A DNA stretch of 64,000 nucleotides from Agrococcus terreus (GTDB lineage Bacteria > Actinomycetota > Actinomycetes > Actinomycetales > Microbacteriaceae). The notes below the pieces were generated by a model. That model made no database searches. It worked only from the letters and a program-made list of their open reading frames with translations, and was not told where the DNA came from. A program made the position numbers and the translations under genes. The stretch covers positions 930,001-994,000 of the forward strand of contig NZ_BMLM01000001.1 in the NCBI RefSeq assembly GCF_014645235.1, in the 5' to 3' direction. The number at the start of each line of letters is the position of its first letter. Within the stretch, counting starts at the first letter, position 1. Below are positions 1 through 64,000 of this stretch, piece after piece.

Positions 1-2
1 CG

Positions 3-1334
3 CGGCCCGCGGGTGCGGCGACCCTCTTCTACCGCGACATCGTCGGCCAGCCCGTGCGGAACGCGTGGCGCGAGCAGGTGGGCCGCGTGCACAGCGAGGG
101 CGTGCTGCTCGACGCCGCCTCGCCCGCCTGGGGCGTCGACGCCGACGCGCAGGTGCGCGCGATCCCCGTGCGCCGCCGCGAGGCCGAGCCGTCGACGAAC
201 GTGGTCGCCGCGCCCATCGCGGTCATCACGCGGCACGCGAACCACGCCGACATCCGCTCCGCCGGCCGGCAGGAGCGCACCTTCAAGGAGTGCGCCGACG
301 AGCTGTTCCGGATGATCGCCGACGGCGACTTCCCCGACCAGTCGGCGCCCACGGGCCCCCGCCGCGGCGCACCGCGCGTCTCCGACGGCCTCATCCGCCT
401 CGACCAGGCCGGCACCGCGACCTTCGCGAGCCCCAACGCGCTCTCGGCGTTCACGCGCCTCGGCTTCCGCGGCGAGCTCGAGGGTCAGTCGCTCGCCGAG
501 ATCACCACCGAGCTCATCGACGACTCCCACGAGGTCGACGAGACGCTGCCGCTCGTCGTCACGGGGCGCGCACCCTGGCGCACCGACATCGAGACGCGGC
601 TCGTCACGCTCTCGCTCCGCGCGATCCCGCTGCGCCGCGGCGCCGAACGGCTCGGCGCGATCGTGCTCGTGCGCGACGTCACCGACCAGCGCCTCCAGGA
701 GCAGACGCTCATCACCAAGGACGCGACGATCCGCGAGATCCACCACCGGGTGAAGAACAACCTCCAGACGGTCGCGGCGCTCCTGCGCATCCAGTCGCGG
801 CGCACGCAGAGCGACGAGGCGCGCACCGCGCTGCAGAACGCGGAGCGGCGCGTCTCGTCGATCGCCGTCGTGCACGACACGCTCTCGGAGGGACTGAGCC
901 AGTCGGTCGACTTCGACGAGGTCTTCGACCGCTCGATGAAGCTCACGAGCGAGCTCGCGTCCATCCACGGCGCGCAGGTGCGCACCGAGCGTCGCGGCAG
1001 CTTCGGCGTGCTGCCCTCGGGCTACGCGACGCCGCTCGCGCTCGCGCTCACCGAGCTCGTCACGAACGCGGTCGAGCACGGCCTCGCGGGCCGCGACGAC
1101 GGCCTCGTGCGGATCACCGCTGCGCGCGACGACCAGTGGCTCACGGTGCAGGTGTGCGACAACGGCGCGGGACTCCCGCCCGGGCGCGTGGGCTCCGGCC
1201 TCGGCACGCAGATCGTCAAGACGCTCGTGACGGGCGAGCTGTCGGGCTCGATCGACTGGGGCTCGCGCCCGGTCGAGGGCACCGAGGTGACCGTGCGCGT
1301 GCCGCTGAGCTACATCCAGCACGACCGCGGCTGA
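3..1334 (+). CDS. pdtaS: PdtaS-type sensor histidine kinase (5' end outside window)
   Basis: Two-component sensor kinase that normally phosphorylates the ANTAR RNA-binding regulator PdtaR. The reading frame is open from the window edge, so the N-terminus is missing. The first part matches the GAF-like sensor region. A PAS-like region follows (FASPNALSAF), then a HisKA_2 box, EIHHRVKNNLQT, whose histidines are at about nt 741-746. The C-terminus is an HATPase domain (ELVTNAVEHG, DNGAGLP, GSGLGTQIV). The order and wording closely follow Mycobacterium tuberculosis PdtaS as I remember it. The gene faces whiB1 tail to tail, and pdtaS and whiB1 are also neighbours in mycobacteria. About 443 residues are visible, against roughly 500 for the family. 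Confidence 0.93.
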   Translation, partial: RPAGAATLFYRDIVGQPVRNAWREQVGRVHSEGVLLDAASPAWGVDADAQVRAIPVRRREAEPSTNVVAAPIAVITRHANHADIRSAGRQERTFKECADELFRMIADGDFPDQSAPTGPRRGAPRVSDGLIRLDQAGTATFASPNALSAFTRLGFRGELEGQSLAEITTELIDDSHEVDETLPLVVTGRAPWRTDIETRLVTLSLRAIPLRRGAERLGAIVLVRDVTDQRLQEQTLITKDATIREIHHRVKNNLQTVAALLRIQSRRTQSDEARTALQNAERRVSSIAVVHDTLSEGLSQSVDFDEVFDRSMKLTSELASIHGAQVRTERRGSFGVLPSGYATPLALALTELVTNAVEHGLAGRDDGLVRITAARDDQWLTVQVCDNGAGLPPGRVGSGLGTQIVKTLVTGELSGSIDWGSRPVEGTEVTVRVPLSYIQHDRG

Positions 1335-1350
1335 CCGCGGCGGACAAGCG

Positions 1351-1386
1351 ATGAGCGGGGCCGCCCGGGAGGGCTGCCCCGCTCAT
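1351..1386. terminator. Hairpin between convergent pdtaS and whiB1
   Basis: A perfect 11-bp inverted repeat (ATGAGCGGGGC and its complement) with a 14-nt loop lies between the two convergent stop codons. There is no T-run, as is common in high-GC actinobacteria. It probably ends transcription in both directions. Confidence 0.6.
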
Positions 1387-1401
1387 GCGGTGATGCTGCT
1401 G

Positions 1402-1650
1402 TCAGCCGGCGCGGCGAGCACGCGCGGCGCGGCGCTTGAGCGCGCGTCGCTCGTCCTCGGAGAGCCCGCCCCACACGCCCGAGTCCTGGCTGGTCTCGAG
1501 GGCGTACTGCAGGCACTGCTCCGTCACCGGGCACGTCGCGCAGACGGCCTTCGCCTTCTCGATCTGCTCGAGCGCCGGCCCGGTGTTACCCACCGGGAAG
1601 AAGAGCTCGGGGTCGACCGTCAGGCAGGCTGCGTCGTCACGCCAATCCAT
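1402..1650 (-). CDS. whiB1: WhiB1-type iron-sulfur transcription factor
   Basis: Small Wbl-family regulator that carries a [4Fe-4S] cluster and acts with the primary sigma factor. The 82-residue product starts MDWRDDAAC. It has cluster cysteines at 9, 37, 40 and 46 (C-x2-C-x5-C) and the GVWGG turn at 58-62, followed by a basic tail. Length and cysteine spacing match WhiB1. The ATG was chosen because AAGGAG lies a short way upstream and the four-cysteine core begins at once; longer in-frame starts would add unrelated residues. It is convergent with pdtaS and divergent from the membrane gene at 1787. Confidence 0.93.
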   Translation of the reverse strand: MDWRDDAACLTVDPELFFPVGNTGPALEQIEKAKAVCATCPVTEQCLQYALETSQDSGVWGGLSEDERRALKRRAARARRAG

Positions 1651-1786
1651 ACATGTTCTCCTTGTACATTGGAGGGGAAGTGCGCTGACGGGATGCCGCA
1701 GCGCGGGAAGTCTGATGGGCTCGGCTGCGCTGCCGCCCGACTTTCCATGGTTCCACAGCGCCCCCAGAGAGGCAAGGGTCGATTCC

Positions 1787-2185
1787 GTGAGCGAGGCCGC
1801 GCCGGCACGTCCCAGGGCCGCCACCTGGGCGGGTGCGCTGCTGCTCGTCGAGGCGCTCGGCATGATCGGCGTCGCCGTCTACCTGGCGATCGCGTCCTTC
1901 GGCGACCCCATCGAGCACCTCGGCGGCGGGCTCTTCCTCGCGGTGCTGGCCGCGGGCTCCGGGCTGTTCCTCGCGCAGGCGGGCCGGGCGATGCTCGACG
2001 GCCGCGCATGGGCGCGCAGCGCCGCGGTCGTCTGGCAGGTGCTGCAGCTCGGCGTCGCCCTCGGCACGTTCGACGGCGGCGAGGGCCCCGTGCCGCTCGC
2101 GCTCGTGCTCGCGGCGCTCGCGATCGCGGGCATGGTGCTCGTGCTGCGCCGCAGCGTCACCGGCTGGCTGCGCCGCGAGGCGTAG
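1787..2185 (+). CDS. Small membrane protein, four predicted TM helices
   Basis: I do not recognise a named family. The 132-residue product has a short Ala/Pro-rich N-terminus and then four hydrophobic stretches: AGALLLVEALGMIGVAV, GGLFLAVLAAGSGLF, a helix around VVWQVLQLGVALG, and LALVLAALAIAGMVLVL. It ends in a basic cytoplasmic tail. The GTG start is preceded by a purine-rich AGAGAGG stretch; an ATG further upstream in frame would add residues of unlike composition. It is divergent from whiB1. The layout resembles generic actinobacterial integral membrane proteins, and no function can be given. Confidence 0.7.
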   Translation: MSEAAPARPRAATWAGALLLVEALGMIGVAVYLAIASFGDPIEHLGGGLFLAVLAAGSGLFLAQAGRAMLDGRAWARSAAVVWQVLQLGVALGTFDGGEGPVPLALVLAALAIAGMVLVLRRSVTGWLRREA

Positions 2186-2203
2186 CCGCGGCCGCGGGGT
2201 CGA

Positions 2204-2677
2204 TCAGGCCGCGCTGAACCCCAGGCGCTTGTCGAGCATGTCGAGGTGCCCCTTCGCCTTCGTGCTGTAGAAGGCGTGCGTGATGACGCCCTGCTCGTCG
2301 AGCACGAACGTCGAGCGCCGCACGCCCATCACGATCCGGCCGTAGCTGTTCTTCTCGCCGTAGGTGCCCCACGCCTCGTGCACGGCGAGATCGGCGTCGC
2401 TGAGCAGCGGGAAGCCGAGGTCGTCGGCGTCGCGCGCCCGGGCGAGCTTCTCGACCGGGTCCTTCGAGATGCCGACCACCGCGTAGCCGCGCCGCGACAG
2501 GTCGGGCATGCGCTCGGTGAAGTCGCACGCCTGCTGGCGGCAGGCGCTCGTCATCGCCTCGGGGTAGAAGTAGACGATCGCCTTGCGGCCGGCCAGGTCG
2601 GCGAGCCGCACCGTGCGGCCGTCCTGGTCCTGCAGGGCGAAGTCGGGTGCGGGCATGCCGGGCTCGAGGTGCGTCAT
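2204..2677 (-). CDS. bcp: Thiol peroxidase, Bcp/AhpC-TSA family peroxiredoxin
   Basis: Cytoplasmic peroxiredoxin that reduces peroxides using thioredoxin-type donors. The 157-residue product has the peroxidatic motif PEAMTSAC with a second cysteine five residues on (CRQQAC), the arrangement of atypical 2-Cys Bcp enzymes. The remaining thioredoxin-fold landmarks are present (PAPDFALQDQDG, VVGISKDP, RSTFVLD). Length is typical for Bcp. The start at MTHLEPG is favoured because the family begins just before PAPDF. An ATG three codons upstream and another further out are also in frame, so the exact start is uncertain. Confidence 0.9.
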   Translation of the reverse strand: MTHLEPGMPAPDFALQDQDGRTVRLADLAGRKAIVYFYPEAMTSACRQQACDFTERMPDLSRRGYAVVGISKDPVEKLARARDADDLGFPLLSDADLAVHEAWGTYGEKNSYGRIVMGVRRSTFVLDEQGVITHAFYSTKAKGHLDMLDKRLGFSAA

Positions 2678-2760
2678 CCCTGCCATCCAAGCAGGCGGCC
2701 CGTGCGGTGCGCGCACAGGCTCGGAGGCGTGCTAGAGTTGTTCCTCGGCACAGCAGCCAT

Positions 2761-2833
2761 GCACCTCTAGCTCAATTGGCAGAGCAGTTGACTCTTAATC
2801 AATTGGTTCCGGGTTCGAGTCCCGGGGGGTGTA
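2761..2833 (+). tRNA. tRNA-Lys (anticodon CTT)
   Basis: A 73-nt cloverleaf can be folded. The acceptor stem GCACCTC pairs with GGGGTGT (two G-U pairs), the D-loop contains AATTGGCA, the anticodon loop is CTCTTAA with anticodon CTT, and the T-arm is CCGGG-TTCGAGT-CCCGG. CCA is not encoded. A TAGAGT element at 2733-2738 is a plausible -10, and a strong terminator follows. Confidence 0.97.
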
Positions 2834-2838
2834 CGAGC

Positions 2839-2872
2839 AAGGCCCGGTCAGACGCACGTCTGACCGGGCCTT
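2839..2872 (+). terminator. Rho-independent terminator after tRNA-Lys
   Basis: A perfect 15-bp stem (AAGGCCCGGTCAGAC and its complement) with a 4-nt loop (GCAC), followed by a short T tract. Confidence 0.85.
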
Positions 2873-2936
2873 TCGTCATGCCCGCGAGCGGCGGCCGCCG
2901 GCCCGGCTGCGCGCGGGGCGCAGCCGGGGGTGAGGT

Positions 2937-3131
2937 CTACGGCGTCGGCGGCGGAGTCTCGGCCACGGCGACCGGGAGCGGGACGGGTGCGGTCGCGATC
3001 GGGGAGCGGGACCGCGCTCGGCGCACGATCGCGGCTCGGAGCGCGAAGACTCCGACGGCGACGGCGATCGGGAAGAGCGTCAGGACGAGGATGAGGGGCA
3101 GGATCGACGCGAGGTCGACGGGGAGGGCCAC
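2937..3131 (-). CDS. Small single-pass membrane protein
   Basis: A 64-residue open frame starting VALPVDLAS. It has one strong hydrophobic helix (ILPLILVLTLFPIAVAVGVF), then a basic stretch (RRARSR) and a Pro/Val-rich tail. That arrangement suggests a single-pass protein with a cytoplasmic C-terminus. The GTG was chosen because AAAGG lies upstream and it comes just before the hydrophobic helix; an in-frame ATG further upstream is possible. I do not recognise a family. Codon positions follow the local GC3 pattern, which supports coding. Confidence 0.5.
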   Translation of the reverse strand: MALPVDLASILPLILVLTLFPIAVAVGVFALRAAIVRRARSRSPIATAPVPLPVAVAETPPPTP

Positions 3132-3406
3132 GAACGGGCCTTTCTGGTGTGCCAGACAGCGAAGGCGCCACACAAGCGCTGCAAGGTGTCGGAACGAACT
3201 CGACGAGACGTGCGCTGGCTTCCGCCAGATCGGCGGTCGTCGCGTCCACCGTACCCCAGCGCCCCCGTCCCGGCTACGGCGCGGACGTCCGGATGCGTCG
3301 TCCGGTTACGATCCGAAAACGATCTCCGCTCGTCAGCGCGAGCCGCTCCGCCGCATGGCAGGATCCTGAACGTGACGATCACTCACGGAACGGACCGGTA
3401 GTCGCC

Positions 3407-3556
3407 GTGCATCTCGACGAGGAGCTGTGGCCCCCTGTCGTCGCCGCCGCGATCACCGCCTCGGTCGCCGCCACGAGCGTCGGCCTGGCCATCGCCCGAA
3501 GGGCTCGGGGCGCCGAGCCCGAGCCCGTGCGCCCCGACGAGGACCTCGCCCTGTGA
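3407..3556 (+). CDS. Possible small single-pass membrane protein
   Basis: A 49-residue frame starting VHLDEELWPP. It has a hydrophobic segment (VVAAAITASVAATSVGLAI), a basic anchor (ARRARG) and an acidic tail. It ends 15 bp before the stop of the convergent aminotransferase. The start is a GTG without a convincing ribosome-binding site. The 275 bp upstream (3132-3406) are gene-free, and I see only a short CTGGTGTGCCAG palindrome there. Whether this is a real gene is uncertain. Confidence 0.4.
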   Translation: MHLDEELWPPVVAAAITASVAATSVGLAIARRARGAEPEPVRPDEDLAL

Positions 3557-3571
3557 GGGCCGGCCGGACGG

Positions 3572-4795
3572 CTACTGGCGGTACGACGCCAGGAAGTCGC
3601 CGATCCGCCCCACCGCGTCGACGAGGTCGCGCTTCCAGGGGAGCGTCACGATGCGGAAGTGGTCGGGCGTCGGCCAGTTGAAGCCCGTGCCGTGCGTCAC
3701 GAGGATCTTCTGCTGGCGCAGCAGGTCGAGCGCGAAGCGCGCGTCGTCGTGGATCTCGTGCACCTCGGGGTCGAGCCGCGGGAAGACGTAGAGCGCGCCC
3801 TTGGGCGCGACGACCGAGACGCCGGGGATCGACTGCAGCCCCTGCACGGCCGCGTCGCGCTGCTCGAGCAGGCGGCCGCCGGGGAGGATGAGGTCCTCGA
3901 TCGACTGGTGCCCGCCGAGCGCGACCTGGATGCCGTACTGGGCCGGCACGTTCGGGCACAGGCGCGTCGACGCGAGGAGCGTCAGCCCCTCGAGGAAGCC
4001 CTGCGCGTGCGTCTTCGGCCCCGTGATCGCGAGCCACGCGGCGCGGAAGCCGGCCGCCCGGTAGGTCTTCGAGAGGCCGTTGTAGGTGAGCACGAGCAGG
4101 TCGGGCGCGAGCGAGGCGATCGAGGTGTGCTCGGCGCCGTCGTAGAGGATCCGGTCGTAGATCTCGTCGGCGAGGATGAGCAGCGAGTGCTGGCGCGCGA
4201 GGTCGACGATGCCCTGCAGCACCTCGGGGGAGTAGACCGCGCCCGTGGGGTTGTTGGGGTTGATCACGACGATCGCCTTCGTGCGGTCGGTGATCTTCGA
4301 CGCGATGTCGTCGAGGTCGGGCGCCCAGTCGGACTGCTCGTCGCAGAGGTAGTGCACGGGCGTGCCGCCGCCGAGCGACGTCATCGCCGTCCAGAGCGGA
4401 TAGTCGGGGGCGGGGATGAGCACCTCGTCGCCGACGTCGAGGAGCGCCTGCATCGTCATGGTGATGAGCTCGGAGACGCCGTTGCCGAGGTAGACGTCGT
4501 CGACCGTGAGCGGCGGGAAGCCCTCGACGTCCTCGTACCGCGTGACGACGGCGCGGCGTGCGGAGAGGATGCCCTTGGAGTCGGAGTAGCCCTCGGCGAG
4601 GGGCAGGTTGGCGATCATGTCCTGCACGATCGTGTCGGGCGTCTCGAAGCCGAACGGCGCGGGGTTGCCGATGTTGAGCTTCAGGATGCGGTGGCCCTCG
4701 GCCTCGAGCCGCGCGGCCTCGGCGGCCACCGGGCCGCGGATCTCGTAGAGGACGTGCTTCAGCTTCGAGGACTGGTCGAGGGACTTGAGCGCCAT
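3572..4795 (-). CDS. alaA: PLP-dependent aminotransferase, AlaA/AlaT-like
   Basis: Class I/II aminotransferase, most likely making alanine from pyruvate and glutamate. It is 407 residues, close to E. coli AlaA. The PLP lysine is K243 in GLSKTYRAAGF. Other fold-type I landmarks are present (NPAPFGF, NPNNPTGAVYS, ADEIYDRILYD). It lies downstream of the PfkB gene on the same strand, but it has its own -10 element, TAGCAT at 4802-4807, with six bases between it and the ATG, so it may be made from a leaderless mRNA. Substrate specificity is inferred from overall similarity; a tyrosine/valine aminotransferase role is a less likely alternative. Confidence 0.88.
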   Translation of the reverse strand: MALKSLDQSSKLKHVLYEIRGPVAAEAARLEAEGHRILKLNIGNPAPFGFETPDTIVQDMIANLPLAEGYSDSKGILSARRAVVTRYEDVEGFPPLTVDDVYLGNGVSELITMTMQALLDVGDEVLIPAPDYPLWTAMTSLGGGTPVHYLCDEQSDWAPDLDDIASKITDRTKAIVVINPNNPTGAVYSPEVLQGIVDLARQHSLLILADEIYDRILYDGAEHTSIASLAPDLLVLTYNGLSKTYRAAGFRAAWLAITGPKTHAQGFLEGLTLLASTRLCPNVPAQYGIQVALGGHQSIEDLILPGGRLLEQRDAAVQGLQSIPGVSVVAPKGALYVFPRLDPEVHEIHDDARFALDLLRQQKILVTHGTGFNWPTPDHFRIVTLPWKRDLVDAVGRIGDFLASYRQ

Positions 4796-4890
4796 TGCAC
4801 CATGCTAGGCGGGCGCCCGGCGTGCCACTCGGCGCCGACTGGCGCGCCGGGCGCGACGGCGGCACGCGGGAGGCGCGGGCGCCGCGTCGC

Positions 4891-5742
4891 TCAGGGCAGC
4901 TGCAGCAGGCCGCCGGCGGAGCGGGTGGTGGCGGCCGCGACGGCCATCGCGCGCTCGAGGGGCGCCGCCCATCCGGCCTCGTGCTCGTCGGCGGCGACCG
5001 CGGCCGCGAGCGTGGCGAGCACGCTGTCGCCGGCGCCGATCGTGTCGACGAGCGGCGCCTCCAGCTGCGGCACGGCGGCGCGGGCGCAGGCCTCGCGCGT
5101 GCAGATCTCGGCGCCGTCGGGGCCGCGCGTGATGCAGACCGCGCCGGTGCCGGCATCGAGGAGCCGCTGCGCCGTCGCCTCCGGCGGCTCGCCGTAGACG
5201 AGCTCGACGTCCTCGTCGCTGAGCTTGACGAGCAGCGCGCGGGCGGCGAGCCGGTCGAGCCCGGCGGCGAAGCGCTCGGGCGCGCCGGGCTCCTGCAGGT
5301 AGGCGGGGCGCGCGTTGGGGTCGACCATGAGGCGGCCGGGGAGCGCGGCGAGCGGCGCGACCTGCGCCTCGTGCTCGAGCGCGAGGCACGAGACGACCAC
5401 GAGCGGCGCGGCCGCGAGGCGGTCGGCGACGGGGGCGAGGTCGACGAACCGCTCGACGCCCGCACGGTTGAAGCGGTAGCGCATCGTGCCGCCGACGCGC
5501 TCCGCGGTCGCGACCGCCGTGCCGTTCGGCGCGGGCGTCGCCACGAGCTCGACCCCGTGGGCGGCGCAGTGCTCGCGCACCGCGGCGCCGGGCTCGTCGT
5601 CGCCGACCATGGCGACGAGCGTCGCCGGGACCCCGAGCCGCGCGAGCCCCACCGCGACGTTGAGGGCGGCGCCGCCCACGATCGAGGCGCCGTCGACCTC
5701 GTCGACGAGGGCGTCCCCGACCACGAGGACGCGCTCGGTCAC
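4891..5742 (-). CDS. PfkB-family carbohydrate kinase (fructokinase-like)
   Basis: ATP-dependent sugar kinase of 283 residues. It shows the N-terminal GG of the substrate lid (IVGGAALNVAVGL) and the C-terminal PfkB signature DTIGAGDS at 233-240, with D239 as catalytic base. Proline- and alanine-rich inserts seen in fructokinases are absent. The GTG start overlaps the stop of the small upstream gene by four bases (GTGA), so the two are translationally coupled. No sugar transporter or hydrolase is nearby, so the substrate (fructose, ribose or another sugar) cannot be assigned. Confidence 0.85.
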   Translation of the reverse strand: MTERVLVVGDALVDEVDGASIVGGAALNVAVGLARLGVPATLVAMVGDDEPGAAVREHCAAHGVELVATPAPNGTAVATAERVGGTMRYRFNRAGVERFVDLAPVADRLAAAPLVVVSCLALEHEAQVAPLAALPGRLMVDPNARPAYLQEPGAPERFAAGLDRLAARALLVKLSDEDVELVYGEPPEATAQRLLDAGTGAVCITRGPDGAEICTREACARAAVPQLEAPLVDTIGAGDSVLATLAAAVAADEHEAGWAAPLERAMAVAAATTRSAGGLLQLP

Positions 5743-5975
5743 CGCCGCTTGCCCTTGCCCTTGGCGGCGCGCTCGAGCTCGCGCTCGAGCTCCTCCTGCC
5801 GCACGGCCTCCTCGCGCTGCGCGACCGCGCCGATCGCGAGCGCGACGCCCACGCCCCAGCTCACCCAGAGCAGCGCCAGCCGCCAGTCGCGCGGGCCGGT
5901 GCGGGTCGACTTCACGACCGGGATCGCGCTCGTGAGCGCGCTGATCACTCCGGCGTTGAACAGGTACTTGCGCAT
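5739..5975 (-). CDS. Small membrane protein with charged coiled-coil tail
   Basis: A 78-residue product. It begins MRKYLFNAGVIS, has one clear TM helix (ALLWVSWGVGVALAIGAVA) and ends in a Glu/Arg heptad-like segment (REEAVRQEELERELERA) and a Lys-rich terminus. The start is well set by AGGAGG seven bases before the ATG. The stop overlaps the kinase start. I recognise no domain; it looks like a membrane-tethered helix and may be an uncharacterised actinobacterial small protein. Confidence 0.7.
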   Translation of the reverse strand: MRKYLFNAGVISALTSAIPVVKSTRTGPRDWRLALLWVSWGVGVALAIGAVAQREEAVRQEELERELERAAKGKGKRR

Positions 5976-6101
5976 GGTGCCTCCTCGTCGCGACCACGGT
6001 AGCCGCGGCAGGCTGGGTGCGGCATCCGACGGGGCACGGCGGCGCGGCCAGAGCGCGGCGGCGCCTGAGCGGAGCCTGAGCAGGAGCGAGGCCCGCCCTG
6101 C

Positions 6102-6136
6102 TTGACATGGCCGCCGCACAGGCGTTCCATGACATT
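6102..6136 (+). promoter_or_regulatory. Possible promoter in the 306-bp gap before 6282
   Basis: The gap 5976-6281 has no gene. It contains a consensus -35 TTGACA at 6102-6107. The best -10 candidates are weak: TTCCAT at 6125-6130, or GACATT at 6131-6136. CATGG and CCATG form an imperfect inverted repeat across the spacer, and GACAT recurs three times nearby. It could drive the membrane-protein/multicopper-oxidase pair. Confidence 0.35.
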
Positions 6137-6281
6137 GTTCCGAAACTCGCCGCGACATCGTGCCGCGGCCGCGCCCCCGGCCTCGCCGCAACGGTGCGGT
6201 CCCGGGCACCCGGGATCGCGCATCCCGCTCCCTCCGATCGGCCACAGCGCCGACCCTGACGACCCCCACGGAGGAGTCATC

Positions 6282-6737
6282 GTGCGCATCGCCTACCGCG
6301 TCCTCGCGTACCTCATCTGCGCCCTCGTCATGCTCCAGGCGGCCTCGCACGCCTGGGCGTCCGCCGGCATCGCCCTCTTCATCGGCGAGGGCGGCACGCT
6401 CGACCCGAGCGCGGAGGGCCCGCCGCCGTTCCCCGAGGCGCTCGGCTTCATGATCCACGGCATGAACGGCATGTACGCGATCCCGCTCGTCGCGCTCGTG
6501 CTGCTCGTCGTCGCGTTCCTCGCGCGGATCCCCGGCGGCGTCGTGCGCGCCGTGGCCATCCTCGCGCTCGTCGCGCTGCAGGTGACCCTCGGGCTCCTCG
6601 GCCACGAGATGACGGCGCTGGCGTTCCTGCACGGCGTCAACGCGCTCGCGATCTTCGGCGTCGCGCTCTGGGCGGCGCTCCGCGCAGGCAGAACGGATGC
6701 GGTCGAGCCGCGGCGCTCGGCGGTCGGCGTCGCCTGA
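6282..6737 (+). CDS. Four-TM membrane protein upstream of multicopper oxidase
   Basis: A 151-residue integral membrane protein resembling the small DUF6220-like four-helix proteins. The helices lie near YLICALVMLQAAS, GMYAIPLVALVLLVVAF, VVRAVAILALVALQVTL and LHGVNALAIFGVALWAAL. Conserved-looking histidines sit in or near helices (ASHAWAS, GFMIHGMNG, GHEMTALAFLHG), a pattern that could bind haem or metal, though this is only inference. The GTG start has GGAGGAG nine bases upstream. The next gene begins inside its 3' end, so the two are probably co-transcribed and may act together at the membrane. Confidence 0.7.
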   Translation: MRIAYRVLAYLICALVMLQAASHAWASAGIALFIGEGGTLDPSAEGPPPFPEALGFMIHGMNGMYAIPLVALVLLVVAFLARIPGGVVRAVAILALVALQVTLGLLGHEMTALAFLHGVNALAIFGVALWAALRAGRTDAVEPRRSAVGVA

Positions 6738-8289
6738 CGCCGCCGCGGCCGTGCCGGCCGCCGCGCGGGCGCCCGACGGGCGCCGCGCGCGGCTCCGGCG
6801 CGCCCTGCGCGCGCTCGGCCTCGTCGCGGCGGGCGTGCTCCTCGTGGTCGTCTTGGCCGCCTGGGCCGCGAGCATCCGGCCCGGCACCTACTCCTCGATG
6901 GCGATGGGCGTGCCCGACCTCGGCGGCGCTGCGGCGGTCGTCGGCGGCCACGGGCACGGGGGAGCGGAGCCGAGCACCGAGGGCGCTCCGACGACCGCCG
7001 GCACGCCGATCACCGAGCTCGTCGCCGATCCGGCCCGGCCCGCCGACGTGCGCGTCGAGCTCGTCGCGCGCGCCGAGCGCATCGTGCTGCCGGGCGGCGA
7101 GGCGGTCGACGGCTTCACCCTGAACGGCTCGACGCCCGGTCCCGAGATCCGCGCGCGCCAGGGCGAGCTCGTCGAGGTGGCGCTCCGCAACGAGTCGGTC
7201 GCGGCGGGCACGACCCTCCACTGGCACGGCGTCGACGTGCCCGCCGCCATGGACGGCGTCGCGGGCGTCACGCAGGACGCGGTGCCCCCGGGCGGCTCGT
7301 CCACGTACCGGTTCGTCGCCGAGGACGCCGGCTCGTACTGGTACCACGCGCACCAGGTGTCGCACGCGCAGGTGGCCGGCGGCCTCTTCGGCGCGCTCGT
7401 GGTCGAGCCCGCCGAGGCGGCCGAACCGCCGCACGCGCTCGACGTCGTCGCGCTGCTGCACACCTATCCCGGCACGTCCCGCACGCTCGACGGCGTCTCG
7501 GGCGAGGTGCGGCACGTCGCGGCGGCGGGGTCGCTCGTGCGCGTGCGGATCGCCAACACCGACAGCTCGCCGACCGTCGCGTGGGCGAGCGCGCCCTTCC
7601 GCCTGATCGCGATCGACGGCACCGACCTGCACGAACCTGGGCAGGTGGAGGGCCTGCGGGTCGCCGTGACGGCGGGCGGCCGCGCCGACCTCGAGCTGCG
7701 CGTGCCGCCCGGCGGCGCACGCGTGCAGGCGCCGGGCGTCTCGCTCGTCGTCGGCCCGGCGGGGGCCTCGCCGCCCGAGCTCGCGGCGCCCGCCGAGGCG
7801 CTCGATCCGCTCGACTACGGCGAGCCGGCACCGCTCGGCCTCGACGCCGCCGACCCCGACCGCGACTTCGCCTACGACATCGGCCGCATGCCCGGCTTCC
7901 TCGACGGCCGCCCCGGCATCTGGTGGACCATCAACGGCCGGATGGGCGGCGACGTGCCCGCCTACGTCGTCGCGGAGGGCGACGTGGTGCGGATGCGCAT
8001 CGCCAACGGCAGCGGCGAGGTGCACCCCATGCACCTCCACGGCCACCACGCCGTGGTGCTCTCGCGCGACGGCGTACCGGCGTCCGGCAGCCCCTGGTGG
8101 GTCGACTCGCTCGACGTCGGCCACGGCGAGACGTACGAGATCGCGTTCGTCGCCGACAACCCGGGCGTCTGGATGGACCACTGCCACACGCTGCCGCACG
8201 CGGTGGAGGGGCTGCAGACGCACCTCGTGTACGAGGGCGTGACGACGCCCTACCTGCTGGGGCGCGACTCCGGCAACGAGCCCGAGTAG
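6697..8289 (+). CDS. Membrane-anchored multicopper oxidase
   Basis: Extracytoplasmic laccase-like copper oxidase, 530 residues. A basic N-terminus precedes one TM helix at about 39-58, then a His/Gly stretch (GGHGHGG). The four copper-ligand motifs are all present: HWHG (175-178), WYHAHQ (215-220), HPMHLHGHH and DHCHTLPHAVEGLQTHL near the C-terminus. So T1, T2 and T3 sites should be intact. The ATG overlaps the preceding gene by 41 bases; a GTG at 6751, just after that gene's stop, is an alternative start. It may oxidise cuprous copper or phenolics. It converges on the gene at 8293 with only three bases between stops. Confidence 0.88.
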   Translation: MRSSRGARRSASPDAAAAVPAAARAPDGRRARLRRALRALGLVAAGVLLVVVLAAWAASIRPGTYSSMAMGVPDLGGAAAVVGGHGHGGAEPSTEGAPTTAGTPITELVADPARPADVRVELVARAERIVLPGGEAVDGFTLNGSTPGPEIRARQGELVEVALRNESVAAGTTLHWHGVDVPAAMDGVAGVTQDAVPPGGSSTYRFVAEDAGSYWYHAHQVSHAQVAGGLFGALVVEPAEAAEPPHALDVVALLHTYPGTSRTLDGVSGEVRHVAAAGSLVRVRIANTDSSPTVAWASAPFRLIAIDGTDLHEPGQVEGLRVAVTAGGRADLELRVPPGGARVQAPGVSLVVGPAGASPPELAAPAEALDPLDYGEPAPLGLDAADPDRDFAYDIGRMPGFLDGRPGIWWTINGRMGGDVPAYVVAEGDVVRMRIANGSGEVHPMHLHGHHAVVLSRDGVPASGSPWWVDSLDVGHGETYEIAFVADNPGVWMDHCHTLPHAVEGLQTHLVYEGVTTPYLLGRDSGNEPE

Positions 8290-8292
8290 GGC

Positions 8293-9129
8293 TCAGCCCT
8301 GCTCGGACGCGGCGCGCTCGGGCTCGGGCGCGTCGTCGCCCAGCTGGCCGAGGTGCTCGCGCGCGAAGTGCAGCGCCTCGCGCAGGAGCCGCAGCCGGTC
8401 GCGCTCGCTGCGCGCCTGCCGCGTCTTGATCTCGGCGACCACCTGGCCCGTCCACTCCTGCGCCGCGAGCATCTCGAGCACCTCGGCGACCGGCTCGTTG
8501 CCGTGGCCGGGCAGCAGGTGCTCGTCGAACACCTTCCCCTCCTCGGCGGCGACGCCGTCGGTGAGGTGCAGGTGGCGGAGGCGGTCGCCCAGGTCGAGCG
8601 CGAGCTCCATCGAGTCGCGCTTGGCGAGCGCGCAGTGCGAGAAGTCGAGCGTGGCGTGCGGCACGTCCATGAGGCTCGGGTCGATGCCCGGCAGGTACGC
8701 CTGGCGGTCGATGCCGCCGGCCGACCAGGGGAACATGTTCTCGACCGCGACCTCGACGCCGTGCTTCGCCTCCGTGTCGCGCACCGCCTGCTCGAAGGTG
8801 CGCGCGTAGCGGCCCTGCCAGCGGAACGGCGGGTGCACGACGACCGTCGGCGCGCCGACGGCGACGGCGAGCTCCGCCGAGCGGTCGAGCTTCACGAACG
8901 GGTCCCGGCCCCAGACGAAGGTCGTGAGCAGCACGACGGGCGCGTGGATCGCGAGGATCGGCTGGTGGTAGCGCTCCGAGAGCTCGAGCAGCCGCTCGGG
9001 GCTGCGCGTGCGCGCGTCGGTGGTCACCATCACCTCGACGCCGTCGTAGCCCGCCTCGTGCGACAGGCGGAAGCCGTCCTCCACGCTCTTGGGGAAGACG
9101 GAGATCGTGCTCAGCCCGACCTTGATCAT
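8293..9129 (-). CDS. Xylose-isomerase-like TIM-barrel sugar phosphate isomerase/epimerase
   Basis: AP-endonuclease-2 superfamily TIM barrel, 278 residues, probably cytoplasmic and metal-dependent. Typical metal-site strands are visible: VVVHPPFRWQ, VAVENMFP, ATLDFSHCALA, HLHLTDG and a late GHGNEPV. The substrate cannot be read from sequence; relatives act on inositol-derived or ketose sugars. A TACGGT -10 element on the minus strand (9137-9142) lies seven bases before the ATG, which suggests a leaderless transcript. It is divergent from ilvD, sharing a 140-bp promoter region. Confidence 0.8.
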   Translation of the reverse strand: MIKVGLSTISVFPKSVEDGFRLSHEAGYDGVEVMVTTDARTRSPERLLELSERYHQPILAIHAPVVLLTTFVWGRDPFVKLDRSAELAVAVGAPTVVVHPPFRWQGRYARTFEQAVRDTEAKHGVEVAVENMFPWSAGGIDRQAYLPGIDPSLMDVPHATLDFSHCALAKRDSMELALDLGDRLRHLHLTDGVAAEEGKVFDEHLLPGHGNEPVAEVLEMLAAQEWTGQVVAEIKTRQARSERDRLRLLREALHFAREHLGQLGDDAPEPERAASEQG

Positions 9130-9269
9130 GGAGTCGACCGTAGACCCTCCAGGTGGATGCGCGGTGGCCGGCGGGGATGCTCATGGTGTCCGCATGCCCC
9201 GCGCCGAGGCCGCGGCGACCCGCACGCCGAGGCCGATCAGACATGCGCCGTCGGCGTAGGATCGGCCCC

Positions 9270-10967
9270 ATGCCTGAGATCGACATCAAGCCGCGCTCGC
9301 GCGCCGTCACGGACGGCGTCGAGGCCACCACGAGCCGCGGCATGCTGCGGGCCGTCGGCATGGGCGACGGCGACTGGGAGAAGCCGCAGATCGGCATCGC
9401 GAGCTCGTGGAACGAGATCACGCCGTGCAACCTCTCGCTCGACCGCCTCGCCCGCGCCTCCAAGGACGGCGTGCACTCCGGCGGCGGGTTCCCGCTGCAG
9501 TTCGGCACCGTCTCCGTCTCGGACGGCATCTCGATGGGCCACGAGGGCATGCACTTCTCGCTCGTGAGCCGCGAGGTCATCGCCGACTCCGTCGAGGTCG
9601 TCGTCAACGCTGAGCGCCTCGACGGCACCGTGCTGCTCGCGGGCTGCGACAAGTCTCTGCCCGGCATGCTCATGGCCGCGGCCCGCCTCGACCTCGCGAG
9701 CGTCTTCGTCTACGCGGGCTCGATCGCGCCGGGCTTCGCGAAGCTCGAGGACGGCACGATCCCGAAGTCGATGACGATCATCGACTCGTTCGAGGCGGTC
9801 GGCGCGTACAAGGCCGGCAAGATCTCGGCAGAGGACCTGCACCGCATCGAGTGCGGCTTCGCACCCGGCGAGGGCGCCTGCGGCGGCATGTACACGGCGA
9901 ACACGATGGCGTGCATCGCCGAGGCGCTCGGCATGAGCCTGCCCGGCTCGTCGACGCCGCTCTCGGCCGACCGCCGCCGCGACTACTACGCGCGGAAGTC
10001 CGGCGAGGCCGTCGTGGAGCTGCTGCGCAAGGGCATCACCGCCCGCGACATCCTCACCAAGGAGGCGTTCGAGAACGCCATCACCGTCGCCATGGTGCTC
10101 GGCGGCTCGACGAACGCGGTGCTCCACCTGCTCGCGATCGCGCACGAGGCCGAGGTCGAGCTCACGCTCGAGGACTTCCGCCGGGTGGGGGAGCGCTCGC
10201 CGCACCTCGCCGACGTCAAGCCCTTCGGCGCCTACGTCGCCCAGGACTTCGACCGCGTCGGCGGCATGCCCGTCGTCATGCGGGCGCTCCTCGACGCGGG
10301 CCTGCTGCACGGCGACGTGCTCACCGTCACGGGCCGCACGCTCGCCGAGAACCTCGCCGCGCTCGACCCCGAGCCCATCGACGGCACCGTCGTGCGCGAG
10401 CTCTCGAACCCGATCCACGCCACCGGCGGCCTCACGATCCTCTCCGGCTCGCTCGCGCCCGAGGGCGCGGTCGTGAAGACCGCAGGCTTCGACGCCGAGG
10501 TCTTCGAGGGCCCCGCACGCGTGTTCGACCGCGAGCGCGCGGCGATGGATGCGCTGACGGCCGGCGAGATCGCCGCCGGCGACGTCGTCGTCATCCGCTA
10601 CGAGGGCCCGAAGGGCGGCCCCGGCATGCGCGAGATGCTCGCGATCACCGCCGCCATCAAGGGCGCGGGCCTCGGCAAGGATGTACTACTCTTGACCGAC
10701 GGACGATTCTCGGGCGGCACAACCGGCCTCTGCATCGGCCACATCGCCCCTGAGGCGGTCGACTCCGGTCCGATCGCCTTCGTGCGCGACGGAGACCGCA
10801 TCAAGGTCGACATCGCCGCTCGCTCGCTTGACCTGATCGTCGACGAGGCAGAGCTCGCCTCCCGGCGTGAGGGCTGGGAGCCGCTGCCGCCGCGCTACAC
10901 GCGCGGAGTCCTCGCCAAGTACGCGCGTCTCGTGCGCTCGGCCGCCCACGGCGCGGTCACGGGCTGA
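9270..10967 (+). CDS. ilvD: Dihydroxy-acid dehydratase
   Basis: Iron-sulfur dehydratase for the third common step of valine and isoleucine synthesis, 565 residues. Family landmarks are clear: [47 protein letters not shown] (cluster cysteines) and [18 protein letters not shown]. The ATG has TAGGAT (9257-9262) seven bases upstream, so the mRNA may be leaderless; an in-frame start further upstream would add residues that do not fit. It heads the ilvD-ilvB-ilvN-ilvC cluster. The segment around 10680-10721 uses several codons that are rare in this genome (GTA, CTA, TTG, GGA, CGA, ACA). Confidence 0.96.
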
Positions 10968-10995
10968 CGCACGCGCGTCGACGCTCAGGAGAGCC

Positions 10996-12782
10996 ATGAC
11001 CATCACACCCAGGCCTGCCCCGCCGCGCAGCGCCGAGCCGCCCGTGCTCACGGGCTCCGGCGCGGTCCTCAAGTCGCTCGAGCTGCTCGGGGTCGAGGAC
11101 GTCTTCGGCCTCCCCGGCGGCGCCATCATCCCGTTCTACGACGAGCTCATGCAGCAGTCGGCGATCCGGCACATCCTCGTCCGGCACGAGCAGGGCGCCG
11201 GCCACGCGGCAGAGGGCTACGCCGCCGCCACGGGCCGCGTCGGCGTCTGCATCGCCACCTCCGGCCCGGGCGCGACGAACCTCGTGACCGCCATCGCCGA
11301 CGCCTACATGGACTCCGTGCCCATGGTCGCGATCACCGGCCAGGTGTTCAGCCACCTCATGGGCACGGATGCGTTCCAGGAGGCCGACATCACGGGCATC
11401 ACGATGCCCATCACGAAGCACTCCTTCCAGGTGAAGCGCGCCGCCGACGTGCCCGCCGCCATCCAGGCCGCGTTCCACGTCGCCTCGAGCGGCCGCCCCG
11501 GCCCCGTGCTCGTCGACATCACGAAGGACGCGCAGCAGGAGTCGGCGCCGTTCGTGTGGCCCGACCGCGTCGACCTGCCCGGCTACCGCCCGGTCACGAA
11601 GGCGCACGGCAAGCAGATCACGGCGGCGGCGCAGCTGCTCGCCGCGTCGCAGCGCCCGCTCCTGTACGTGGGCGGCGGCGTGATCCGCGCGAAGGCGTCG
11701 GCCGAGCTGCGCGAGTTCGCCGAGGCGACGGGCGCGCCCGTCGTGACGACGCTCATGGCGCGCGGCGCGTTCCCCGACTCGCACCCGCAGCACCTCGGCA
11801 TGCCCGGCATGCACGGCTCGGTGCCGGCGGTGCTCGCGTTCCAGGAGTGCGACCTCATCGTCGCGCTCGGCGCCCGCTTCGACGACCGCGTCACCGGCAA
11901 GGTGGCGGAGTTCGCCCCGGGCGCGAAGGTCGTCCACGTCGACGTCGACCCGGCCGAGATCTCGAAGATCCGCGCCGCCGACGTGCCCATCGTGGGCGAC
12001 GTGCGCGACGTGCTCTCCGACCTCTCGATCGCGTTCCAGGAGCTCGCCGCGAGCGACCGGCCCGACCTCACCGACTGGTGGGAGCGCCTCCAGGGCCTCC
12101 AGGAGCGCTTCCCGCTCGGCTTCTCGGAGCCGACCGACGGCAAGCTCTCGCCGCAGCACGTCATCTCGCGCATCGGCGAGCTCACCGGCCCCGAGGGCGT
12201 CTACGCCGCGGGCGTCGGCCAGCACCAGATGTGGGCCGCGCAGTTCATCAAGTACGAGCGCCCGAACGCGTGGCTCAACTCCGGCGGCGCCGGCACCATG
12301 GGCTACGCGGTGCCCGCCGCGATGGGCGCGAAGGTCGCCGAGCCCGAGCGCGTCGTGTGGGCGATCGACGGCGACGGCTGCTTCCAGATGACGAACCAGG
12401 AGCTCGCCACCTGCGCGCTCAACGACATCCCCATCAAGGTCGCCGTCATCAACAACTCGTCGCTCGGCATGGTGCGGCAGTGGCAGAACCTCTTCTACGA
12501 GGGCCGCTACTCCTTCACCGACCTCGAGACCGGCGACGACGCGCGCATGATCCCCGACTTCGTGAAGCTCGGCGAGGCCTACGGCTGCCTGTCGATCCGC
12601 GTCACGAAGCCCGAGGAGATCGACCCGGCCATCGCGCTCGCGCTCGAGACGAACGACCGCCCCGTCGTCATCGACTTCATCGTGTCGAAGGACTCGATGG
12701 TGTGGCCGATGGTGCCGCAGGGCGTCTCGAACTCCTTCGTGCAGTACGCGAAGGATCACAGCCCGGTGTGGGAGGAGGAGTG

Positions 12783-12783
<1 letters not shown>
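10996..12783 (+). CDS. ilvB: Acetolactate synthase large (catalytic) subunit
   Basis: ThDP-dependent enzyme joining pyruvate with pyruvate or 2-oxobutyrate, 595 residues. The catalytic glutamate lies in [14 protein letters not shown]. The FAD/ThDP regions follow, with the ThDP motif GDGCFQM...NN near the C-terminus ([13 protein letters not shown]). The ATG is preceded by AGGAGAG. It starts 28 bp after ilvD, and its stop overlaps the start of ilvN by one base (TGATG), which couples the two subunits. No leader peptide or attenuator is visible upstream. Confidence 0.97.
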
Positions 12784-14352
<1,569 letters not shown>

Positions 14353-14365
14353 CCCTGCGTCGCTG

Positions 14366-14395
14366 AGGAGGGGACCCCGATCGGGGTCCCCTCCT
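14366..14395 (+). terminator. Palindromic terminator after ilvC
   Basis: A 30-bp perfect palindrome (half-site AGGAGGGGACCCCGA) followed by TCGTC. It lies 13 bp after the ilvC stop. Confidence 0.8.
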
Positions 14396-14434
14396 TCGTC
14401 GTCTGGGATCCGGCACCCAGGTCGGAGGAGTTGG

Positions 14435-15943
14435 GTGGGGGACATGCCTCGTACCCCGAACGCTTCCCTCTGGCTCGACGACGGACCCGCGATCGCGCTC
14501 GACGAGGCGATCGTGCAGCGGCCCGATGCGGTCGTGGTCGGCGCGGGCATCACCGGGCTCTCGACCGCCGTCGCGCTCGCCCGGCAGGGCGCCTCCGTGC
14601 TCGTGCTCGAGGCCCGTGCACCCGGCGCGTTCGCCACCGGGAGCACGACCGCGAAGGTCAGCCTCCTGCAGTCCGACCGGCTGCACCGCATCCTCTCGCT
14701 CGCCCGCCGCGACGCGGCGCAGGCGTTCGTCGACGGCTCGCGCGCGGCGCAGTCGTGGCTGCTCGAGCTGCTCGACGGCGCGGGCGCCGAGGTCGAGCGG
14801 CGCTCCGCCGTCTCGTTCGCGTGGACGCCGGAGGGCGCCGACGCGCTCGAGCAGGAGCTGGAGGCCGCGCGCAGCCTCGGCGTGCCCGCGGCGCACGGCG
14901 GCGCCGAGCAGCTGCCGTTCGCGGTGGCTGGCGCGATCGAGCTCGAGGCGCAGGCGCAGGTGCAGCCCGTCGCCATGCTCGCCGCACTGGCCGCGGAGGC
15001 GCGGGCGCACGGCGCGATCATCGCCCGTCGCACCGTGCGCGGCGTGCGCCGCTCGGAGCGGGGCGTCGTCGTGACGACGGACGAGGGGGAGGTCCGCGCG
15101 GGCGCCGCCGTGCTCGCGACCGGCTCGCCCGTGCCGGCGCGCATCACCTCGTCGCTGCTCGAGGCGCACCGCTCGTACGCGGCCGCCTACCGAGTCCCGG
15201 GCGCGCTGCCCGCGCCGATGGCGATCAGCGTCGACTCGCCCTCCCGCTCGCTGCGCACCGCGCGGCACCGCGGCGAGGAGGTGCTCGTGGTGGGCGGCCC
15301 CGGCCACCCGGTCGGCCGGCACGACGACCCGCGGCGGCTCGTCGCCGAGCTCGACGGCTGGGTGCGCGCGCGGTTCCCGGGCGCCGAGCGCACGCACGTC
15401 TGGAGCGCGCAGGACTATCGGACCCCGGATCGGCTGCCCTGGATCGGCGCCCGGCCCGGGTCCCGCGGCGGCATCCTGCTCGCCACCGGCTTCGACAAGT
15501 GGGGCATGACGAGCGGCGTGCTCAGCGCGCTCGCGATCGCCGGCCGCCTGGGCGGCGCGGAGCCCGACTGGGCGCGCACGCTGCGGCGCAGGGGCGCGAC
15601 ACCCGCCGCGCTCGGCAGCGCCGTCGGCTCGGGCCTCGCCGTGGGTGCGGCGCAGGTGCGCGCGGCGTCGGCGGCGCTGCGGCCGGTCGAGGCGCCGGGC
15701 GAGGGGGAAGGGCGCGTCGGCCTCGAGGGTCCGCGGCTCGTGGCGACCTCGACCGTCGAGGGCGAGACCCGATCCGTCTCCGCCTTCTGCCCGCACGTCG
15801 GCGCCCTCGTGCAGTGGAACGCGCAGGAGGCGAGCTGGGACTGCTCGGCGCACGGCTCCCGCTTCGCGCCCGACGGCACGCGCCTCGAGGGCCCCGCCGC
15901 GTGCGGCCTCCGCGGCCTGCGCCGCGCGGCCCACGCGGGGTAG
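14435..15943 (+). CDS. FAD-dependent oxidoreductase with C-terminal Rieske domain
   Basis: A 502-residue fusion. The N-terminus is a DAO-type FAD domain (VVVGAGITGLSTAVALA, then ATGFDKWGMTSG). The last 70 or so residues form a Rieske [2Fe-2S] domain with the ligand pairs CPH and CSAHGSRF. Proteins of this architecture are often annotated as glycine/D-amino acid oxidase-like and are of unclear function. It follows the ilvC terminator, so it is a separate transcription unit. The GTG at 14435 has GGAGGAG at good spacing; the ATG three codons later (MPRTPN) is equally possible. The cluster-ligand loop appears intact. Confidence 0.83.
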   Translation: MGDMPRTPNASLWLDDGPAIALDEAIVQRPDAVVVGAGITGLSTAVALARQGASVLVLEARAPGAFATGSTTAKVSLLQSDRLHRILSLARRDAAQAFVDGSRAAQSWLLELLDGAGAEVERRSAVSFAWTPEGADALEQELEAARSLGVPAAHGGAEQLPFAVAGAIELEAQAQVQPVAMLAALAAEARAHGAIIARRTVRGVRRSERGVVVTTDEGEVRAGAAVLATGSPVPARITSSLLEAHRSYAAAYRVPGALPAPMAISVDSPSRSLRTARHRGEEVLVVGGPGHPVGRHDDPRRLVAELDGWVRARFPGAERTHVWSAQDYRTPDRLPWIGARPGSRGGILLATGFDKWGMTSGVLSALAIAGRLGGAEPDWARTLRRRGATPAALGSAVGSGLAVGAAQVRAASAALRPVEAPGEGEGRVGLEGPRLVATSTVEGETRSVSAFCPHVGALVQWNAQEASWDCSAHGSRFAPDGTRLEGPAACGLRGLRRAAHAG

Positions 15944-16007
15944 ATGGCCCGCGCCGACGCGGAGCGCGCCCTGCGACCGGACCTGCCGGGCGTGGCAGGG
16001 TGGAGCG

Positions 16008-16997
16008 GTGGAGAGCGTCACCGAGGACCGCAAGGTCGCCCAGGCCTATCTGCGGTGGGCGGACGTCGAGGCCGACGACCGCTCGCCGCGCTACGCGGAG
16101 TGGGCACGCGGCGTCGCCGCCGATCCCGAGCTGCCGGCGCTCATCGCCGAGCTCGAGCCGGTGAAGCGCCAGCCCAACCTCCTCTTCGCCTCCGCCCGGT
16201 TCGAGGGCGTCCCGATCGCGCCGTGGGCCGAGGTGCGCGACATGGTGGTCGGCGCGTGGCCCGCCATCCGCTCCTGCATGCTCGCGCGCCTGACGCAGAC
16301 GAACGAGGCGCGCCGGATGGCGACCCTGCTGCCCGCCATCGCGCACCTCGTGGGGCCGATCGCGCTCGTCGAGGTCGGCGCCGCCGCCGGCCTCTGCCTC
16401 TACCCGGACCGCTGGCGCTACCGCTTCGGCCCCGGCCGCTCCGTCGGCGACGCGAGCCTGCCGCTGCTCGAGGCGATCGCCTCGCCGTCGACGCCCCTCC
16501 CCGCCGCGCCGCCGCAGGTGGCCTGGCGCGGCGGCATCGACCTGCAGCCGCTCGATCCCGCCGACCCCGACACGAAGGCCTGGCTCGAGGCGCTCGTCTG
16601 GCCGGATGCGACGGGCGGCGTCGACGGGGCGCGCGTCGACCGCCTCCGCACCGCCGTCGCGATCGCCCGGCGCGAGCCCGCGTCCCTCCGCCGCGGCGAC
16701 CTCACGGCCGACACCCGCGCGCTCGTCGAGGAGGCGGCCGCGCACGCGCCGACCGTGGTCGTGTGGCACTCGGCGGTGCTCGCGTACGTGCCGGCGTTCG
16801 AGCGCGCCGCGTTCGCGGACCTCATGGGGGAGCTGCCCGTCACGTGGGTCGCGAACGAGGGCGCCGCGCTCGAGATCGGGCCGCCCGCGCCGTGGGCGGG
16901 GCCCGGCGACTTCGTGCTGCGTCGCGACGCCGAGCCGATCGCGATCACCGACCCGCACGGCGGCGCCGTGACCTGGCTCGACGACATCGCGCGCTGA
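16008..16997 (+). CDS. DUF2332-family protein
   Basis: A 329-residue protein matching actinobacterial DUF2332 proteins in length and landmarks: a short helical start (YLRWADVEADDRSPRY), then QPNLLFASARF, a Rossmann-like glycine loop (LVEVGAAAGLCLYPDRW) and VVVWHSAVLAYV. The glycine-rich loop after a strand hints at a methyltransferase-like fold, but the function is unknown. The GTG start has GGAG just upstream. It lies 64 bp after the Rieske gene. Confidence 0.8.
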   Translation: MESVTEDRKVAQAYLRWADVEADDRSPRYAEWARGVAADPELPALIAELEPVKRQPNLLFASARFEGVPIAPWAEVRDMVVGAWPAIRSCMLARLTQTNEARRMATLLPAIAHLVGPIALVEVGAAAGLCLYPDRWRYRFGPGRSVGDASLPLLEAIASPSTPLPAAPPQVAWRGGIDLQPLDPADPDTKAWLEALVWPDATGGVDGARVDRLRTAVAIARREPASLRRGDLTADTRALVEEAAAHAPTVVVWHSAVLAYVPAFERAAFADLMGELPVTWVANEGAALEIGPPAPWAGPGDFVLRRDAEPIAITDPHGGAVTWLDDIAR

Positions 16998-17075
16998 GGG
17001 GCTCCGCGCTGCGCCCTCCGGCGCATGGCCGTCGCACAGCGGCGGGCGGCCGGTCCGCCGAGTAGGCTCGATCGG

Positions 17076-17465
17076 GTGAGCCGCGACGAGGACGCCCTCC
17101 GCTGGGAGGGCGACGACGAGCTCGATCGGGCGACCCCGCGCGACGCCCGCGTCGCGCCCGCCGCCGCCGCGCCGGCCGCGCAGACCCGCGAGCGAGGCCC
17201 CCAGGCGATCCGCTGGCTCGCGCTGGCGCTCGCGATCGCCGCGACAGCCGGATGGGTCGTCGTGGTCGTCGCGAACCCGGTCGAGCAGCCGAGCCTCGTC
17301 GGCCTCGCGCTCTACCAGCTGGGCGAGCTGCTGGCCGTGGTCGGCCCGTTCGCATGGTGGTTCGTCGTCGACCGGCTCGCGCCCGCCGCCCGCCGCGCGC
17401 CCTGGTGGCTCGCCGGCCTCGTGGTCACGGCCCCCTGGCCGCTCGTCGCGGGGCTGCTCGCATGA
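17076..17465 (+). CDS. Membrane protein, three predicted TM helices
   Basis: A 129-residue product with a charged, Ala-rich N-terminus of about 45 residues. Three hydrophobic segments follow: WLALALAIAATAGWVVVVV, a helix around LYQLGELLAVVGPFAWWFVV, and WWLAGLVVTAPWPLVAGLL. I do not recognise a family. A TAGGCT element at 17063-17068 ends seven bases before the GTG, consistent with a leaderless mRNA. The stop overlaps the ATG of the next gene by four bases (ATGA), so the two are translated together. Confidence 0.7.
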   Translation: MSRDEDALRWEGDDELDRATPRDARVAPAAAAPAAQTRERGPQAIRWLALALAIAATAGWVVVVVANPVEQPSLVGLALYQLGELLAVVGPFAWWFVVDRLAPAARRAPWWLAGLVVTAPWPLVAGLLA

Positions 17466-17968
17466 GCGGCGCGCGCGACCCGCGCGACGAGCGGGAGGAG
17501 CAGGCCGTGCCGGAGGGCGCCAGCATCGATGCCGCGACGACGGATGCGGCGGAGCCGTCGGAGGTCGGAGCGGCCGATGCGGCGTCGCCGTCGTCGGATG
17601 CGGCCGCGGACGCTGCCGTGGCGAACGCGGACGACGCACCCGCCGAGCGCCCCGCCGACGCCTGGATCGTCGCCTTCCTCTTCGCGCTCGCGTTCGTCTA
17701 CGACACGGTCGAGGCGGTCACGAACCTCCAGCAGCTGCCGCTGCTCTACATCGGCGCCGACATCGCCGGCGCCATCCCGTGGTGGCTGCTCATCGCGGGC
17801 GTCGCGCTGCCGGGGCTCCTCTTCGGCGCGGCCGTCGTGCTCGGCCGTGGGCGCCGCATCGTGGCGAAGGCCGGCATCCTGCTCGTCGCCCTCGCGGTGA
17901 GCGCGCAGGCGAGCCTGCTCGCCGAGCAGCTCGCCCGGCAGATCGCGATCGCCGCGCTCGGCGGCTAG
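17462..17968 (+). CDS. Membrane protein with acidic low-complexity N-terminus
   Basis: A 168-residue product. The first 65 residues are rich in Ala, Asp and Glu and probably unstructured. Three TM helices follow (WIVAFLFALAFVY, WWLLIAGVALPGLLFGAAVVL, AGILLVALAVSAQASLL). The N-terminal Asp-Ala runs are encoded with repeated GATGC steps, a composition feature seen elsewhere in the window. It is coupled to the preceding membrane gene by an ATGA overlap, so the pair may form one membrane unit. The function is unknown. Confidence 0.7.
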   Translation: MSGARDPRDEREEQAVPEGASIDAATTDAAEPSEVGAADAASPSSDAAADAAVANADDAPAERPADAWIVAFLFALAFVYDTVEAVTNLQQLPLLYIGADIAGAIPWWLLIAGVALPGLLFGAAVVLGRGRRIVAKAGILLVALAVSAQASLLAEQLARQIAIAALGG

Positions 17969-18013
17969 CTCCTCGACGCTCGGCCGGCGCTGCGCGGCTG
18001 ATCCCGAGGGCCG

Positions 18014-18409
18014 TCAGATGACGGCGACGAGCAGCAGCGCGCCGAGCACGACCTGCCCGATCGCGCGCGGCACGACGGGCACGGCCGCGGGGCCGAAGCG
18101 CTCCGGCTCGCGCGCGGCCTGCGCGTTCGCGGGGAAGACCGCGACGAGCAGCGCGATGAGGCCGAGCGCGGCGGCGAAGCGCACGCCCCACCACGGCGCG
18201 AGCAGGCCGATGCCACCCAGGATCTCGGCGACGCCCGAGATCGTCACGAGCGGCAGCGCGCGGCGGCGCTCCGGGCCGGCGATCGGGGCGGGGATCATCG
18301 CCGCCATCGTCCGCCGCACGCGCGGCACGAAGTGGGCGGCGCCCATCCCGACGAAGACGACGGCGAGGAGGATGCGCAGCACCAGCTGCGCGATCGAGAA
18401 GGCGTCCAT
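18014..18409 (-). CDS. DoxX-family membrane protein (copy 1)
   Basis: A 131-residue DoxX-like protein with four helices. The landmarks are the N-terminal LVLRILLAVVFVGMGAAHF, the middle GVAEILGGIGLLAPWW and a C-terminal GQVVLGALLLVAV. DoxX proteins are linked to membrane redox stress, but the role here is unknown. The second of two nearby ATGs was chosen because GGGAGG lies nine bases before it. It is a paralogue of the gene just upstream on the same strand (shared IAQLVLRI start), pointing to an old tandem duplication. Confidence 0.8.
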   Translation of the reverse strand: MDAFSIAQLVLRILLAVVFVGMGAAHFVPRVRRTMAAMIPAPIAGPERRRALPLVTISGVAEILGGIGLLAPWWGVRFAAALGLIALLVAVFPANAQAAREPERFGPAAVPVVPRAIGQVVLGALLLVAVI

Positions 18410-18464
18410 CGCCTCCATCCTCCCGCATCCTCGGCGTCGCGCGCGCGGCGCGGGTCCCCGAGGG

Positions 18465-18878
18465 TCAGAGCACCGCGACGACGAGCAGCGACGGCACGAC
18501 GAGCACGCCCGCGGCCTGGAGCAGGAGCTCGCCGCGGAACGCCCGCTCCGCCCAGTGCTCGCGGAGCGAGGCGAGGTGCTGCGCGCCGAGCAGCAGCACG
18601 AGCGCTGCGAGCGCGATCGCCCCCGCCACCTGCACGCCGTGCCACGGCGCGAGGAGGGCCAGGCCGCCGATCGCGCTCGTCGCCAGGATCGCGTTCGCGG
18701 CCCCGACCATCCGTCGCGTCGCCGCGGCGCCGTCCAGCCCGCCGACGAGCGCCGACGGCAGCACCGTCTCGATGATGGCCTTCCGGATGCGCCACACCGG
18801 ATGCGAGAGGCCGAGCCCGACGAAGGCGATCGCGAGCACGATGCGCAGCACGAGCTGCGCGATCCGGAGGGGGTCCAC
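18465..18878 (-). CDS. DoxX-like membrane protein (copy 2)
   Basis: A 137-residue protein that starts VDPLRIAQLVLRIVLAIAFVG and has four hydrophobic helices, including AIGGLALLAPWHGVQVAGA and LLLQAAGVLVVPSLLVVAV. It aligns at its start with the DoxX copy 55 bp downstream but is clearly diverged. The GTG start has AGGATGG upstream; a longer in-frame ATG start would add an Arg/Pro-rich, poorly supported N-terminus. The two genes are probably co-transcribed, divergent from serA. Confidence 0.72.
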   Translation of the reverse strand: MDPLRIAQLVLRIVLAIAFVGLGLSHPVWRIRKAIIETVLPSALVGGLDGAAATRRMVGAANAILATSAIGGLALLAPWHGVQVAGAIALAALVLLLGAQHLASLREHWAERAFRGELLLQAAGVLVVPSLLVVAVL

Positions 18879-19044
18879 GCCGCCATCCTGCGGTGCGGGC
18901 TCGGCCCTCGGCGCCCGCGACACGCGCACCCGCCGTGTGACGTCCCGGGTCGGAGGGCCGGGCATGGCACGCGCGCCTCGCTATCCTGGCCCAGGCACGA
19001 CGACGTGCTGCCTCCCTCATCAGCCCCCATCCGAGGAGATCCGC

Positions 19045-20637
19045 ATGTCCAAGCCCGTCGTCCTGATCGCCGAGGAGCTGTCGGCCGCGACCGTCGACGC
19101 CCTCGGGCCCGACTTCGACATCCGGCACGTCGACGGCACCGACCGCCCCGCCCTGTTCGAGGCGCTCGCCGAGGCGAACGCGATCCTCGTGCGCAGCGCG
19201 ACGAAGGTCGACGCGGAGGCCCTCGGCCACGCGCCGAAGCTGCAGGTCATCGCCCGCGCGGGCGTCGGCCTCGACAACGTCGAGATCCCCGCCGCGACCG
19301 CCGCCGGCGTCATGGTCGTGAACGCGCCCACGTCGAACATCGTCTCGGCCGCCGAGCTCGCGATCGCGCACATCCTCGGCCTCGCCCGCCACATCCCCGC
19401 CGCCGACGCCTCGCTGAAGCGCGGCGAGTGGAAGCGCTCCGCCTACACGGGCGTCGAGCTCTACGAGAAGACCGTGGGCATCGTCGGCCTCGGCCGCATC
19501 GGCGTGCTCGTCGCCGAGCGCCTCGCGGCCTTCGGCACGAAGCTCATCGCCTTCGACCCGTTCGTGAGCCCCGCGCGCGCCGCCCAGCTGGGCGTCGAGC
19601 TGCGCAGCCTCGACGAGCTCATGGCGGAGGCCGACTTCGTCACCATCCACATCCCGCGCACGCCCGAGACCGTCGGCCTCATCGGCGAGGCGCAGTTCGC
19701 GGTGGCGAAGCCGTCGCTGCGCATCGTGAACGCGTCGCGCGGCGGCATCATCGACGAGGCCGCGCTCGCGACGGCGCTCCGCGAGGGCCGGATCGCCGGC
19801 GCCGGCATCGACGTCTTCGTCTCGGAGCCGCCGAAGGACGACGCGCTCACCTCGGCCCCCAACATCCAGGTCACGCCGCACCTCGGCGCCTCCACCGACG
19901 AGGCGCAGGAGAAGGCGGGCGTCGCCGTGGCCCGCTCGGTGCGCCTCGCGCTCTCGGGCGACCTCGTGCCGGATGCGGTGAACGTCGCGGGCGGCATCAT
20001 CGACGAGTACGTGCGCCCCGGCATCCCGCTGGCCGAGAAGCTCGGCCAGTTCCTCGCCGGCCTCGCCGCCGGCCCGATCGAGGCGGTCGACGTGCTCGTG
20101 CACGGCGAGCTCGCCGGCTACGACGTGAAGGTGCTGCGCCTCGCGGCGCTCAAGGGCTTCTTCTCGTCGATCGTCTCGGAGCAGGTGACGTTCGTGAACG
20201 CGCCCGTCATCGCGGAGTCGCGCGGCGTCACCTCCGAGCTCTCGGCCGACGAGCGATCGGACGAATACCGCAACGTCGTCGAGATCGTCGCCGCCACGAG
20301 CGACGGCCGCCGCGTCTCGGTCGCCGGCACGCTCACCGGCCCGAAGCAGGTCGAGAAGATCGTCGCCGTGAACGGCCAGTCGGTCGAGGTGCCGATGGCC
20401 GAGCACTTCGTCGTCATGGAGTACGAGGACCGCCCCGGCATCGTCGCGCTCTACGGCGGCGCGTTCGGCGAGGCCGCCATCAACATCGCCGGCATGCAGA
20501 TCGCCCGCACCGAGGCCGGCGGCACGGCGCTGTCGATCATCACGATCGACCAGGCCGCGCCCGACGCGCTCGTCGAGCAGCTCGGCGCCGCGATCGAGGC
20601 GACCGCGATCCGGCAGATCGAGATCCGCCCGCTCTGA
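19045..20637 (+). CDS. serA: D-3-phosphoglycerate dehydrogenase
   Basis: First enzyme of serine synthesis, 530 residues, the long actinobacterial form. In order it shows the substrate/NAD domains (ARAGVGLDNVEIP, GIVGLGRIGVLVAERL, NASRGGIIDEAAL, catalytic His in TPHLGAST), the ASB intervening domain, and a C-terminal ACT domain (YEDRPGIVALYGGAFGE) that binds serine. The ATG has GAGGAG at good distance. It is monocistronic as far as I can see: upstream are divergent DoxX genes, and downstream lies a 243-bp gap with repeated AGTGGTC sites. Confidence 0.96.
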   Translation: MSKPVVLIAEELSAATVDALGPDFDIRHVDGTDRPALFEALAEANAILVRSATKVDAEALGHAPKLQVIARAGVGLDNVEIPAATAAGVMVVNAPTSNIVSAAELAIAHILGLARHIPAADASLKRGEWKRSAYTGVELYEKTVGIVGLGRIGVLVAERLAAFGTKLIAFDPFVSPARAAQLGVELRSLDELMAEADFVTIHIPRTPETVGLIGEAQFAVAKPSLRIVNASRGGIIDEAALATALREGRIAGAGIDVFVSEPPKDDALTSAPNIQVTPHLGASTDEAQEKAGVAVARSVRLALSGDLVPDAVNVAGGIIDEYVRPGIPLAEKLGQFLAGLAAGPIEAVDVLVHGELAGYDVKVLRLAALKGFFSSIVSEQVTFVNAPVIAESRGVTSELSADERSDEYRNVVEIVAATSDGRRVSVAGTLTGPKQVEKIVAVNGQSVEVPMAEHFVVMEYEDRPGIVALYGGAFGEAAINIAGMQIARTEAGGTALSIITIDQAAPDALVEQLGAAIEATAIRQIEIRPL

Positions 20638-20681
20638 CGCATCCGCGTCCTTCGCCGACGGCGCCGCTCGGGCGCGATCGG

Positions 20682-20822
20682 CGCCACTCGAGCGATGCAC
20701 CCGGATCGAGTGGTCGATCCCTGCGATCACTGGTCGCCAGATGTCGGGATCGGTCAGCTGCTGCAGCAGATCGTGACCACTGATCGCGCGACGTGACCAC
20801 TCGCTCCCATGCAGCGACCACT
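20682..20822 (+). promoter_or_regulatory. Cluster of AGTGGTC sites (probable operator array)
   Basis: The 243-bp gap between serA and the hydrolase holds five copies of a 7-bp motif. It reads AGTGGTC at 20709-20715 and ACTGGTC at 20729-20735. The complement GACCACT is at 20775-20781, 20795-20801 and 20816-20822. A weaker sixth site (GCCACTCG) is near 20682. The first copy sits in a hairpin, GGATCGA-GTGG-TCGATCC (20703-20720). The spacing and mixed orientation suggest binding by a regulator, probably controlling the hydrolase gene that starts at 20881. Confidence 0.5.
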
Positions 20823-20880
20823 CGTCCCGGGGGAGGGCGGACGCTGGTCGCGCGTGGGCGGCGCGGGCTAGCGTCGGGGC

Positions 20881-21597
20881 ATGGACACCGCATCGTCTGC
20901 TGCCGCTCCTCGCATCGTGCTCGTCCCCGGCTTCTGGCTGGGCGCCTGGGCCTGGGACGAGGTGGCTGCGATCCTCCGCGAGCGCGGCCGCGACGTCGTC
21001 GCGCTCACGCTGCCCGGGCTCGAGCCCGAGCACCCGCGCCGCGGCGAGGTGACGCTCGAGGACCACGCCGCCGCCGTGCTCGACGCGATCGGCGACGGCC
21101 CCGTCGTGCTCGTCGCGCACTCCGGCGCCGCGTTCCCCGCCACCATCGCGATCGACCGCCGGCCGGATGCCGTGGCGCACGCCGTGTGGGTCGACACCTG
21201 CCCCGTGGTCGACGGCCAGGCGATGGACGCGTCGTTCGAGGGCGACGCGATGCCCATCGACGCGGCGTGGGACGAGGAGCTCGAGGGCGGCTCGATGCGC
21301 GACCTCACGGAGGCGCAGCTGGCGACGCTCCGCGAGCGGGCGGTGCCCGAGCCCGCGGGCGCGGTGCGCGACGCGGCGGTGCTGCGCGACGAGCGCCGCC
21401 TCGACGTGCCGCAGACGCTCGTCGCCACCGGGTTCTCGGGCGACGAGTACCGCGCCTACGCCGAGCAGGGGGCCGGGTTCCTCCGGGGGCTCGGCGAGCA
21501 GCGCGCGCTCCGGACGGTCGACCTCCCGACCGGCCACTGGCCGATGTGGTCGCGCCCGCGCGAGCTCGCCGACCTCATCGACGCCGCCGGCCGCTGA
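20881..21597 (+). CDS. Alpha/beta hydrolase
   Basis: A 238-residue single-domain hydrolase. The oxyanion region is VLVPGFWLGAWAWDEV, the nucleophile elbow is AHSGAA, and a late histidine lies in TGHWPMWS. These make up an esterase-type catalytic triad; the substrate is unknown. No signal peptide is seen, so it is cytoplasmic. TAGCGT at 20869-20874 ends six bases before the ATG, consistent with a leaderless transcript, and the AGTGGTC cluster lies just upstream. It converges on the histidine kinase gene. Confidence 0.85.
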   Translation: MDTASSAAAPRIVLVPGFWLGAWAWDEVAAILRERGRDVVALTLPGLEPEHPRRGEVTLEDHAAAVLDAIGDGPVVLVAHSGAAFPATIAIDRRPDAVAHAVWVDTCPVVDGQAMDASFEGDAMPIDAAWDEELEGGSMRDLTEAQLATLRERAVPEPAGAVRDAAVLRDERRLDVPQTLVATGFSGDEYRAYAEQGAGFLRGLGEQRALRTVDLPTGHWPMWSRPRELADLIDAAGR

Positions 21598-21660
21598 TCG
21601 CGGACGCGGCCGAAGGCGCGCACGGCGCGGCGGCGGCGCGCCCGCCCGCCCGGCGGGCAG

Positions 21661-21686
21661 CCCCGCCCAGCCCCGCCCAGCCCCGC
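21661..21686. repeat. Short tandem repeat, 10-bp unit
   Basis: The unit CCCCGCCCAG is present twice in full and a third time in part (CCCCGC), in the gap between two convergent genes. It probably reflects slippage, with no function inferred. Confidence 0.6.
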
Positions 21687-21692
21687 CTCGGC

Positions 21693-22901
21693 TCAGGCCG
21701 CGACGAGCGCCCGGTCGCCCTCCGGCAGCAGCACCCACACGCTTGCGCCGCCGAGAGGCGACTCGTCGATGCCGATCCGGCCGCCGAGCGCCTCGACGAT
21801 CCGACGGCAGGTCGAGAGGCCGATCCCGAGGCCGTCGGCGGCGCCGGCCGCGTCCGGGTCCGCCTGCGCTGCACCGCGCTCGAGCAGCCCGAAGACGCGG
21901 TCGCGCTCGGCCTCGGGCACGCCCGGCCCGTCGTCCTCGACGCGCACGCGCCAGCCGCCGTCGAGCTCGTCGCAGCGCACCTCCACGCGCGGCGAGCGCC
22001 CGCCGGCCGCCCCGAACTTCAGGGCGTTCGACAGCAGGTTCTGCAGCAGCGCGCGCAGCAGCGTCGGATCGCCCGGCACGACGGGGAGCGGATCGACCTC
22101 GAGCGAGGCGCCCGTCGCGGCGACCTGCGCGTCGAGGTCGTCGACGACGTCGGCGACGACGTCCGCGAGGTCGACGGGCCGACGGCTCGGCCGGCCGCCG
22201 ATGCGCGCGTAGTCGAGCAGGTCCTCGACGAGCGCCGACATCCGGGCGGTCGCGGCCTCCGCCCGCGAGAGCGCGGAGGCGGCGCGCGGCGCGTCGACGA
22301 GCTCGGGACTGTCGGCCGCGAGCTCGAGGAACCCGGCGAGCGCCGTGAGCGGCGTGCGGAGGTCGTGGCTCACCTGCCCGGCGAACTGCGCGAGCGACTC
22401 GTTCGAGCGGCCGAGCTCGCGGGTGATGCGGCGCAGCTCGAGCACGTCGACCACCTGGTGCGCGAGCAGCGCGAGCCCGCGGCTCTCGGCGTCGGTGAGC
22501 TCGCCCGTCCGCTCGTCGAACACGCACAGCGTGCCGATCGGGATGCCGGCGGGCGTCACGAGCGGGCTCGAGGCGTAGAAGACGACGTTGGCGACCTCGC
22601 CGGTGACGAAGGGATTCGCGCGGAAGCGGTCGTCGAGCCGCGCGTCCGCCACGACCGTGTGCCCGGGGTGGCGGAACACGACCGCGCACATCGAGTCCTC
22701 GCGCGAGCACACGTCAGGCTCGAAGCCGACGGCCGCGACCTGGTGCTGCGAGCGGTCGTCGATGATGTTGATGACGGCGCGCGGCACGCCGCACAGGGTG
22801 GCCGCGAGCTCGACGAGCCCCTGCAGGTCGGGCTCGGGCGGGCGCCCGACGACCTCGTACTCGGCGATGGCCTCTCGGCGGGCGATGTCCTCGATCGACA
22901 C
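21693..22901 (-). CDS. Sensor histidine kinase with N-terminal GAF domain
   Basis: A 402-residue soluble kinase. A GAF domain covers roughly residues 20-155 (VINIIDDRSQHQVAAVG, IPIGTLCVFD). The HisKA box is SHDLRTPL with phospho-acceptor H179. An HATPase domain follows (LLQNLLSNALKFG, VRVEDDGPGVP, GLGIGLSTCRRIV). No TM helix is visible, so it senses an internal signal. No response regulator is next to it, making it an orphan. The GTG start has GGAG upstream. It reads in the same direction as the TetR gene, with a gap of 86 bp. Confidence 0.88.
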   Translation of the reverse strand: MSIEDIARREAIAEYEVVGRPPEPDLQGLVELAATLCGVPRAVINIIDDRSQHQVAAVGFEPDVCSREDSMCAVVFRHPGHTVVADARLDDRFRANPFVTGEVANVVFYASSPLVTPAGIPIGTLCVFDERTGELTDAESRGLALLAHQVVDVLELRRITRELGRSNESLAQFAGQVSHDLRTPLTALAGFLELAADSPELVDAPRAASALSRAEAATARMSALVEDLLDYARIGGRPSRRPVDLADVVADVVDDLDAQVAATGASLEVDPLPVVPGDPTLLRALLQNLLSNALKFGAAGGRSPRVEVRCDELDGGWRVRVEDDGPGVPEAERDRVFGLLERGAAQADPDAAGAADGLGIGLSTCRRIVEALGGRIGIDESPLGGASVWVLLPEGDRALVAA

Positions 22902-22987
22902 GGCAGTGCTCCTCCGCGCGGCGCTCGTGACCCGCCGCGCGAGGTCAGGATACCGAGCCGGCCTCACGGCGCGGTGCGCGGCTCGCC

Positions 22988-23521
22988 TCAGGCGCCGAGC
23001 CGCCGGGCGATGGCCAGGATGCTCTCGAGCTCGGCCTCGGCGCGGGCCGGGTCGAGGGCGCCCATCGCCGAGCGCAGGTAGATGCCGTCCGACATGAGCA
23101 CGATCGCGTGCGCGAGCTCCTCGTCGCCGAGCCGCTCGGCGATCGCGGAGGCGTAGGCGTCGTCGATCCGCTGCATCGCGGCGCGCGCCGGGCCGCCGGT
23201 GGGCAGCTGCGCGAGCCGCACGAGCGCGACGGTCGCGCGGTCGAACCCGGAGTCGACGGCGATGGAGGAGCGGAGGAACGCCTCGACGATGTCGTCGGCG
23301 CGGAGCAGGGCCTCGACGTCCTCGGCGCCGAACGCGAGGAACCGCTCGATGAGGCCGGCCTCGAGGTCGGCCTTCGACCCGAAGTGGTAGAGGAGCCCGC
23401 CCTTCGAGACGCCGGCGCGGTCGGCGACGGCCTGCACGGTCGCGGCGCGCTCGCCCTCCTCGATGAGCAGGGCGACGTACGCGTCGAGCAGGAGCTCCCT
23501 CGTGGAGCCGTCGCGGGCCAT
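22988..23521 (-). CDS. TetR-family repressor of the adjacent MFS exporter
   Basis: A 177-residue TetR protein. The N-terminal helix-turn-helix is in VQAVADRAGVSKGGLLYHFGSK; the C-terminal ligand domain is unassigned. It is divergent from an MFS drug exporter, and an ACCGTC-CA-GACGGT palindrome lies in the shared promoter, so it most likely represses both genes until a drug binds. Its own TAGGGT -10 (23528-23533 on the minus strand) lies six bases before the ATG, a leaderless arrangement. Confidence 0.9.
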   Translation of the reverse strand: MARDGSTRELLLDAYVALLIEEGERAATVQAVADRAGVSKGGLLYHFGSKADLEAGLIERFLAFGAEDVEALLRADDIVEAFLRSSIAVDSGFDRATVALVRLAQLPTGGPARAAMQRIDDAYASAIAERLGDEELAHAIVLMSDGIYLRSAMGALDPARAEAELESILAIARRLGA

Positions 23522-23536
23522 GCGTCCACCCTAGCG

Positions 23537-23565
23537 TTGCCAACAAACCGTCCAGACGGTACAGT
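23537..23565 (+). promoter_or_regulatory. MFS exporter promoter with TetR operator
   Basis: The -35 is TTGCCA (23537-23542) and the -10 is TACAGT (23560-23565), with a 17-bp spacer. The spacer holds a perfect 6-bp inverted repeat, ACCGTC-CA-GACGGT (23547-23560), which touches the -10. A bound TetR dimer would block RNA polymerase. Confidence 0.75.
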
Positions 23566-23611
23566 TGCGTGGTCCGCGAGCGCCCTCGCCGACCCTCGAG
23601 AGGAGCAGACC

Positions 23612-25138
23612 ATGCAGACCGGCCAGATGCAGCGCATCGACGAGACGACCGCGCCCCGCGCCGGGGCGCGCGAGTGGGTCGCGCTCGCAGTCCTCATGCT
23701 CCCGGTGCTGCTCGTCTCGATCGACAACACGGTGCTCGCCTTCGCGCTGCCGCAGATCGCGCTCGCGCTCGAGCCCGACGCCGCCCAGCAGCTGTGGATG
23801 GTCGACGCGTACGCGCTCGTGCTCGCCGGCCTCCTCGTCGCCATGGGCAGCCTCGGCGACCGCTGCGGCCGCCGCCGGATGCTGCTCATCGGCGCCACGG
23901 GCTTCGCCCTCGTCTCGGTGCTCGCGGCGTTCTCGCCGAACGCCGAGACGCTCATCGCCGCCCGTGCCGCGCTCGGCTTCTTCGGCGCGATGCTCATGCC
24001 CTCGACGCTCTCGCTGCTGCGCTCCACGTTCCAGCACCGCGACCAGCGCCGTCTCGCGATCGCCGTCTGGGCGACCGCCTTCTCGGTGGGCAGCGCCCTC
24101 GGCCCGACGGTCGGCGGACTGCTGCTCCAGCACTTCGCCTGGGGCTCGGTGTTCCTGCTCGCCGTGCCGGTGCTGCTGCCGCTGCTCGTCGCCGCGCCGC
24201 TGCTCGTGCGCGAGAGCCGCGACCCGAACCCGGGCCGCATCGACCCGATCGGCATCCTGCTCTCGATCGTCGCGCTCGGCGCGCTCGCCGCCGCGATCAA
24301 GCACGTCGCCGTCGACGGCCCTGACCTCGTCGCCCTCGCCATGGTCGTCGCCGCGATCGCCGCGGGCACCGCCTTCGTGCGCCGCATGCGCCGCGTCCCG
24401 AACCCCATGCTCGACATCGACCTGCTGCGCATCCCGGCGTTCGCCGGCGCCATCACGATCAACCTGCTGAGCGTCGTCGCACTCGTGGGCGCGCTCTTCT
24501 TCCTCACGCAGCACCTGCAGCTCGTGGAGGGCATGTCGACGCTCGACGCCGCGCTGCTGCTCGTGCCCGGCACGATCGCCATGGTCGCGACGGGCCTCGG
24601 CGTCGTGCGGCTCGTGCGGCACCTGCGTCCGCACCGCATCATCGCGATCGGCCTCGCGAGCTCCGTCGCCGGCTACCTGCTCGTGGCGATCGCAGGCGAC
24701 GACCTCACGCCGCTGCACGTCGCGATCGCGTACCTGCTGCTCGGCGCCGGCGTCGGCGCCGCCGAGACGCTCTCGAACGAGATCGTCATCTCGACCGCCC
24801 CGCCCGCGAAGGCCGGTGCTGCGAGCGCGGTCTCCGAGACCGCCTACGAGCTCGGCGCGGTGCTCGGCACCGCGGTGCTCGGCGGCATCGTGAGCGCCGT
24901 GTACCGCTCGACGATCGCGCTGCCGGAGGGGCTCGCGGCGACGGATGCGGCTGCCGCCCGCGAGACGCTCGCGGGCGCGCTCGACGTCGCCGAGCGGGTG
25001 CAGGGCGAGCTGGGCGCGGCGGTCGCCGAGGCGGCGAGGGTCGCCTTCGACCACGGCGCGGTCTGGACCTCGGTGACGGGCGCGGCGCTCGTCGTGGTGG
25101 CGATCGTCGTGTCGCTCCGCGCCCTCCGGCGCGCGTAG
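23612..25138 (+). CDS. MFS multidrug exporter, DHA2 (14-TM) family
   Basis: A 508-residue major facilitator of the EmrB/QacA/SmvA type that would expel toxic cations or drugs by proton antiport. Motif D1-like SIDNTVLAFALPQIALAL opens helix 1, motif A GSLGDRCGRRRML follows helix 2, and motif C-like GPTVGGLLLQ is in helix 5. Hydrophobicity suggests 14 helices. The ATG has GAGAGGAG upstream. It is under the TetR-type operator described at 23547 and ends before a strong hairpin. Confidence 0.9.
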   Translation: MQTGQMQRIDETTAPRAGAREWVALAVLMLPVLLVSIDNTVLAFALPQIALALEPDAAQQLWMVDAYALVLAGLLVAMGSLGDRCGRRRMLLIGATGFALVSVLAAFSPNAETLIAARAALGFFGAMLMPSTLSLLRSTFQHRDQRRLAIAVWATAFSVGSALGPTVGGLLLQHFAWGSVFLLAVPVLLPLLVAAPLLVRESRDPNPGRIDPIGILLSIVALGALAAAIKHVAVDGPDLVALAMVVAAIAAGTAFVRRMRRVPNPMLDIDLLRIPAFAGAITINLLSVVALVGALFFLTQHLQLVEGMSTLDAALLLVPGTIAMVATGLGVVRLVRHLRPHRIIAIGLASSVAGYLLVAIAGDDLTPLHVAIAYLLLGAGVGAAETLSNEIVISTAPPAKAGAASAVSETAYELGAVLGTAVLGGIVSAVYRSTIALPEGLAATDAAAARETLAGALDVAERVQGELGAAVAEAARVAFDHGAVWTSVTGAALVVVAIVVSLRALRRA

Positions 25139-25164
25139 TCGGGCGCGCGCCTCAGCCGACGCAG

Positions 25165-25201
25165 ACGAGCGGCGCCGCCCCCTCGGGGCGGCGCCGCTCG
25201 T
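25165..25201. terminator. Bidirectional hairpin terminator
   Basis: A perfect 17-bp stem (ACGAGCGGCGCCGCCCC and its complement) with a 3-nt loop, placed between the stops of two convergent genes. Confidence 0.85.
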
Positions 25202-25210
25202 GCGTGCGGG

Positions 25211-25468
25211 TCAGATGACGTCGTCGCGACGCTCCGTGCGCTCGACGCGCGTGCCGGTGTCGGGGTCGACCGCCGAGCGCGTCACCTGCGAGGTGCGCCC
25301 CGAGCGGGCGGCCATGATGATGCCGATGAGCGTCACGAGGGCGCCCGCGGCGAGCAGGATGTAGCCGATCAGCGTCCAGTTGGCGCCGTCGACCTGCCAG
25401 AGTGCCGGGACCGCCCAGGCGACGATCGCGCCGACGGCCATGAGGAAGATGCCGAATCCGATGCTCAT
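25211..25468 (-). CDS. DUF6458-family small membrane protein
   Basis: An 85-residue protein starting MSIGFGIFLMAVGAI. It has two TM helices (FLMAVGAIVAWAV and LIGYILLAAGALVTLIGIIM) and a charged tail with DPDTGTRVERTERRDDV. It matches the small DUF6458 proteins common in Actinobacteria. The function is unknown. It is convergent with the MFS gene across the hairpin and divergent from leuB. Confidence 0.8.
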   Translation of the reverse strand: MSIGFGIFLMAVGAIVAWAVPALWQVDGANWTLIGYILLAAGALVTLIGIIMAARSGRTSQVTRSAVDPDTGTRVERTERRDDVI

Positions 25469-25639
25469 GCGAGCTCTCCGTCCGATCGGTGGCCGCCCGG
25501 GACTCAGGCGGCCGCTGCGGGGGACGGTAGCGCGGGATGCTGGACGCCAGGCGAGGGGCGTGCGCGCGGCTAGGGTGGAGGCACGGCCCGCGCCGGTGCG
25601 GCGCCGGCATTCGACGCGCACGGCGCACGAGGAGGAAGC

Positions 25640-26698
25640 GTGGAGCAGCTGCGGCTCGCGGTCATCGCAGGCGACGGCATCGGCCCGGAGGTCACGACGG
25701 AGGCCCGGAAGGCCATCCGCGCGGCCGTCGACGGCGTCGAGGTCGTCGAGACGGAGTACGCGCTCGGCGCCGCCCACTACCTCGAGAGCGGCGAGATCCT
25801 CGAGGACGCGACGATCGACGCGCTCCGCAGCCACGACGCGATCCTGCTCGGCGCCGTCGGCGGCGACCCGAGCGACCCGCGCCTCGCGGGCGGCATCATC
25901 GAGCGCGGCCTGCTGCTGAAGCTGCGCTTCGCGTTCGACCACCACGTCAACCTCCGGCCGACGAAGCTCCACCCCAAGGTGCAGAGCCCTTTGCGCGAGC
26001 CGGGCGACATCGACTTCGTCGTCGTCCGCGAGGGCACCGAAGGCCCCTACGTCGGCAACGGCGGCGCCATCCGCGTCGGCACGCCCCACGAGGTGGCGAA
26101 CGAGACCAGCGTCAACACCGCGTTCGGCGTCGAGCGCGTCGTGCGCTTCGCCTTCGACCTCGCCGAGCAGCGCTCGAAGCGCGTCACGCTCGTGCACAAG
26201 ACCAACGTGCTCGTGCACGCGGGCGGCCTGTGGCGGCGCACCGTCGACGCCGTCGCCGCCGAGCACCCCGACGTCGCCGTCGACTACCTCCACATCGACG
26301 CCGCGACCATCTTCCTCGTCGACCGGCCCAGCCGCTTCGACGTCATCGTCACCGACAACCTCTTCGGCGACATCATCACCGACCTCGCCGGCGCCGTCGG
26401 CGGCGGCATCGGCATGGCCGCATCGGGCAACCTCGACCCGTCCGGCGCCCACCCCAGCATGTTCGAGCCGGTCCACGGCTCCGCGCCCGACATCGCGGGC
26501 ACCGGAGCCGCCGACCCCACCGCGGCGATCCTGTCGGCGGCGCTCCTGCTCGAGCACACCGGCCAGGCCGAGGCGGCCGAGCGCATCCGCGCCGCCGTCG
26601 ACGCCGACGTCGACGCACGCGGCGACGCGCGCCGCACCACGAGCGAGGTCGGCGACGCGATCGCCGAGCGCATCCGAGCATCCAAGGAGCACGCATGA
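25640..26698 (+). CDS. leuB: 3-Isopropylmalate dehydrogenase
   Basis: NAD-dependent oxidative decarboxylase of leucine synthesis, 352 residues. Family landmarks are [10 protein letters not shown] near the start, LLGAVGGDP, the substrate/metal site in [14 protein letters not shown], and [14 protein letters not shown]. The GTG start has GAGGAGGAAGC directly upstream. Its stop overlaps the ATG of ilvE by four bases, so a branched-chain operon leuB-ilvE is certain. A related enzyme, tartrate dehydrogenase, is excluded by the compact LeuB length and motif set. Confidence 0.94.
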
Positions 26699-27786
26699 CC
26701 ACCACCGAGTTCACGCTCACCCGTTCCGAGCGCCCCGCGAGCGACGAGGTCCGCGCGGCGGTGCTCGCGCAGCCCGGCTTCGGCAAGCACTTCACCGACC
26801 ACATGGTCTCGATCGACTGGACGCAGGACGGCGGCTGGCACGACGCTCGCGTCGAGCCGTACGGCCCGCTGCAGATGGACCCGGCCTCGGCCGTGCTCCA
26901 CTACGGCCAGGAGATCTTCGAGGGCATGAAGGCGTACCGCCGCGCCGACGGCTCGGTCTGGACCTTCCGCCCCGACCAGAACGCCAAGCGGATGCAGCGC
27001 TCGGCCGCGCGCCTCGCGCTGCCCCAGATCCCCGAGGAGCTCTTCCTCGAGGCGATCCGCCGCCTCGTGGAGGTCGACGAGGCGTGGGTGCCTGAGGGCG
27101 GCGAGGACTCGCTGTACCTGCGCCCGTTCATGATCGCCAACGAGGTGTTCCTCGGCGTGCGGGCGGCGCAGACGGTGCGCTTCATGGTGATCGCGAGCCC
27201 CGCGGGCCCGTACTTCGCAGGCGGCGTCGAGCCCGTCTCGATCTGGCTCTCGCGCGAGTACAACCGCGCCGGCCGCGGCGGCACGGGTGCCGCGAAGTGC
27301 GGCGGCAACTACGCCGCGAGCCTCCTGCCCACGCAGATCGCCGTCGCGAACGGCTGCGCGCAGGTGCTCTTCCTCAACGAGGCCGGCACCGACCTCGAGG
27401 AGCTCGGCGGCATGAACGTCGTGCTCGTCAAGGCCGACGGCACGCTCGTGACCCCCGACTCCGACTCGATCCTCGACGGCGTCACCCGCAACTCGCTGCT
27501 CCAGCTGGCCGAGGACGACGGCCACCGCATCGAGCGTCGCCCCGTGAGGCTCGCCGAGTGGCGCGACGGCGTCGCCGACGGCTCGATCACCGAGGCGTTC
27601 GCGTGCGGCACCGCGGCGGTGCTCACGCCCATCGCGGCGCTGAAGACCACCGAGGAGACGATCGGCGACCCCGAGGCGCCGGCCGGCCCCGTCGCCCTCG
27701 CGCTCCGCGCCCGGCTCACCGACATCCAGTACGGCCGCGCGGAGGACCCGCACGGCTGGATGGTGCGGCTGACGGGCGCGCGCTGA
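26695..27786 (+). CDS. ilvE: Branched-chain amino acid aminotransferase
   Basis: Fold-type IV PLP enzyme for the last step of leucine, isoleucine and valine synthesis, 363 residues (type II length). Landmarks are [14 protein letters not shown], the catalytic lysine in [26 protein letters not shown] and the phosphate-binding [15 protein letters not shown]. It is coupled at both ends: ATGA with leuB upstream and a one-base TGATG overlap with the FAH gene downstream. Confidence 0.95.
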
Positions 27787-28553
27787 TGCGGGTCGCGCGC
27801 TTCTCGCACCAGGGGCGGATCGGCTTCGGCATCGTCGACGAGGACGCCCTCGTCGAGCTCTCGGGCGACCCCATCCTGGGCCTGTGGGACACGACGGGCA
27901 ACCGCATCCCGCTCGGCGAGGCGAAGCTGCTCGCGCCGGTCATCCCGCGCTCGAAGGTCGTGGCCGTCGGCCGCAACTACGCGAAGCACGCGGCCGAGCT
28001 CGGCAACGACGTGCCGACGCAGCCGCTCGTCTTCCTCAAGCCGAACACCTCGGTGATCGGCCCGGGCGACGCGATCGTGCTGCCGCCGGAGTCGGAGAGC
28101 GTGCACTTCGAGGGCGAGGTCGCGCTCGTCATCGGCTCGGTCGCGCGGCGGCTGACGCCGGACAACGCGCTCAGTGCCGTCTTCGGCGTGACCGTCGCGA
28201 ACGACGTGACGGCGCGCGACCTGCAGCGCGCCGAGGGCCAGTGGGTGCGGGCGAAGGGCTTCGACACGTTCTGCCCGCTCGGCCCGGCCATCGAGACCGA
28301 GCCCGACTGGGACGCGCTGCGCGTCATCACGCGCGTCGACGGCGAGGTGCGGCAGGACGGCGTCTCGAGCGACTGGGTCTTCGACGTGCCGACCGTGCTC
28401 ACCTGGATCACCGCCGCGATGACGCTGCTGCCCGGCGACGTCGTGCTCATGGGCACGCCCGAGGGCGTCGGCCCGCTCGAGCCCGGCCAGACCGTCGAGG
28501 TCGAGGTGCCGGGCGTCGGCACGCTGCGGAGCCCGGTCGTCGCGCACGCCTGA
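27786..28553 (+). CDS. Fumarylacetoacetate hydrolase family protein
   Basis: A 255-residue FAH-fold enzyme, probably metal-dependent. The metal site is visible in HFEGEVALVIG and VANDVTARDLQR, followed by KGFDTFCPLGP and a late GDVVLMGTPEGVGPL. Homologues commonly sit between ilvE and gltX in Actinobacteria, away from aromatic pathways. Its role is therefore probably housekeeping, such as oxaloacetate decarboxylation or acylpyruvate hydrolysis; this is inference. It overlaps the ilvE stop by one base. Confidence 0.88.
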   Translation: MRVARFSHQGRIGFGIVDEDALVELSGDPILGLWDTTGNRIPLGEAKLLAPVIPRSKVVAVGRNYAKHAAELGNDVPTQPLVFLKPNTSVIGPGDAIVLPPESESVHFEGEVALVIGSVARRLTPDNALSAVFGVTVANDVTARDLQRAEGQWVRAKGFDTFCPLGPAIETEPDWDALRVITRVDGEVRQDGVSSDWVFDVPTVLTWITAAMTLLPGDVVLMGTPEGVGPLEPGQTVEVEVPGVGTLRSPVVAHA

Positions 28554-28650
28554 CCTGGGAGCGCGCTCCCGATCCCTGCCGCTCGAGGCCGGTGCGTCCT
28601 AGCATCGGCCTCGAGCGACGTCCGGGCGGGCGGCGAGACGAGGAGGTTCC

Positions 28651-29268
28651 ATGTCCGAGGTCCAGCAGCTCGTCGGGCGGATGCCGGTCGGACGCATCGC
28701 GCAGCAGGCGGGTGTGAGCGAGGACGATGCGCGGCGCGCGATCGACGCGATCGTGCCGGTGCTCGTGGGCGGCATGCAGGCGAACGCGGCCGACCCCGCA
28801 GGGGAGCGCTCCCTCGTGGGTGCGCTCGGCCAGCATCGCGGGCACCTCGACGAGCGGCTCGGCGGCGACGTCGACGCCGACGACGGCGAGCGGATCGTCC
28901 ACAACGTCTTCGGCGACCGCACCGACCAGGTCGCCCGCGCCGCGGGCGGCGACTCCGCCCTCGGCGGCATCATCCGGAAGATCCTGCCGATCGTGGCGCC
29001 CATGGTGATCGCGTGGATCGCGAACCGGTTCCTCGGCGGGCAGCAGGGGCAGGCCGCGCAGCAGCAGGGGGGCCACGTCGAATCGCCGTTCGGCGAGGGG
29101 AAGGCGCAGCGGCCCGCACCGGACCCCGAGCCCGCGCAGCAGCAGGGCGGCGGCCTCGGCGACCTGCTCGGCGGTCTCCTCGGTGGCGGCTCGGGCGGCT
29201 CGTCGGGAGGCCCGCTCGGTCCGCTCGGCGACGTCCTCGGCGGGCTGCTGGGCGGAGGCAAGCGATAG
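28651..29268 (+). CDS. DUF937-family protein
   Basis: A 205-residue protein with the N-terminal DUF937 helical domain (EVQQLVGRMPVGRIAQQAGVS, ALGQHRGHLDERLGG, RIVHNVFGDR). A short hydrophobic segment (IRKILPIVAPMVIAWIANRFLG) is followed by a Gln/Gly-rich low-complexity tail with repeated LGGLLGGG. The family function is unknown. The ATG is preceded by GAGGAGG. Downstream is a 62-bp gap that carries the padR promoter. Confidence 0.85.
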   Translation: MSEVQQLVGRMPVGRIAQQAGVSEDDARRAIDAIVPVLVGGMQANAADPAGERSLVGALGQHRGHLDERLGGDVDADDGERIVHNVFGDRTDQVARAAGGDSALGGIIRKILPIVAPMVIAWIANRFLGGQQGQAAQQQGGHVESPFGEGKAQRPAPDPEPAQQQGGGLGDLLGGLLGGGSGGSSGGPLGPLGDVLGGLLGGGKR

Positions 29269-29330
29269 CCCGCGGCACGCTGAGTGGAGGCTGTCTGCAT
29301 ATGGAGCCTGCCGACCGGTAGAGTCTCGGC

Positions 29331-29657
29331 ATGGCTTCCCCCGATGCGCTCCGCGGCCACGTCGACGCGATGCTGCTCTCGGTGCTCGCCGAGGGCCCGA
29401 TCCACGGCTACGGCGCGATCGAGCGCATCCGGGAGCGGTCCGGCGGCGAGCTCGACTTCCCGAGCGGCACGGTCTACCCGGCGCTGAAGCGGCTCGAGCG
29501 GCGCGGCCACATCGAGGGGGAGTGGGCGTCGGAGGGGCGCTCGAAGCGGGTCTACCGGCTCACGGCCTCCGGCGAGCGCGCGCTCGCGACCGAGCGCGAC
29601 GACTGGGCGGCGACCGCCTCGATCATCACGCGCGTGCTGGGCGCGGCGCGAGCCTGA
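29331..29657 (+). CDS. PadR-family transcriptional regulator
   Basis: A 108-residue winged-helix protein with the standard PadR N-terminus (MLLSVLAEGPIHGYGAIERI, PSGTVYPALKRLERRGHI, RVYRLTASGERAL). TAGAGT at 29319-29324 ends six bases before the ATG, so the mRNA is probably leaderless. A near-palindrome, CTGCATATGGAG (29295-29306), just upstream could be its own operator. Its 3' end overlaps the convergent membrane gene by 32 bases, an unusual tail-to-tail overlap. Elsewhere PadR genes pair with such membrane proteins, but in one direction. Confidence 0.88.
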   Translation: MASPDALRGHVDAMLLSVLAEGPIHGYGAIERIRERSGGELDFPSGTVYPALKRLERRGHIEGEWASEGRSKRVYRLTASGERALATERDDWAATASIITRVLGAARA

Positions 29658-30315
29658 CCGCGCCGAAGCGCACGAGCAGCGCGGCGGCGCCCGCGGCCAT
29701 CGCGCCGCCGAGCAGCACCGTGAGCGCCACGAGCGCGGCGAGGATGCCCGCGCCGCCGGTCGGTGCCGGGAGCGTCGCCGCCATCACGACCGCGCCCGCG
29801 ACGAGCACGCCCGCGAGCGCGAGCTGCAGGCCCGCGACGGCGACGAGCGCCGCGAGCGACCCGGAGCGGCGGATCGCGAGCCATCCCGCGACGGCCGCGA
29901 CCGCGACCATCGGCGCGACGACGTCGAGCGCGCGCGAGAGCGGCAGCATCCAGCCCACCTCGAGCGGCACGCGGAAGCCGGGGAGCGAGGCGAGCGTCGT
30001 CATGCCGACGACCCACGCGGCGATGAGCACGCCGGCGGCGACCGCCGAGGCGGGCGCGTAGCGGCGCCCGAGGTCGGCGAGCAGCTCGCGCGAGAGGTCG
30101 GCGGCCACAGCCCCCGCGTCGCCGAACTCGGCGACCACGGCCTCCGCCGCGTCGGCCTCCGAGGCGCCCCGCGAGACCCGCGCCGCGACCGCCTCTCGCA
30201 GGTCGCCCTCGACCTCGCGCAGCACGTCGCGGCGAGCGCGGCCCGTCGCCCGCAGATCCTGGCCGAGACGGGCCAGGAGGCGGTCGACGGGATCGGTCCG
30301 GAGCATCGCATCCAT
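29626..30315 (-). CDS. HAAS/DUF1700-like membrane protein
   Basis: A 229-residue protein. The first 90 residues look like the helical HAAS domain (DRLLARLGQDLR, REVEGDLREAV, AEAVVAEFGDAGAVAADLSREL). Several TM helices follow (VAAGVLIAAWVVGM, VVAPMVAVAAVAGWLA, VAGLQLALAGVLVAGAVV, ILAALVALTVLLGG). Such proteins usually travel with PadR regulators. The start may be either of two ATGs three codons apart. It is divergent from gltX. Confidence 0.78.
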   Translation of the reverse strand: MDAMLRTDPVDRLLARLGQDLRATGRARRDVLREVEGDLREAVAARVSRGASEADAAEAVVAEFGDAGAVAADLSRELLADLGRRYAPASAVAAGVLIAAWVVGMTTLASLPGFRVPLEVGWMLPLSRALDVVAPMVAVAAVAGWLAIRRSGSLAALVAVAGLQLALAGVLVAGAVVMAATLPAPTGGAGILAALVALTVLLGGAMAAGAAALLVRFGAVRLAPRPARA

Positions 30316-30341
30316 CGTCCCACGCCTAGGATGGAGTCATC

Positions 30342-31832
30342 ATGAGCGTCCCCTTCTCGACGGCGACCGGCAGCGACGTCGTCGTCCGCTTCTGCCCCTC
30401 GCCGACCGGCACCCCGCACGTCGGCCTCATCCGCACCGCCCTCTTCAACTGGGCCTATGCGCGCCACCACGGCGGCAAGCTCGTCTTCCGCATCGAGGAC
30501 ACGGATGCGGCGCGCGACAGCCAGGAGTCGTACGTGCAGCTGCTCGACGCGATGCGCTGGCTCGGCATCGACTGGGACGAGGGCGTCGAGACGGGCGGCC
30601 CGCACGCGCCGTACCGCCAGTCGCAGCGCGGCGACGTCTACGCCGGCATCATCGAGCGCCTCAAGGACGCCGGGCACCTGTACGAGTCGTTCGCGACCCC
30701 GGAGGAGATGGAGCAGCGCAACCGCGACGCCGGCCGCGACCCGCGCCAGGGCTACGACAACTTCGAGCGCGACCTGACGTCGGAGCAGCGCGAGGCGCTC
30801 CGCGCCGAGGGCCGCACGCCGAGCCTCCGCCTGCGCGTGCCCGACGAGGACCTCTCGTTCGACGACCTCGTGCGCGGCGAGATCACCTTCCCCGCCGGCT
30901 CCTTCACCGACTTCGTCGTCGTGCGGCCGAACGGCGCCCCGCTCTACACGTTCGTGAATCCCGTCGACGACGCGCTCATGGGCATCACGCACGTGCTGCG
31001 CGGCGAGGACCTCCTCTCGTCGACGCCCCGGCAGATCGCGCTCTACCGCGCACTCGCCGACATCGGCGTCGTCTCGGCCATCCCGCGCTTCGGCCACCTG
31101 CCGTACGTGATGGGCGACGGCAACCGCAAGCTCTCGAAGCGCGACCCGCAGTCGAACCTGTTCCTGCTGCGCGAGGCCGGCTTCATCCCCGAGGGCCTGC
31201 TCAACTACCTCTCGCTCCTCGGCTGGTCGATCTCGCACGACCGCGACGTCTTCACCCGCGACGAGCTCATCGCCGCGTTCGACGTCGAGGACGTCAACCC
31301 CAACCCCTCGCGCTTCGACGCCAAGAAGGCGGAGTCGATCAACGGCGACCACGTGCGCCTGCTCGCGGCCGACGACTTCGCCGCCCGCCTCGAGCCGTAC
31401 CTCGGGCGGGTCTTCGGCGGCCCGCCCTCGGACGAGGAGCGCGCGCTGCTCGCGAAGGCCGCGCCGCTCGTGCAGGAGCGCATGCAGCTCATCGGCCAGG
31501 CCGAGGACATGCTGGGCTTCCTCTTCCTCGACGACGAGGACATCCACCACGACGCGGATGCCGTGGCCGGCCTCGGCGACGACGCCCACGCCGCGCTCGA
31601 GGCCTCGCGGCGCGCGCTCGCCGAGCTCGAGACCTTCGACGCGGCCTCGATCGAGCAGGTGCTGCGCGAGGTGCTCGTCGAGGGCCTCGGCATCAAGCCG
31701 CGCTTCGCGTTCACGCCGCTGCGCGTGGCCGTGACGGGCCGCCGGGTCTCGCCGCCGCTCTTCGAGTCGCTCGAGCTGCTCGGCCGCGCGTCGACGCTCG
31801 CACGCATCGACCGGCTCGCGGCCGCCGCCTGA
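30342..31832 (+). CDS. gltX: Glutamyl-tRNA synthetase
   Basis: Class I synthetase charging tRNA-Glu (and, in many bacteria without GlnRS, tRNA-Gln), 496 residues. The HIGH-equivalent is in [20 protein letters not shown] and the KMSKS-equivalent is KLSKRD. The C-terminal anticodon domain is complete. TAGGAT at 30327-30332 lies nine bases before the ATG, so the leader is absent or very short. tRNA-Gln lies 1 kb downstream and tRNA-Glu is also in this window. The next gene starts two bases after the stop. Confidence 0.96.
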
Positions 31833-31834
31833 GC

Positions 31835-32758
31835 ATGGCGGGCAGCGTGGACGTCGACGTCGTCGTCATCGGCGCAGGCCCCGCGGGGCTCGCGGCGACG
31901 CTCAACCTCGCGCGCGCGCAGCGCAGCGTGGCGCTGCTCGACTCGAACCGCCCGCGGCACGCGGCGACGCTGCAGTCGCACGGCTTCATCACGCGCGACG
32001 GCATCTCGCCCATCGAGCTGCGCACGATGGGTCGCGAGGAGGTCCTGCGCTACCCGACGGTGCACCACGAGCGGACGCTCGTGCAGGCGCTCGAGCCCTT
32101 CGACGGCGGCTTCGTCGTGCGCACCGAGCAGCGCGGCTCGCGCGTCGCCGGCGAGACGCGCGCCGCCGCGGTGCTCATCGCGACCGGGCTCTCCGAGACG
32201 CTGCCGGCGCCGCAGCACGTGCGCGCCTGGTACGGCACCTCGCTCCACTCGTGCATGGACTGCGACGGCTACGACAAGCGCGGCCAGGCGCTCGCGCTGA
32301 TCGGCGAGACCGCCGACCTCGTCGACCGCGCCATGGTCATCCGCCGCCACACCGACGACCTCGCCGTCTTCACGAACGGCGTCGACGCGGTCGACGCGGC
32401 GGGGGAGCAGCGGCTGGCCGAGCACGGCATCGCGCTCGTGCGCTCGCCCATCGCGGCGATCGAGGGCGACCGCGAGGGCATGCAGGCGATCGTGCTCGAG
32501 GACGGCGAGCGCAGCGTGCGCACCGCCGGCTTCGTGAGGCCGCTGTGGCATCCGCAGCTCTCGTTCGCGGATGGGCTCGGCGTCGAGACCGACGAGGCGG
32601 GCCTCGTGCTCGTCGACCGCTCGCAGCGCACCTCCGTCGAAGGCCTCTACGCCGCGGGCGACATCACTCCCGGCTTCCGCCAGCTGGCGGTCGCCGCGGG
32701 CGCCGGCACCGTCGCGGCCTCGGTGATCAACCGCGACCTCATCGCGCGCGGCCGCTGA
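31835..32758 (+). CDS. Thioredoxin-reductase-like FAD oxidoreductase
   Basis: A 307-residue flavoprotein of the TrxR fold. The FAD motif VIGAGPAGLAA is at 10-20, the redox pair is C140-x-x-C143 (SCMDCDGYD, where TrxR has CATC), and a final VEGLYAAGDI is present. The nucleotide-binding loop around ALALIGETADLVDRA lacks the usual GGGxS, so the NADPH site may be altered. The true electron partner is unknown. It starts two bases after gltX and is likely co-transcribed with it. Confidence 0.82.
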   Translation: MAGSVDVDVVVIGAGPAGLAATLNLARAQRSVALLDSNRPRHAATLQSHGFITRDGISPIELRTMGREEVLRYPTVHHERTLVQALEPFDGGFVVRTEQRGSRVAGETRAAAVLIATGLSETLPAPQHVRAWYGTSLHSCMDCDGYDKRGQALALIGETADLVDRAMVIRRHTDDLAVFTNGVDAVDAAGEQRLAEHGIALVRSPIAAIEGDREGMQAIVLEDGERSVRTAGFVRPLWHPQLSFADGLGVETDEAGLVLVDRSQRTSVEGLYAAGDITPGFRQLAVAAGAGTVAASVINRDLIARGR

Positions 32759-32835
32759 CGGGCGGCGCCGATTCGCGCCCGGGCGGGGGAGCCGCTATGC
32801 TCGATACTCGGTGCGGACGCCTCGGCGGACGCCCT

Positions 32836-32907
32836 TGGGGTATGGTGTAATTGGCAACACGGAGGTTTCTGGTACCTTTGTTCTTGGTTCGAGTCCAGGT
32901 ACCCCAG
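32836..32907 (+). tRNA. tRNA-Gln (anticodon CTG)
   Basis: A 72-nt cloverleaf with a perfect acceptor stem (TGGGGTA with TACCCCA). The anticodon stem is GAGGT/ACCTT with loop TTCTGGT, anticodon CTG. The T-arm is CTTGG-TTCGAGT-CCAGG. CCA is not encoded. TATGCT at 32796-32801 is a plausible -10. Confidence 0.96.
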
Positions 32908-32912
32908 CTCTG

Positions 32913-32937
32913 AAGCCCTCGCTGACGCGGGGGCTTT
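32913..32937 (+). terminator. Terminator after tRNA-Gln
   Basis: A 10-bp stem (AAGCCCTCGC with GCGGGGGCTT, one G-U pair), a TGAC loop and a following T-rich TCTC. Confidence 0.8.
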
Positions 32938-33052
32938 CTCGCGTCCAGGGCGCGCTCGGCGCTCGCGCCGACCGACCTGCTGGTCGCTCGGCGCGGGCGC
33001 GAGCGGCCTCGTGCTCGCTCTGGCAGGATGCGGACAGGGCGAGGAGGTGCGC

Positions 33053-33289
33053 ATGGGTGCGTTCGGGATCGATGGTCTGGCGATCGGGCTGCTGGTCGTC
33101 GTGGCCGTGTGGGCCGCGGTCTGCGTCTGGGCCGTCGCCAAGCTCCTGAGGATGGACGTCGCGCTCGTGTCGAAGGTCGTGTGGGGCCTCGCGATCCTCG
33201 CGTTCCCGATCGCGGGCCTCATCGCGTTCCTGCTGCTCGCCGACCGCACGCCGCAGCTCGAGCGCGAGGTCGGCATCCGGCGGTACTGA
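33053..33289 (+). CDS. PLDc_N-family small membrane protein
   Basis: A 78-residue protein with two TM helices (LAIGLLVVVAVWAAVCVWAV and VWGLAILAFPIAGLIAFLLL) and a short charged tail. The spacing and the FPIAGLIAFLL segment match the phospholipase D N-terminal (PLDc_N) helical hairpin family found alone in many Actinobacteria. The ATG has GAGGAGG six bases upstream. The function is unknown. Confidence 0.75.
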   Translation: MGAFGIDGLAIGLLVVVAVWAAVCVWAVAKLLRMDVALVSKVVWGLAILAFPIAGLIAFLLLADRTPQLEREVGIRRY

Positions 33290-33347
33290 GGCGGTCGCCG
33301 GGCGCCCCTCGCCGCGGCCGCACGGGCGGCGGGCGTAGGGTGCCGCC

Positions 33348-33746
33348 ATGGACCTCGCCGTCATCGCCAGCATCGCCGCCGTGCTGGCGGCCGCCGTGCA
33401 CGCGTACATCTTCGTCCTCGAGACGCTCCGCTGGGAGGCGCCCGCCACGCGCCGCATCTTCGGCACGACGCCCGAGCACGCGGCGGCGTCGAAGCAGCTC
33501 GCCGCCAACCAGGGCGTCTACAACCTGCTGCTCGCCGTCGCCGCGGTCGCCGGTGTCGTCGTCGCGCTCGCCGGTGCGCGCGAGACGGGCCTCGCGGTCG
33601 TGCTCGTCGGGACCGGCATCATGCTGTGCGCCGCGCTCTACCTCGTCGGCACCGACCGCTCGAAGGCGCGGCCGGCCGTCATCCAGGGGCTGTTCCCGCT
33701 CATCGCGGTCGTCACGGCGCTCGTGGCGATCGGGCAGGCCACCTGA
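33348..33746 (+). CDS. DUF1304-family membrane protein
   Basis: A 132-residue, four-helix membrane protein. It has the characteristic opening VHAYIFVLETLRWEAPATRRIFG, then NQGVYNLLLAVAAVAG and a final FPLIAVVTALVAIG, as in DUF1304 proteins. TAGGGT at 33336-33341 lies six bases before the ATG, so the mRNA is probably leaderless. The stop overlaps the next ATG by one base. The function is unknown. Confidence 0.85.
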   Translation: MDLAVIASIAAVLAAAVHAYIFVLETLRWEAPATRRIFGTTPEHAAASKQLAANQGVYNLLLAVAAVAGVVVALAGARETGLAVVLVGTGIMLCAALYLVGTDRSKARPAVIQGLFPLIAVVTALVAIGQAT

Positions 33747-34150
33747 TGCCGGGACTCCGGATGCCGGGCCGGACCCTCGCGAGGGCGGCGCTCGGCGGCG
33801 CCCTCGTCTTCGCCGGGATCGCGCACCTGACGTTCGCGCGGCGCGACTTCCGGGCGCAGGTGCCGGAGACGGTCGTGGAGCTCTCGCCCTTCTCGACCGA
33901 CCAGGTGGTCGTCGGATCCGGCGTGGCGGAGATCGCGCTCGGGTCAGCGCTGCTGCTCGCGCCGCCCTCGCGACGGCCGCTCGTGGGGACCGTCGCCGCA
34001 GCGTTCTTCGCGGCCGTGCTCCCCGGCAACATCTCGCAGTGGGTGCACCGGCGCTCCGCCTTCGGCCTCGACACCGATGAGCGGCGCTTCGGCCGGCTCT
34101 TCCTCCAGCCCGTGCTCGTCGCGTGGGCGCTCTGGGCGACGCGGCGGTAG
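33746..34150 (+). CDS. DoxX-like membrane protein (third in window)
   Basis: A 134-residue protein with helices ALGGALVFAGIAHLTF, GVAEIALGSALLLAPP, LVGTVAAAFFAAVLPGN and a late LFLQPVLVAWALWA. The GIAHL and GVAEIALG positions match the DoxX pattern seen in the genes at 18.0-18.9 kb. It is coupled to the DUF1304 gene by a TGATG overlap. It ends just before a copy of a dispersed 56-bp repeat, which separates it from the convergent YihY gene. Confidence 0.72.
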   Translation: MPGLRMPGRTLARAALGGALVFAGIAHLTFARRDFRAQVPETVVELSPFSTDQVVVGSGVAEIALGSALLLAPPSRRPLVGTVAAAFFAAVLPGNISQWVHRRSAFGLDTDERRFGRLFLQPVLVAWALWATRR

Positions 34151-34157
34151 TCGCGCC

Positions 34158-34213
34158 GGGTGGTCTCGAGACTCGTGCCGCCCGCGGCGGCGCGCTCCTC
34201 GACCAGCGGGTGG
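34158..34213. repeat. Dispersed 56-bp palindromic repeat, copy A1
   Basis: It matches the element at 36860-36915 with five mismatches in 56 bases. The ends (TGGTCTCGAG and CTCGACCA) are complementary, and a GCCGCC/GGCGGC hairpin sits inside. It lies in a convergent intergenic gap. Confidence 0.75.
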
Positions 34214-34214
34214 C

Positions 34215-35435
34215 TCAGTCGTCCTTGCGGGAGAAGATGCCGAGCAGGCGGCGCTTCCGGTGCGTGGGACGCTCACGGGGACGCTCCCGCTCGACCGCCT
34301 CCCGCTCGCGCGCGTCGTCGCGCTCGCGCTCCGCATCCGTCCGGTCGTCGTGCGCCTCGCGCAGCTCGCGGCCCTGCGCCTCGAGCTCGTCGCGCTGCGC
34401 CGCCTTCTTCTCGACCTTCTTCGTGCCGCGGGGCGGCAGCTGGATCGCCGACTCCGCCTCGATGCCCGCCTGCAGCTGCCGAGCGCGCTCGACCTCCGCG
34501 TCGACCTCCGCGCCGAGCAGCAGCACGATGTTGAAGATCCAGAGCGCGAACAGCAGCGCCATCACGGAGCCGATCGCGCCGTACGAGCTGTAGCCGGCGA
34601 AGAAGGCGAAGTAGAGCGACAGCGCGACCGCCGCGATGGCGATGCCGACGATGGCGACGACGGAGCCGATGCTCACCCAGGTGAACTTCGGCTGCTGCAG
34701 GTTGGGCGCGAGGTAGTAGAGCAGCGCGATCATCGCGACGACGAGCACGAGGATGACCGGCCACTTGACCCACGCCCAGATCGGCAGGAAGGTCTGGGTG
34801 AGGAAGCCGAGCACGCCGCCGAGGCCGAGCGGCTCGGCGAGCGGGCCCAGCACGGCCGTCACGAGGGTCTCGGTGAGCGCGAGCGACACGAGGATCGCGA
34901 CGATGCCCACGAGCAGGGCGAGCGTGATGAGCAGCATCGTCGCCGTCTGCTTCACGAAGCCGCGGCCCTCCTCGATGCCGTAGACGATGTTCATGCAGCG
35001 CGAGAAGGCCTTGACGTATGCGGAGGCCGACCAGACGGCCGTCGCGATGCCGATGACGAGCGCGGCGACGCCGACCGAGCTCTCGCCGAGCACGGTCTGC
35101 ACGAGGTCCTCGACGAGCGGCCTCGCGGTGTCCGGCAGGCGCTGCACGAGGCCGTCGATGCTCCCCGTGACGGCGCCCGCGTTGCCCGCGAGCACGAGCG
35201 AGATGATCGAGAAGACCGCGAGCAGGCCGGGCGCGAGCGAGAGCACCGTGTAGTACGTGAGCATCGCCGCGAGGTCGGTGCCGTGGTCGCTCGAGAACTC
35301 CTTCATTGCCCGCTTGAGCGCGTACTTCCAGCTGTCGCCCTCGAGGCGCTGCGGCTGCTGCGGCTTGTGCGCGGCGTCCGGCGGCGGGGCGTCGGCCGCG
35401 TCGAGGGTGGCGTCGATCGGGTCGGTGCTCGTCAT
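34215..35435 (-). CDS. YihY/BrkB-family inner membrane protein
   Basis: A 406-residue member of the YihY/virulence factor BrkB family (not a ribonuclease, despite the old RNase BN name). The N-terminus is soluble (about 45 residues). The core has six or seven helices with family landmarks DLAAMLTYYTVLSLAPGLLAVFS, SASAYVKAFSRCMNIVYGIEEGR and YSSYGAIGSVMALLFALWIFN. The last 90 residues are a highly charged Glu/Arg-rich tail, probably a coiled coil. The ATG is internal to a longer open frame and fits the family start. Confidence 0.88.
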   Translation of the reverse strand: MTSTDPIDATLDAADAPPPDAAHKPQQPQRLEGDSWKYALKRAMKEFSSDHGTDLAAMLTYYTVLSLAPGLLAVFSIISLVLAGNAGAVTGSIDGLVQRLPDTARPLVEDLVQTVLGESSVGVAALVIGIATAVWSASAYVKAFSRCMNIVYGIEEGRGFVKQTATMLLITLALLVGIVAILVSLALTETLVTAVLGPLAEPLGLGGVLGFLTQTFLPIWAWVKWPVILVLVVAMIALLYYLAPNLQQPKFTWVSIGSVVAIVGIAIAAVALSLYFAFFAGYSSYGAIGSVMALLFALWIFNIVLLLGAEVDAEVERARQLQAGIEAESAIQLPPRGTKKVEKKAAQRDELEAQGRELREAHDDRTDAERERDDAREREAVERERPRERPTHRKRRLLGIFSRKDD

Positions 35436-35557
35436 GTCAGGGTCCTTCCGCCAGTGCTGGCTGAGGCTCGGAAATGTACCCCACCCGGTCGCATGGGGGA
35501 CAAGCGTGCGATGCGCGGATGCTGAGCGTGAGCCGGATGCCCGGCTAGGTTGAGCGC

Positions 35558-36856
35558 GTGCAGCGCAGCATCCCCCGCATCCCGCCCGACCGCGACCTCT
35601 CGATCGACGCCGTGCGGGCGGTGTGCCTGCCGATCGTCGTGCTGCTGCATGCGCTGCAGATGGGCATCGGCGGCGATCCGCTGCGAGCATCGAACGCGCT
35701 CGACGGCTGGCAGCCGCTCGCGTGGGCCACGTGGGTGCTCATGATCATGCCGACGTTCTTCATCGCCGGCGGCTTCGCCGGCATCACCACCTGGCGGCGG
35801 CTGCGGCACGCGGGCGAGACGGTGGGCCACTACGTGCGCATCCGCACCCTCCGGCTCGCGCGACCCGTCGCGACCGCGATGGCGGGCGTGCTGCTGGTGC
35901 TCGTGGCGATGCTGGTCGCGGGCGTCGACGTGGAGCTGCTGCGCACCTTCGCCGTGCGGCTCGCGGAGCCGCTGTGGTTCATCGCCGTCTACGTGCTCGT
36001 CACCGCGTTCGTGCCCCTCATGTCGTGGCTGCACCACCGCGCCGCCTGGGCGACCTACTTCGGCCTCGCCGGCGCCGCGGTCGCCTGCGACCTGCTGACG
36101 CGCTTCGCCGGCATCCCGCTCCTGCCGCTCAACTGGCTGCTCGTGTGGCTGTTCGTGCAGCAGCTCGGCTTCGGCGTGCGCGACGGCTGGTACGCGAAGC
36201 GGCCGCGCCGGCTGCTCGTGGGGCTCGCGGTCGCCGCGTACGCGCTGCTCGTCGTGGCCGTCTTCGGCCTCGGGTACTCGAACGACATGCTCGACAACCT
36301 CAACCCGCCGACGTCGACGATCATCCTGCTCGCGCTCGCCCAGTGCTACCTCTTCACGCTGCTGCAGCCCGCCATCCGCGCCCTCATGCGGCGGCGGCCC
36401 GTGCTGCTCGCGGTCGGGGCGCTCGGCACCTTCGGGATGATCGTCTACCTCTGGCACACGGTCGCGATGGCGCTCGTGCTCTGGGCGCAGCTCGCGGTCG
36501 GTCTGCCGTTCCCCGAGCCGCTCTCGCCGTCGTGGTGGTGGACGCGCATCCCGTGGGTGCTCGCGATCGCGGCGGTGATCGCGCTGCTGTGCCTCGTCGT
36601 GCCGCGGCTCGAGCGGCTGTGGCCGGAGGCGCGCGACCGGCGGACGCCCGCGTGGGCCGCGTGGGCCTGGTCGGTCGTCGCCGTGGTCGGCGTCGGCTGG
36701 ACGCTCGTGCTCGGCTACCTGCCGCTGCAGCAGGGGCTCGTGGGGCTCGCGCTCGTGCTCGTCGCAGTGGTCGGCCTGATGGTCGGCGGTCCCGGCCGCG
36801 GGGCGGAGCCGCGGCCGGGCGTCGCCGAGCGGCGGGAGGGAGCGGTGCGGCGCTGA
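35558..36856 (+). CDS. Acyltransferase family 3 membrane protein
   Basis: A 432-residue integral membrane acyltransferase (OafA/WecH-like). Typical features are the N-terminal DLSIDAVRAVCLPIVVLLHAL with the catalytic-type histidine, about ten further helices and VYLWHTVAMAL. It probably O-acetylates a surface glycan or lipid; the substrate is unknown. TAGGTT at 35546-35551 ends six bases before the GTG start, a leaderless layout. It converges on the aromatic operon across repeat copy A2. Confidence 0.87.
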   Translation: MQRSIPRIPPDRDLSIDAVRAVCLPIVVLLHALQMGIGGDPLRASNALDGWQPLAWATWVLMIMPTFFIAGGFAGITTWRRLRHAGETVGHYVRIRTLRLARPVATAMAGVLLVLVAMLVAGVDVELLRTFAVRLAEPLWFIAVYVLVTAFVPLMSWLHHRAAWATYFGLAGAAVACDLLTRFAGIPLLPLNWLLVWLFVQQLGFGVRDGWYAKRPRRLLVGLAVAAYALLVVAVFGLGYSNDMLDNLNPPTSTIILLALAQCYLFTLLQPAIRALMRRRPVLLAVGALGTFGMIVYLWHTVAMALVLWAQLAVGLPFPEPLSPSWWWTRIPWVLAIAAVIALLCLVVPRLERLWPEARDRRTPAWAAWAWSVVAVVGVGWTLVLGYLPLQQGLVGLALVLVAVVGLMVGGPGRGAEPRPGVAERREGAVRR

Positions 36857-36859
36857 GGC

Positions 36860-36915
36860 GGGTGGTCGCGAGACGCGTGCCGCCTGCGGCGGCGCGATCC
36901 TCGACCAGCGGATGG
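36860..36915. repeat. Dispersed 56-bp palindromic repeat, copy A2
   Basis: About 91% identical to the element at 34158-34213 (51 of 56 bases by eye). It also lies in a tail-to-tail intergenic gap. The end segments and an inner CCGCC/GGCGG pair can fold into a long hairpin. Confidence 0.75.
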
Positions 36916-36933
36916 GGGACGCGCGCGCAGGCG

Positions 36934-38880
36934 TCAGGAGGCGGGCAGCAGGATGCCGTCGAAGTGGGCCGCCAGGAGGTCCGGGCGGTCGAGCGGCAGC
37001 ACCGCCGAGACGAACATGTCGGGGCGCACGACCACGACGGCGCCCTCGCGCGCGACGCCGCGGCGCTCGAAGATGTCGTCCGCCTCGTCGGCGGCGTAGA
37101 CGAGCTCCTCGTCGATCACCTGGAACGGCCCGAAGCGCGGCCGGAACACGGTCGGCACGTCGCCCGGCTCGACATCGTCGTGCGACTGCTGCCAGATGAC
37201 CTTCACATCGAGCACCGAGCCCGCATCCGTGCCCTCCACGTGCGTCGTCACGTACGGCGACTCGGGCGACGTGCGCAGCCACTCCGCCCACGCCTCGAGC
37301 GCGCCGCCCTGCCCGGGCGCCTCGGGGCCGGCGAAGGCGTAGAGGCGCCAGCGGCCGTCGGCGCGCATGTGGTGGCCGAGCTCGACCGGCACGGCGTCGC
37401 AGACGCGCACGACGGGCGCCGACCAGAAGCGCTCGCCGATCGGGAAGCCCGTCGCGAGCGCCTGGTGCTCGCCCGTGCCGGTGATCCGCGAGGGCTCGTA
37501 GTGCGTCGCGAAGCCCGAGGCCTGCCGCTCCGAGCGCAGGTAGTGGGCGGTGACCTCCTTGGGGTCGATGCCGCCGAGCTCGGGATGCGCGGGGTCGAGG
37601 GTGCGCGCGCCCATGAGCGTCGACCACTCGCGGTCGAAGTCGATGAGCCGCTGCGCGACCACCTGGCGCTCCTCGGAGTAGGTGTCGAGGATGGCGGCGG
37701 GGCTGCGGCCGGCGAGCACCGAGCCGAGCTTCCACCCCAGGTTGAAGGTGTCCTGCATCGACACGTTCATGCCCTGCCCGGCCTTCGCCGAGTGCGTGTG
37801 GCAGGCGTCGCCGGCGATGAAGACGCGCGGATGCTGCTGGCCGCGCCGCTCGGGCGCGACGTCGTCGAAGGTGTCGGCGACGCGCTGGCCCACCTCGTAG
37901 ACGCTCCACCAGGCGACGTGCCGCACCTCGAGCCGGTAGGGCGCGAGGATCGCCTGCGCCCGCTCGACGATCGTCTCGATCGGCGTCTGCCGCACGGCGT
38001 GGGCATCCTCGGGCGCGATGTCGCCGAGGTCGACGTAGATGCGCACGAGCGCGTTGCCCTCGCGGGGGATGAGCAGGATGCTGCCCGCGGCCGACTGGAT
38101 GGCGCACTTCGTGCGGATGTCGGGGAAGTCGGTGTCGACGAGCACGTCCATGACGCCCCACGCGTGGTTGCGGGAGTCGCCCTGCAGGTGGCCGCCGATC
38201 GCGCGGCGCACGACCGAGCGGGCGCCGTCGCAGCCGACGGCGTACTTGGCGCGCACGACGCGCTCGGCGCCGACCGGCTCGCCCTCCGCCTCCACCGTGC
38301 GGCGGAACGTCGCGACGACCGGGTGGGCCGATGCATCCGCCTCGTCGGCGTCCTCGACCACCAGGTCGAGCAGCTCCCACCCGTAGTCGGGCGCCATGCG
38401 GCTGGGGGAGTGGCGCATGTACTCGGCGAAGTAGTCCTGCACGCGCGCCTGGTTGCAGATGACGTGGGGGAACTCGCTCAGCTCCGAGTCGGGCAGGCCC
38501 GCGGAGTCGATGGCCTTCTCGGCGCGGTGGATCCGCGTGCGGTCGGCCGGGTCGGGGCGCCAGAACTGCATCTCGGTGATGCGGTACGCCTCGGCGAGCA
38601 GCCGCTCGGCGAAGCCGAACGCCTGGAACGTCTCGATGGAGCGGGCCTGCAGGCCGTCGGCCTGGCCGCGCTCGAGGCGGCCGCCGCGGCGCTCGACGAC
38701 GCGCGTCGCGACGTCCGGGTACATCGACAGCTGAGCGCCGAGCAGCATGCCGGCGGGGCCGGTGCCGACGACGAGCACGTCGGTCTCCTCCGGCAGCGAC
38801 GCGGGCCGGTCGAGGCCGTGGCCGGCGGCGGGCAGCACGCGCGGATCCTCGTCGACGTATCCGTGGTGGTGGAACTGCAT
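36934..38880 (-). CDS. FAD-dependent aromatic monooxygenase, phenol 2-monooxygenase/MobA type
   Basis: A 648-residue group A flavin hydroxylase with a C-terminal thioredoxin-like domain, as in 3-hydroxybenzoate 4-monooxygenase. The FAD motif is GTGPAGMLLG at 39-48, the DG motif is in YAVGCDGARSVVRRAIGG, and the GD motif is FIAGDACHTHSAKAGQGMN. It is the last gene of the hpa operon, 46 bp after hpaI. No HpaBC hydroxylase is present, so this enzyme may add the hydroxyl group that makes homoprotocatechuate from a monohydroxyphenylacetate. The substrate is inference; the family assignment is firm. Confidence 0.9.
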   Translation of the reverse strand: MQFHHHGYVDEDPRVLPAAGHGLDRPASLPEETDVLVVGTGPAGMLLGAQLSMYPDVATRVVERRGGRLERGQADGLQARSIETFQAFGFAERLLAEAYRITEMQFWRPDPADRTRIHRAEKAIDSAGLPDSELSEFPHVICNQARVQDYFAEYMRHSPSRMAPDYGWELLDLVVEDADEADASAHPVVATFRRTVEAEGEPVGAERVVRAKYAVGCDGARSVVRRAIGGHLQGDSRNHAWGVMDVLVDTDFPDIRTKCAIQSAAGSILLIPREGNALVRIYVDLGDIAPEDAHAVRQTPIETIVERAQAILAPYRLEVRHVAWWSVYEVGQRVADTFDDVAPERRGQQHPRVFIAGDACHTHSAKAGQGMNVSMQDTFNLGWKLGSVLAGRSPAAILDTYSEERQVVAQRLIDFDREWSTLMGARTLDPAHPELGGIDPKEVTAHYLRSERQASGFATHYEPSRITGTGEHQALATGFPIGERFWSAPVVRVCDAVPVELGHHMRADGRWRLYAFAGPEAPGQGGALEAWAEWLRTSPESPYVTTHVEGTDAGSVLDVKVIWQQSHDDVEPGDVPTVFRPRFGPFQVIDEELVYAADEADDIFERRGVAREGAVVVVRPDMFVSAVLPLDRPDLLAAHFDGILLPAS

Positions 38881-38926
38881 GGCCTCTCCTTCGAGGTCGC
38901 GGGCCGCGGCGTCGCGGCGCCACGGG

Positions 38927-39784
38927 TCAGTAGCTGTCGGTCGCGCGGGTCGTGGGCGCGGAGTCGTCGGTCGCAGCGTCGCCCGGCTCGCGCCGCAGTT
39001 GCGCCACGGCGGCCTCGGCGCCGCGGGCGAGGATCGTGACGTCGGCGCCGACGACGACGAACGCGGCGCCGCGGGCGACGACGCGGTCGGCGTCCGCGGG
39101 GGCGAACGCGTTGACGCCGACGGGCGTGCCGACGCCGCGGACGGCGTCGACCGTCGCGTCGACGGCCGCGACGACGTCGGGATGGCCGGGGTCGCCCGGG
39201 TGCCCGAGCGAGCCGGCGAGGTCGGCGGGGCCGATGAACACGCCGTCGACGCCGTCGACCGCCGCGATGGCGGCCGCGTTCGCGACGCCCTCGGCGGTCT
39301 CGATCTGCACGAGCACGCTCACGTGCTCGTCGGCGGCGCCGACGTAGCCGGCGATGCGGCCCCAGCGGGAGGAGCGCGCGAGCGCCGAGCCGATGCCGCG
39401 GGCGCCCTCGCGCGCGCCGGCGGCACCGGGGTAGCGGGCGGCGCGCACGGCGGCGGCGGCCTGCTCGGGCGTCGAGACCATCGGCACGACGAGGCTGCGC
39501 GCGCCGAGGTCGAGCACCTGCTTGATGATGACGGGGTCGTTCCAGGGCACCCGCACCACCGTCGCGACCGGGTACGCCTCCGCCGCCTGCAGCACGGCGA
39601 GGATCTCGCGCAGGCCCAGGGGCCCGTGCTCGCCGTCGACGATGAGCAGGTCGGCGCCCGAGCCGGCGAGGATCTCGGCCGCGATCGGGTCGCCGGTCGC
39701 GTTCCAGAGGCCCACGAGCGGGCGGTCGCCCCGAGCGGCGAAGGCGTCGCGAGCGGTCGTGGGGCCCGCCTGCTGGCCGGTCAC
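38927..39784 (-). CDS. hpaI: 4-Hydroxy-2-oxo-heptane-1,7-dioate aldolase
   Basis: Class II (metal-dependent) aldolase releasing pyruvate and succinate semialdehyde, the last step of homoprotocatechuate meta cleavage. It is 285 residues, slightly longer than E. coli HpaI because of an acidic tail. Landmarks are VGLWNATGDPIAAEILAGSG, LLIVDGEHGP, VQIETAEGVANA and VFIGPADLAGSLGHPG. The GTG start overlaps the hpaH stop by four bases, so translation is coupled. Confidence 0.92.
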   Translation of the reverse strand: MTGQQAGPTTARDAFAARGDRPLVGLWNATGDPIAAEILAGSGADLLIVDGEHGPLGLREILAVLQAAEAYPVATVVRVPWNDPVIIKQVLDLGARSLVVPMVSTPEQAAAAVRAARYPGAAGAREGARGIGSALARSSRWGRIAGYVGAADEHVSVLVQIETAEGVANAAAIAAVDGVDGVFIGPADLAGSLGHPGDPGHPDVVAAVDATVDAVRGVGTPVGVNAFAPADADRVVARGAAFVVVGADVTILARGAEAAVAQLRREPGDAATDDSAPTTRATDSY

Positions 39785-40611
39785 CGGAACACCGCCTCGA
39801 CGACGCCGAGATCCTGGTACTCGACGCGCAGGCGGTCGCCCGGGTGCACCCAGACGGGCCGCGTGAACGAGCCCGCGAGCACGAGGTCGCCCGCCTCGAG
39901 CCGGTCGCCGTGCTGCGCGAGCTTGCCGGCGAGCCACGCGACGCCGTGCGCCGCGTGCCCGAGCACGCCGCCCGAGACGCCGGTCTCGACGACCTCGTCG
40001 TTCACGACGCACATCGCGCCGACCCACGAGAGGTCGCGGTCGCGCGGGCCGATCTCCGCATCCCCGATCACGACGGCGCCGAGCGCCGCGTTGTCGCTGA
40101 TCGTGTCGACGATCGTGCGGCCGGCGAGCTCGATGTGGGAGTCGAGGATCTCGACGGCCGGCACGACGGCCTCCGTGGCGTCGAGCACGTCGTCGACCGT
40201 GAGCCCCGCGCCCTCGAGCGGCGAGCGCAGCACGAACGCCAGCTCGACCTCGACGCGCACGTTCGACCAGCGGGCGTGCTCGAGCACCTCGCCCGAGCGG
40301 AACACCTGGTCGTCGAAGATCACGCCGTAGTCGGGCTCGGTGATGCCGGTCGCCTCCTGCATCGCGCGGGAGGTGAGGCCGATCTTGCGGCCCACGAGCC
40401 GCGCGCCGGCCTCCTCGCGCCGCGAGCGCCAGATGCGCTGGATGGCGTACGAGTCCTCGATCGTCGCGTCCGGGTAGCGGGCCGAGATGCGCTCGATCGT
40501 GGTGCGCGTGCGGGTCGCCTCGGCGAGCTCGTCGGCGATCGCGGCGACCGCCTCGTCGGAGAGCCCGCGGCCGCCGCGCAGGTGGCGCGGCGTGCTGCCC
40601 GGCTCGGTCAC
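39781..40611 (-). CDS. hpaH: 2-Oxo-hept-3-ene-1,7-dioate hydratase
   Basis: Hydratase of the meta-cleavage pathway, 276 residues, in the FAH-related hydratase family (MhpD/HpaH). Landmarks are YAIQRIWRSRREEAGARLVGRKIGLTS (in parts), EPDYGVIFDDQVF, VEVELAFVL and a final RPVWVHPGDRLRVEYQDLG. It overlaps hpaD upstream (four bases, GTGA) and hpaI downstream (four bases). Position between the dioxygenase and aldolase genes fits the metabolic order. Confidence 0.92.
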   Translation of the reverse strand: MTEPGSTPRHLRGGRGLSDEAVAAIADELAEATRTRTTIERISARYPDATIEDSYAIQRIWRSRREEAGARLVGRKIGLTSRAMQEATGITEPDYGVIFDDQVFRSGEVLEHARWSNVRVEVELAFVLRSPLEGAGLTVDDVLDATEAVVPAVEILDSHIELAGRTIVDTISDNAALGAVVIGDAEIGPRDRDLSWVGAMCVVNDEVVETGVSGGVLGHAAHGVAWLAGKLAQHGDRLEAGDLVLAGSFTRPVWVHPGDRLRVEYQDLGVVEAVFR

Positions 40612-41735
40612 AGCTGATTCCCGAGCTTGAAGCCCTTCGCGGCCTCGCCGCGGTAGGTGCCGTCCTCGTCGCCGGCGCGCGTGTACGAGAAGCCGTCGGC
40701 GCCGATCGTGACCTCCATCTCGGAGGAGTCGGTGCGGGCGACGGTCTCGACGACGTTCCCGTCGAGGTCGAGCACGGGGGAGGCCTCGGTGTACCAGGAG
40801 GGCACGACGGGGTTGCCCCACCAGTCGCGGCGCTGGTTGTCGTGCACGTCCCACGTGATGACGGGGTTGTCGGGGTCGCCGGTCCAGTAGTCCTGCGTGT
40901 AGATCTCGACGCGGTGGCCGTCGGGGTCGGTGATGTAGAGGTAGAAGGCGTTCGAGACGCCGTGGCGGCCGGGGCCGCGCTCGATGTGGTCGCTCATGCG
41001 CAGCGCGCCGAGCTTGTCGCAGATCTGGATGATGTTGTGCTTCTCGTGCGTCGAGAACGCGACGTGGTGCATCCGCGGCCCGTCGCCGCCGGTGAGCGCG
41101 GTGTCGTGCACGGTGCCCTTGCGGTGCATCCACGCGGCGTAGGTGACGCCCTGGTCGTCCTTGATGTCCTCGGTGACGCGGAAGCCGAGGCTCTCGAGGT
41201 AGGCGCGGCCGCGCGGCACGTCGGGCGTGACCTGGTTGAAGTGGTCGAGGCGCACGAGCTCGCCGGCCGAGTAGAGGTCGTAGCGCATGTGGAGGCGCTC
41301 GACGTGCTCGACCTCGTGGAAGAACTCGTAGGGGAAGCCGAGCGGGTCCTGCACGCGCACGCTGTCGCCGAGGCCCTTGACGAAGCCGTCGCGGCGGCGC
41401 TCGGTGCGGCAGCCGAGCTCCTGGAACCACGCCTCCGCGCGGTCCACGTCCTCGGGCGTCCGCACCCGGTACGAGAACGCGGCGACCGCGGCCACCGGGC
41501 CCTTCCGCAGGACGAGGTTGTGGTGGATGAACTCCTCGAACGAGCGCAGGTAGATGACCTCGTCCTCCTCCTCGGTGACGTGGAGGCCCAGCACGTCGAC
41601 GTAGAACGCGCGGGAGGCCGCGAGATCGGTGACGACGAGCTCCATCGAGGCGCAGCGCACGATGTCGGGCGCGGGCAGCGTCGGGGTGGGGATCGGGTTC
41701 GTGTTCGCCGGGTCGGGCGCGGTGGTGGTGGTCAT
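40608..41735 (-). CDS. hpaD: Homoprotocatechuate 2,3-dioxygenase (extradiol, type I)
   Basis: Opens the ring of 3,4-dihydroxyphenylacetate next to one hydroxyl. The 375-residue protein closely follows the Brevibacterium fuscum enzyme as I remember it, offset by ten residues. The metal ligands line up as H165 (VRLDHFNQVTPD), H224 (GPRMHHVAF) and E277 (GHRVEIYTQDY). Both vicinal-oxygen-chelate domains are complete. Fe or Mn cannot be told from sequence. A 50-bp gap separates it from hpaE, and it overlaps hpaH. Confidence 0.95.
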   Translation of the reverse strand: MTTTTAPDPANTNPIPTPTLPAPDIVRCASMELVVTDLAASRAFYVDVLGLHVTEEEDEVIYLRSFEEFIHHNLVLRKGPVAAVAAFSYRVRTPEDVDRAEAWFQELGCRTERRRDGFVKGLGDSVRVQDPLGFPYEFFHEVEHVERLHMRYDLYSAGELVRLDHFNQVTPDVPRGRAYLESLGFRVTEDIKDDQGVTYAAWMHRKGTVHDTALTGGDGPRMHHVAFSTHEKHNIIQICDKLGALRMSDHIERGPGRHGVSNAFYLYITDPDGHRVEIYTQDYWTGDPDNPVITWDVHDNQRRDWWGNPVVPSWYTEASPVLDLDGNVVETVARTDSSEMEVTIGADGFSYTRAGDEDGTYRGEAAKGFKLGNQL

Positions 41736-41785
41736 GTCGCGGCTCCTCGTCGAGTGCGTGCGGGTTCGGATGCGGTGGGGGCGCG

Positions 41786-43276
41786 TCAGCGCGCGCCGAA
41801 GCGGGCCGTGTGGACGTCGCCGAGGGTGATGTGCACGGCCTGCTGGTCGCTGTAGAAGTCGAGCGAGCGGTAGCCGCCCTCGTGGCCGAGGCCGGAGGCC
41901 TTCACGCCGCCGAAGGGGCTGCGGAGGTCGCGCACGTTGTGGCTGTTGAGCCACACCATGCCCGCCTCGACCGACTGCGCGAAGGTGTGGGCGCGCACGA
42001 GGTCGCTCGTCCAGATGTAGGCGGCGAGGCCGTACCGCACGCCGTTCGCGAGCTCGAGGGCCTCCTCGTCGGTGTCGAAGGGGGTGATCGCGACGACCGG
42101 GCCGAAGATCTCCTCCTGGAAGATGCGGGCGTCGGGCGCGACGTCGGCGAAGACCGTGGGGGCGACGAAGTTGCCCTCGGGGAAGGCCTCGGGGCGGCCG
42201 CCGCCGGCGAGCAGGCGGCCCTCCTGCTTGCCGATCTCGACGTACGACATCACCTTGTCGAAGTGCTCGGGGTGCACGAGTGCGCCCACCTCGGTGGCCG
42301 GGTCGGACGGGTCGCCGACCACGATCCGCTCGGCGCGCGCCGCGTAGCGCTCGAGGAACTCCTCGTAGATCGGGCGCTCGACGAGGATGCGGCTGCCGGC
42401 GGTGCAGCGCTCGCCGTTCAGCGAGAAGACGCCGAACAGCGTGGAGTCGATGGCCGCGTCGAGGTCGGCGTCGGCGAAGACGACGGCGGGGCTCTTGCCG
42501 CCGAGCTCCATCGACATCGCCTTGAGGTGCGGGGCGCAGTTGGCGAAGATCAGCTGACCCGTGCGGCTCTCGCCGGTGAACGAGATGAGCGGCACGCCCG
42601 GGTGCTTGACGAGCGCGTCGCCGGCCTCCTCGCCGATGCCGTTGACGAGGTTGAAGACGCCCTGGGGCAGCTCCGCCTCCTCGAAGATGCCGGCCCAGAG
42701 CGACGCGGAGAGCGGCGTGAACTCGGCGGGCTTCAGCACGACGGTGCAGCCGGATGCGAGCGCGGGCGCGAGCTTCCACGACTCGAGCATGAACGGGGTG
42801 TTCCACGGCGTGATGAGGCCCGCGACGCCCTTGGGCTTGCGGTTCACGTAGTTCATCTGGCTGCCGGGCACCTTGTAGGTGTCGTCGCGCTGGGCGACGA
42901 TGAGGTCGGCGAAGAAGCGGAAGTTCTCGGCCGCGCGCTGCGCCTGGCCCTTCGCCTGCGTGATCGGCAGGCCCGAGTCGAACGACTCGAAGGCGGCGAG
43001 CTCGGCGTCGCGCGATTCGACGATGTCGGCGATGCGGTTGAGGATCCGGGCGCGCTGGCGCGGCTTCATGCTCGGCCACGGGCCGGTCTCGAAGGCGCGG
43101 GTCGCGGCGGCGACGGCGGCGTCGACGTCGGCCGCCTTGCCGCGCGCGGCGGTCGTGTAGACCTCGTTGCCGACCGGCTCGAGCACGTCGAAGCGATCGC
43201 CGTCGATCGAGTCGACGCGCTGCCCGTCGATGTAGTGCTGGATGTGGTCGGGCAGGCCCGCGGGTCGGGTGGTCAT
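41786..43276 (-). CDS. hpaE: 5-Carboxymethyl-2-hydroxymuconate semialdehyde dehydrogenase
   Basis: NAD-dependent aldehyde dehydrogenase that oxidises the ring-cleavage product, 496 residues. Catalytic residues are visible: asparagine in TPWNTPFM, glutamate in MELGGKSP, cysteine in NGERCTAGSRI. The early IDGQRVDSIDG and the late FGGVKASGLGHEGG are typical of HpaE. The ATG overlaps the stop of the GntR gene by four bases. Neighbours hpaD and hpaH make this assignment firm over other ALDH families. Confidence 0.92.
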   Translation of the reverse strand: MTTRPAGLPDHIQHYIDGQRVDSIDGDRFDVLEPVGNEVYTTAARGKAADVDAAVAAATRAFETGPWPSMKPRQRARILNRIADIVESRDAELAAFESFDSGLPITQAKGQAQRAAENFRFFADLIVAQRDDTYKVPGSQMNYVNRKPKGVAGLITPWNTPFMLESWKLAPALASGCTVVLKPAEFTPLSASLWAGIFEEAELPQGVFNLVNGIGEEAGDALVKHPGVPLISFTGESRTGQLIFANCAPHLKAMSMELGGKSPAVVFADADLDAAIDSTLFGVFSLNGERCTAGSRILVERPIYEEFLERYAARAERIVVGDPSDPATEVGALVHPEHFDKVMSYVEIGKQEGRLLAGGGRPEAFPEGNFVAPTVFADVAPDARIFQEEIFGPVVAITPFDTDEEALELANGVRYGLAAYIWTSDLVRAHTFAQSVEAGMVWLNSHNVRDLRSPFGGVKASGLGHEGGYRSLDFYSDQQAVHITLGDVHTARFGAR

Positions 43277-43962
43277 CGGTGCTCCTGTCGGTGGGCGGCG
43301 CCGTCCTGGGGCGCGCGTCGGAGGTAGGCGTTGGGGGTCGCGAGGCGGTGGGCGCGCACGGCGAGCTCGATCTCGAGCGCGTCGGCGCCGGCCTCGACGA
43401 GGTCGAGGATGCGGTCGTGCTCGTCGACCGACTCGGCGGCGCGGGCGGGCACGAACGAGAAGGTGGAGGCGCGCAGCCGCGCGAGTCGGCGCCAGCCGCG
43501 GTCGACGAGGTCGCGCAGGTGCGCGTTGGGGCACGGGTCGGTGAGCGTGCGGTGCAGCAGCTCGTTCGTGCGGGTGAACGCGACGGGGTCGAGGTCGTCG
43601 AGCATGCCGCGCAGCTGCGCGTTGAGCTCGCGGGCGCGGGCGACGGCTGCGGCCGTGACGTAGGGCGCGGCGACGTGCGCGGCGGCGCCCTCGACGTACG
43701 AGAGGGTCTCCATCGTGTCCCAGTACTCGTGCTCGTCGATCTCGGCGACGCGGGCGCCAACGTTGCGCTCGAAGGTGACGAGGCCCTCCGCCTCCAGCCG
43801 CCGGATCGCCTCCCGCACGGGGACGACGCTCATGCCGAGCTCGGTGCCGATCGCGTCGAGCACGAGGCGCTGGCCGGGCGGGTAGGTGCCGTCGACGATT
43901 CGGTCGTGCACGACGCGGAAGGCGAGTTGCGACTTGCTCAGCTGCGCCGTCTCGGCGGTCAT
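43273..43962 (-). CDS. GntR-family (FCD-domain) regulator of the hpa operon
   Basis: A 229-residue repressor. The N-terminal winged helix reads AFRVVHDRIVDGTYPPGQRL, MSVVPVREAIRRLEAEGLV. The C-terminal all-helical FCD domain would bind a pathway acid, often with a metal (histidines in LLHRTLTDPCPNAHL and VDEHDRILDLVEAG). It lies inside the operon, overlapping genes on both sides by four bases. Two TCGTATACG palindromes between the divergent promoters fit the GT...AC core of GntR operators, so it probably represses the operon and the transporter. Confidence 0.9.
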   Translation of the reverse strand: MTAETAQLSKSQLAFRVVHDRIVDGTYPPGQRLVLDAIGTELGMSVVPVREAIRRLEAEGLVTFERNVGARVAEIDEHEYWDTMETLSYVEGAAAHVAAPYVTAAAVARARELNAQLRGMLDDLDPVAFTRTNELLHRTLTDPCPNAHLRDLVDRGWRRLARLRASTFSFVPARAAESVDEHDRILDLVEAGADALEIELAVRAHRLATPNAYLRRAPQDGAAHRQEHR

Positions 43963-45482
43963 GCGCCGGCCTCGGCCTCGTAGCGGGCGCGCCACTCGGC
44001 GTTCATCGGGAACAGCCCGTCGACCGGGTGGCCCTCCTCGACCATCCGCGCGATGAACGCCTCCTCGGCCTCCTGCGCGACGGCCTCGTCGGCGAGCTCC
44101 TGCGCGAAGCCGGGCGGGATGACGAGCAGGCCGTCGCCGTCGCCGACGACGATGTCGCCCGGCTGCACGGTGGTGCCGCCGCACGCGACGGTCTCGTCGT
44201 GCGACCACGGCACGTGGAGGCGGCCGAGCACCGCGGGATGGCCGCCGGCGTGCCAGGTGGGCACGCCGATCTCGGTCACGACGTCGAGGTCGCGCACGCC
44301 GCCGTCGGTGATGAGCCCCGCGGCGCCGAGGTGGCGGGCGCGCAGCGCCAGGATGTCGCCGAGGGTGCCGGAGCGGGTCTCGCCCCGCGCCTCGATGACG
44401 ACGACGTCGCCCGGGCGGAGCGAGTCGAAGAGCCGTTTCTGCGCGTTGTAGCCGCCGCCGTGGGCCGTGAAGAGGTCCTCGCGGTTGGGCACGTAGCGGA
44501 GCGTCCGGGCCGTGCCGACGAGGCGCTGCCCGGGCTGCGTGGGGCGGAGGCCGTCGATCGAGACGTTGTTCATCCCGCGCTTGCGCAGCAGCGACGAGAG
44601 GGTCGCGAGCGCGACGGTCGAGAGCTGCGCGCGGAGCGCGTCGGTGAGCACGGGCGCCTCGGACTCCTGGAAGTCGGCGAGCGGCCGGCCGGAGGCGTCG
44701 GACCACTGGTCGGGCGTGGGCTTCGGCTGGGCGGAGTGCGCCGGGAGGGCGTGGTCGCCGACGCGCACCGTGGTCGCGAGGCGGCCCGTGCTCACGCGCT
44801 CGCCGTCGGTCGTCGTCGCCGCGACCTCCACCTCGACCGTCTGGCCGGGCGCGAACGTCGAGGCGCCGGCCGGCGTGCCGGTGAGGATGACGTCGCCGGG
44901 GGAGAGGGTGAGGGTCTGCGAGAGGTCGGAGACGATCTCGGGCAGGGAGAAGAGCAGGGCCGCGGTCTCGTCGGCCTGCACGAGCTCGCCGTCGAGCCAG
45001 GTGCGCAGCTCGATGGCAGCGGGGTCGAGCCGGCCGGCGTCGAGCAGCGCGGGGCCGATCGGCGTCGCGCCGTCGCCGCCCTTCGAGCGCACGTTGGCGC
45101 CCTTGTCGGCCCAGCGGAGGTCGAAGACGCCGAGGTCGTTCGCGGCCGTGACGGCGGCGACGTGCGACCAGGCGTCCTCGGGGGAGACGCGGTGCGCCTC
45201 GCGGCCGATGACGAGCGCGAGCTCGCCCTCGAAGCCGAAGATCTCGGTGCCGGCGGGCACCGTCCACTCGCCGCCGGTCGAGAGGGAGGATGCGGGCTTC
45301 AGGAAGTAGCCGGGCGCCTCGGGCGTGCGGCCCTTCTGGGCGGCCCGCGCGGCGTAGGAGATGTGCATCGCGGCGACCGTGCCGGGCTTGGCGCCGAGCA
45401 GCGCCCAGGCGTCGCGGGCGGCGGCGGGGCCGCCGTGGGGGTGGGCGGCGCCGGCGGCGGGGAGGTGCGTCGATGCATCCAT
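43959..45482 (-). CDS. FAH-RraA fusion, probable HpaG-type isomerase/decarboxylase
   Basis: A 507-residue two-domain enzyme, first gene of the operon. Residues about 30-250 form a FAH/HpaG-like domain with metal ligands in FEGELALVIG (E85, E87) and ANDLGVFDLRW (D116), and GDVILTGTPAG. Residues about 285-490 form an RraA/HMG-aldolase-like domain with SGTLGD (371-376) and the metal-binding R397-D398 in ITDGGVRDLD. E. coli HpaG instead carries two FAH halves. The fusion may decarboxylate and isomerise the diacid; which half does what is unknown. TATACG and TTGACA upstream give a near-leaderless start. Confidence 0.85.
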   Translation of the reverse strand: MDASTHLPAAGAAHPHGGPAAARDAWALLGAKPGTVAAMHISYAARAAQKGRTPEAPGYFLKPASSLSTGGEWTVPAGTEIFGFEGELALVIGREAHRVSPEDAWSHVAAVTAANDLGVFDLRWADKGANVRSKGGDGATPIGPALLDAGRLDPAAIELRTWLDGELVQADETAALLFSLPEIVSDLSQTLTLSPGDVILTGTPAGASTFAPGQTVEVEVAATTTDGERVSTGRLATTVRVGDHALPAHSAQPKPTPDQWSDASGRPLADFQESEAPVLTDALRAQLSTVALATLSSLLRKRGMNNVSIDGLRPTQPGQRLVGTARTLRYVPNREDLFTAHGGGYNAQKRLFDSLRPGDVVVIEARGETRSGTLGDILALRARHLGAAGLITDGGVRDLDVVTEIGVPTWHAGGHPAVLGRLHVPWSHDETVACGGTTVQPGDIVVGDGDGLLVIPPGFAQELADEAVAQEAEEAFIARMVEEGHPVDGLFPMNAEWRARYEAEAGA

Positions 45483-45488
45483 GCGGGC

Positions 45489-45519
45489 ATCGTATACGAT
45501 CCGTCGCGGCCGCTGTCAA
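45489..45519 (-). promoter_or_regulatory. hpa operon promoter with GntR operator 1
   Basis: On the minus strand, TTGACA (45514-45519) and TATACG (45491-45496) are 17 bp apart. The -10 lies inside the perfect 12-bp palindrome ATCGTATACGAT (45489-45500), six bases from the ATG. A bound dimer would hide the -10. Confidence 0.75.
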
Positions 45520-45591
45520 GCGCGGCGAGGCGTCGTACGAGCCAATCCTGGCGGCCGACGCGGCGGTCGCGGAAGACCCGCCGAAGGGCGC

Positions 45592-45620
45592 TTGCCGAAG
45601 CGCGCAGGATCGTATACGTT
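45592..45620 (+). promoter_or_regulatory. MHS transporter promoter with GntR operator 2
   Basis: ATCGTATACGTT (45609-45620) repeats the first operator with one change in the right half. It overlaps a -10 (TACGTT, 45615-45620) that is 17 bp from TTGCCG (45592-45597). A shorter palindrome TCGTACGA at 45533-45540 lies between the two operators. Confidence 0.65.
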
Positions 45621-45674
45621 CCATGCCGAACCCCCTGGTCGCATCCGGGGCCCACCACTGACAAGGGAGTCAGC

Positions 45675-47081
45675 GTGTCCAGCACGACGCACACCTCCGC
45701 GAAGGAGCGGAACAAGGTCCTCGGCGCAGTCGTCGTCGGCACCACCATCGAGTGGTACGACTTCTTCATCTACGCCTTCATGGCGAACCTCGTGTTCGCG
45801 CAGCTCTTCTTCGAGCCGGCCGGGCCCGGGGTCGCGCAGATCCTGTCGCTCGTGACGATCGGCATCTCGTTCCTCTTCCGCCCGCTCGGCGCGTTCCTCG
45901 CCGGCCACTACGGCGACAAGCTCGGGCGCCGCCCGATGCTCGTCATCACGCTGCTCCTCATGGGCGTCGCGACGACGCTCGTCGGCGCGCTGCCGACCTA
46001 CGAGGCGGCCGGCATCATCGCGCCGATCCTGCTCATGATCCTCCGCATCCTGCAGGGCCTCTCGGCCGGCGGCGAGTGGGGCGGCGCCGTGCTCATGGCC
46101 ATCGAGCACGCGCCCGCCAACCGCCGCGGCCTCTTCGGCTCGTTCGTGCAGGCGGGCGTGCCGCTCGGCATGCTGCTCGCCACGGGCGTGCTCGCCGCGA
46201 TCCGCGCGATCTTCCCCGGCGACGCCTTCCTCGAGGTGGGCTGGCGCATCCCGTTCTTCCTGTCGATCATCCTCGTCGTGGTCGGCTACGTCGTGCGCCG
46301 CTCGGTCGACGAGTCGCCGGTGTTCCAGGAGATCAAGGAGACGGCGCAGGAGCAGTCGGCGCCCGTCAAGCAGGTCTTCGCGAAGTACGGCGCGATCATC
46401 CTCTTCGCGGCGATGATCTTCATGGCCAACAATGCCACCGGCTACATGACCACCGGCGGCTACGTGCAGGGCCTCGCCTCGCGCCCCGTCGACGCGACGC
46501 CTCCCGGCCTCGGCTTCGACCCGGTCGGCGTGCAGCTGGCGACCTTCGCTGGCTCGCTGTCGTGGCTCGTGTTCACGTTCCTCGGCGGCTGGCTCTCGGA
46601 CCGCATCGGCCGCAAGCGCCTGTACCTCATCGGCTGGGTGGTGCTCGCGATCACGATCGTGCCGCTCTTCCAGCTCGTCTACACGGGCGTCGGCGGCGTC
46701 GCCATCGCGACGATCCTGCTCGGCGCGGGCCTCGGCCTCACCTACGGCGCGCAGGCCGCCTGGTACGCGGAGTCGTTCCCGGCCTCGGTGCGCTTCTCGG
46801 GCGTCTCGATCGGCTACGCGATCGGTGCGATCATCGGCGGCGCCTTCGCCCCGACCATCGCGCAGGCGCTGCTGCAGTCGACCGGCTCGACGTGGGCGAT
46901 CGTCGGCTACCTGCTCTTCACGGTGGTCGTGTCGGTCATCGGCACGCTGCTCATGAAGGACCGCACGGGCATCCCGCTGTCGGTCGAGTTCGAGCGCACG
47001 GGCAAGTTCGACGCCTGGCGACGCGGCGACGCGTTCGAGGCCGTCTCGGAGGTCGACCGCGAGGCGATTCGCAAGGGCTGA
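45675..47081 (+). CDS. MHS-family MFS transporter, probable aromatic acid importer
   Basis: A 468-residue metabolite:proton symporter (ShiA/ProP/KgtP branch). Family landmarks are GTTIEWYDFFIYAF at the start, GHYGDKLGRRPML after helix 2, LQGLSAGGEWGGAVLM and FPASVRFSGVSIGYAIGA. It has 12 predicted helices and an extended cytoplasmic C-terminus. The GTG start has AGGGAG upstream. It is divergent from the hpa operon and shares the GntR operator pair, so it probably takes up the aromatic acid degraded by the operon. Confidence 0.9.
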   Translation: MSSTTHTSAKERNKVLGAVVVGTTIEWYDFFIYAFMANLVFAQLFFEPAGPGVAQILSLVTIGISFLFRPLGAFLAGHYGDKLGRRPMLVITLLLMGVATTLVGALPTYEAAGIIAPILLMILRILQGLSAGGEWGGAVLMAIEHAPANRRGLFGSFVQAGVPLGMLLATGVLAAIRAIFPGDAFLEVGWRIPFFLSIILVVVGYVVRRSVDESPVFQEIKETAQEQSAPVKQVFAKYGAIILFAAMIFMANNATGYMTTGGYVQGLASRPVDATPPGLGFDPVGVQLATFAGSLSWLVFTFLGGWLSDRIGRKRLYLIGWVVLAITIVPLFQLVYTGVGGVAIATILLGAGLGLTYGAQAAWYAESFPASVRFSGVSIGYAIGAIIGGAFAPTIAQALLQSTGSTWAIVGYLLFTVVVSVIGTLLMKDRTGIPLSVEFERTGKFDAWRRGDAFEAVSEVDREAIRKG

Positions 47082-47102
47082 CGCGCAGCACCGCGCGGCA
47101 CG

Positions 47103-47132
47103 CGGCGGGAGGGGCTCCGGCTCCTCCCGCCG
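47103..47132. terminator. Hairpin between convergent transporter and HtaA genes
   Basis: A 10-bp perfect stem (CGGCGGGAGG and its complement), extendable by three inner pairs, lies between the two stop codons. Confidence 0.7.
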
Positions 47133-47151
47133 TGTCGTGCCGCGGCTGCGA

Positions 47152-47568
47152 CTACTGCTGTGCGTCGACGACCGCGTCGTCGGTCGGCGTGCCGCGCTCG
47201 TAGGGGCCGAAGAACAGGTCGGCGCCGTCCTCGGTGAGGGCGGTGCCGCTGGTGCGCTCGCCGTCGAACGCCTCGATCGTCGCGAAGCGGAGGCGGAGGC
47301 CGGGGTCGTCGGGATCGGCGACCTCGAGCGCCCAGCCGCCGTCGACCTCGACGAGCGACGGATCCGCGATCGTCACGCGCAGCAGCCCGCCGTGGCCGGT
47401 GAGCGTCACGCTGCCGCGGAAGGCGAGCGGCGCGTCGCCGGCGGGCCAGCGCACCCCGCCTGCGCCGTCGTCCTCGGCGCCGTCGGCGAGCGACACCGCG
47501 CCGTCGGCCATCCGGCGCACGTAGGCGAGCAGCGACGCCTTGATGCCCCAGTGCATGCCGCCGCTCAT
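47152..47568 (-). CDS. HtaA-domain protein without signal peptide
   Basis: A 138-residue protein resembling the HtaA domain of corynebacterial haem-uptake proteins: it opens with MHWGIKASLLAYVRRMADG, then RWPAGDAPLAFRGSV, LTGHGGLLRVTIADPSLV and WALEVADPD. No signal peptide or anchor is visible, so it appears cytoplasmic, unlike HtaA itself. It overlaps the LysR gene by four bases (ATGA) and is likely co-transcribed with it. A link to the haem-containing P450 nearby is speculative. Confidence 0.7.
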   Translation of the reverse strand: MSGGMHWGIKASLLAYVRRMADGAVSLADGAEDDGAGGVRWPAGDAPLAFRGSVTLTGHGGLLRVTIADPSLVEVDGGWALEVADPDDPGLRLRFATIEAFDGERTSGTALTEDGADLFFGPYERGTPTDDAVVDAQQ

Positions 47569-48500
47569 GCCGCCGCCCCCGTCGCGACGGTCCAGCGCTG
47601 CGCGCGGGCGAAGCGGATGAGCTCGGCGGTGCGCTCGGTGGGCTCCGAGCCCGCGGGCCAGACGACCTCGACGCCGACGGGCGGCACCGCCGGCTCGATC
47701 TCGCGGATGGCGAGCGGCCGCCCCTCGAAGCTCACCGGCACGGCGGGCCGCTGCACGAGCACGCCGTAGCCGAGCCCGCGTCCCACGAGCGCGCGCACCG
47801 CCTCCGCGCTCTGCACCCGGTGCCGCACCCGCGGCGCGACCCCCGCGGCGGCGAAGAGCGACAGCGTGTGCTGGGTCGACGGCGGCGCGTCGAGCAGCAC
47901 GAGGTCGCGCTCGGCGAGGTCGGCGAGGCGCACCCGCTCCTGCCCCGCGACCGGGTCGTCGGCCGCGACGACGACGTGCGCGATGAGCTCGAACAGCGTC
48001 GCCCGCCGCGGCTGGCCGTGCACGAGCGTGTCGTAGGTGAACGCGACGTCGAGCTCGCCCGACTCCAGCCGGTGCTCGAGCCGGTCGTGCGTCGCCTCGA
48101 CCACCTCGAGCGAGACGCGCGGATGCTGCTGGCCGAACCGCTCGAGCAGCGGCGGCAGGATCGTGGGCGCGAGCGTGGGGTAGCAGCCGATCGCGATGGG
48201 GCCGACGAGCTCGCCCGGTGCGCCGCGCAGCGAGCCCTCGAGCTCGCGGGATGCGGCGAGCAGCGTGCGGGCGCGGGCGACGACCTCCGCGCCGCTGCTC
48301 GTGAGCGTCATCCCGCGCGCGGGCCGCCGCACGGCGAGCCGCGTGCCGAGCGAGCGCTCGAGCTCCGACAGCGCGTCCGAGACGGCCGAGGGCGAGACGC
48401 GCAGCCGGGCCGCGGCGCCGGCGACGGTGCCCTCGTCGGCGGCGCAGACGAGGAACGACAGCTGCCGCAGGGTGAAGGCCGGGGCGTCCAGCGCATCCAT
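47565..48500 (-). CDS. LysR-family transcriptional regulator
   Basis: A 311-residue LysR protein. The N-terminal helix-turn-helix is in TLRQLSFLVCAADEGTVAGAA and VSPSAVSDALSELERSLG; the effector domain spans the rest (PIAIGCYPTLAPTILPPLL, DVAFTYDTLVHG). The second of two ATGs was chosen because GGAG lies six bases before it; the earlier one adds four residues. It is divergent from the P450 fusion gene with a 96-bp gap, the usual position for a LysR regulator and its target. Confidence 0.88.
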   Translation of the reverse strand: MDALDAPAFTLRQLSFLVCAADEGTVAGAAARLRVSPSAVSDALSELERSLGTRLAVRRPARGMTLTSSGAEVVARARTLLAASRELEGSLRGAPGELVGPIAIGCYPTLAPTILPPLLERFGQQHPRVSLEVVEATHDRLEHRLESGELDVAFTYDTLVHGQPRRATLFELIAHVVVAADDPVAGQERVRLADLAERDLVLLDAPPSTQHTLSLFAAAGVAPRVRHRVQSAEAVRALVGRGLGYGVLVQRPAVPVSFEGRPLAIREIEPAVPPVGVEVVWPAGSEPTERTAELIRFARAQRWTVATGAAA

Positions 48501-48596
48501 GTTCGACTCCATCGACGAAGTTGCGGCAGATGATCCGCTTTCCCTCAGCATGCCCGGGCGGGAGGATCGGGGCAAGGCTTCGACGAGGAGGACCCG

Positions 48597-51545
48597 ATGA
48601 GCACCGACGCTCCGGTCGCCGACTGGGTGACGATCCCCGACCTGTACCGCGACCCGTTCCCGATCTACGAGCGGCTGCGCGCGGAGGGCGGCGTGCACTG
48701 GGTGCCGGCGGTGGGGCGCTACCTGATCACCACGTACGAGGCTGTGCACGCGACCGAGCTCGACCAGGAGACGTTCTCGGCGAACGAGCAGGGCTCGCTG
48801 CAGATCCGCGCGATGGGGCACTCCATGCTGCGGCGCGACGATCCGGAGCACCGGCTCGAGCGCACCGCGTGGCAGCCGGCGCTTCGACCGGGCGTCGTGA
48901 AGCGGGTCTGGCGCTCGCGGTTCGAGGCCATCGCCGAGCGGTACCTCGGCGAGATGGTCGAGCGCGGCACGAGCGGCGACCTCATCTGGGACTTCGCGGC
49001 GCCGTTCGCGGCCGAGAGCCTCCGCGAGATCATCGGCCTGCCCAACGTGACGCAGCAGCAGATGCAGCGCTGGTCGCAGACCCTCATCGACGCCACGGGC
49101 AACTACGCCGACGACCCCGACGTGTGGGCGAAGGGGGAGCGGTCGTTCGACGAGGTCGACGCGGCGCTGGCCGAGATCCTGCCGTGGCACGCCGCCAACC
49201 CGAACGAGTCGCTGCTCTCGCAGCTGCTCCGCATCCCCGACTACGAGATGCCGATGGAGCGGATCCGCGCCAACGTGAAGATGACGATCGGCGGCGGCCT
49301 CAACGAGCCGCGCGACGCGCTCGGCGTCGCCGCGTGGGGGCTGCTGACGCACCCGGAGCAGCGCCGCGCCGTCGAGGGCGACCCGAGCCTCCACCACGCG
49401 GTGTTCGACGAGACGCTGCGGTGGATCGCGCCCATCGGCCTGTACTCGCGGCAGGTGACGCGCGACACCGTGCTCGCCGGCACGCGCCTGCCCGCCGGGG
49501 CGCGACTGGGCATCTGCATCCTCTCGGCCAACCGCGACGAGCGCGTGTGGGATGCCCCGGAGCGCTTCGACGTGCGCCGCGAGGTCAAGCCGCACCTCGC
49601 CTTCTCGAAGGGCGTGCACGTGTGCCTCGGCGCGTGGGTCGCTCGCGCGCAGGTCGCCGACGTCGCCCTGCCGATGCTGCTCGGGCGGCTCGAGGGGCTC
49701 GAGCTCGACCCCGATCGCGAGGCGCGGATCGGCGGCTGGGTGTTCCGCGGCATGCTCGACCTGCCGGTGCGGTGGCGCTCGGTGCGCTCGGGCGGCGCTG
49801 TGGCGGCCGCGGCGCCGGCCGCCGGGCCCGCGCCCCGCGTCGCCGTCGTCGGCTCCGGCCCGGCGGGCTGCTTCTCGGCGCAGGCGATCCGGCGCGCGCT
49901 GCCCGCCGCGTCCATCGACGTGCTCGAGGCGCTCCCCGTGCCGTACGGGCTCGTGCGCTCGGGCGTGGCCGCCGACCACCGCGGCACGAAGACCGTCGCG
50001 GCGCAGTTCGACCGGCTCTTCCTGCACGAGGGCGTGCGGTTCCGCGGCGGCGTGCGGCTCGGCACCGACGTCGCGCTCGACGAGCTGCGAGCAGCGTACG
50101 ACGCGGTCGTGCTCGCCACGGGCCTCCGCGCCGACCGCTCGCTCGGGGTGCCGGGCGACGACCTGGCGGGCGTGCACGGCGCCGGCCGCGTCACGCGGCT
50201 GCTCAACGCGCATCCGGACGAGGGCGAGGCGCCGTCGCTCGGCGAGCGCGTCGCGGTCGTGGGGATGGGCAACGTCGCGATGGACGTCGCGCGGCTCCTG
50301 GCGCGCGACGCGGCGGGCTTCGAGGGCTCCGACGTCGACGATGAGGCGCACGCGCGGCTCGCGGGCTCGCTGCGGACGATCGACGTCGTCGGTCGGAGCG
50401 CGCCGGAGGACGCCCGCTTCGATCCGGTCATGGTGCGCGAGCTCGCGGGCCTGCCGGGCGTGCGGCACCGCGTGCACGGCGCCGACCTCGCGCAGCCGGA
50501 GGGGCGGGACGCGCGCGTCGACGCGGTGCGGGCGCTCGCTGCGGGCGGGGATGGTGCGGCCCGGGTGGAGGTGCGCTGGTGGTTCGGGCACGCGCCGGTG
50601 CGCATCGAGGCTGATGGCACCGTCCGCCGGCTCGTGCTGCGGGGCCCAGACGGCGAGGCTGCGCTCGACGTGGATGCGGTGGTCACCGCGGTCGGCTTCG
50701 CCGCGGACGACGACGCGCCGGTGCCTGCGGGCGCGCATCCCGACGGCCGGGTCGAGCCGGGCCTCTACGCCGCCGGCTGGCTGCGGCGCGGGCCGCGCGG
50801 CACGATCCCCGACCAGCGCGCCGACGCGCGCGAGCTCGCGCGGCTGCTGCAGGACGACCTCGCGTCCGGGGCCGTGGCGGTCGGCGCGCCCGGGCTGTCG
50901 GACGTTGCCGGGGAGGTGGGCTTCGACGGCTGGCGCCGCATCGACGTGCGCGAGCGGCTGGGGGCGGCGCCCGGCCGCGAGCGCGCGAAGCTGCGCGACG
51001 TCGCCGGGATGCGAGAGGCTGCGGCCGACCTCGGCATCCCGCTGTCGGAGGTCGCGTCGGAGACCCGCACGGGCGAGGGCGGCGGCCTGCCGGTGACGGT
51101 GCTGTTCGGCACCGAGTCGGGCGGCGCCGAGCTCGTCGCCGACGAGGTCGCGCGGGCCATCGCCGACCGCGCCGACGTCGAGGTGGTCGATCTCGCCGAA
51201 GCGACTCCTGATGCGCTCGACGCCTCGCGCCTCCACCTCGTCGTCTGCTCCACCTACGGCGACGGCGAGGCGCCGACCTCGGCGAGGGCGTTCCTCGCGG
51301 CGCTCGGCGAGCGGCCCGACCTGTCGGGGCTCCGGTACGCGATGCTCGGGATGGGCGACCGCAGCTACGCGCGCACGTACTCGCGGGGCAGCGAGCTCGT
51401 CGACGAGGCGCTCGCGGCGTGCGGCGCCGAGCGGGTGGGCGAGTACGGCCGCCACGACGCGGGCGGCGCGACGCCGGCGGCGGAGGCTGCGCGCGAGTGG
51501 GCCGACGGCGTGCTGGCCGCACTCGCGCTCGCCCCCGCCCGCTGA
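48597..51545 (+). CDS. Self-sufficient cytochrome P450: P450-FprA-type reductase-flavodoxin fusion
   Basis: A 982-residue three-domain monooxygenase. Residues 1-400 are a P450: haem cysteine C343 in FSKGVHVCLG, ExxR at 272-275, and an unusual I-helix GGGLNEP where the usual Thr is Glu237-Pro238. Residues about 410-800 are an FprA/adrenodoxin-reductase-like FAD domain (VVGSGPAGCFSAQ, PYGLVRSGVAADHRGTK, NADPH motif GMGNVAMDVARLL at 556, GWLRRGPRGTI). Residues about 830-975 are an FMN flavodoxin (FGTESGGAELVADE, STYGDGEAP, GMGDRSYA). The FAD and FMN groups would pass electrons from NAD(P)H to haem without a ferredoxin. The ATG has AGGAGG upstream. Confidence 0.92.
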   Translation: MSTDAPVADWVTIPDLYRDPFPIYERLRAEGGVHWVPAVGRYLITTYEAVHATELDQETFSANEQGSLQIRAMGHSMLRRDDPEHRLERTAWQPALRPGVVKRVWRSRFEAIAERYLGEMVERGTSGDLIWDFAAPFAAESLREIIGLPNVTQQQMQRWSQTLIDATGNYADDPDVWAKGERSFDEVDAALAEILPWHAANPNESLLSQLLRIPDYEMPMERIRANVKMTIGGGLNEPRDALGVAAWGLLTHPEQRRAVEGDPSLHHAVFDETLRWIAPIGLYSRQVTRDTVLAGTRLPAGARLGICILSANRDERVWDAPERFDVRREVKPHLAFSKGVHVCLGAWVARAQVADVALPMLLGRLEGLELDPDREARIGGWVFRGMLDLPVRWRSVRSGGAVAAAAPAAGPAPRVAVVGSGPAGCFSAQAIRRALPAASIDVLEALPVPYGLVRSGVAADHRGTKTVAAQFDRLFLHEGVRFRGGVRLGTDVALDELRAAYDAVVLATGLRADRSLGVPGDDLAGVHGAGRVTRLLNAHPDEGEAPSLGERVAVVGMGNVAMDVARLLARDAAGFEGSDVDDEAHARLAGSLRTIDVVGRSAPEDARFDPVMVRELAGLPGVRHRVHGADLAQPEGRDARVDAVRALAAGGDGAARVEVRWWFGHAPVRIEADGTVRRLVLRGPDGEAALDVDAVVTAVGFAADDDAPVPAGAHPDGRVEPGLYAAGWLRRGPRGTIPDQRADARELARLLQDDLASGAVAVGAPGLSDVAGEVGFDGWRRIDVRERLGAAPGRERAKLRDVAGMREAAADLGIPLSEVASETRTGEGGGLPVTVLFGTESGGAELVADEVARAIADRADVEVVDLAEATPDALDASRLHLVVCSTYGDGEAPTSARAFLAALGERPDLSGLRYAMLGMGDRSYARTYSRGSELVDEALAACGAERVGEYGRHDAGGATPAAEAAREWADGVLAALALAPAR

Positions 51546-51588
51546 CGCCCGAAGGCCGCTGCGAGTCGAAGGCACAGCAGGGCAAGTC

Positions 51589-51673
51589 GTCCGCCGCGCC
51601 GTGGTCTCGACTCGGGCGGCGCCGTCCGGCTCGGCCGGAGAGGGGACGGCGCCGCCCGGCTCGACCGGGTGAG
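51589..51673. repeat. Dispersed repeat, copy B1, with 14-bp hairpin
   Basis: It matches 58255-58349 apart from point changes and a 10-bp insertion in the latter. It holds a perfect 14-bp stem (51614-51627 with 51644-51657), so it can also end transcription of the P450 gene. It shares the GTGGTCTCGA core with copies A1 and A2. The 240-bp gap 51546-51785 has no other feature I can support. Confidence 0.7.
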
Positions 51674-51785
51674 CGAACCGGTGCGTCGTGCGCGCGTCGG
51701 CAAGCGCCGTGCGCGCCTCGCGTGGTCGCGCCCCCGGCCGCGGCGGAGGATGAGCGGGTCCCCCTTCGATGGAGAGCGAGGAACC

Positions 51786-53189
51786 ATGGAGACCTACGAG
51801 TCCCTGCTCGGCGCAGTGCGCGCCGACGACGGCATCCCGGTGATCGATCCGGCCACGGGCGAGGTCTTCGCCCACGCGCCCGCCTCGACGCCCGACGACC
51901 TCGAGCGCGCGATCGCCGCCGCCCGCGCCGCGCAGCCCGCCTGGGCCGCGCTGTCCGACCAGGAGCGCCGCGCCGCGCTCACCGCCGCGGCCGACGAGGT
52001 GGAGGCCAACCAGGAGGCGCTCGCGCAGCTCATCGCGCGCGAGCAGGGCAAGCCGCTCAGCGGCCCCGGCGCCCGCTTCGAGGCAGGCGCCGTCGTCGCA
52101 TGGCTGCGCGCGACGATCGCGACCGAGCTCGAGCCGGAGGTCGTCGTCGACGACGGGCAGGCCAAGGCGACCGTCTACTACCGGCCCATCGGCCTCGTCG
52201 GCGCGATCGGGCCCTGGAACTGGCCCGCGATGATCGCCACCTGGCAGTACGCGCCCGCGCTGCGGATGGGCAACGCGGTCGTCATGAAGCCGAGCGAGCA
52301 CACGCCGCTCAGCGTGCTCGCCACCGCGCACCTCGTGAACCGGCACCTGCCGGAGGGTCTGCTCACGGTGCTCGCGGGCGACCGCGACCTCGGCGAGGCG
52401 CTCACGGGCCACCCGGCCTTCGGCAAGATCATGTTCACCGGATCCGCCCGCACCGGGCAGGCGATCATGCGCGCCTCGGCCGACAACCTCACCCGCCTCA
52501 CGCTCGAGCTCGGCGGCAACGACCCCGGCATCGTGCTGCCCGACGTCGATCCGAAGGCCATCGCCGAGGGCCTCTTCTGGGGCGCCTTCATCAACACCGG
52601 GCAGACGTGCGCCGCGCTCAAGCGCCTCTACGTGCACGAGGACGTGTACGACGACGTCGTGCGCGAGCTCGTCGCCGTCGCCGGCGCCATGCCGATGGGA
52701 TCGGGTGTCGACGAGGCGAACGTGCTCGGCCCCCTCACCACCGAGCAGCAGTTCGGGATCGTCGACCGGCTCGTCGAGGAGGCGAAGGCCGCGGGCGGCC
52801 GGGTGCTGCTCGGCGGCGAGCCCGACCGCGACGCGAAGGGCTGGTTCTACCCGGCGACCCTCGTCGACGGCATCGGCGACGACGCCGGGCTCGTGGCCGA
52901 GGAGCAGTTCGGCCCCGCGCTGCCGATCCTGCGCTGGTCGGACGTCGACGACGTCGTCGAGCGAGCGAACCGCGGCGAGGCGGGGCTCGGCGCGAGCGTC
53001 TGGTCGTCGGATCCGGCCAGGGCGCGCGAGGTCGCGGCGCGCATCCAGGCCGGCTCGGTGTGGATCAACTCGCACGGCACGATCCACCCGATGGCGCCGT
53101 TCGGCGGCGTGAAGGGCTCGGGCTTCGGCCTCGAGTTCGGCGTCGAGGGCCTCAAGGCCGTCGCGGTGCCGCAGGTCATCCACGGCTGA
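51786..53189 (+). CDS. Aldehyde dehydrogenase, probable arylacetaldehyde or succinate-semialdehyde type
   Basis: A 467-residue NAD(P)-dependent aldehyde dehydrogenase. Catalytic residues are all visible: asparagine in GPWNWPAM, glutamate in LELGGNDPG, cysteine in NTGQTCAALKR. Position between the P450 fusion and the amine oxidase suggests it oxidises the arylacetaldehyde made by the latter (FeaB-like). Succinate semialdehyde from HpaI is another candidate substrate. The ATG at METYESLL was chosen because upstream in-frame starts run into Arg-rich, unlikely sequence; GCGAGGAA serves as the ribosome-binding site. Confidence 0.88.
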   Translation: METYESLLGAVRADDGIPVIDPATGEVFAHAPASTPDDLERAIAAARAAQPAWAALSDQERRAALTAAADEVEANQEALAQLIAREQGKPLSGPGARFEAGAVVAWLRATIATELEPEVVVDDGQAKATVYYRPIGLVGAIGPWNWPAMIATWQYAPALRMGNAVVMKPSEHTPLSVLATAHLVNRHLPEGLLTVLAGDRDLGEALTGHPAFGKIMFTGSARTGQAIMRASADNLTRLTLELGGNDPGIVLPDVDPKAIAEGLFWGAFINTGQTCAALKRLYVHEDVYDDVVRELVAVAGAMPMGSGVDEANVLGPLTTEQQFGIVDRLVEEAKAAGGRVLLGGEPDRDAKGWFYPATLVDGIGDDAGLVAEEQFGPALPILRWSDVDDVVERANRGEAGLGASVWSSDPARAREVAARIQAGSVWINSHGTIHPMAPFGGVKGSGFGLEFGVEGLKAVAVPQVIHG

Positions 53190-53213
53190 CGCGCCGTCGG
53201 CCTTGAGCCGCCG

Positions 53214-53254
53214 CACGAGGAAGGGCCCCGCGAGGAGCGGGGCCCTTCCTCGTG
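53214..53254. terminator. Bidirectional terminator between ALDH and amine oxidase
   Basis: A perfect 18-bp stem (CACGAGGAAGGGCCCCGC and its complement) with a 5-nt loop, placed between two convergent stop codons. Confidence 0.88.
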
Positions 53255-53257
53255 GCG

Positions 53258-55339
53258 TCAGCGGATCGCCACGTGGTCCTCGCCGTCGTGGCCGTGGTGG
53301 CCGTCGTGCCCGTCGTGGGCGGCACCATCGTGCCCGTGCCCGTGCCCGCCGCAGTCGCAGCCGCCGCCCTCGCAGCCGCAACCGTCGCCGTCGTGGCCGG
53401 CCTCCGGCACGTCGAGCGTGGGGTTCCGGTCGAGGAACCCGACGGGCTTGAGCCAGAAGCCGGAGTAGTCGACGGGCATGATCGGCCAGTCCTCGGGCCG
53501 CGGGATGTGCGTGAGCCCGAAGGAGTGCCAGACGACCAGGTCGTCGCCGTCGACGTCGCCGCCCTCCGCCACGAACGCGGGCAGGCCGTCGCCACCGGCG
53601 TGCTGGTTGGGGTAGCGGCCGGCCGGGAACGTCTCGTCGTCGCGGTGCGCGGTGACCCACAGGTGCTGCGTCGCGAAGGTGCCGCGCGCGTGCACGGTCG
53701 AGGCGGGATCGGCCATGAGGGTCGCGCGCGCCTCGGGGATGAGCTGGTACTCGGTGGGCCTGCCGAGCCCGTTGCGCCGCGACGCGGAGCCGATGTGCCA
53801 CGTGCGCCCGAGCGCGCCGTCGCCGAGCCTCGACCCCGCCTCGGTCACGCGGTCGCGGCGGTGGCCGAAGGCGTTGCCCCACGGGTTCTCGGGCCCCATC
53901 GGGATGCGCACGAGGTCGACCTGGTCGACGTAGTTGTCGGTGCCGTCGACGTCCATGTCGAGCCGCGCGCAGAAGATGTGCTGGTGGACGGGCGCGAAGA
54001 GGCCCGTCGCGATCTCGGTCGCGTGCCGCTGCACGGTGCCGGGGAGGTCGGCGCCGCAGAAGACGATGCCGGTGGCCTTGGCCTCGAACTGGATCGAGCC
54101 GTCGAGGTAGAGGTACCAGAAGAAGCCGTAGTCGTAGTTGCCGACGGTCGCGAAGTACGAGATGACGAGCCGGCGCGAGCGCCGGCCGTGGGTCGTCTCG
54201 CCGTCGAGCTCGCGGTGCTTCCAGAGGATCCCGAAGTCCTCCTCGTGCATGCAGATCGCGCGAGGGATCGTGAACGCCTCGCCGGTGTCGCCCGCGAGGT
54301 GCGCGTCGAAGTAGTGGATGGCGCCGAGGCAGTCGCAGCCGAGCGCGAGCGAGTTCGCGTTCTTGCCGAGGTGGTACTCGCCGGCGTCGAAGTAGCTGAT
54401 CCAGCGCCGCGTCTCGCTCGTGTCGCCGTACGGCACGACCATCTCCGGCACGCTCGCGCGGTGGACGACGCTGCGGAGCTCCTCGCCGTCCTGCCAGCCG
54501 AGCTCGTGCAGCACGAGCCCCTCCCGCATCGAGAACCCGACGCGGAAGCGCCACTGCTCCCAGGTGACGTGGCTGCCGTCGACCGTGAAGCTCGGCCCCT
54601 CGGGCATCGTGATCTCGATGGGCTTGAGGCTCGTGCGGCGCGCGCCGACCGAGGCGTCGTCGTAGTTGCCGTCGATGTCGGGCACGGGCACCTGCCGCTC
54701 GTCGACGAGCTTCTCGACCTTCCGCCCGGTCACGTCGACGAGCAGCACGAGGCCCTCGACGGGGAACGACCACGGGTTGTCGCCCGCGTGCGGCGGCAGG
54801 AAGGTGAGCGAGCGCATCATGCGCCGGCCGACCTCGTCGGCCTCGCCGAACTGGCCGGGGGCGAGCGGCACCACGAGCGCTCGGTCCATGTGGTCGAGGC
54901 CGCGCGAGGCCATCGCGGCGCGCCAGCCTCGATCCGCCTTGACGATCTCGTCGACGAGCTCGTACTCCTCGAAGAGGTACTGCGGCTGGCCGTAGGGCGC
55001 CTCGCCGGTCGGCAGATCCTCGATCGACGCCACCCGGTCCTCGGATGCCGACGTGCCGAGCGCAACCACCGCCTCCCGCACGAGCCCCGTGCTCGTGTCG
55101 AGGAGCGTCGAGAGCACGCGGCGGCCGAGCGGATCGCCGGGCGCCCACGCGGCCAGCGCGGCCTTCGGCGGGTCGAGCAGCAGCTGCATCGGGAAGCGCG
55201 TGTCGTCGCGCAGCGCGCCGGCCGCCTCGAGCGCGGCGCGCACCCGGCCGATCTCGCCCGGGGTGAGCGCGTCGAGCGGATGCGCGGCCTCGGTCAGGTG
55301 CGAGTCGCGGGCGCCGTGGGTGTGCGTGGCATCGGGCAT
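53258..55339 (-). CDS. Copper amine oxidase (tyramine/phenylethylamine type) with His/Cys-rich tail
   Basis: A 693-residue TPQ-containing oxidase that turns a primary arylamine into aldehyde, ammonia and peroxide. The TPQ tyrosine is Y402 in TVGNYDYGF. The catalytic base lies in YFDAGEYHLGKNANS, and the copper histidines are in HQHIFCARLD and SFGLTHIPRPEDWP. It follows Arthrobacter phenylethylamine/histamine oxidases closely. No signal peptide is seen. The last 45 or so residues are Gly/His/Asp-rich with about ten histidines and four cysteines (CGC and CDC pairs), absent from typical family members I know. The ATG has GAGGAG upstream; TAGCGT near 55370 could be a -10. Confidence 0.93.
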   Translation of the reverse strand: MPDATHTHGARDSHLTEAAHPLDALTPGEIGRVRAALEAAGALRDDTRFPMQLLLDPPKAALAAWAPGDPLGRRVLSTLLDTSTGLVREAVVALGTSASEDRVASIEDLPTGEAPYGQPQYLFEEYELVDEIVKADRGWRAAMASRGLDHMDRALVVPLAPGQFGEADEVGRRMMRSLTFLPPHAGDNPWSFPVEGLVLLVDVTGRKVEKLVDERQVPVPDIDGNYDDASVGARRTSLKPIEITMPEGPSFTVDGSHVTWEQWRFRVGFSMREGLVLHELGWQDGEELRSVVHRASVPEMVVPYGDTSETRRWISYFDAGEYHLGKNANSLALGCDCLGAIHYFDAHLAGDTGEAFTIPRAICMHEEDFGILWKHRELDGETTHGRRSRRLVISYFATVGNYDYGFFWYLYLDGSIQFEAKATGIVFCGADLPGTVQRHATEIATGLFAPVHQHIFCARLDMDVDGTDNYVDQVDLVRIPMGPENPWGNAFGHRRDRVTEAGSRLGDGALGRTWHIGSASRRNGLGRPTEYQLIPEARATLMADPASTVHARGTFATQHLWVTAHRDDETFPAGRYPNQHAGGDGLPAFVAEGGDVDGDDLVVWHSFGLTHIPRPEDWPIMPVDYSGFWLKPVGFLDRNPTLDVPEAGHDGDGCGCEGGGCDCGGHGHGHDGAAHDGHDGHHGHDGEDHVAIR

Positions 55340-55400
55340 GGGGTCTCCTCGTCGAGCGTGGCCCCCACGCTAGGAGTCGCGCTCGGCCGGGTCTTGCGCC

Positions 55401-56408
55401 TCAGCGCAGGCCGCTTGCCGTCGCCAGCGCGCGTGCGCCGAGCGGCTCCGCCTCCGGCTCGAGCGCGGTCGCCTGCCGGTACTCGCTCGGGCTCTGCTCG
55501 AAGGTGGCGCGGAACAGGCGCGAGAAGTGCGCCGGGTTGACGAGGCCCCAGCGCGACGCGATCGCCGCGATCGTCTGGTCGTGGAGCGTCGCGTCGGCGA
55601 GGTCGCGGCGGATGTGCTCGAGCCGCCGCTCCCGGATCCAGCCGGCGACGGTGATGCCTCGCTCGGCGAAGACGGCGTGCAGGTGCCGGGTCGAGATGAA
55701 GTGCGCCTTCGCGATCTGGGCGGGGGAGAGGTCGGGGTCGCCGAGCATGCGGTCGATCGTGCCGAGGATCTCGTGGAGCAGCTGCCGCTTCGGGTCCTGC
55801 TGCACGCCCTGCTGCAGCTCGGAGGAGACGAGCGTCATGAGCAGGTCGAGCGCGGTGCGGGCGAGCCGCTGGCCGTTCGAGCCCGGCAGCTCCTCGAGGC
55901 TGCCGGCGAGCCCCGCGAGGAACGGGTTGACGACCCTGCCGAGCGGCGATTCGAGGGGGAAGGCCGTGGCGGTGACCGCCGCGAGCTCCTCGCGCGGCAG
56001 GTCGAGGTAGCCGTGCGGGAAGGTGAGCACGAGCAGGCTCGTGGTGCCGTCGAAGCGCAGGGTGTAGGGCCGCGAGGTGTCGTAGATGGCGATGTCGCCG
56101 GGGTGCAGCAGCGCGACGCGGCCGTCCTGCTCGATGACCTCGTCGCCCGAGAGCTGCAGGCTCACCTTGATGAGGTCGCTCGCGCCCCGCCGCACGAGCT
56201 TCGGCGTGCGGGCGACGATGCACGCCGTGTGCTCGATGCGGAACACCGACACCTGCCCGACGTCGGTGCGGGCGATGCGGCCCTGGAACGGCTCCTCCGA
56301 GAGCGGGTGGATGTCGAGCGCGACGAAGCTCGCCGTCACCTGGCGCCGCCACTCCGCGATGCCGATGGGCTCGCCGTCGAGCGGAGGGAAGTCGAAGGTC
56401 GATCGCAC
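55401..56408 (-). CDS. AraC-family regulator, FeaR-like
   Basis: A 335-residue activator. The N-terminal half looks like the AraC_binding_2 domain found in FeaR-type regulators (VSLQLSGDEVIEQDGR, GDIAIYDTSRPYTL, LVLTFPHGYLDLP). The C-terminal half is a double helix-turn-helix (FISTRHLHAVFAERG, IAAIASRWGLVNPAHFSRLFRATF). E. coli FeaR activates the amine oxidase and aldehyde dehydrogenase genes, so the same role is likely here: the amine oxidase lies 61 bp downstream on the same strand. The GTG start has AGGGGG upstream. It is divergent from the APC permease. Confidence 0.88.
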   Translation of the reverse strand: MRSTFDFPPLDGEPIGIAEWRRQVTASFVALDIHPLSEEPFQGRIARTDVGQVSVFRIEHTACIVARTPKLVRRGASDLIKVSLQLSGDEVIEQDGRVALLHPGDIAIYDTSRPYTLRFDGTTSLLVLTFPHGYLDLPREELAAVTATAFPLESPLGRVVNPFLAGLAGSLEELPGSNGQRLARTALDLLMTLVSSELQQGVQQDPKRQLLHEILGTIDRMLGDPDLSPAQIAKAHFISTRHLHAVFAERGITVAGWIRERRLEHIRRDLADATLHDQTIAAIASRWGLVNPAHFSRLFRATFEQSPSEYRQATALEPEAEPLGARALATASGLR

Positions 56409-56569
56409 GCTGCCCCCTCTGTGCCGGTCAGCATAGCCGCGCGCGACGCGCGCGCGAGGGCCGCGCCACGGCGATCGTGCGCGCACCGTCAAGCCCCCGT
56501 CGGCCCCGCGCAACGCGGGCGGGTTCAGGATCGCTGCGAACCCGCACCGTGCCGGCGAAGGAGCTGACC

Positions 56570-58105
56570 ATGGCGACCGCATCCGCGACCCCCACCCCCG
56601 CGACCCCCACCTCCGCGAGCGCGGCGCCCGGGGAGGGCGCTGTCCGGCTCGGCGCGGGAGGCGCCGGGCTCGGCGTGCCGGCGATCGTGCTCATGATCAT
56701 CGCCGCCTCCGCGCCCCTCACGGTGGTCGCGGGCGGCGTCACCACGAACTACGCCGTCTCCGGCCTCACCGGGGTGCCGCTCGGCATGCTGCTGCTGGCG
56801 GGCGGCCTGCTCGTCTACGCGGTCGGCTACGTCGCGATGAGCCGCCACATCCGCAACGCCGGCGCGTTCTACGCGTACATCGCCCGCGGCCTCGGACCCG
56901 AGGCTGGCGTGGCCGGGGCGTGGACCGCGCTCGTTGCCTACAACGCCATGCAGATCGGCATCTACGGGATGCTCGGCTTCACCGCGTCGAGCTTCGTCAC
57001 CGCGAAGACCGGGGCCGAGATCCCGTGGTGGGCGTTCGTGCTCGTCACGATCGCGCTCATCGCCGTGCTCGGCGTCAACCGCGTCGACGTCTCCGTGAAG
57101 GTCGTCGGCGTGCTCGTGGCGCTCGAGTTCGTGGCGGTGCTCGTGTACGACGTCGTCTCGCTCGCCGTCGCGCCCGAGGGCGTGTCGGCGGCCGGCTTCG
57201 CGCCCGGCGACCTCCTGGCGCCGGGCATCGGCGTCGTGCTCGTCATGGGCATCGCCGCGTTCATGGGCTTCGAGTCGGGCGCGATCTACACCGAGGAGGC
57301 GCGCGATCCGGTGCGCACCGTGCCGCGCGCGACCTTCACGGCCGTCATCGTCATCGGCGCGTTCTACGCGTTCAGCGCGTGGGCGATGCTCATCGGATCG
57401 GGTCCGAGCGCGACGGTCGGCGCGGCCCAGGAGAACGGCCCCGACCTGCTCTTCGTGCAGCTGGGGGAGCGGGTGGGGCCGATCGTCGCGGACCTGGCGC
57501 AGGTGCTCTTCATCTCGAGCCTCCTCGCCGCCCTCATCTCGTTCCACCACGCCGTCGCCCGCTACGCGTTCGCGCTCGGGCGCGAGCACATGCTGCTGCC
57601 GTCGTTCGGCCGCGTGAACGGCCGCGGCGCGCCCGCGCTCGGATCGCTCGCGCAGACCGCGCTCGCGGCGGTCGTCGTCATCGCCTTCGCGATCGCGGGC
57701 GCCGGCAGCGAGCTCGGCCCGCTCTACCCGGTGCTCACGCTCTTCACGTGGCTCACGAACCTCGGCGCGCTCGGCCTCATCGTGCTCATGGCCGTCGTGT
57801 CCGTCGCGGTCATCGGCTTCTTCGCCCGCGACCGGCGAGGGGTCGGCGCGTGGACGCGGCTCGTCGCGCCCGCGATCGCGGCGGCCTTCTTCGCGACGGT
57901 GACGGTGCTGACGCTCGCGAACTGGAACCTGCTGCTCGGCGAGGCCGAGACCGGCTTCCTCACCTTCGCGCTGCCGGGGCTCCTGGTGGTCGCAGCGGTC
58001 GTCGGGCTCGCGATCGCCGTGCAGGCGAAGCACCGCCGCCCGCACGCCTTCGAGTCGATCGGCACGGGCGCGGTGCCGGTCGCGCGCGCCGACGCCGCCC
58101 GCTGA
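56570..58105 (+). CDS. APC-family amino acid/amine permease
   Basis: A 511-residue transporter with 12 predicted helices. Landmarks are APLTVVAGGVTTNYAVSG in helix 1, RHIRNAGAFYAYIARGLG, FMGFESGAIYTEEARDP and RVNGRGAPALGS. The first 30 residues are Ala/Thr/Pro-rich and probably disordered. Position beside the FeaR-like regulator and the amine oxidase suggests it imports the arylamine (tyramine or a relative). The ATG has AAGGAGCTG upstream. Confidence 0.87.
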   Translation: MATASATPTPATPTSASAAPGEGAVRLGAGGAGLGVPAIVLMIIAASAPLTVVAGGVTTNYAVSGLTGVPLGMLLLAGGLLVYAVGYVAMSRHIRNAGAFYAYIARGLGPEAGVAGAWTALVAYNAMQIGIYGMLGFTASSFVTAKTGAEIPWWAFVLVTIALIAVLGVNRVDVSVKVVGVLVALEFVAVLVYDVVSLAVAPEGVSAAGFAPGDLLAPGIGVVLVMGIAAFMGFESGAIYTEEARDPVRTVPRATFTAVIVIGAFYAFSAWAMLIGSGPSATVGAAQENGPDLLFVQLGERVGPIVADLAQVLFISSLLAALISFHHAVARYAFALGREHMLLPSFGRVNGRGAPALGSLAQTALAAVVVIAFAIAGAGSELGPLYPVLTLFTWLTNLGALGLIVLMAVVSVAVIGFFARDRRGVGAWTRLVAPAIAAAFFATVTVLTLANWNLLLGEAETGFLTFALPGLLVVAAVVGLAIAVQAKHRRPHAFESIGTGAVPVARADAAR

Positions 58106-58128
58106 GCCACCGGAGGTGTCAGCTCCCT

Positions 58129-58165
58129 GCGGGCACATGGCCGCACTGTGCAGCCGTGTGCCCGC
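58129..58165 (+). terminator. Hairpin after APC permease
   Basis: A 9-bp stem (GCGGGCACA with TGTGCCCGC) encloses a second shorter GGC/GCC stem. It lies 24 bp after the permease stop and has no T-run. Confidence 0.5.
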
Positions 58166-58254
58166 TCAGCGCCGATTCCTCCGGGGTCACCCCTGGCTGA
58201 GCCGCTCCGCGGCAGGAGGCCGCTGAGCGAGGCGAAGCCACCGCGTGGCGAACG

Positions 58255-58349
58255 GTCCGCCGCGCTGTGGTCTCGACTCGGGCGGCGCCTGCGGCGCCGT
58301 CCGGCTCGACCGGCGGAGGGAACGGCGCTACCCGGCTCGACGGGCGGAG
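58255..58349. repeat. Dispersed repeat, copy B2
   Basis: The second copy of the element at 51589-51673, with an extra 10 bp (TGCGGCGCCG) and a few substitutions. It lies between the convergent permease and rimK genes. It starts with the same GTGGTCTCGACTCGGGCGG core. Confidence 0.7.
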
Positions 58350-58368
58350 GAAGGGCGGCGGGCCGGAG

Positions 58369-59559
58369 TCAGTCCTCCTGCAGCGGCTGCTTCGGCAGCT
58401 TCTTCACCCGCGCGCGGCGCTTCGGCCTCGCCGGGATCATCGAGCGCATCTCCTCGAGCCGCCCGAAGCAGAGCAGGCGGTCCTCCGCCTCGAGCACCGT
58501 GCGGCCCTTCGGGTTCGGGATCACCGAGGTGCCGCGGTGCATCGTGAGCACCGAGATGTCGCGCTCGCGCAGGCCCGACTCCGAGAGCGTCTGCCCGACG
58601 AGGTCGGCGTCGCCGTGCACGACGAGCTCGGCGACGCCGTAGCCGGTCGAGATGGCGAGCCGCTCGCGCACGTCGATCTGCGGGAAGGCCACCTGGTCGG
58701 CCATGTAGTCGATGATCGCGCCGGCGACGTCGAGGTTCGTGGCCGTCTCGATGCCCTCGAGCCCGGGGGAGGAGTTGACCTCCATGACGAGCGGGCCGTC
58801 GTTGCCCTCGAGCATGTCGACGCCCGCGACCTTGAGGCCCATGATCTGGGCGGCGCGCACGGCGACGCGCTCGTACTCGGGGTCGAGGTGCACGGCCTCG
58901 ACGCTGCCGCCGCGGTGCACGTTCGAGCGGAACTCGTCGCCCTGCGCCACGCGCCGCATCGCGGCGACGACGCGGTCGCCGACGACGAGCGCGCGGATGT
59001 CGCGGCCCTTGCTCTCGGTCACGAAGCGCTGGATGAGCACCTGCTGCCGCGTCGACTGCAGCGTCTCGATGATCGCCTCCGCGACCTTGATCGTGGGGGC
59101 GAGGATGACGCCGATGCCCTGCGTGCCCTCGAGCAGCTTCAGCACGACGGGCGCGCCGCCGACGCGCTCGATGGCGGGGATCACGTCGGCCCGGTCGCGC
59201 ACGAAGGTCGTGGCGGGCATCCCGATGTCGTGGCGGGCGAGGATCTGCGTGGCGCGCAGCTTGTCGCGCGAGTTCGCGATGCCGTTCGCCGTGTTGGGCG
59301 TGTACACGTCCATCTGCTCGAACTGCCGCACGACGGCCGTGCCGAAGTAGGTGATCGAGTTGCCGATGCGGGGCAGCACCGCGTCGTAGTCGCGCAGCTG
59401 CCGACCGCGGAACTGCAGGTCGGGCGCGTCGCCCGAGAGGTCGATCGCGAACCGGAGGGTGTTGAGCACCTTCACGTCGTGGCCGCGGTCGACGGCCGCC
59501 GCGCGCAGGCGCCGCGTGCTGTAGGCGCGGGGCGCGCGGGAGAGGATGGCGAGCCTCAT
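58369..59559 (-). CDS. rimK: RimK-type ATP-grasp ligase with C-terminal RCK_C (TrkA-C-like) domain
   Basis: A 396-residue protein. The first 300 residues match RimK, the ligase that adds glutamates to ribosomal protein S6 (MRLAILSRAPRAYSTRRL, NGIANSRDKLRATQIL, VLKLLEGTQGIGVIL, VMEVNSSPGLEGIE). The final 95 form an extra domain (ISVLTMHRGTSVIPNP, LEAEDRLLCFG) like the TrkA-C/RCK_C ligand domain, then a basic tail. E. coli RimK lacks this extra domain. It is divergent from a retropepsin-like gene, its usual partner. Confidence 0.87.
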   Translation of the reverse strand: MRLAILSRAPRAYSTRRLRAAAVDRGHDVKVLNTLRFAIDLSGDAPDLQFRGRQLRDYDAVLPRIGNSITYFGTAVVRQFEQMDVYTPNTANGIANSRDKLRATQILARHDIGMPATTFVRDRADVIPAIERVGGAPVVLKLLEGTQGIGVILAPTIKVAEAIIETLQSTRQQVLIQRFVTESKGRDIRALVVGDRVVAAMRRVAQGDEFRSNVHRGGSVEAVHLDPEYERVAVRAAQIMGLKVAGVDMLEGNDGPLVMEVNSSPGLEGIETATNLDVAGAIIDYMADQVAFPQIDVRERLAISTGYGVAELVVHGDADLVGQTLSESGLRERDISVLTMHRGTSVIPNPKGRTVLEAEDRLLCFGRLEEMRSMIPARPKRRARVKKLPKQPLQED

Positions 59560-59592
59560 GGAGCGCACCTGCCTTCCTGGTTGGATGTCCGC

Positions 59593-60081
59593 ATGGGCAC
59601 CGACCATCCAAGCACCCCGGCGCGTGCCGGCTGGCGCGAGTGGATCGGGCTCCCGGGCACGGGCGTCGACCACGTGAAGGCGAAGCTCGACACCGGGGCG
59701 CGCTCGAGCGCGCTGCACGCCTTCGACCTCGAGGAGCTCGAGCGCGACGGGGCACCATGGGTGCGGTTCACGGTGCACCCGTGGCAGCGCTCGGACGCCG
59801 ACGCGGCCGTCGTCGAGCGGCCCGTGCACGACCGGCGCGTGGTGCGCTCGTCGACCGGGCACGAGCAGGAGCGCATCGTCGTGCTGCTCGAGATCGCGCT
59901 GCTCGGCCGCACGGTCGAGACCGAGGTGACGCTGACGCGCCGCGACGAGATGGGCTTCCGGATGCTCATCGGCCGCGAGGCGCTGCGGCAGGGCTTCCTC
60001 GTCGACTCCTCGGCCTCGTACGTCGGCGGCCGCCCGTCGCGCGCGGTGCGCCTGCGGAACCGGGGGCGCGGTGGCGCGTGA
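59593..60081 (+). CDS. Retropepsin-like RimB/ATP-dependent zinc protease family protein
   Basis: A 162-residue protein. The aspartyl-protease-type motif KLDTGARSSALHAFD is near residue 30, and REALRQGFLVDSSASY lies at the end. These define the family associated with RimK (RimB in Pseudomonas), thought to trim the glutamate tail that RimK adds. The name 'ATP-dependent zinc protease' is historical. The gap to rimK is 33 bp, so both promoters must overlap. It overlaps the next gene by 11 bases. Confidence 0.85.
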   Translation: MGTDHPSTPARAGWREWIGLPGTGVDHVKAKLDTGARSSALHAFDLEELERDGAPWVRFTVHPWQRSDADAAVVERPVHDRRVVRSSTGHEQERIVVLLEIALLGRTVETEVTLTRRDEMGFRMLIGREALRQGFLVDSSASYVGGRPSRAVRLRNRGRGGA

Positions 60082-61027
60082 GTCGTTCGCGATCGGCTCG
60101 GTGCGCGTGCGCGCGGGCCGCTCGCAGCTCGTGGAGCTGGAGGTCGCCCGGCTCGTGACCGGCGGCGACGTCACGCTGCCCGTGCGCGTCGTGCACGGGC
60201 GCGAGGACGGCCCCACCGTCTGGCTCGACGCGGCGATCCACGGCGACGAGGTGATCGGCGTCGAGGTGATCCGGCAGGTGCTGGCGCTGCTCGACCCGCG
60301 CACGATCCGCGGCACCGTCGTCGCCGTGCCCGTCGTCAACGTGCTCGGCTTCATGACGGGCGATCGCTACCTGCCCGACCGCCGCGACCTCAACCGCTCC
60401 TTCCCGGGCTCCGCGCGCGGCTCGCTCGCGAGCCGCATCGCGCACCTCCTCATGACCGAGGTCGTCGCGAAGTGCGACGTGGGCATCGACCTCCACACCG
60501 GCTCCGACCGGCGCGACAACCTGCCGCAGATCCGCGCCGACCTCGACGACCCCGAGACGCGGCGGCTCGCGGAGGCCTTCGGCGCGCCGGTGATGCTGCA
60601 CGCGCGGCTGCGCGACGGCTCGCTGCGGCAGGCGGCGCGCGACGCCGGCGCGATCGCGCTGCTCTACGAGGCGGGCGAGGCGCTGCGCTTCGAGGACGAG
60701 CCGATCGAGGTGGGCGTCGCCGGCGTGCTGCGGGTGCTCGCCGCGCTCGGCATGCTCGACGCCGAGGACGACGACGACGCGGAGCCGCCCGTCGCCTGCC
60801 GCACGAGCGGCTGGGTGCGCTCGCGCGGCTCCGGCATCCTGCACCTCGAGGTCGACCTCGGCGACCAGGTGGAGGCGGGCGCGAGGCTCGGGCGCGTGGC
60901 GGACGCGTTCGGCACGGGCGGCCGCATCGTGCGCGCCGACCGCGACGGCATCGTCGTCGGGCTCACGCGCGCGCCGATCGTGCACGCGGGCGACGCGGTC
61001 GCGCACATCGCCGTCCCCGAGGGCTGA
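60071..61027 (+). CDS. Succinylglutamate desuccinylase/aspartoacylase family protein
   Basis: A 318-residue zinc carboxypeptidase-like amidohydrolase. The zinc site is visible: DAAIHGDEVIG (HxxE) and GIDLHTGS (second histidine), with NRSFPG between them. The C-terminal part is a small beta domain with a biotinyl-lipoyl-like look (SGILHLEVDLGDQVEAGARLG). It is coupled to the retropepsin gene by an 11-base overlap. RimK, RimB and this protein recur together in bacteria, suggesting a joint role in making and removing polyglutamate tails. Confidence 0.85.
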   Translation: MARESFAIGSVRVRAGRSQLVELEVARLVTGGDVTLPVRVVHGREDGPTVWLDAAIHGDEVIGVEVIRQVLALLDPRTIRGTVVAVPVVNVLGFMTGDRYLPDRRDLNRSFPGSARGSLASRIAHLLMTEVVAKCDVGIDLHTGSDRRDNLPQIRADLDDPETRRLAEAFGAPVMLHARLRDGSLRQAARDAGAIALLYEAGEALRFEDEPIEVGVAGVLRVLAALGMLDAEDDDDAEPPVACRTSGWVRSRGSGILHLEVDLGDQVEAGARLGRVADAFGTGGRIVRADRDGIVVGLTRAPIVHAGDAVAHIAVPEG

Positions 61028-61054
61028 GCGCGCTGCGGCCGTCGGCCGGATGCG

Positions 61055-61810
61055 TCAGCCCGCGAGCCCGATCGCGCCGGCCACGATGACGGCGCCGCCG
61101 CCCAGGATCGAGAGCACGACGATGGCGATGCGCACCGCGCGCGCCGGGAGGCGCCGCGCGATCGGCTCCGCCACGAGCGTGCCGGCCGCGGTCGCCGCGA
61201 TCACGGCCGCCCACGCCCACCATGGCCACTCGGGCCAGCCCTGCGGCACGAGCAGCTGCCGCTCGAGCAGCGTCGAGGCGCTCACGAGCACCCAGAACGG
61301 CTGCATCGTGGCGGCGAACGCGCGCGGCTCCCAGCGCGAGACGATCTGGTAGACGCCGACCGCGGGCGCGCCGACGGCGACGGAGGCGTTGAGCACGCCG
61401 ATGGTGCTGCCGGCGACGAGCCGCGTGATCGGCCCGTCGAGCCGGTGCTCGGTGCGCGTGAAGGCGAGCGCGAGCACGACGCCGAGGATCGCGACCGCGC
61501 CGACCGCGATGCGCAGCAGGTCGGCGCTCACGACGCGCGCGAGCAGCAGGCCGCCGATGCTGGCGATCGCCGCGGGGATGCCGATCCAGGCGAGCCGGCG
61601 CCAGTCGATGCCGCGCCAGACGCGCGGCAGGATGAGGCCGCAGGCGACGATCGCGGTGACGTTCACGAGCACGACCGCGGCGATCGGGCCCACGAGCAGC
61701 GCGGCCGTCGGCCCCATCACGAGGCCGAAGCCCATGCCGGCGACGCGCTGCGAGACGGTCGCGACGAGCAGCGCGACGCAGAGCACCGCGAGCGGCAGCG
61801 CGTCGATCAC
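61055..61810 (-). CDS. TauE/SafE-family permease
   Basis: A 251-residue integral membrane protein with about eight helices. It has the repeated TauE glycine patterns (SQRVAGMGFGLVMGPTAALLVGP at the start, STIGVLNASVAVGAPAVGVYQ in the middle). Members export sulfite, sulfoacetate or related organosulfur anions; the substrate here is unknown. The stop of the neighbouring metallo-hydrolase lies 40 bp upstream on the same strand. Confidence 0.85.
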   Translation of the reverse strand: MIDALPLAVLCVALLVATVSQRVAGMGFGLVMGPTAALLVGPIAAVVLVNVTAIVACGLILPRVWRGIDWRRLAWIGIPAAIASIGGLLLARVVSADLLRIAVGAVAILGVVLALAFTRTEHRLDGPITRLVAGSTIGVLNASVAVGAPAVGVYQIVSRWEPRAFAATMQPFWVLVSASTLLERQLLVPQGWPEWPWWAWAAVIAATAAGTLVAEPIARRLPARAVRIAIVVLSILGGGAVIVAGAIGLAG

Positions 61811-61850
61811 GCGCGCGCCCCGACGCGGGGGAGCGCGCGGCGGACCGCGC

Positions 61851-62483
61851 TCAGAGCTCGATCGATTCGCCCGAGGTGAGCGGGTGGTGGGTGCCGCCGC
61901 CCTGCTGCACGGCCCACTCGATCCGGCCGTTCGCCATCGCGAGGCCCATGGCGCTGATGGGCGCCTCGTGGATGGGGATGGTCGCGTGCGGCGCGACCTC
62001 GAGCACGAAGTCCATCGCCTCGCCGATCTTCAGCCAGGGCGCGCCGACGGGCGCGCACAGCAGCGCGGGACGGACGTCGGGCACGGCGTAGGAGTCCCCC
62101 GGGTGGTACAGCGCCTCGTTCACGAGCACGCCGAGGTTGTCGACCACGGGGATGGAGGAGTGGATGACGGCGTGCTGCCCGCCGAGGAAGCGCAGTCGGA
62201 ACGGTCCGGCGGTCACGCGCTCGCCCGCCTCGACCGCGCGCACGTCGAAGCCCTCCGCGGCGCGGGCCACGCCCTCCGGGCCGTAGATGGGCACGTTCGG
62301 GTTGGTCCCGCGGAGCGCCCGCAGGTGCTCGGCGTCCCAGTGGTCGGCGTGCTCGTGGGTGATGACGATCGCGACGACGCCCGTCGGGGCGAGCGGGCCC
62401 GTCTGGTTGCCCGGGTCGATCACGAGCCGCTGCCCCTCCTCCTCGAGGACGAGGCAGGCGTGGGCATGCTTGGTGACGCGCAT
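61851..62483 (-). CDS. Metallo-beta-lactamase-fold hydrolase (UlaG-like)
   Basis: A 210-residue MBL-fold protein with the metal motif THEHADHWD and later ligands in GQHAVIHSSIP and YHPGDSYAVP. It is a small UlaG-like type often called L-ascorbate lactonase-like, but the substrate is unknown. TAGGGT on the minus strand (62490-62495) ends six bases before the ATG, a leaderless layout. The divergent partner is the diacylglycerol kinase gene, with a large inverted repeat between them. Confidence 0.85.
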   Translation of the reverse strand: MRVTKHAHACLVLEEEGQRLVIDPGNQTGPLAPTGVVAIVITHEHADHWDAEHLRALRGTNPNVPIYGPEGVARAAEGFDVRAVEAGERVTAGPFRLRFLGGQHAVIHSSIPVVDNLGVLVNEALYHPGDSYAVPDVRPALLCAPVGAPWLKIGEAMDFVLEVAPHATIPIHEAPISAMGLAMANGRIEWAVQQGGGTHHPLTSGESIEL

Positions 62484-62532
62484 GCGGTCACCCTACGCCC
62501 GCCCTCCGGCCACCGGGTGAGCGTGTCGCTCC

Positions 62533-62601
62533 ACCCGCACATGTGCAGGAAACGGCTGTTCTGGCATGCGCATGGCAACCCTTTCCTGCACATGTGCGGG
62601 T
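62533..62601. repeat. Nested inverted repeat, 20-bp perfect arms
   Basis: Perfect 20-bp arms lie at 62533-62552 and 62582-62601, with 29 bp between. Each arm contains the palindrome GCACATGTGC, and the centre holds CATGCGCATG. It lies in the 207-bp gap between two divergent genes, so an operator pair is more likely than a terminator. Confidence 0.75.
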
Positions 62602-62690
62602 CGCCGCCGCGCGGACGAGCGGTGCGGGGCCGAGGGCGGGTCGCGGGGCGGATGCGCGGGGCGCGGGCCAGGCAGCCGTAGGGTCGTGCC

Positions 62691-63593
62691 GTGCACGTCG
62701 TGGTCGCCTCGAACCCCGCAGCCCGGTTCGGACGATCGGGCGAGGTGGGCGCGCGCGTCGCGGCCCGCGTCGCGGAGCTCGGCCACGAGGTGACGCACGT
62801 CGCGGCGGCCGACGCGCGCGGCCAGCTCGAGCAGACGCGCTTCGCGATGATCCGCGGCGACGCGCTCGTCGCCGTCGGCGGCGACGGCATGGTGCACGTC
62901 GCGCTGCAGGTGGTCGGCGGCACCTCGAAGCCGCTGCTCGTCGTGCCCGCCGGCAGCGGCAACGACCTCGCCGAGGCCCTCGGCATCCGCTCGGTCGAGC
63001 AGGCGATCGACGGGCTCGAGGCCGCGCTCGCCGCCCGCCCCGAGCGCATCGACCTCGTGCGCATCGAGCATCCCGAGGGCGTGGCGCTCGCGGCCGGCAT
63101 CGTGTCGGTCGGCTTCGACGCCGACGTCACGGTGCGGTCGTCCCGGATGCGCCGCGTGCCGAGCCGCGTCCGCTACGAGGCGGCGATCGTCGCGACGCTG
63201 CTGCGCCTGCGCCACCGCAGCTTCCGCGTCCGCATCGACGGGGGAGCGGAGCGCACCTGGCGCACCGTCATCGCCGCGGTCGCCAACAACCGCACGCTCG
63301 GCGGCGGCATCCCGCTCGCGGCGAGCGCCTCGATGCGCGACGGCCTGCTCACGGCGGTCTTCGCCGACGAGCTCCGCTACCCGGCGTTCCTGCGCCTGCT
63401 CGTGCGTGCGCTGCGCGGCACGCACCAGTCGGATCCGCGGGTGACGACGATCGACTGCGAGACGGTCGAGCTCGCGAGCGACGAGGAGGTCGTCGTGTGC
63501 GCCGACGGCGAGGTCGTGGGGCGCCTGCCCGTGCGCTGCTCGACCATGCCGGGCGCGCTGCGGGTGCTGCTGCCGGTGCCCTCCGGCGCGTGA
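62691..63593 (+). CDS. Diacylglycerol kinase-family lipid kinase
   Basis: A 300-residue DagK-fold kinase (DgkB/YegS family). The nucleotide-binding signatures are VAVGGDGMVH and VPAGSGNDLAEALG. The C-terminal beta domain ends normally. Likely substrates are diacylglycerol, undecaprenol or a sphingoid-type lipid; I cannot choose. TAGGGT at 62679-62684 ends six bases before the GTG, so it is probably leaderless. It is divergent from the MBL gene. Confidence 0.87.
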   Translation: MHVVVASNPAARFGRSGEVGARVAARVAELGHEVTHVAAADARGQLEQTRFAMIRGDALVAVGGDGMVHVALQVVGGTSKPLLVVPAGSGNDLAEALGIRSVEQAIDGLEAALAARPERIDLVRIEHPEGVALAAGIVSVGFDADVTVRSSRMRRVPSRVRYEAAIVATLLRLRHRSFRVRIDGGAERTWRTVIAAVANNRTLGGGIPLAASASMRDGLLTAVFADELRYPAFLRLLVRALRGTHQSDPRVTTIDCETVELASDEEVVVCADGEVVGRLPVRCSTMPGALRVLLPVPSGA

Positions 63594-63709
63594 TCCTGCG
63601 GCGCATCGAGGCGCCGGAGGCGCGCTCGACGGCCCGACGTCCGCTCGATTTGGCGCACGCTCGGATCGTGTGCCACACTATCCAGGTTGCTTCCGCAGGG
63701 AAGCGGCAA

Positions 63710-63782
63710 GGCCCCATCGTATAGCGGCCTAGTACGCTGGCCTCTCACGCCGGTAACGCGGGTTCGAATCCCGCTGGGGTCA
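63710..63782 (+). tRNA. tRNA-Glu (anticodon CTC)
   Basis: A 73-nt cloverleaf. Acceptor GGCCCCA pairs with TGGGGTC, the anticodon is CTC in CTCTCAC, and the T-arm is GCGGG-TTCGAAT-CCCGC. CCA is not encoded. The 116-bp gap before it holds no gene that I can support. Confidence 0.96.
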
Positions 63783-63788
63783 CCTGAT

Positions 63789-63821
63789 CGAAGCCCCCGC
63801 CCTCCACGGGCGGGGGCTTCG
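63789..63821 (+). terminator. Terminator after tRNA-Glu
   Basis: A perfect 14-bp stem (CGAAGCCCCCGCCC and its complement) with a 5-nt loop, TCCAC. Confidence 0.85.
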
Positions 63822-63943
63822 TCGCGTCCGGGCCAGGCCGTCGAGGACGGCCCGCCGCGGCACCCCCCTGTTCGCCGACGTCATCGGATGCGCACAGGCA
63901 CGCTCGGGAGGATGGCCGGCGGACCCCACGAGAGGAGCCCACC

Positions 63944-64000
63944 ATGCAGTGCCCTACCGACGGCACCACCCTCACCATGAGCGAGCGCAGCGGCATCGAG
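63944..64000 (+). CDS. zf-TFIIB-domain protein (3' end outside window)
   Basis: Only 19 residues are visible (MQCPTDGTTLTMSERSGIE). The opening CPTDGTTL followed by SERSGIE is typical of small bacterial zf-TFIIB-domain proteins, where a second zinc-binding CPxCxG pair would follow beyond the window. The ATG has GAGAGGAG at good spacing. The function is unknown in general. Confidence 0.6.
   Translation, partial: MQCPTDGTTLTMSERSGIE

What the first reader, a model, noticed from the sequence alone, without database searches (positions are those of the whole stretch)
48597..51545. New-looking self-sufficient P450: P450-FprA reductase-flavodoxin in one chain
The three domains run in the order haem, GR-type FAD, FMN. 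Known one-chain P450s join a CPR-type diflavin reductase (BM3 type) or an FMN/2Fe-2S reductase (RhF type). XplA has a flavodoxin joined to a P450, but its adrenodoxin-reductase-like partner XplB is a separate protein. Here all three parts are joined and their key motifs are intact: haem Cys343, ExxR, both FAD/NADPH glycine loops and the flavodoxin loops. I do not know of a described class with this order. The I-helix has Glu-Pro where most P450s have an acid-Thr pair, a change also present in the guaiacol O-demethylase GcoA as I recall it. O-demethylation of a methoxylated arylacetate is therefore a reasonable guess.
Basis: partly seen in the sequence, partly recalled or inferred. Interest (0 to 1): 0.9.

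Follow-up and report, generated by a model that had tools for sequence, protein, structure and literature searches.

The report
P450 fused to its electron chain
A bacterium encodes, in one protein, a P450 enzyme that probably strips methyl groups from phenylacetate-type aromatics together with both flavin proteins that feed it electrons, a natural one-piece design kept in dozens of related bacteria that I could not find described.

Summary
One open frame (48597-51545, 982 aa) carries a P450, an adrenodoxin-reductase/FprA-type FAD domain and a flavodoxin domain, cofactor motifs intact. It is no assembly error: 35 distinct genomes (window included) carry the same uninterrupted fusion, with inter-domain linkers of very different length. 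The P450 half is not an orphan: it is 60% identical to CYP1232A24 of Arthrobacter (PDB 6g71). A review says the CYP1232A24 authors proposed a cluster with flavodoxin and flavodoxin reductase. I recall, but could not read, that CYP1232A24 demethylates 3,4-dimethoxyphenylacetate and homovanillate. Unfused P450 relatives have a [2Fe-2S] ferredoxin gene beside them in 19 of 19 loci examined; no such motif appeared in 34 fused loci, one of them barely testable. On the tree the fusion has one origin (89/91) with 6g71 as sister. Beside the window gene lie a homoprotocatechuate ring-cleavage cluster and an amine oxidase. Best reading: a self-sufficient aromatic O-demethylase making homoprotocatechuate, built by fusing a class III P450 system. 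The architecture is not in the ten-class scheme I read, nor in my searches of open-licence papers. Substrate, cofactor preference and electron transfer are inferred.

The parts
48597..51545 (+). One-chain P450 - AdR/FprA-type FAD reductase - flavodoxin, 982 aa
48597..49790 (+). P450 haem domain (residues 1-398), CYP1232A24-like, haem Cys343, ExxR, I-helix Glu237-Pro238
   Evidence: 60% identity to 6g71 (237 of 395 columns); Foldseek rank 1 is 6g71, titled CYP1232A24
49791..49826 (+). Linker 1 (about 12 residues, Ala/Gly-rich); length varies strongly between orthologues
   Evidence: 17 distinct anchor-to-anchor lengths in 33 of 36 sequences measured
49827..51080 (+). GR-fold FAD/NAD(P)H reductase domain, AdR/FprA/XplB-type
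   Evidence: 1cjc 161 bits, 1lqt 145.5 bits; Foldseek ranks 2-8 are FprA and AdR
51090..51542 (+). Flavodoxin (FMN) domain; closest solved relative by sequence is cindoxin (4oxx)
47565..48545 (-). Divergent LysR-type regulator; a LysR match lies within about 1 kb of the P450 in 34 of 35 fused loci (not in L126)
45600..47081 (+). MFS metabolite/H+ symporter (start uncertain); relatives lie next to fused and unfused P450 loci elsewhere; likely substrate importer
51669..53189 (+). Aldehyde dehydrogenase (start uncertain), probably arylacetaldehyde to arylacetate
53258..55339 (-). Copper amine oxidase (primary-amine oxidase)
   Evidence: PF01179 469 bits; PRK11504 803 bits, cut-off 651
55401..56582 (-). 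AraC-type regulator, FeaR-like (below FeaR cut-off; start uncertain)
   Evidence: 154.5 bits, cut-off 199
56567..58105 (+). Amino-acid/amine permease (start uncertain)
43959..45482 (-). HpaG-like FAA hydrolase fused to an RraA-like domain
43273..43962 (-). GntR-type regulator (named from sequence; not scanned by profile)
   Evidence: translation; matches in L004, L125, L126
41786..43300 (-). HpaE, 5-carboxymethyl-2-hydroxymuconate semialdehyde dehydrogenase (start uncertain)
   Evidence: TIGR02299 646.8 bits, cut-off 638.35
40608..41735 (-). HpaD, 3,4-dihydroxyphenylacetate 2,3-dioxygenase
   Evidence: TIGR02295 410.1 bits, cut-off 321.4; coordinates
39781..40608 (-). HpaH-like hydratase (start uncertain; name from position; only PF01557 tested)
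38927..39790 (-). HpaI-like 4-hydroxy-2-oxoheptanedioate aldolase (best model, below cut-off)
   Evidence: TIGR02311 274.7 bits, cut-off 368.8

Best explanation
The gene encodes a natural self-sufficient aromatic O-demethylase. NAD(P)H gives a hydride to FAD in the GR-fold domain; single electrons pass to FMN in the C-terminal flavodoxin domain, which docks on the proximal face of the P450 domain and reduces the haem twice per turnover; O2 is activated, the methoxy methyl is hydroxylated and leaves as formaldehyde. The substrate is most likely a methoxylated phenylacetate such as homovanillate, and the product homoprotocatechuate (3,4-dihydroxyphenylacetate), cleaved by the HpaD-E-G-H-I enzymes encoded beside it; the amine oxidase and aldehyde dehydrogenase next door would supply arylacetates from phenethylamines such as 3-methoxytyramine or tyramine. 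The fusion arose once, from a CYP1232A-type P450 working with a separate flavodoxin and flavodoxin reductase. Shown here: gene, domains, motifs, conservation, neighbours, tree. Inferred: electron path, product, substrate, unfused ancestor. Recalled and not seen: the measured reactions of CYP1232A24.
For: Domains and motifs. 35 distinct genomes with one uninterrupted frame and 17 distinct linker-1 lengths, all in frame (33 of 36 measured), so read-through looks selected. P450 part 60% identical to CYP1232A24; the O-demethylases SyoA and GcoA are among the next matches (9ia1, between them, is named only 'Cytochrome P450'). The review PMC9687028 says the CYP1232A24 authors proposed a cluster of two P450s with flavodoxin and flavodoxin reductase. 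Flavodoxin part closest to cindoxin, the FMN partner of P450cin. hpa genes beside the fusion in the window and in L004, L125 (stretch ends in HpaH) and L126. In family f7, 16 of 16 genomes with this P450-reductase-flavodoxin locus (15 in one frame, 1 with a frame change) have HpaD, against 27 of 44 others (Fisher p = 0.0026, not corrected for kinship).
Against: No biochemistry. Substrate facts for CYP1232A24 are recalled; the paper is not held. In Micrococcaceae HpaD is in 308 of 345 genomes, so the link carries no weight there; 2 of the 16 genomes with the fusion in that sample, G901 (88% complete) and G923 (91% complete, fusion cut by its contig end), lack it. HpaD lies in only 3 of the fetched fused loci. 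The Arg-Arg pair that binds NADPH phosphate in FprA/AdR (role recalled) is Arg-Ser here. The AlphaFold model is weak in parts of the P450 domain, pTM 0.56, so it says nothing on domain docking. One of 37 copies has a frame change between P450 and reductase. The single origin has 89/91 support, under the program's 95/80 mark.
Confidence: 0.66

Rival explanations
1. The fusion is real and self-sufficient, but it hydroxylates rather than demethylates: for example a 4-hydroxyphenylacetate 3-hydroxylase that replaces HpaBC and supplies homoprotocatechuate from tyramine.
For: Same product needed by the hpa cluster; primary-amine oxidase next door. The only HpaB-family gene found in the genome lies about 175 kb away, scores far below both HpaB cut-offs and has an FtsE-like gene as neighbour, so a dedicated 4-hydroxyphenylacetate hydroxylase is not established.
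Against: 60% identity to CYP1232A24, recalled as an O-demethylase; O-demethylases among the next matches; the Glu-Pro I-helix of GcoA is kept in 36 of 36.
Confidence: 0.2
2. The three parts are made as one chain but do not work as a closed unit: the haem domain takes electrons mainly from other carriers, or the reductase-flavodoxin part serves other P450s.
For: Related reductase-flavodoxin pairs accompany other P450s as separate genes (L011, L012, L140-L143, L243).
Against: Fusion kept in 35 genomes, cofactor motifs invariant in the 17 aligned; no ferredoxin motif within 1.5 kb downstream in 34 fused loci, of which L004 had only about 75 bases left. The PF00067 search of the window genome found only one other P450.
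Confidence: 0.09
3. The joined frame is an assembly or annotation artefact of separate genes.
For: One relative (L202) has the P450 and reductase in different frames; distant three-gene versions with the same gene order exist (L012, L243).
Against: 35 distinct genomes agree; linkers of many lengths stay in frame; fused sequences form one clade in both P450 and reductase trees.
Confidence: 0.01

Closest known systems
CYP1232A24 of Arthrobacter sp. (PDB 6g71; Klenk et al. 2019, doi 10.1093/jb/mvz010, known to me through PMC9687028)
   Same: P450 domain 60% identical; a review says the authors proposed flavodoxin and flavodoxin reductase as partners; recalled substrate class of methoxyphenylacetates
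   Different: 6g71 is a 405-residue P450 chain; here P450, reductase and flavodoxin are one 982-residue chain. I did not see the native 6g71 gene or its neighbours.
P450cin / cindoxin / cindoxin reductase (class III)
   Same: FAD reductase to FMN flavodoxin to P450; the flavodoxin domain's best PDB match is cindoxin
   Different: Three components on separate proteins; different P450 and substrate (1,8-cineole, recalled)
XplA / XplB (class VI)
   Same: The separate reductase of strain DN22 (XplB as I recall it) is 41.6% identical over its matched part, with the same Arg-Ser in place of Arg-Arg; flavodoxin joined to the P450
   Different: There the flavodoxin part is at the N-terminus of the P450 gene and the reductase is a separate gene
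P450 BM3 / CYP102 (class VIII)
   Same: One chain with P450, FAD and FMN parts
   Different: BM3 has a CPR-type reductase (PMC9687028 passages; order haem-FMN-FAD recalled); here a GR-fold reductase in the order haem-FAD-FMN
P450 RhF / CYP116B (class VII)
   Same: Self-sufficient, P450 at the N-terminus
   Different: Its reductase has FMN and [2Fe-2S]; no Fer2 match here
GcoA, SyoA, AgcA (CYP255A O-demethylases)
   Same: Aromatic O-demethylases (PMC13101465 passages); Glu-Pro I-helix seen in GcoA and SyoA alignments
   Different: 28-31% identity for GcoA and SyoA; GcoA's reductase is a different separate protein (recalled)

Membership tests
CYP1232 family, A subfamily | Over 40% (family) and over 55% (subfamily) identity to a named member (rule recalled) | tested here: met
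   60% to 6g71 over 395 columns; formal naming not checked
CYP1232 family, A subfamily | Groups with the named member on a tree | tested here: met
   6g71 is sister to the fused clade, 100/99; midpoint root, 6g71 flagged as a long branch
CYP1232 family, A subfamily | O-demethylation of methoxylated phenylacetates | not testable with these tools
   needs assay; reaction recalled
Class III P450 system (P450cin type) | FAD reductase + flavodoxin + P450 | tested here: met
Class III P450 system (P450cin type) | Separate polypeptides | tested here: not met
   one frame in 35 genomes
Class VI (XplA) | Flavodoxin N-terminal to P450, reductase separate | tested here: not met
   flavodoxin at the C-terminus, reductase fused; compared with L242
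Class VIII (BM3) | CPR-type diflavin reductase with FNR fold | tested here: not met
   reductase matches AdR/FprA (GR fold) by sequence and Foldseek; no FNR-type family in Pfam
Class VII (CYP116B) | C-terminal FMN/[2Fe-2S] reductase | tested here: not met
   no Fer2 domain in the 982 aa
Class I P450 system | Partner [2Fe-2S] ferredoxin gene beside the P450 | tested here: not met
   no ferredoxin motif in 1.5 kb downstream of 34 fused loci (L004: about 75 bases only); present in 19 of 19 unfused relatives

The most novel reading that the evidence does not exclude
This is an undescribed class of natural self-sufficient P450: haem - GR-fold (adrenodoxin-reductase/XplB-type) FAD - flavodoxin in one chain. 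It arose once in a demethylase lineage whose relatives in like surroundings use a ferredoxin, so nature swapped the whole electron chain of one enzyme and then fused it.
Probability: 0.7. Interest if true: 0.72.

Novelty: new variant of a known kind. Interest (0 to 1): 0.64.

Why it matters
One-chain P450s are prized in biocatalysis because they need no added partner. Engineers fuse flavodoxin to flavodoxin reductase and tune the linker by trial (PMC5575160, start of abstract in the listing). Here is a natural fusion that includes the P450, with 35 homologues offering a set of linkers. The review PMC9687028 (passages) says it is unknown why fusions of bacterial flavodoxin reductase and flavodoxin did not contribute to the diflavin module; this is a fusion of that general kind, though with an AdR/FprA-type reductase. 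Unfused, ferredoxin-linked relatives in like gene surroundings make redox-partner switching directly testable within one P450 group. For catabolism of methoxylated aromatics it gives a candidate self-sufficient demethylase for homovanillate-type compounds.

Tried and rejected
Assembly artefact: rejected. BM3-, RhF- and XplA-type architecture: rejected (see Membership tests). Enrichment of HpaD with the fusion in Micrococcaceae: uninformative, HpaD in 308 of 345. Finding the native 6g71 gene: not found among 60 + 345 genomes (best 63%) or plasmids (best listed 46.5%). Fused reductase-flavodoxin on plasmids: 46 of 72,556 records match, 4 cover 80% or more of the query; H21 and H22 and H23 (listing only) have separate genes; the fourth, H24, is unannotated and was not opened. 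Literature: 'CYP1232' gave 0 papers; '1232A24' gave one, the review; one search listed 25 of 42 papers. The second P450 of the genome (L002) is not fused to such domains in the stretch seen.

Errors of mine: one search translated the reductase in the wrong frame (its zero hits mean nothing; redone). The HpaD and HpaH queries were out of frame; only one search is used for them. Alignment A2 held a junk row and was not used. In one search, 3 of 36 sequences for linker 1 and 10 of 36 for linker 2 did not fit my anchor patterns and were left out of those counts. The 19 unfused loci are a part: 17 of the 53 genomes without the fusion, plus G804 (f7) and G171 (f8). Six duplicate loci (L214, L215, L216, L220, L223, L225) were dropped before counting.
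Full report
WHAT IS THERE. The window holds a single open frame at 48597-51545 (+), 982 aa. Pfam finds P450, Pyr_redox_2 and Flavodoxin_1 in that order, all above cut-off. Against the PDB the first 400 residues match 6g71_A with 554 bits, the middle part matches adrenodoxin reductase (1cjc, 161 bits) and M. tuberculosis FprA (1lqt, 145.5 bits), and the last part matches cindoxin best (4oxx, 97.7 bits) and BM3's FMN domain next (1bvy, 52.6 bits). An AlphaFold model (mean pLDDT 75, pTM 0.56, low in parts of the P450) gives Foldseek rank 1 = 6g71, titled 'Structure of CYP1232A24 from Arthrobacter sp.', ranks 2-8 = FprA and adrenodoxin reductase, and from rank 9 on mostly GcoA, with SyoA and other P450s. 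I make no claim on how the domains dock.

IT IS REAL AND CONSERVED. One scan of genome contigs (80 of 139 relatives kept) returned eight fused relatives, one of them cut by its contig end. A sample of 396 genomes of the order gave 18 with a match, 10 of them full-length in one open frame, the window's included. A sample of 396 genomes of the phylum gave 19 with a match, of which only the window's own is full-length. These two searches show only two scored candidates per genome, so counts are lower bounds. With the 6g71 sequence as query, one family (f7, unnamed) gave 17 of 60 genomes with a match: 15 fused in one frame, G790 with a frame change, G804 unfused. Another family (f6) gave 69 of 345, of which 15 are fused in one frame and one is cut by its contig end. 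I take f6 as Micrococcaceae because the contigs of L003, L005-L008 and L010, labelled so, lie in it. After removing six duplicate loci I count 35 distinct genomes, window included, with P450, reductase and flavodoxin in one frame without a stop. Seventeen aligned sequences keep the cofactor motifs; haem Cys, ExxR and GGGLNEPRD were found in 36 of 36. The stretch between P450 and reductase anchors varies from 25 to 87 residues with 17 distinct lengths in 33 of 36 sequences measured: many insertions and deletions, all in frame, so translation through the linker looks selected.

WHERE IT CAME FROM. The P450 part is 60% identical to 6g71 (237 of 395 columns). On a maximum-likelihood tree of 65 P450 rows (37 fused-type rows, counting L008 and L202; 27 unfused; 6g71) the fused rows form one clade (89/91, in 90% of bootstrap trees) with 6g71 as sister (100/99), and all 27 unfused rows lie outside (midpoint root; long branches, 6g71 among them, flagged by the program). 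Reductase domains of the 37 fused-type rows also form one clade against 14 separate reductases (SH-aLRT 99, quick tree). The nearer unfused P450 relatives have like surroundings: a LysR gene, P450, then a [2Fe-2S] ferredoxin (Fer2) and usually a reductase (Pyr_redox_2 + Reductase_C; both scanned by Pfam in L203 only), and often a related MFS transporter. A ferredoxin motif follows the P450 in 19 of 19 such loci (54-59% to the window P450; 2.5 kb searched); a long reductase frame was picked up in 17 of the 19. No such motif was found within 1.5 kb downstream in 34 fused loci, of which L004 had only about 75 bases left. Eight more distant unfused P450 rows were also tested: two have the motif, and one of the six without it (L145) stops at its contig end. 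So the fused lineage appears to have replaced a ferredoxin chain by a flavodoxin chain. The intermediate state would be CYP1232A24, for which PMC9687028 says Klenk et al. proposed a cluster of two P450s with flavodoxin and flavodoxin reductase (passages read). I did not see that paper nor the native gene. Three-gene versions with the same order P450-reductase-flavodoxin exist with distant P450s: L012, Leucobacter soli (33%), and L243, a Rhodococcus pyridinivorans plasmid (24%).

HOW IT MOST LIKELY WORKS. NAD(P)H to FAD to FMN to haem follows from the domain families (P450cin is the model: NADPH to cindoxin reductase to cindoxin to P450cin, as stated in PMC9687028). The reductase keeps GxGNVA but has Arg-Ser where FprA and adrenodoxin reductase have Arg-Arg; the reductase of strain DN22 (XplB as I recall it) shares Arg-Ser, as does L244, so this may be common in flavodoxin-coupled members, and cofactor preference must be measured.

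WHAT IT LIKELY ACTS ON. Upstream lie HpaD (410 bits, cut-off 321) and HpaE (647, cut-off 638), with HpaG-, HpaH- and HpaI-like genes, i.e. the homoprotocatechuate meta-cleavage route; downstream lie an aldehyde dehydrogenase, a copper amine oxidase, a FeaR-like regulator and a permease. HpaD lies beside the fusion also in L004, L125 and L126 (79-88% identity) and in none of the other fused loci as fetched. In f7, 16 of 16 genomes with the P450-reductase-flavodoxin locus have HpaD against 27 of 44 others (p = 0.0026, not corrected for kinship); in f6 HpaD is near universal (308 of 345; 14 of the 16 with the fusion) and the test says nothing. I recall from the abstract of Klenk et al. that CYP1232A24 demethylates 3,4-dimethoxyphenylacetate and homovanillate to 3,4-dihydroxyphenylacetate; this fits the neighbourhood, but I could not verify it. 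GcoA and SyoA are aromatic O-demethylases (PDB titles with guaiacol and syringol; PMC13101465, passages) and share the I-helix Glu-Pro. The rival, 4-hydroxyphenylacetate 3-hydroxylation, is kept at 0.2 because the only HpaB-family gene found in the genome is remote and scores far below both HpaB cut-offs.

NOVELTY. A 2024 review lists ten P450 redox classes (PMC11173547, passages): none is haem - GR-fold FAD - FMN in one chain. Five literature searches listed no paper whose title or opening abstract describes it (two searches found none at all, one search listed 25 of 42); the library holds open-licence papers only, so this is weak evidence of absence. Each part is known; the joined form, its apparent single origin and the partner swap are what is new. 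I file it as a new variant of a known kind: a class III-type chain made self-sufficient.

Noticed in passing
L202 (G790), P450 at 11826-13019 (-), reductase at 10493-11752 (-): One relative has the P450 and the reductase-flavodoxin part in different frames; sequencing error, pseudogene or a true split cannot be told apart.
   Followed up: partly
L134-L136, L203-L213, L238-L241: Unfused CYP1232-like P450s form a class I type operon (LysR, P450, [2Fe-2S] ferredoxin, usually a reductase, often MFS), common in the family taken as Micrococcaceae.
   Followed up: yes
window 43959-45482: FAA-hydrolase domain fused to an RraA-like domain in one 507-aa protein (NCBIfam PRK12764, above cut-off), in the hpa cluster.
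   Followed up: no
L012:10001-13076: Leucobacter soli has P450, reductase and flavodoxin as three separate, overlapping genes in the same order as the fusion; its P450 is only 33% identical.
   Followed up: partly
G000:C1:1153349-1153918 (L153:7539-8936): HpaB-family gene beside an FtsE-like gene, far below both HpaB cut-offs; possibly another flavin monooxygenase.
   Followed up: partly
L141 (G311) and L142 (G042): Genomes that hold the fusion also hold separate reductase-flavodoxin gene pairs near a different P450, so flavodoxin-linked P450 systems recur in this order.
   Followed up: no
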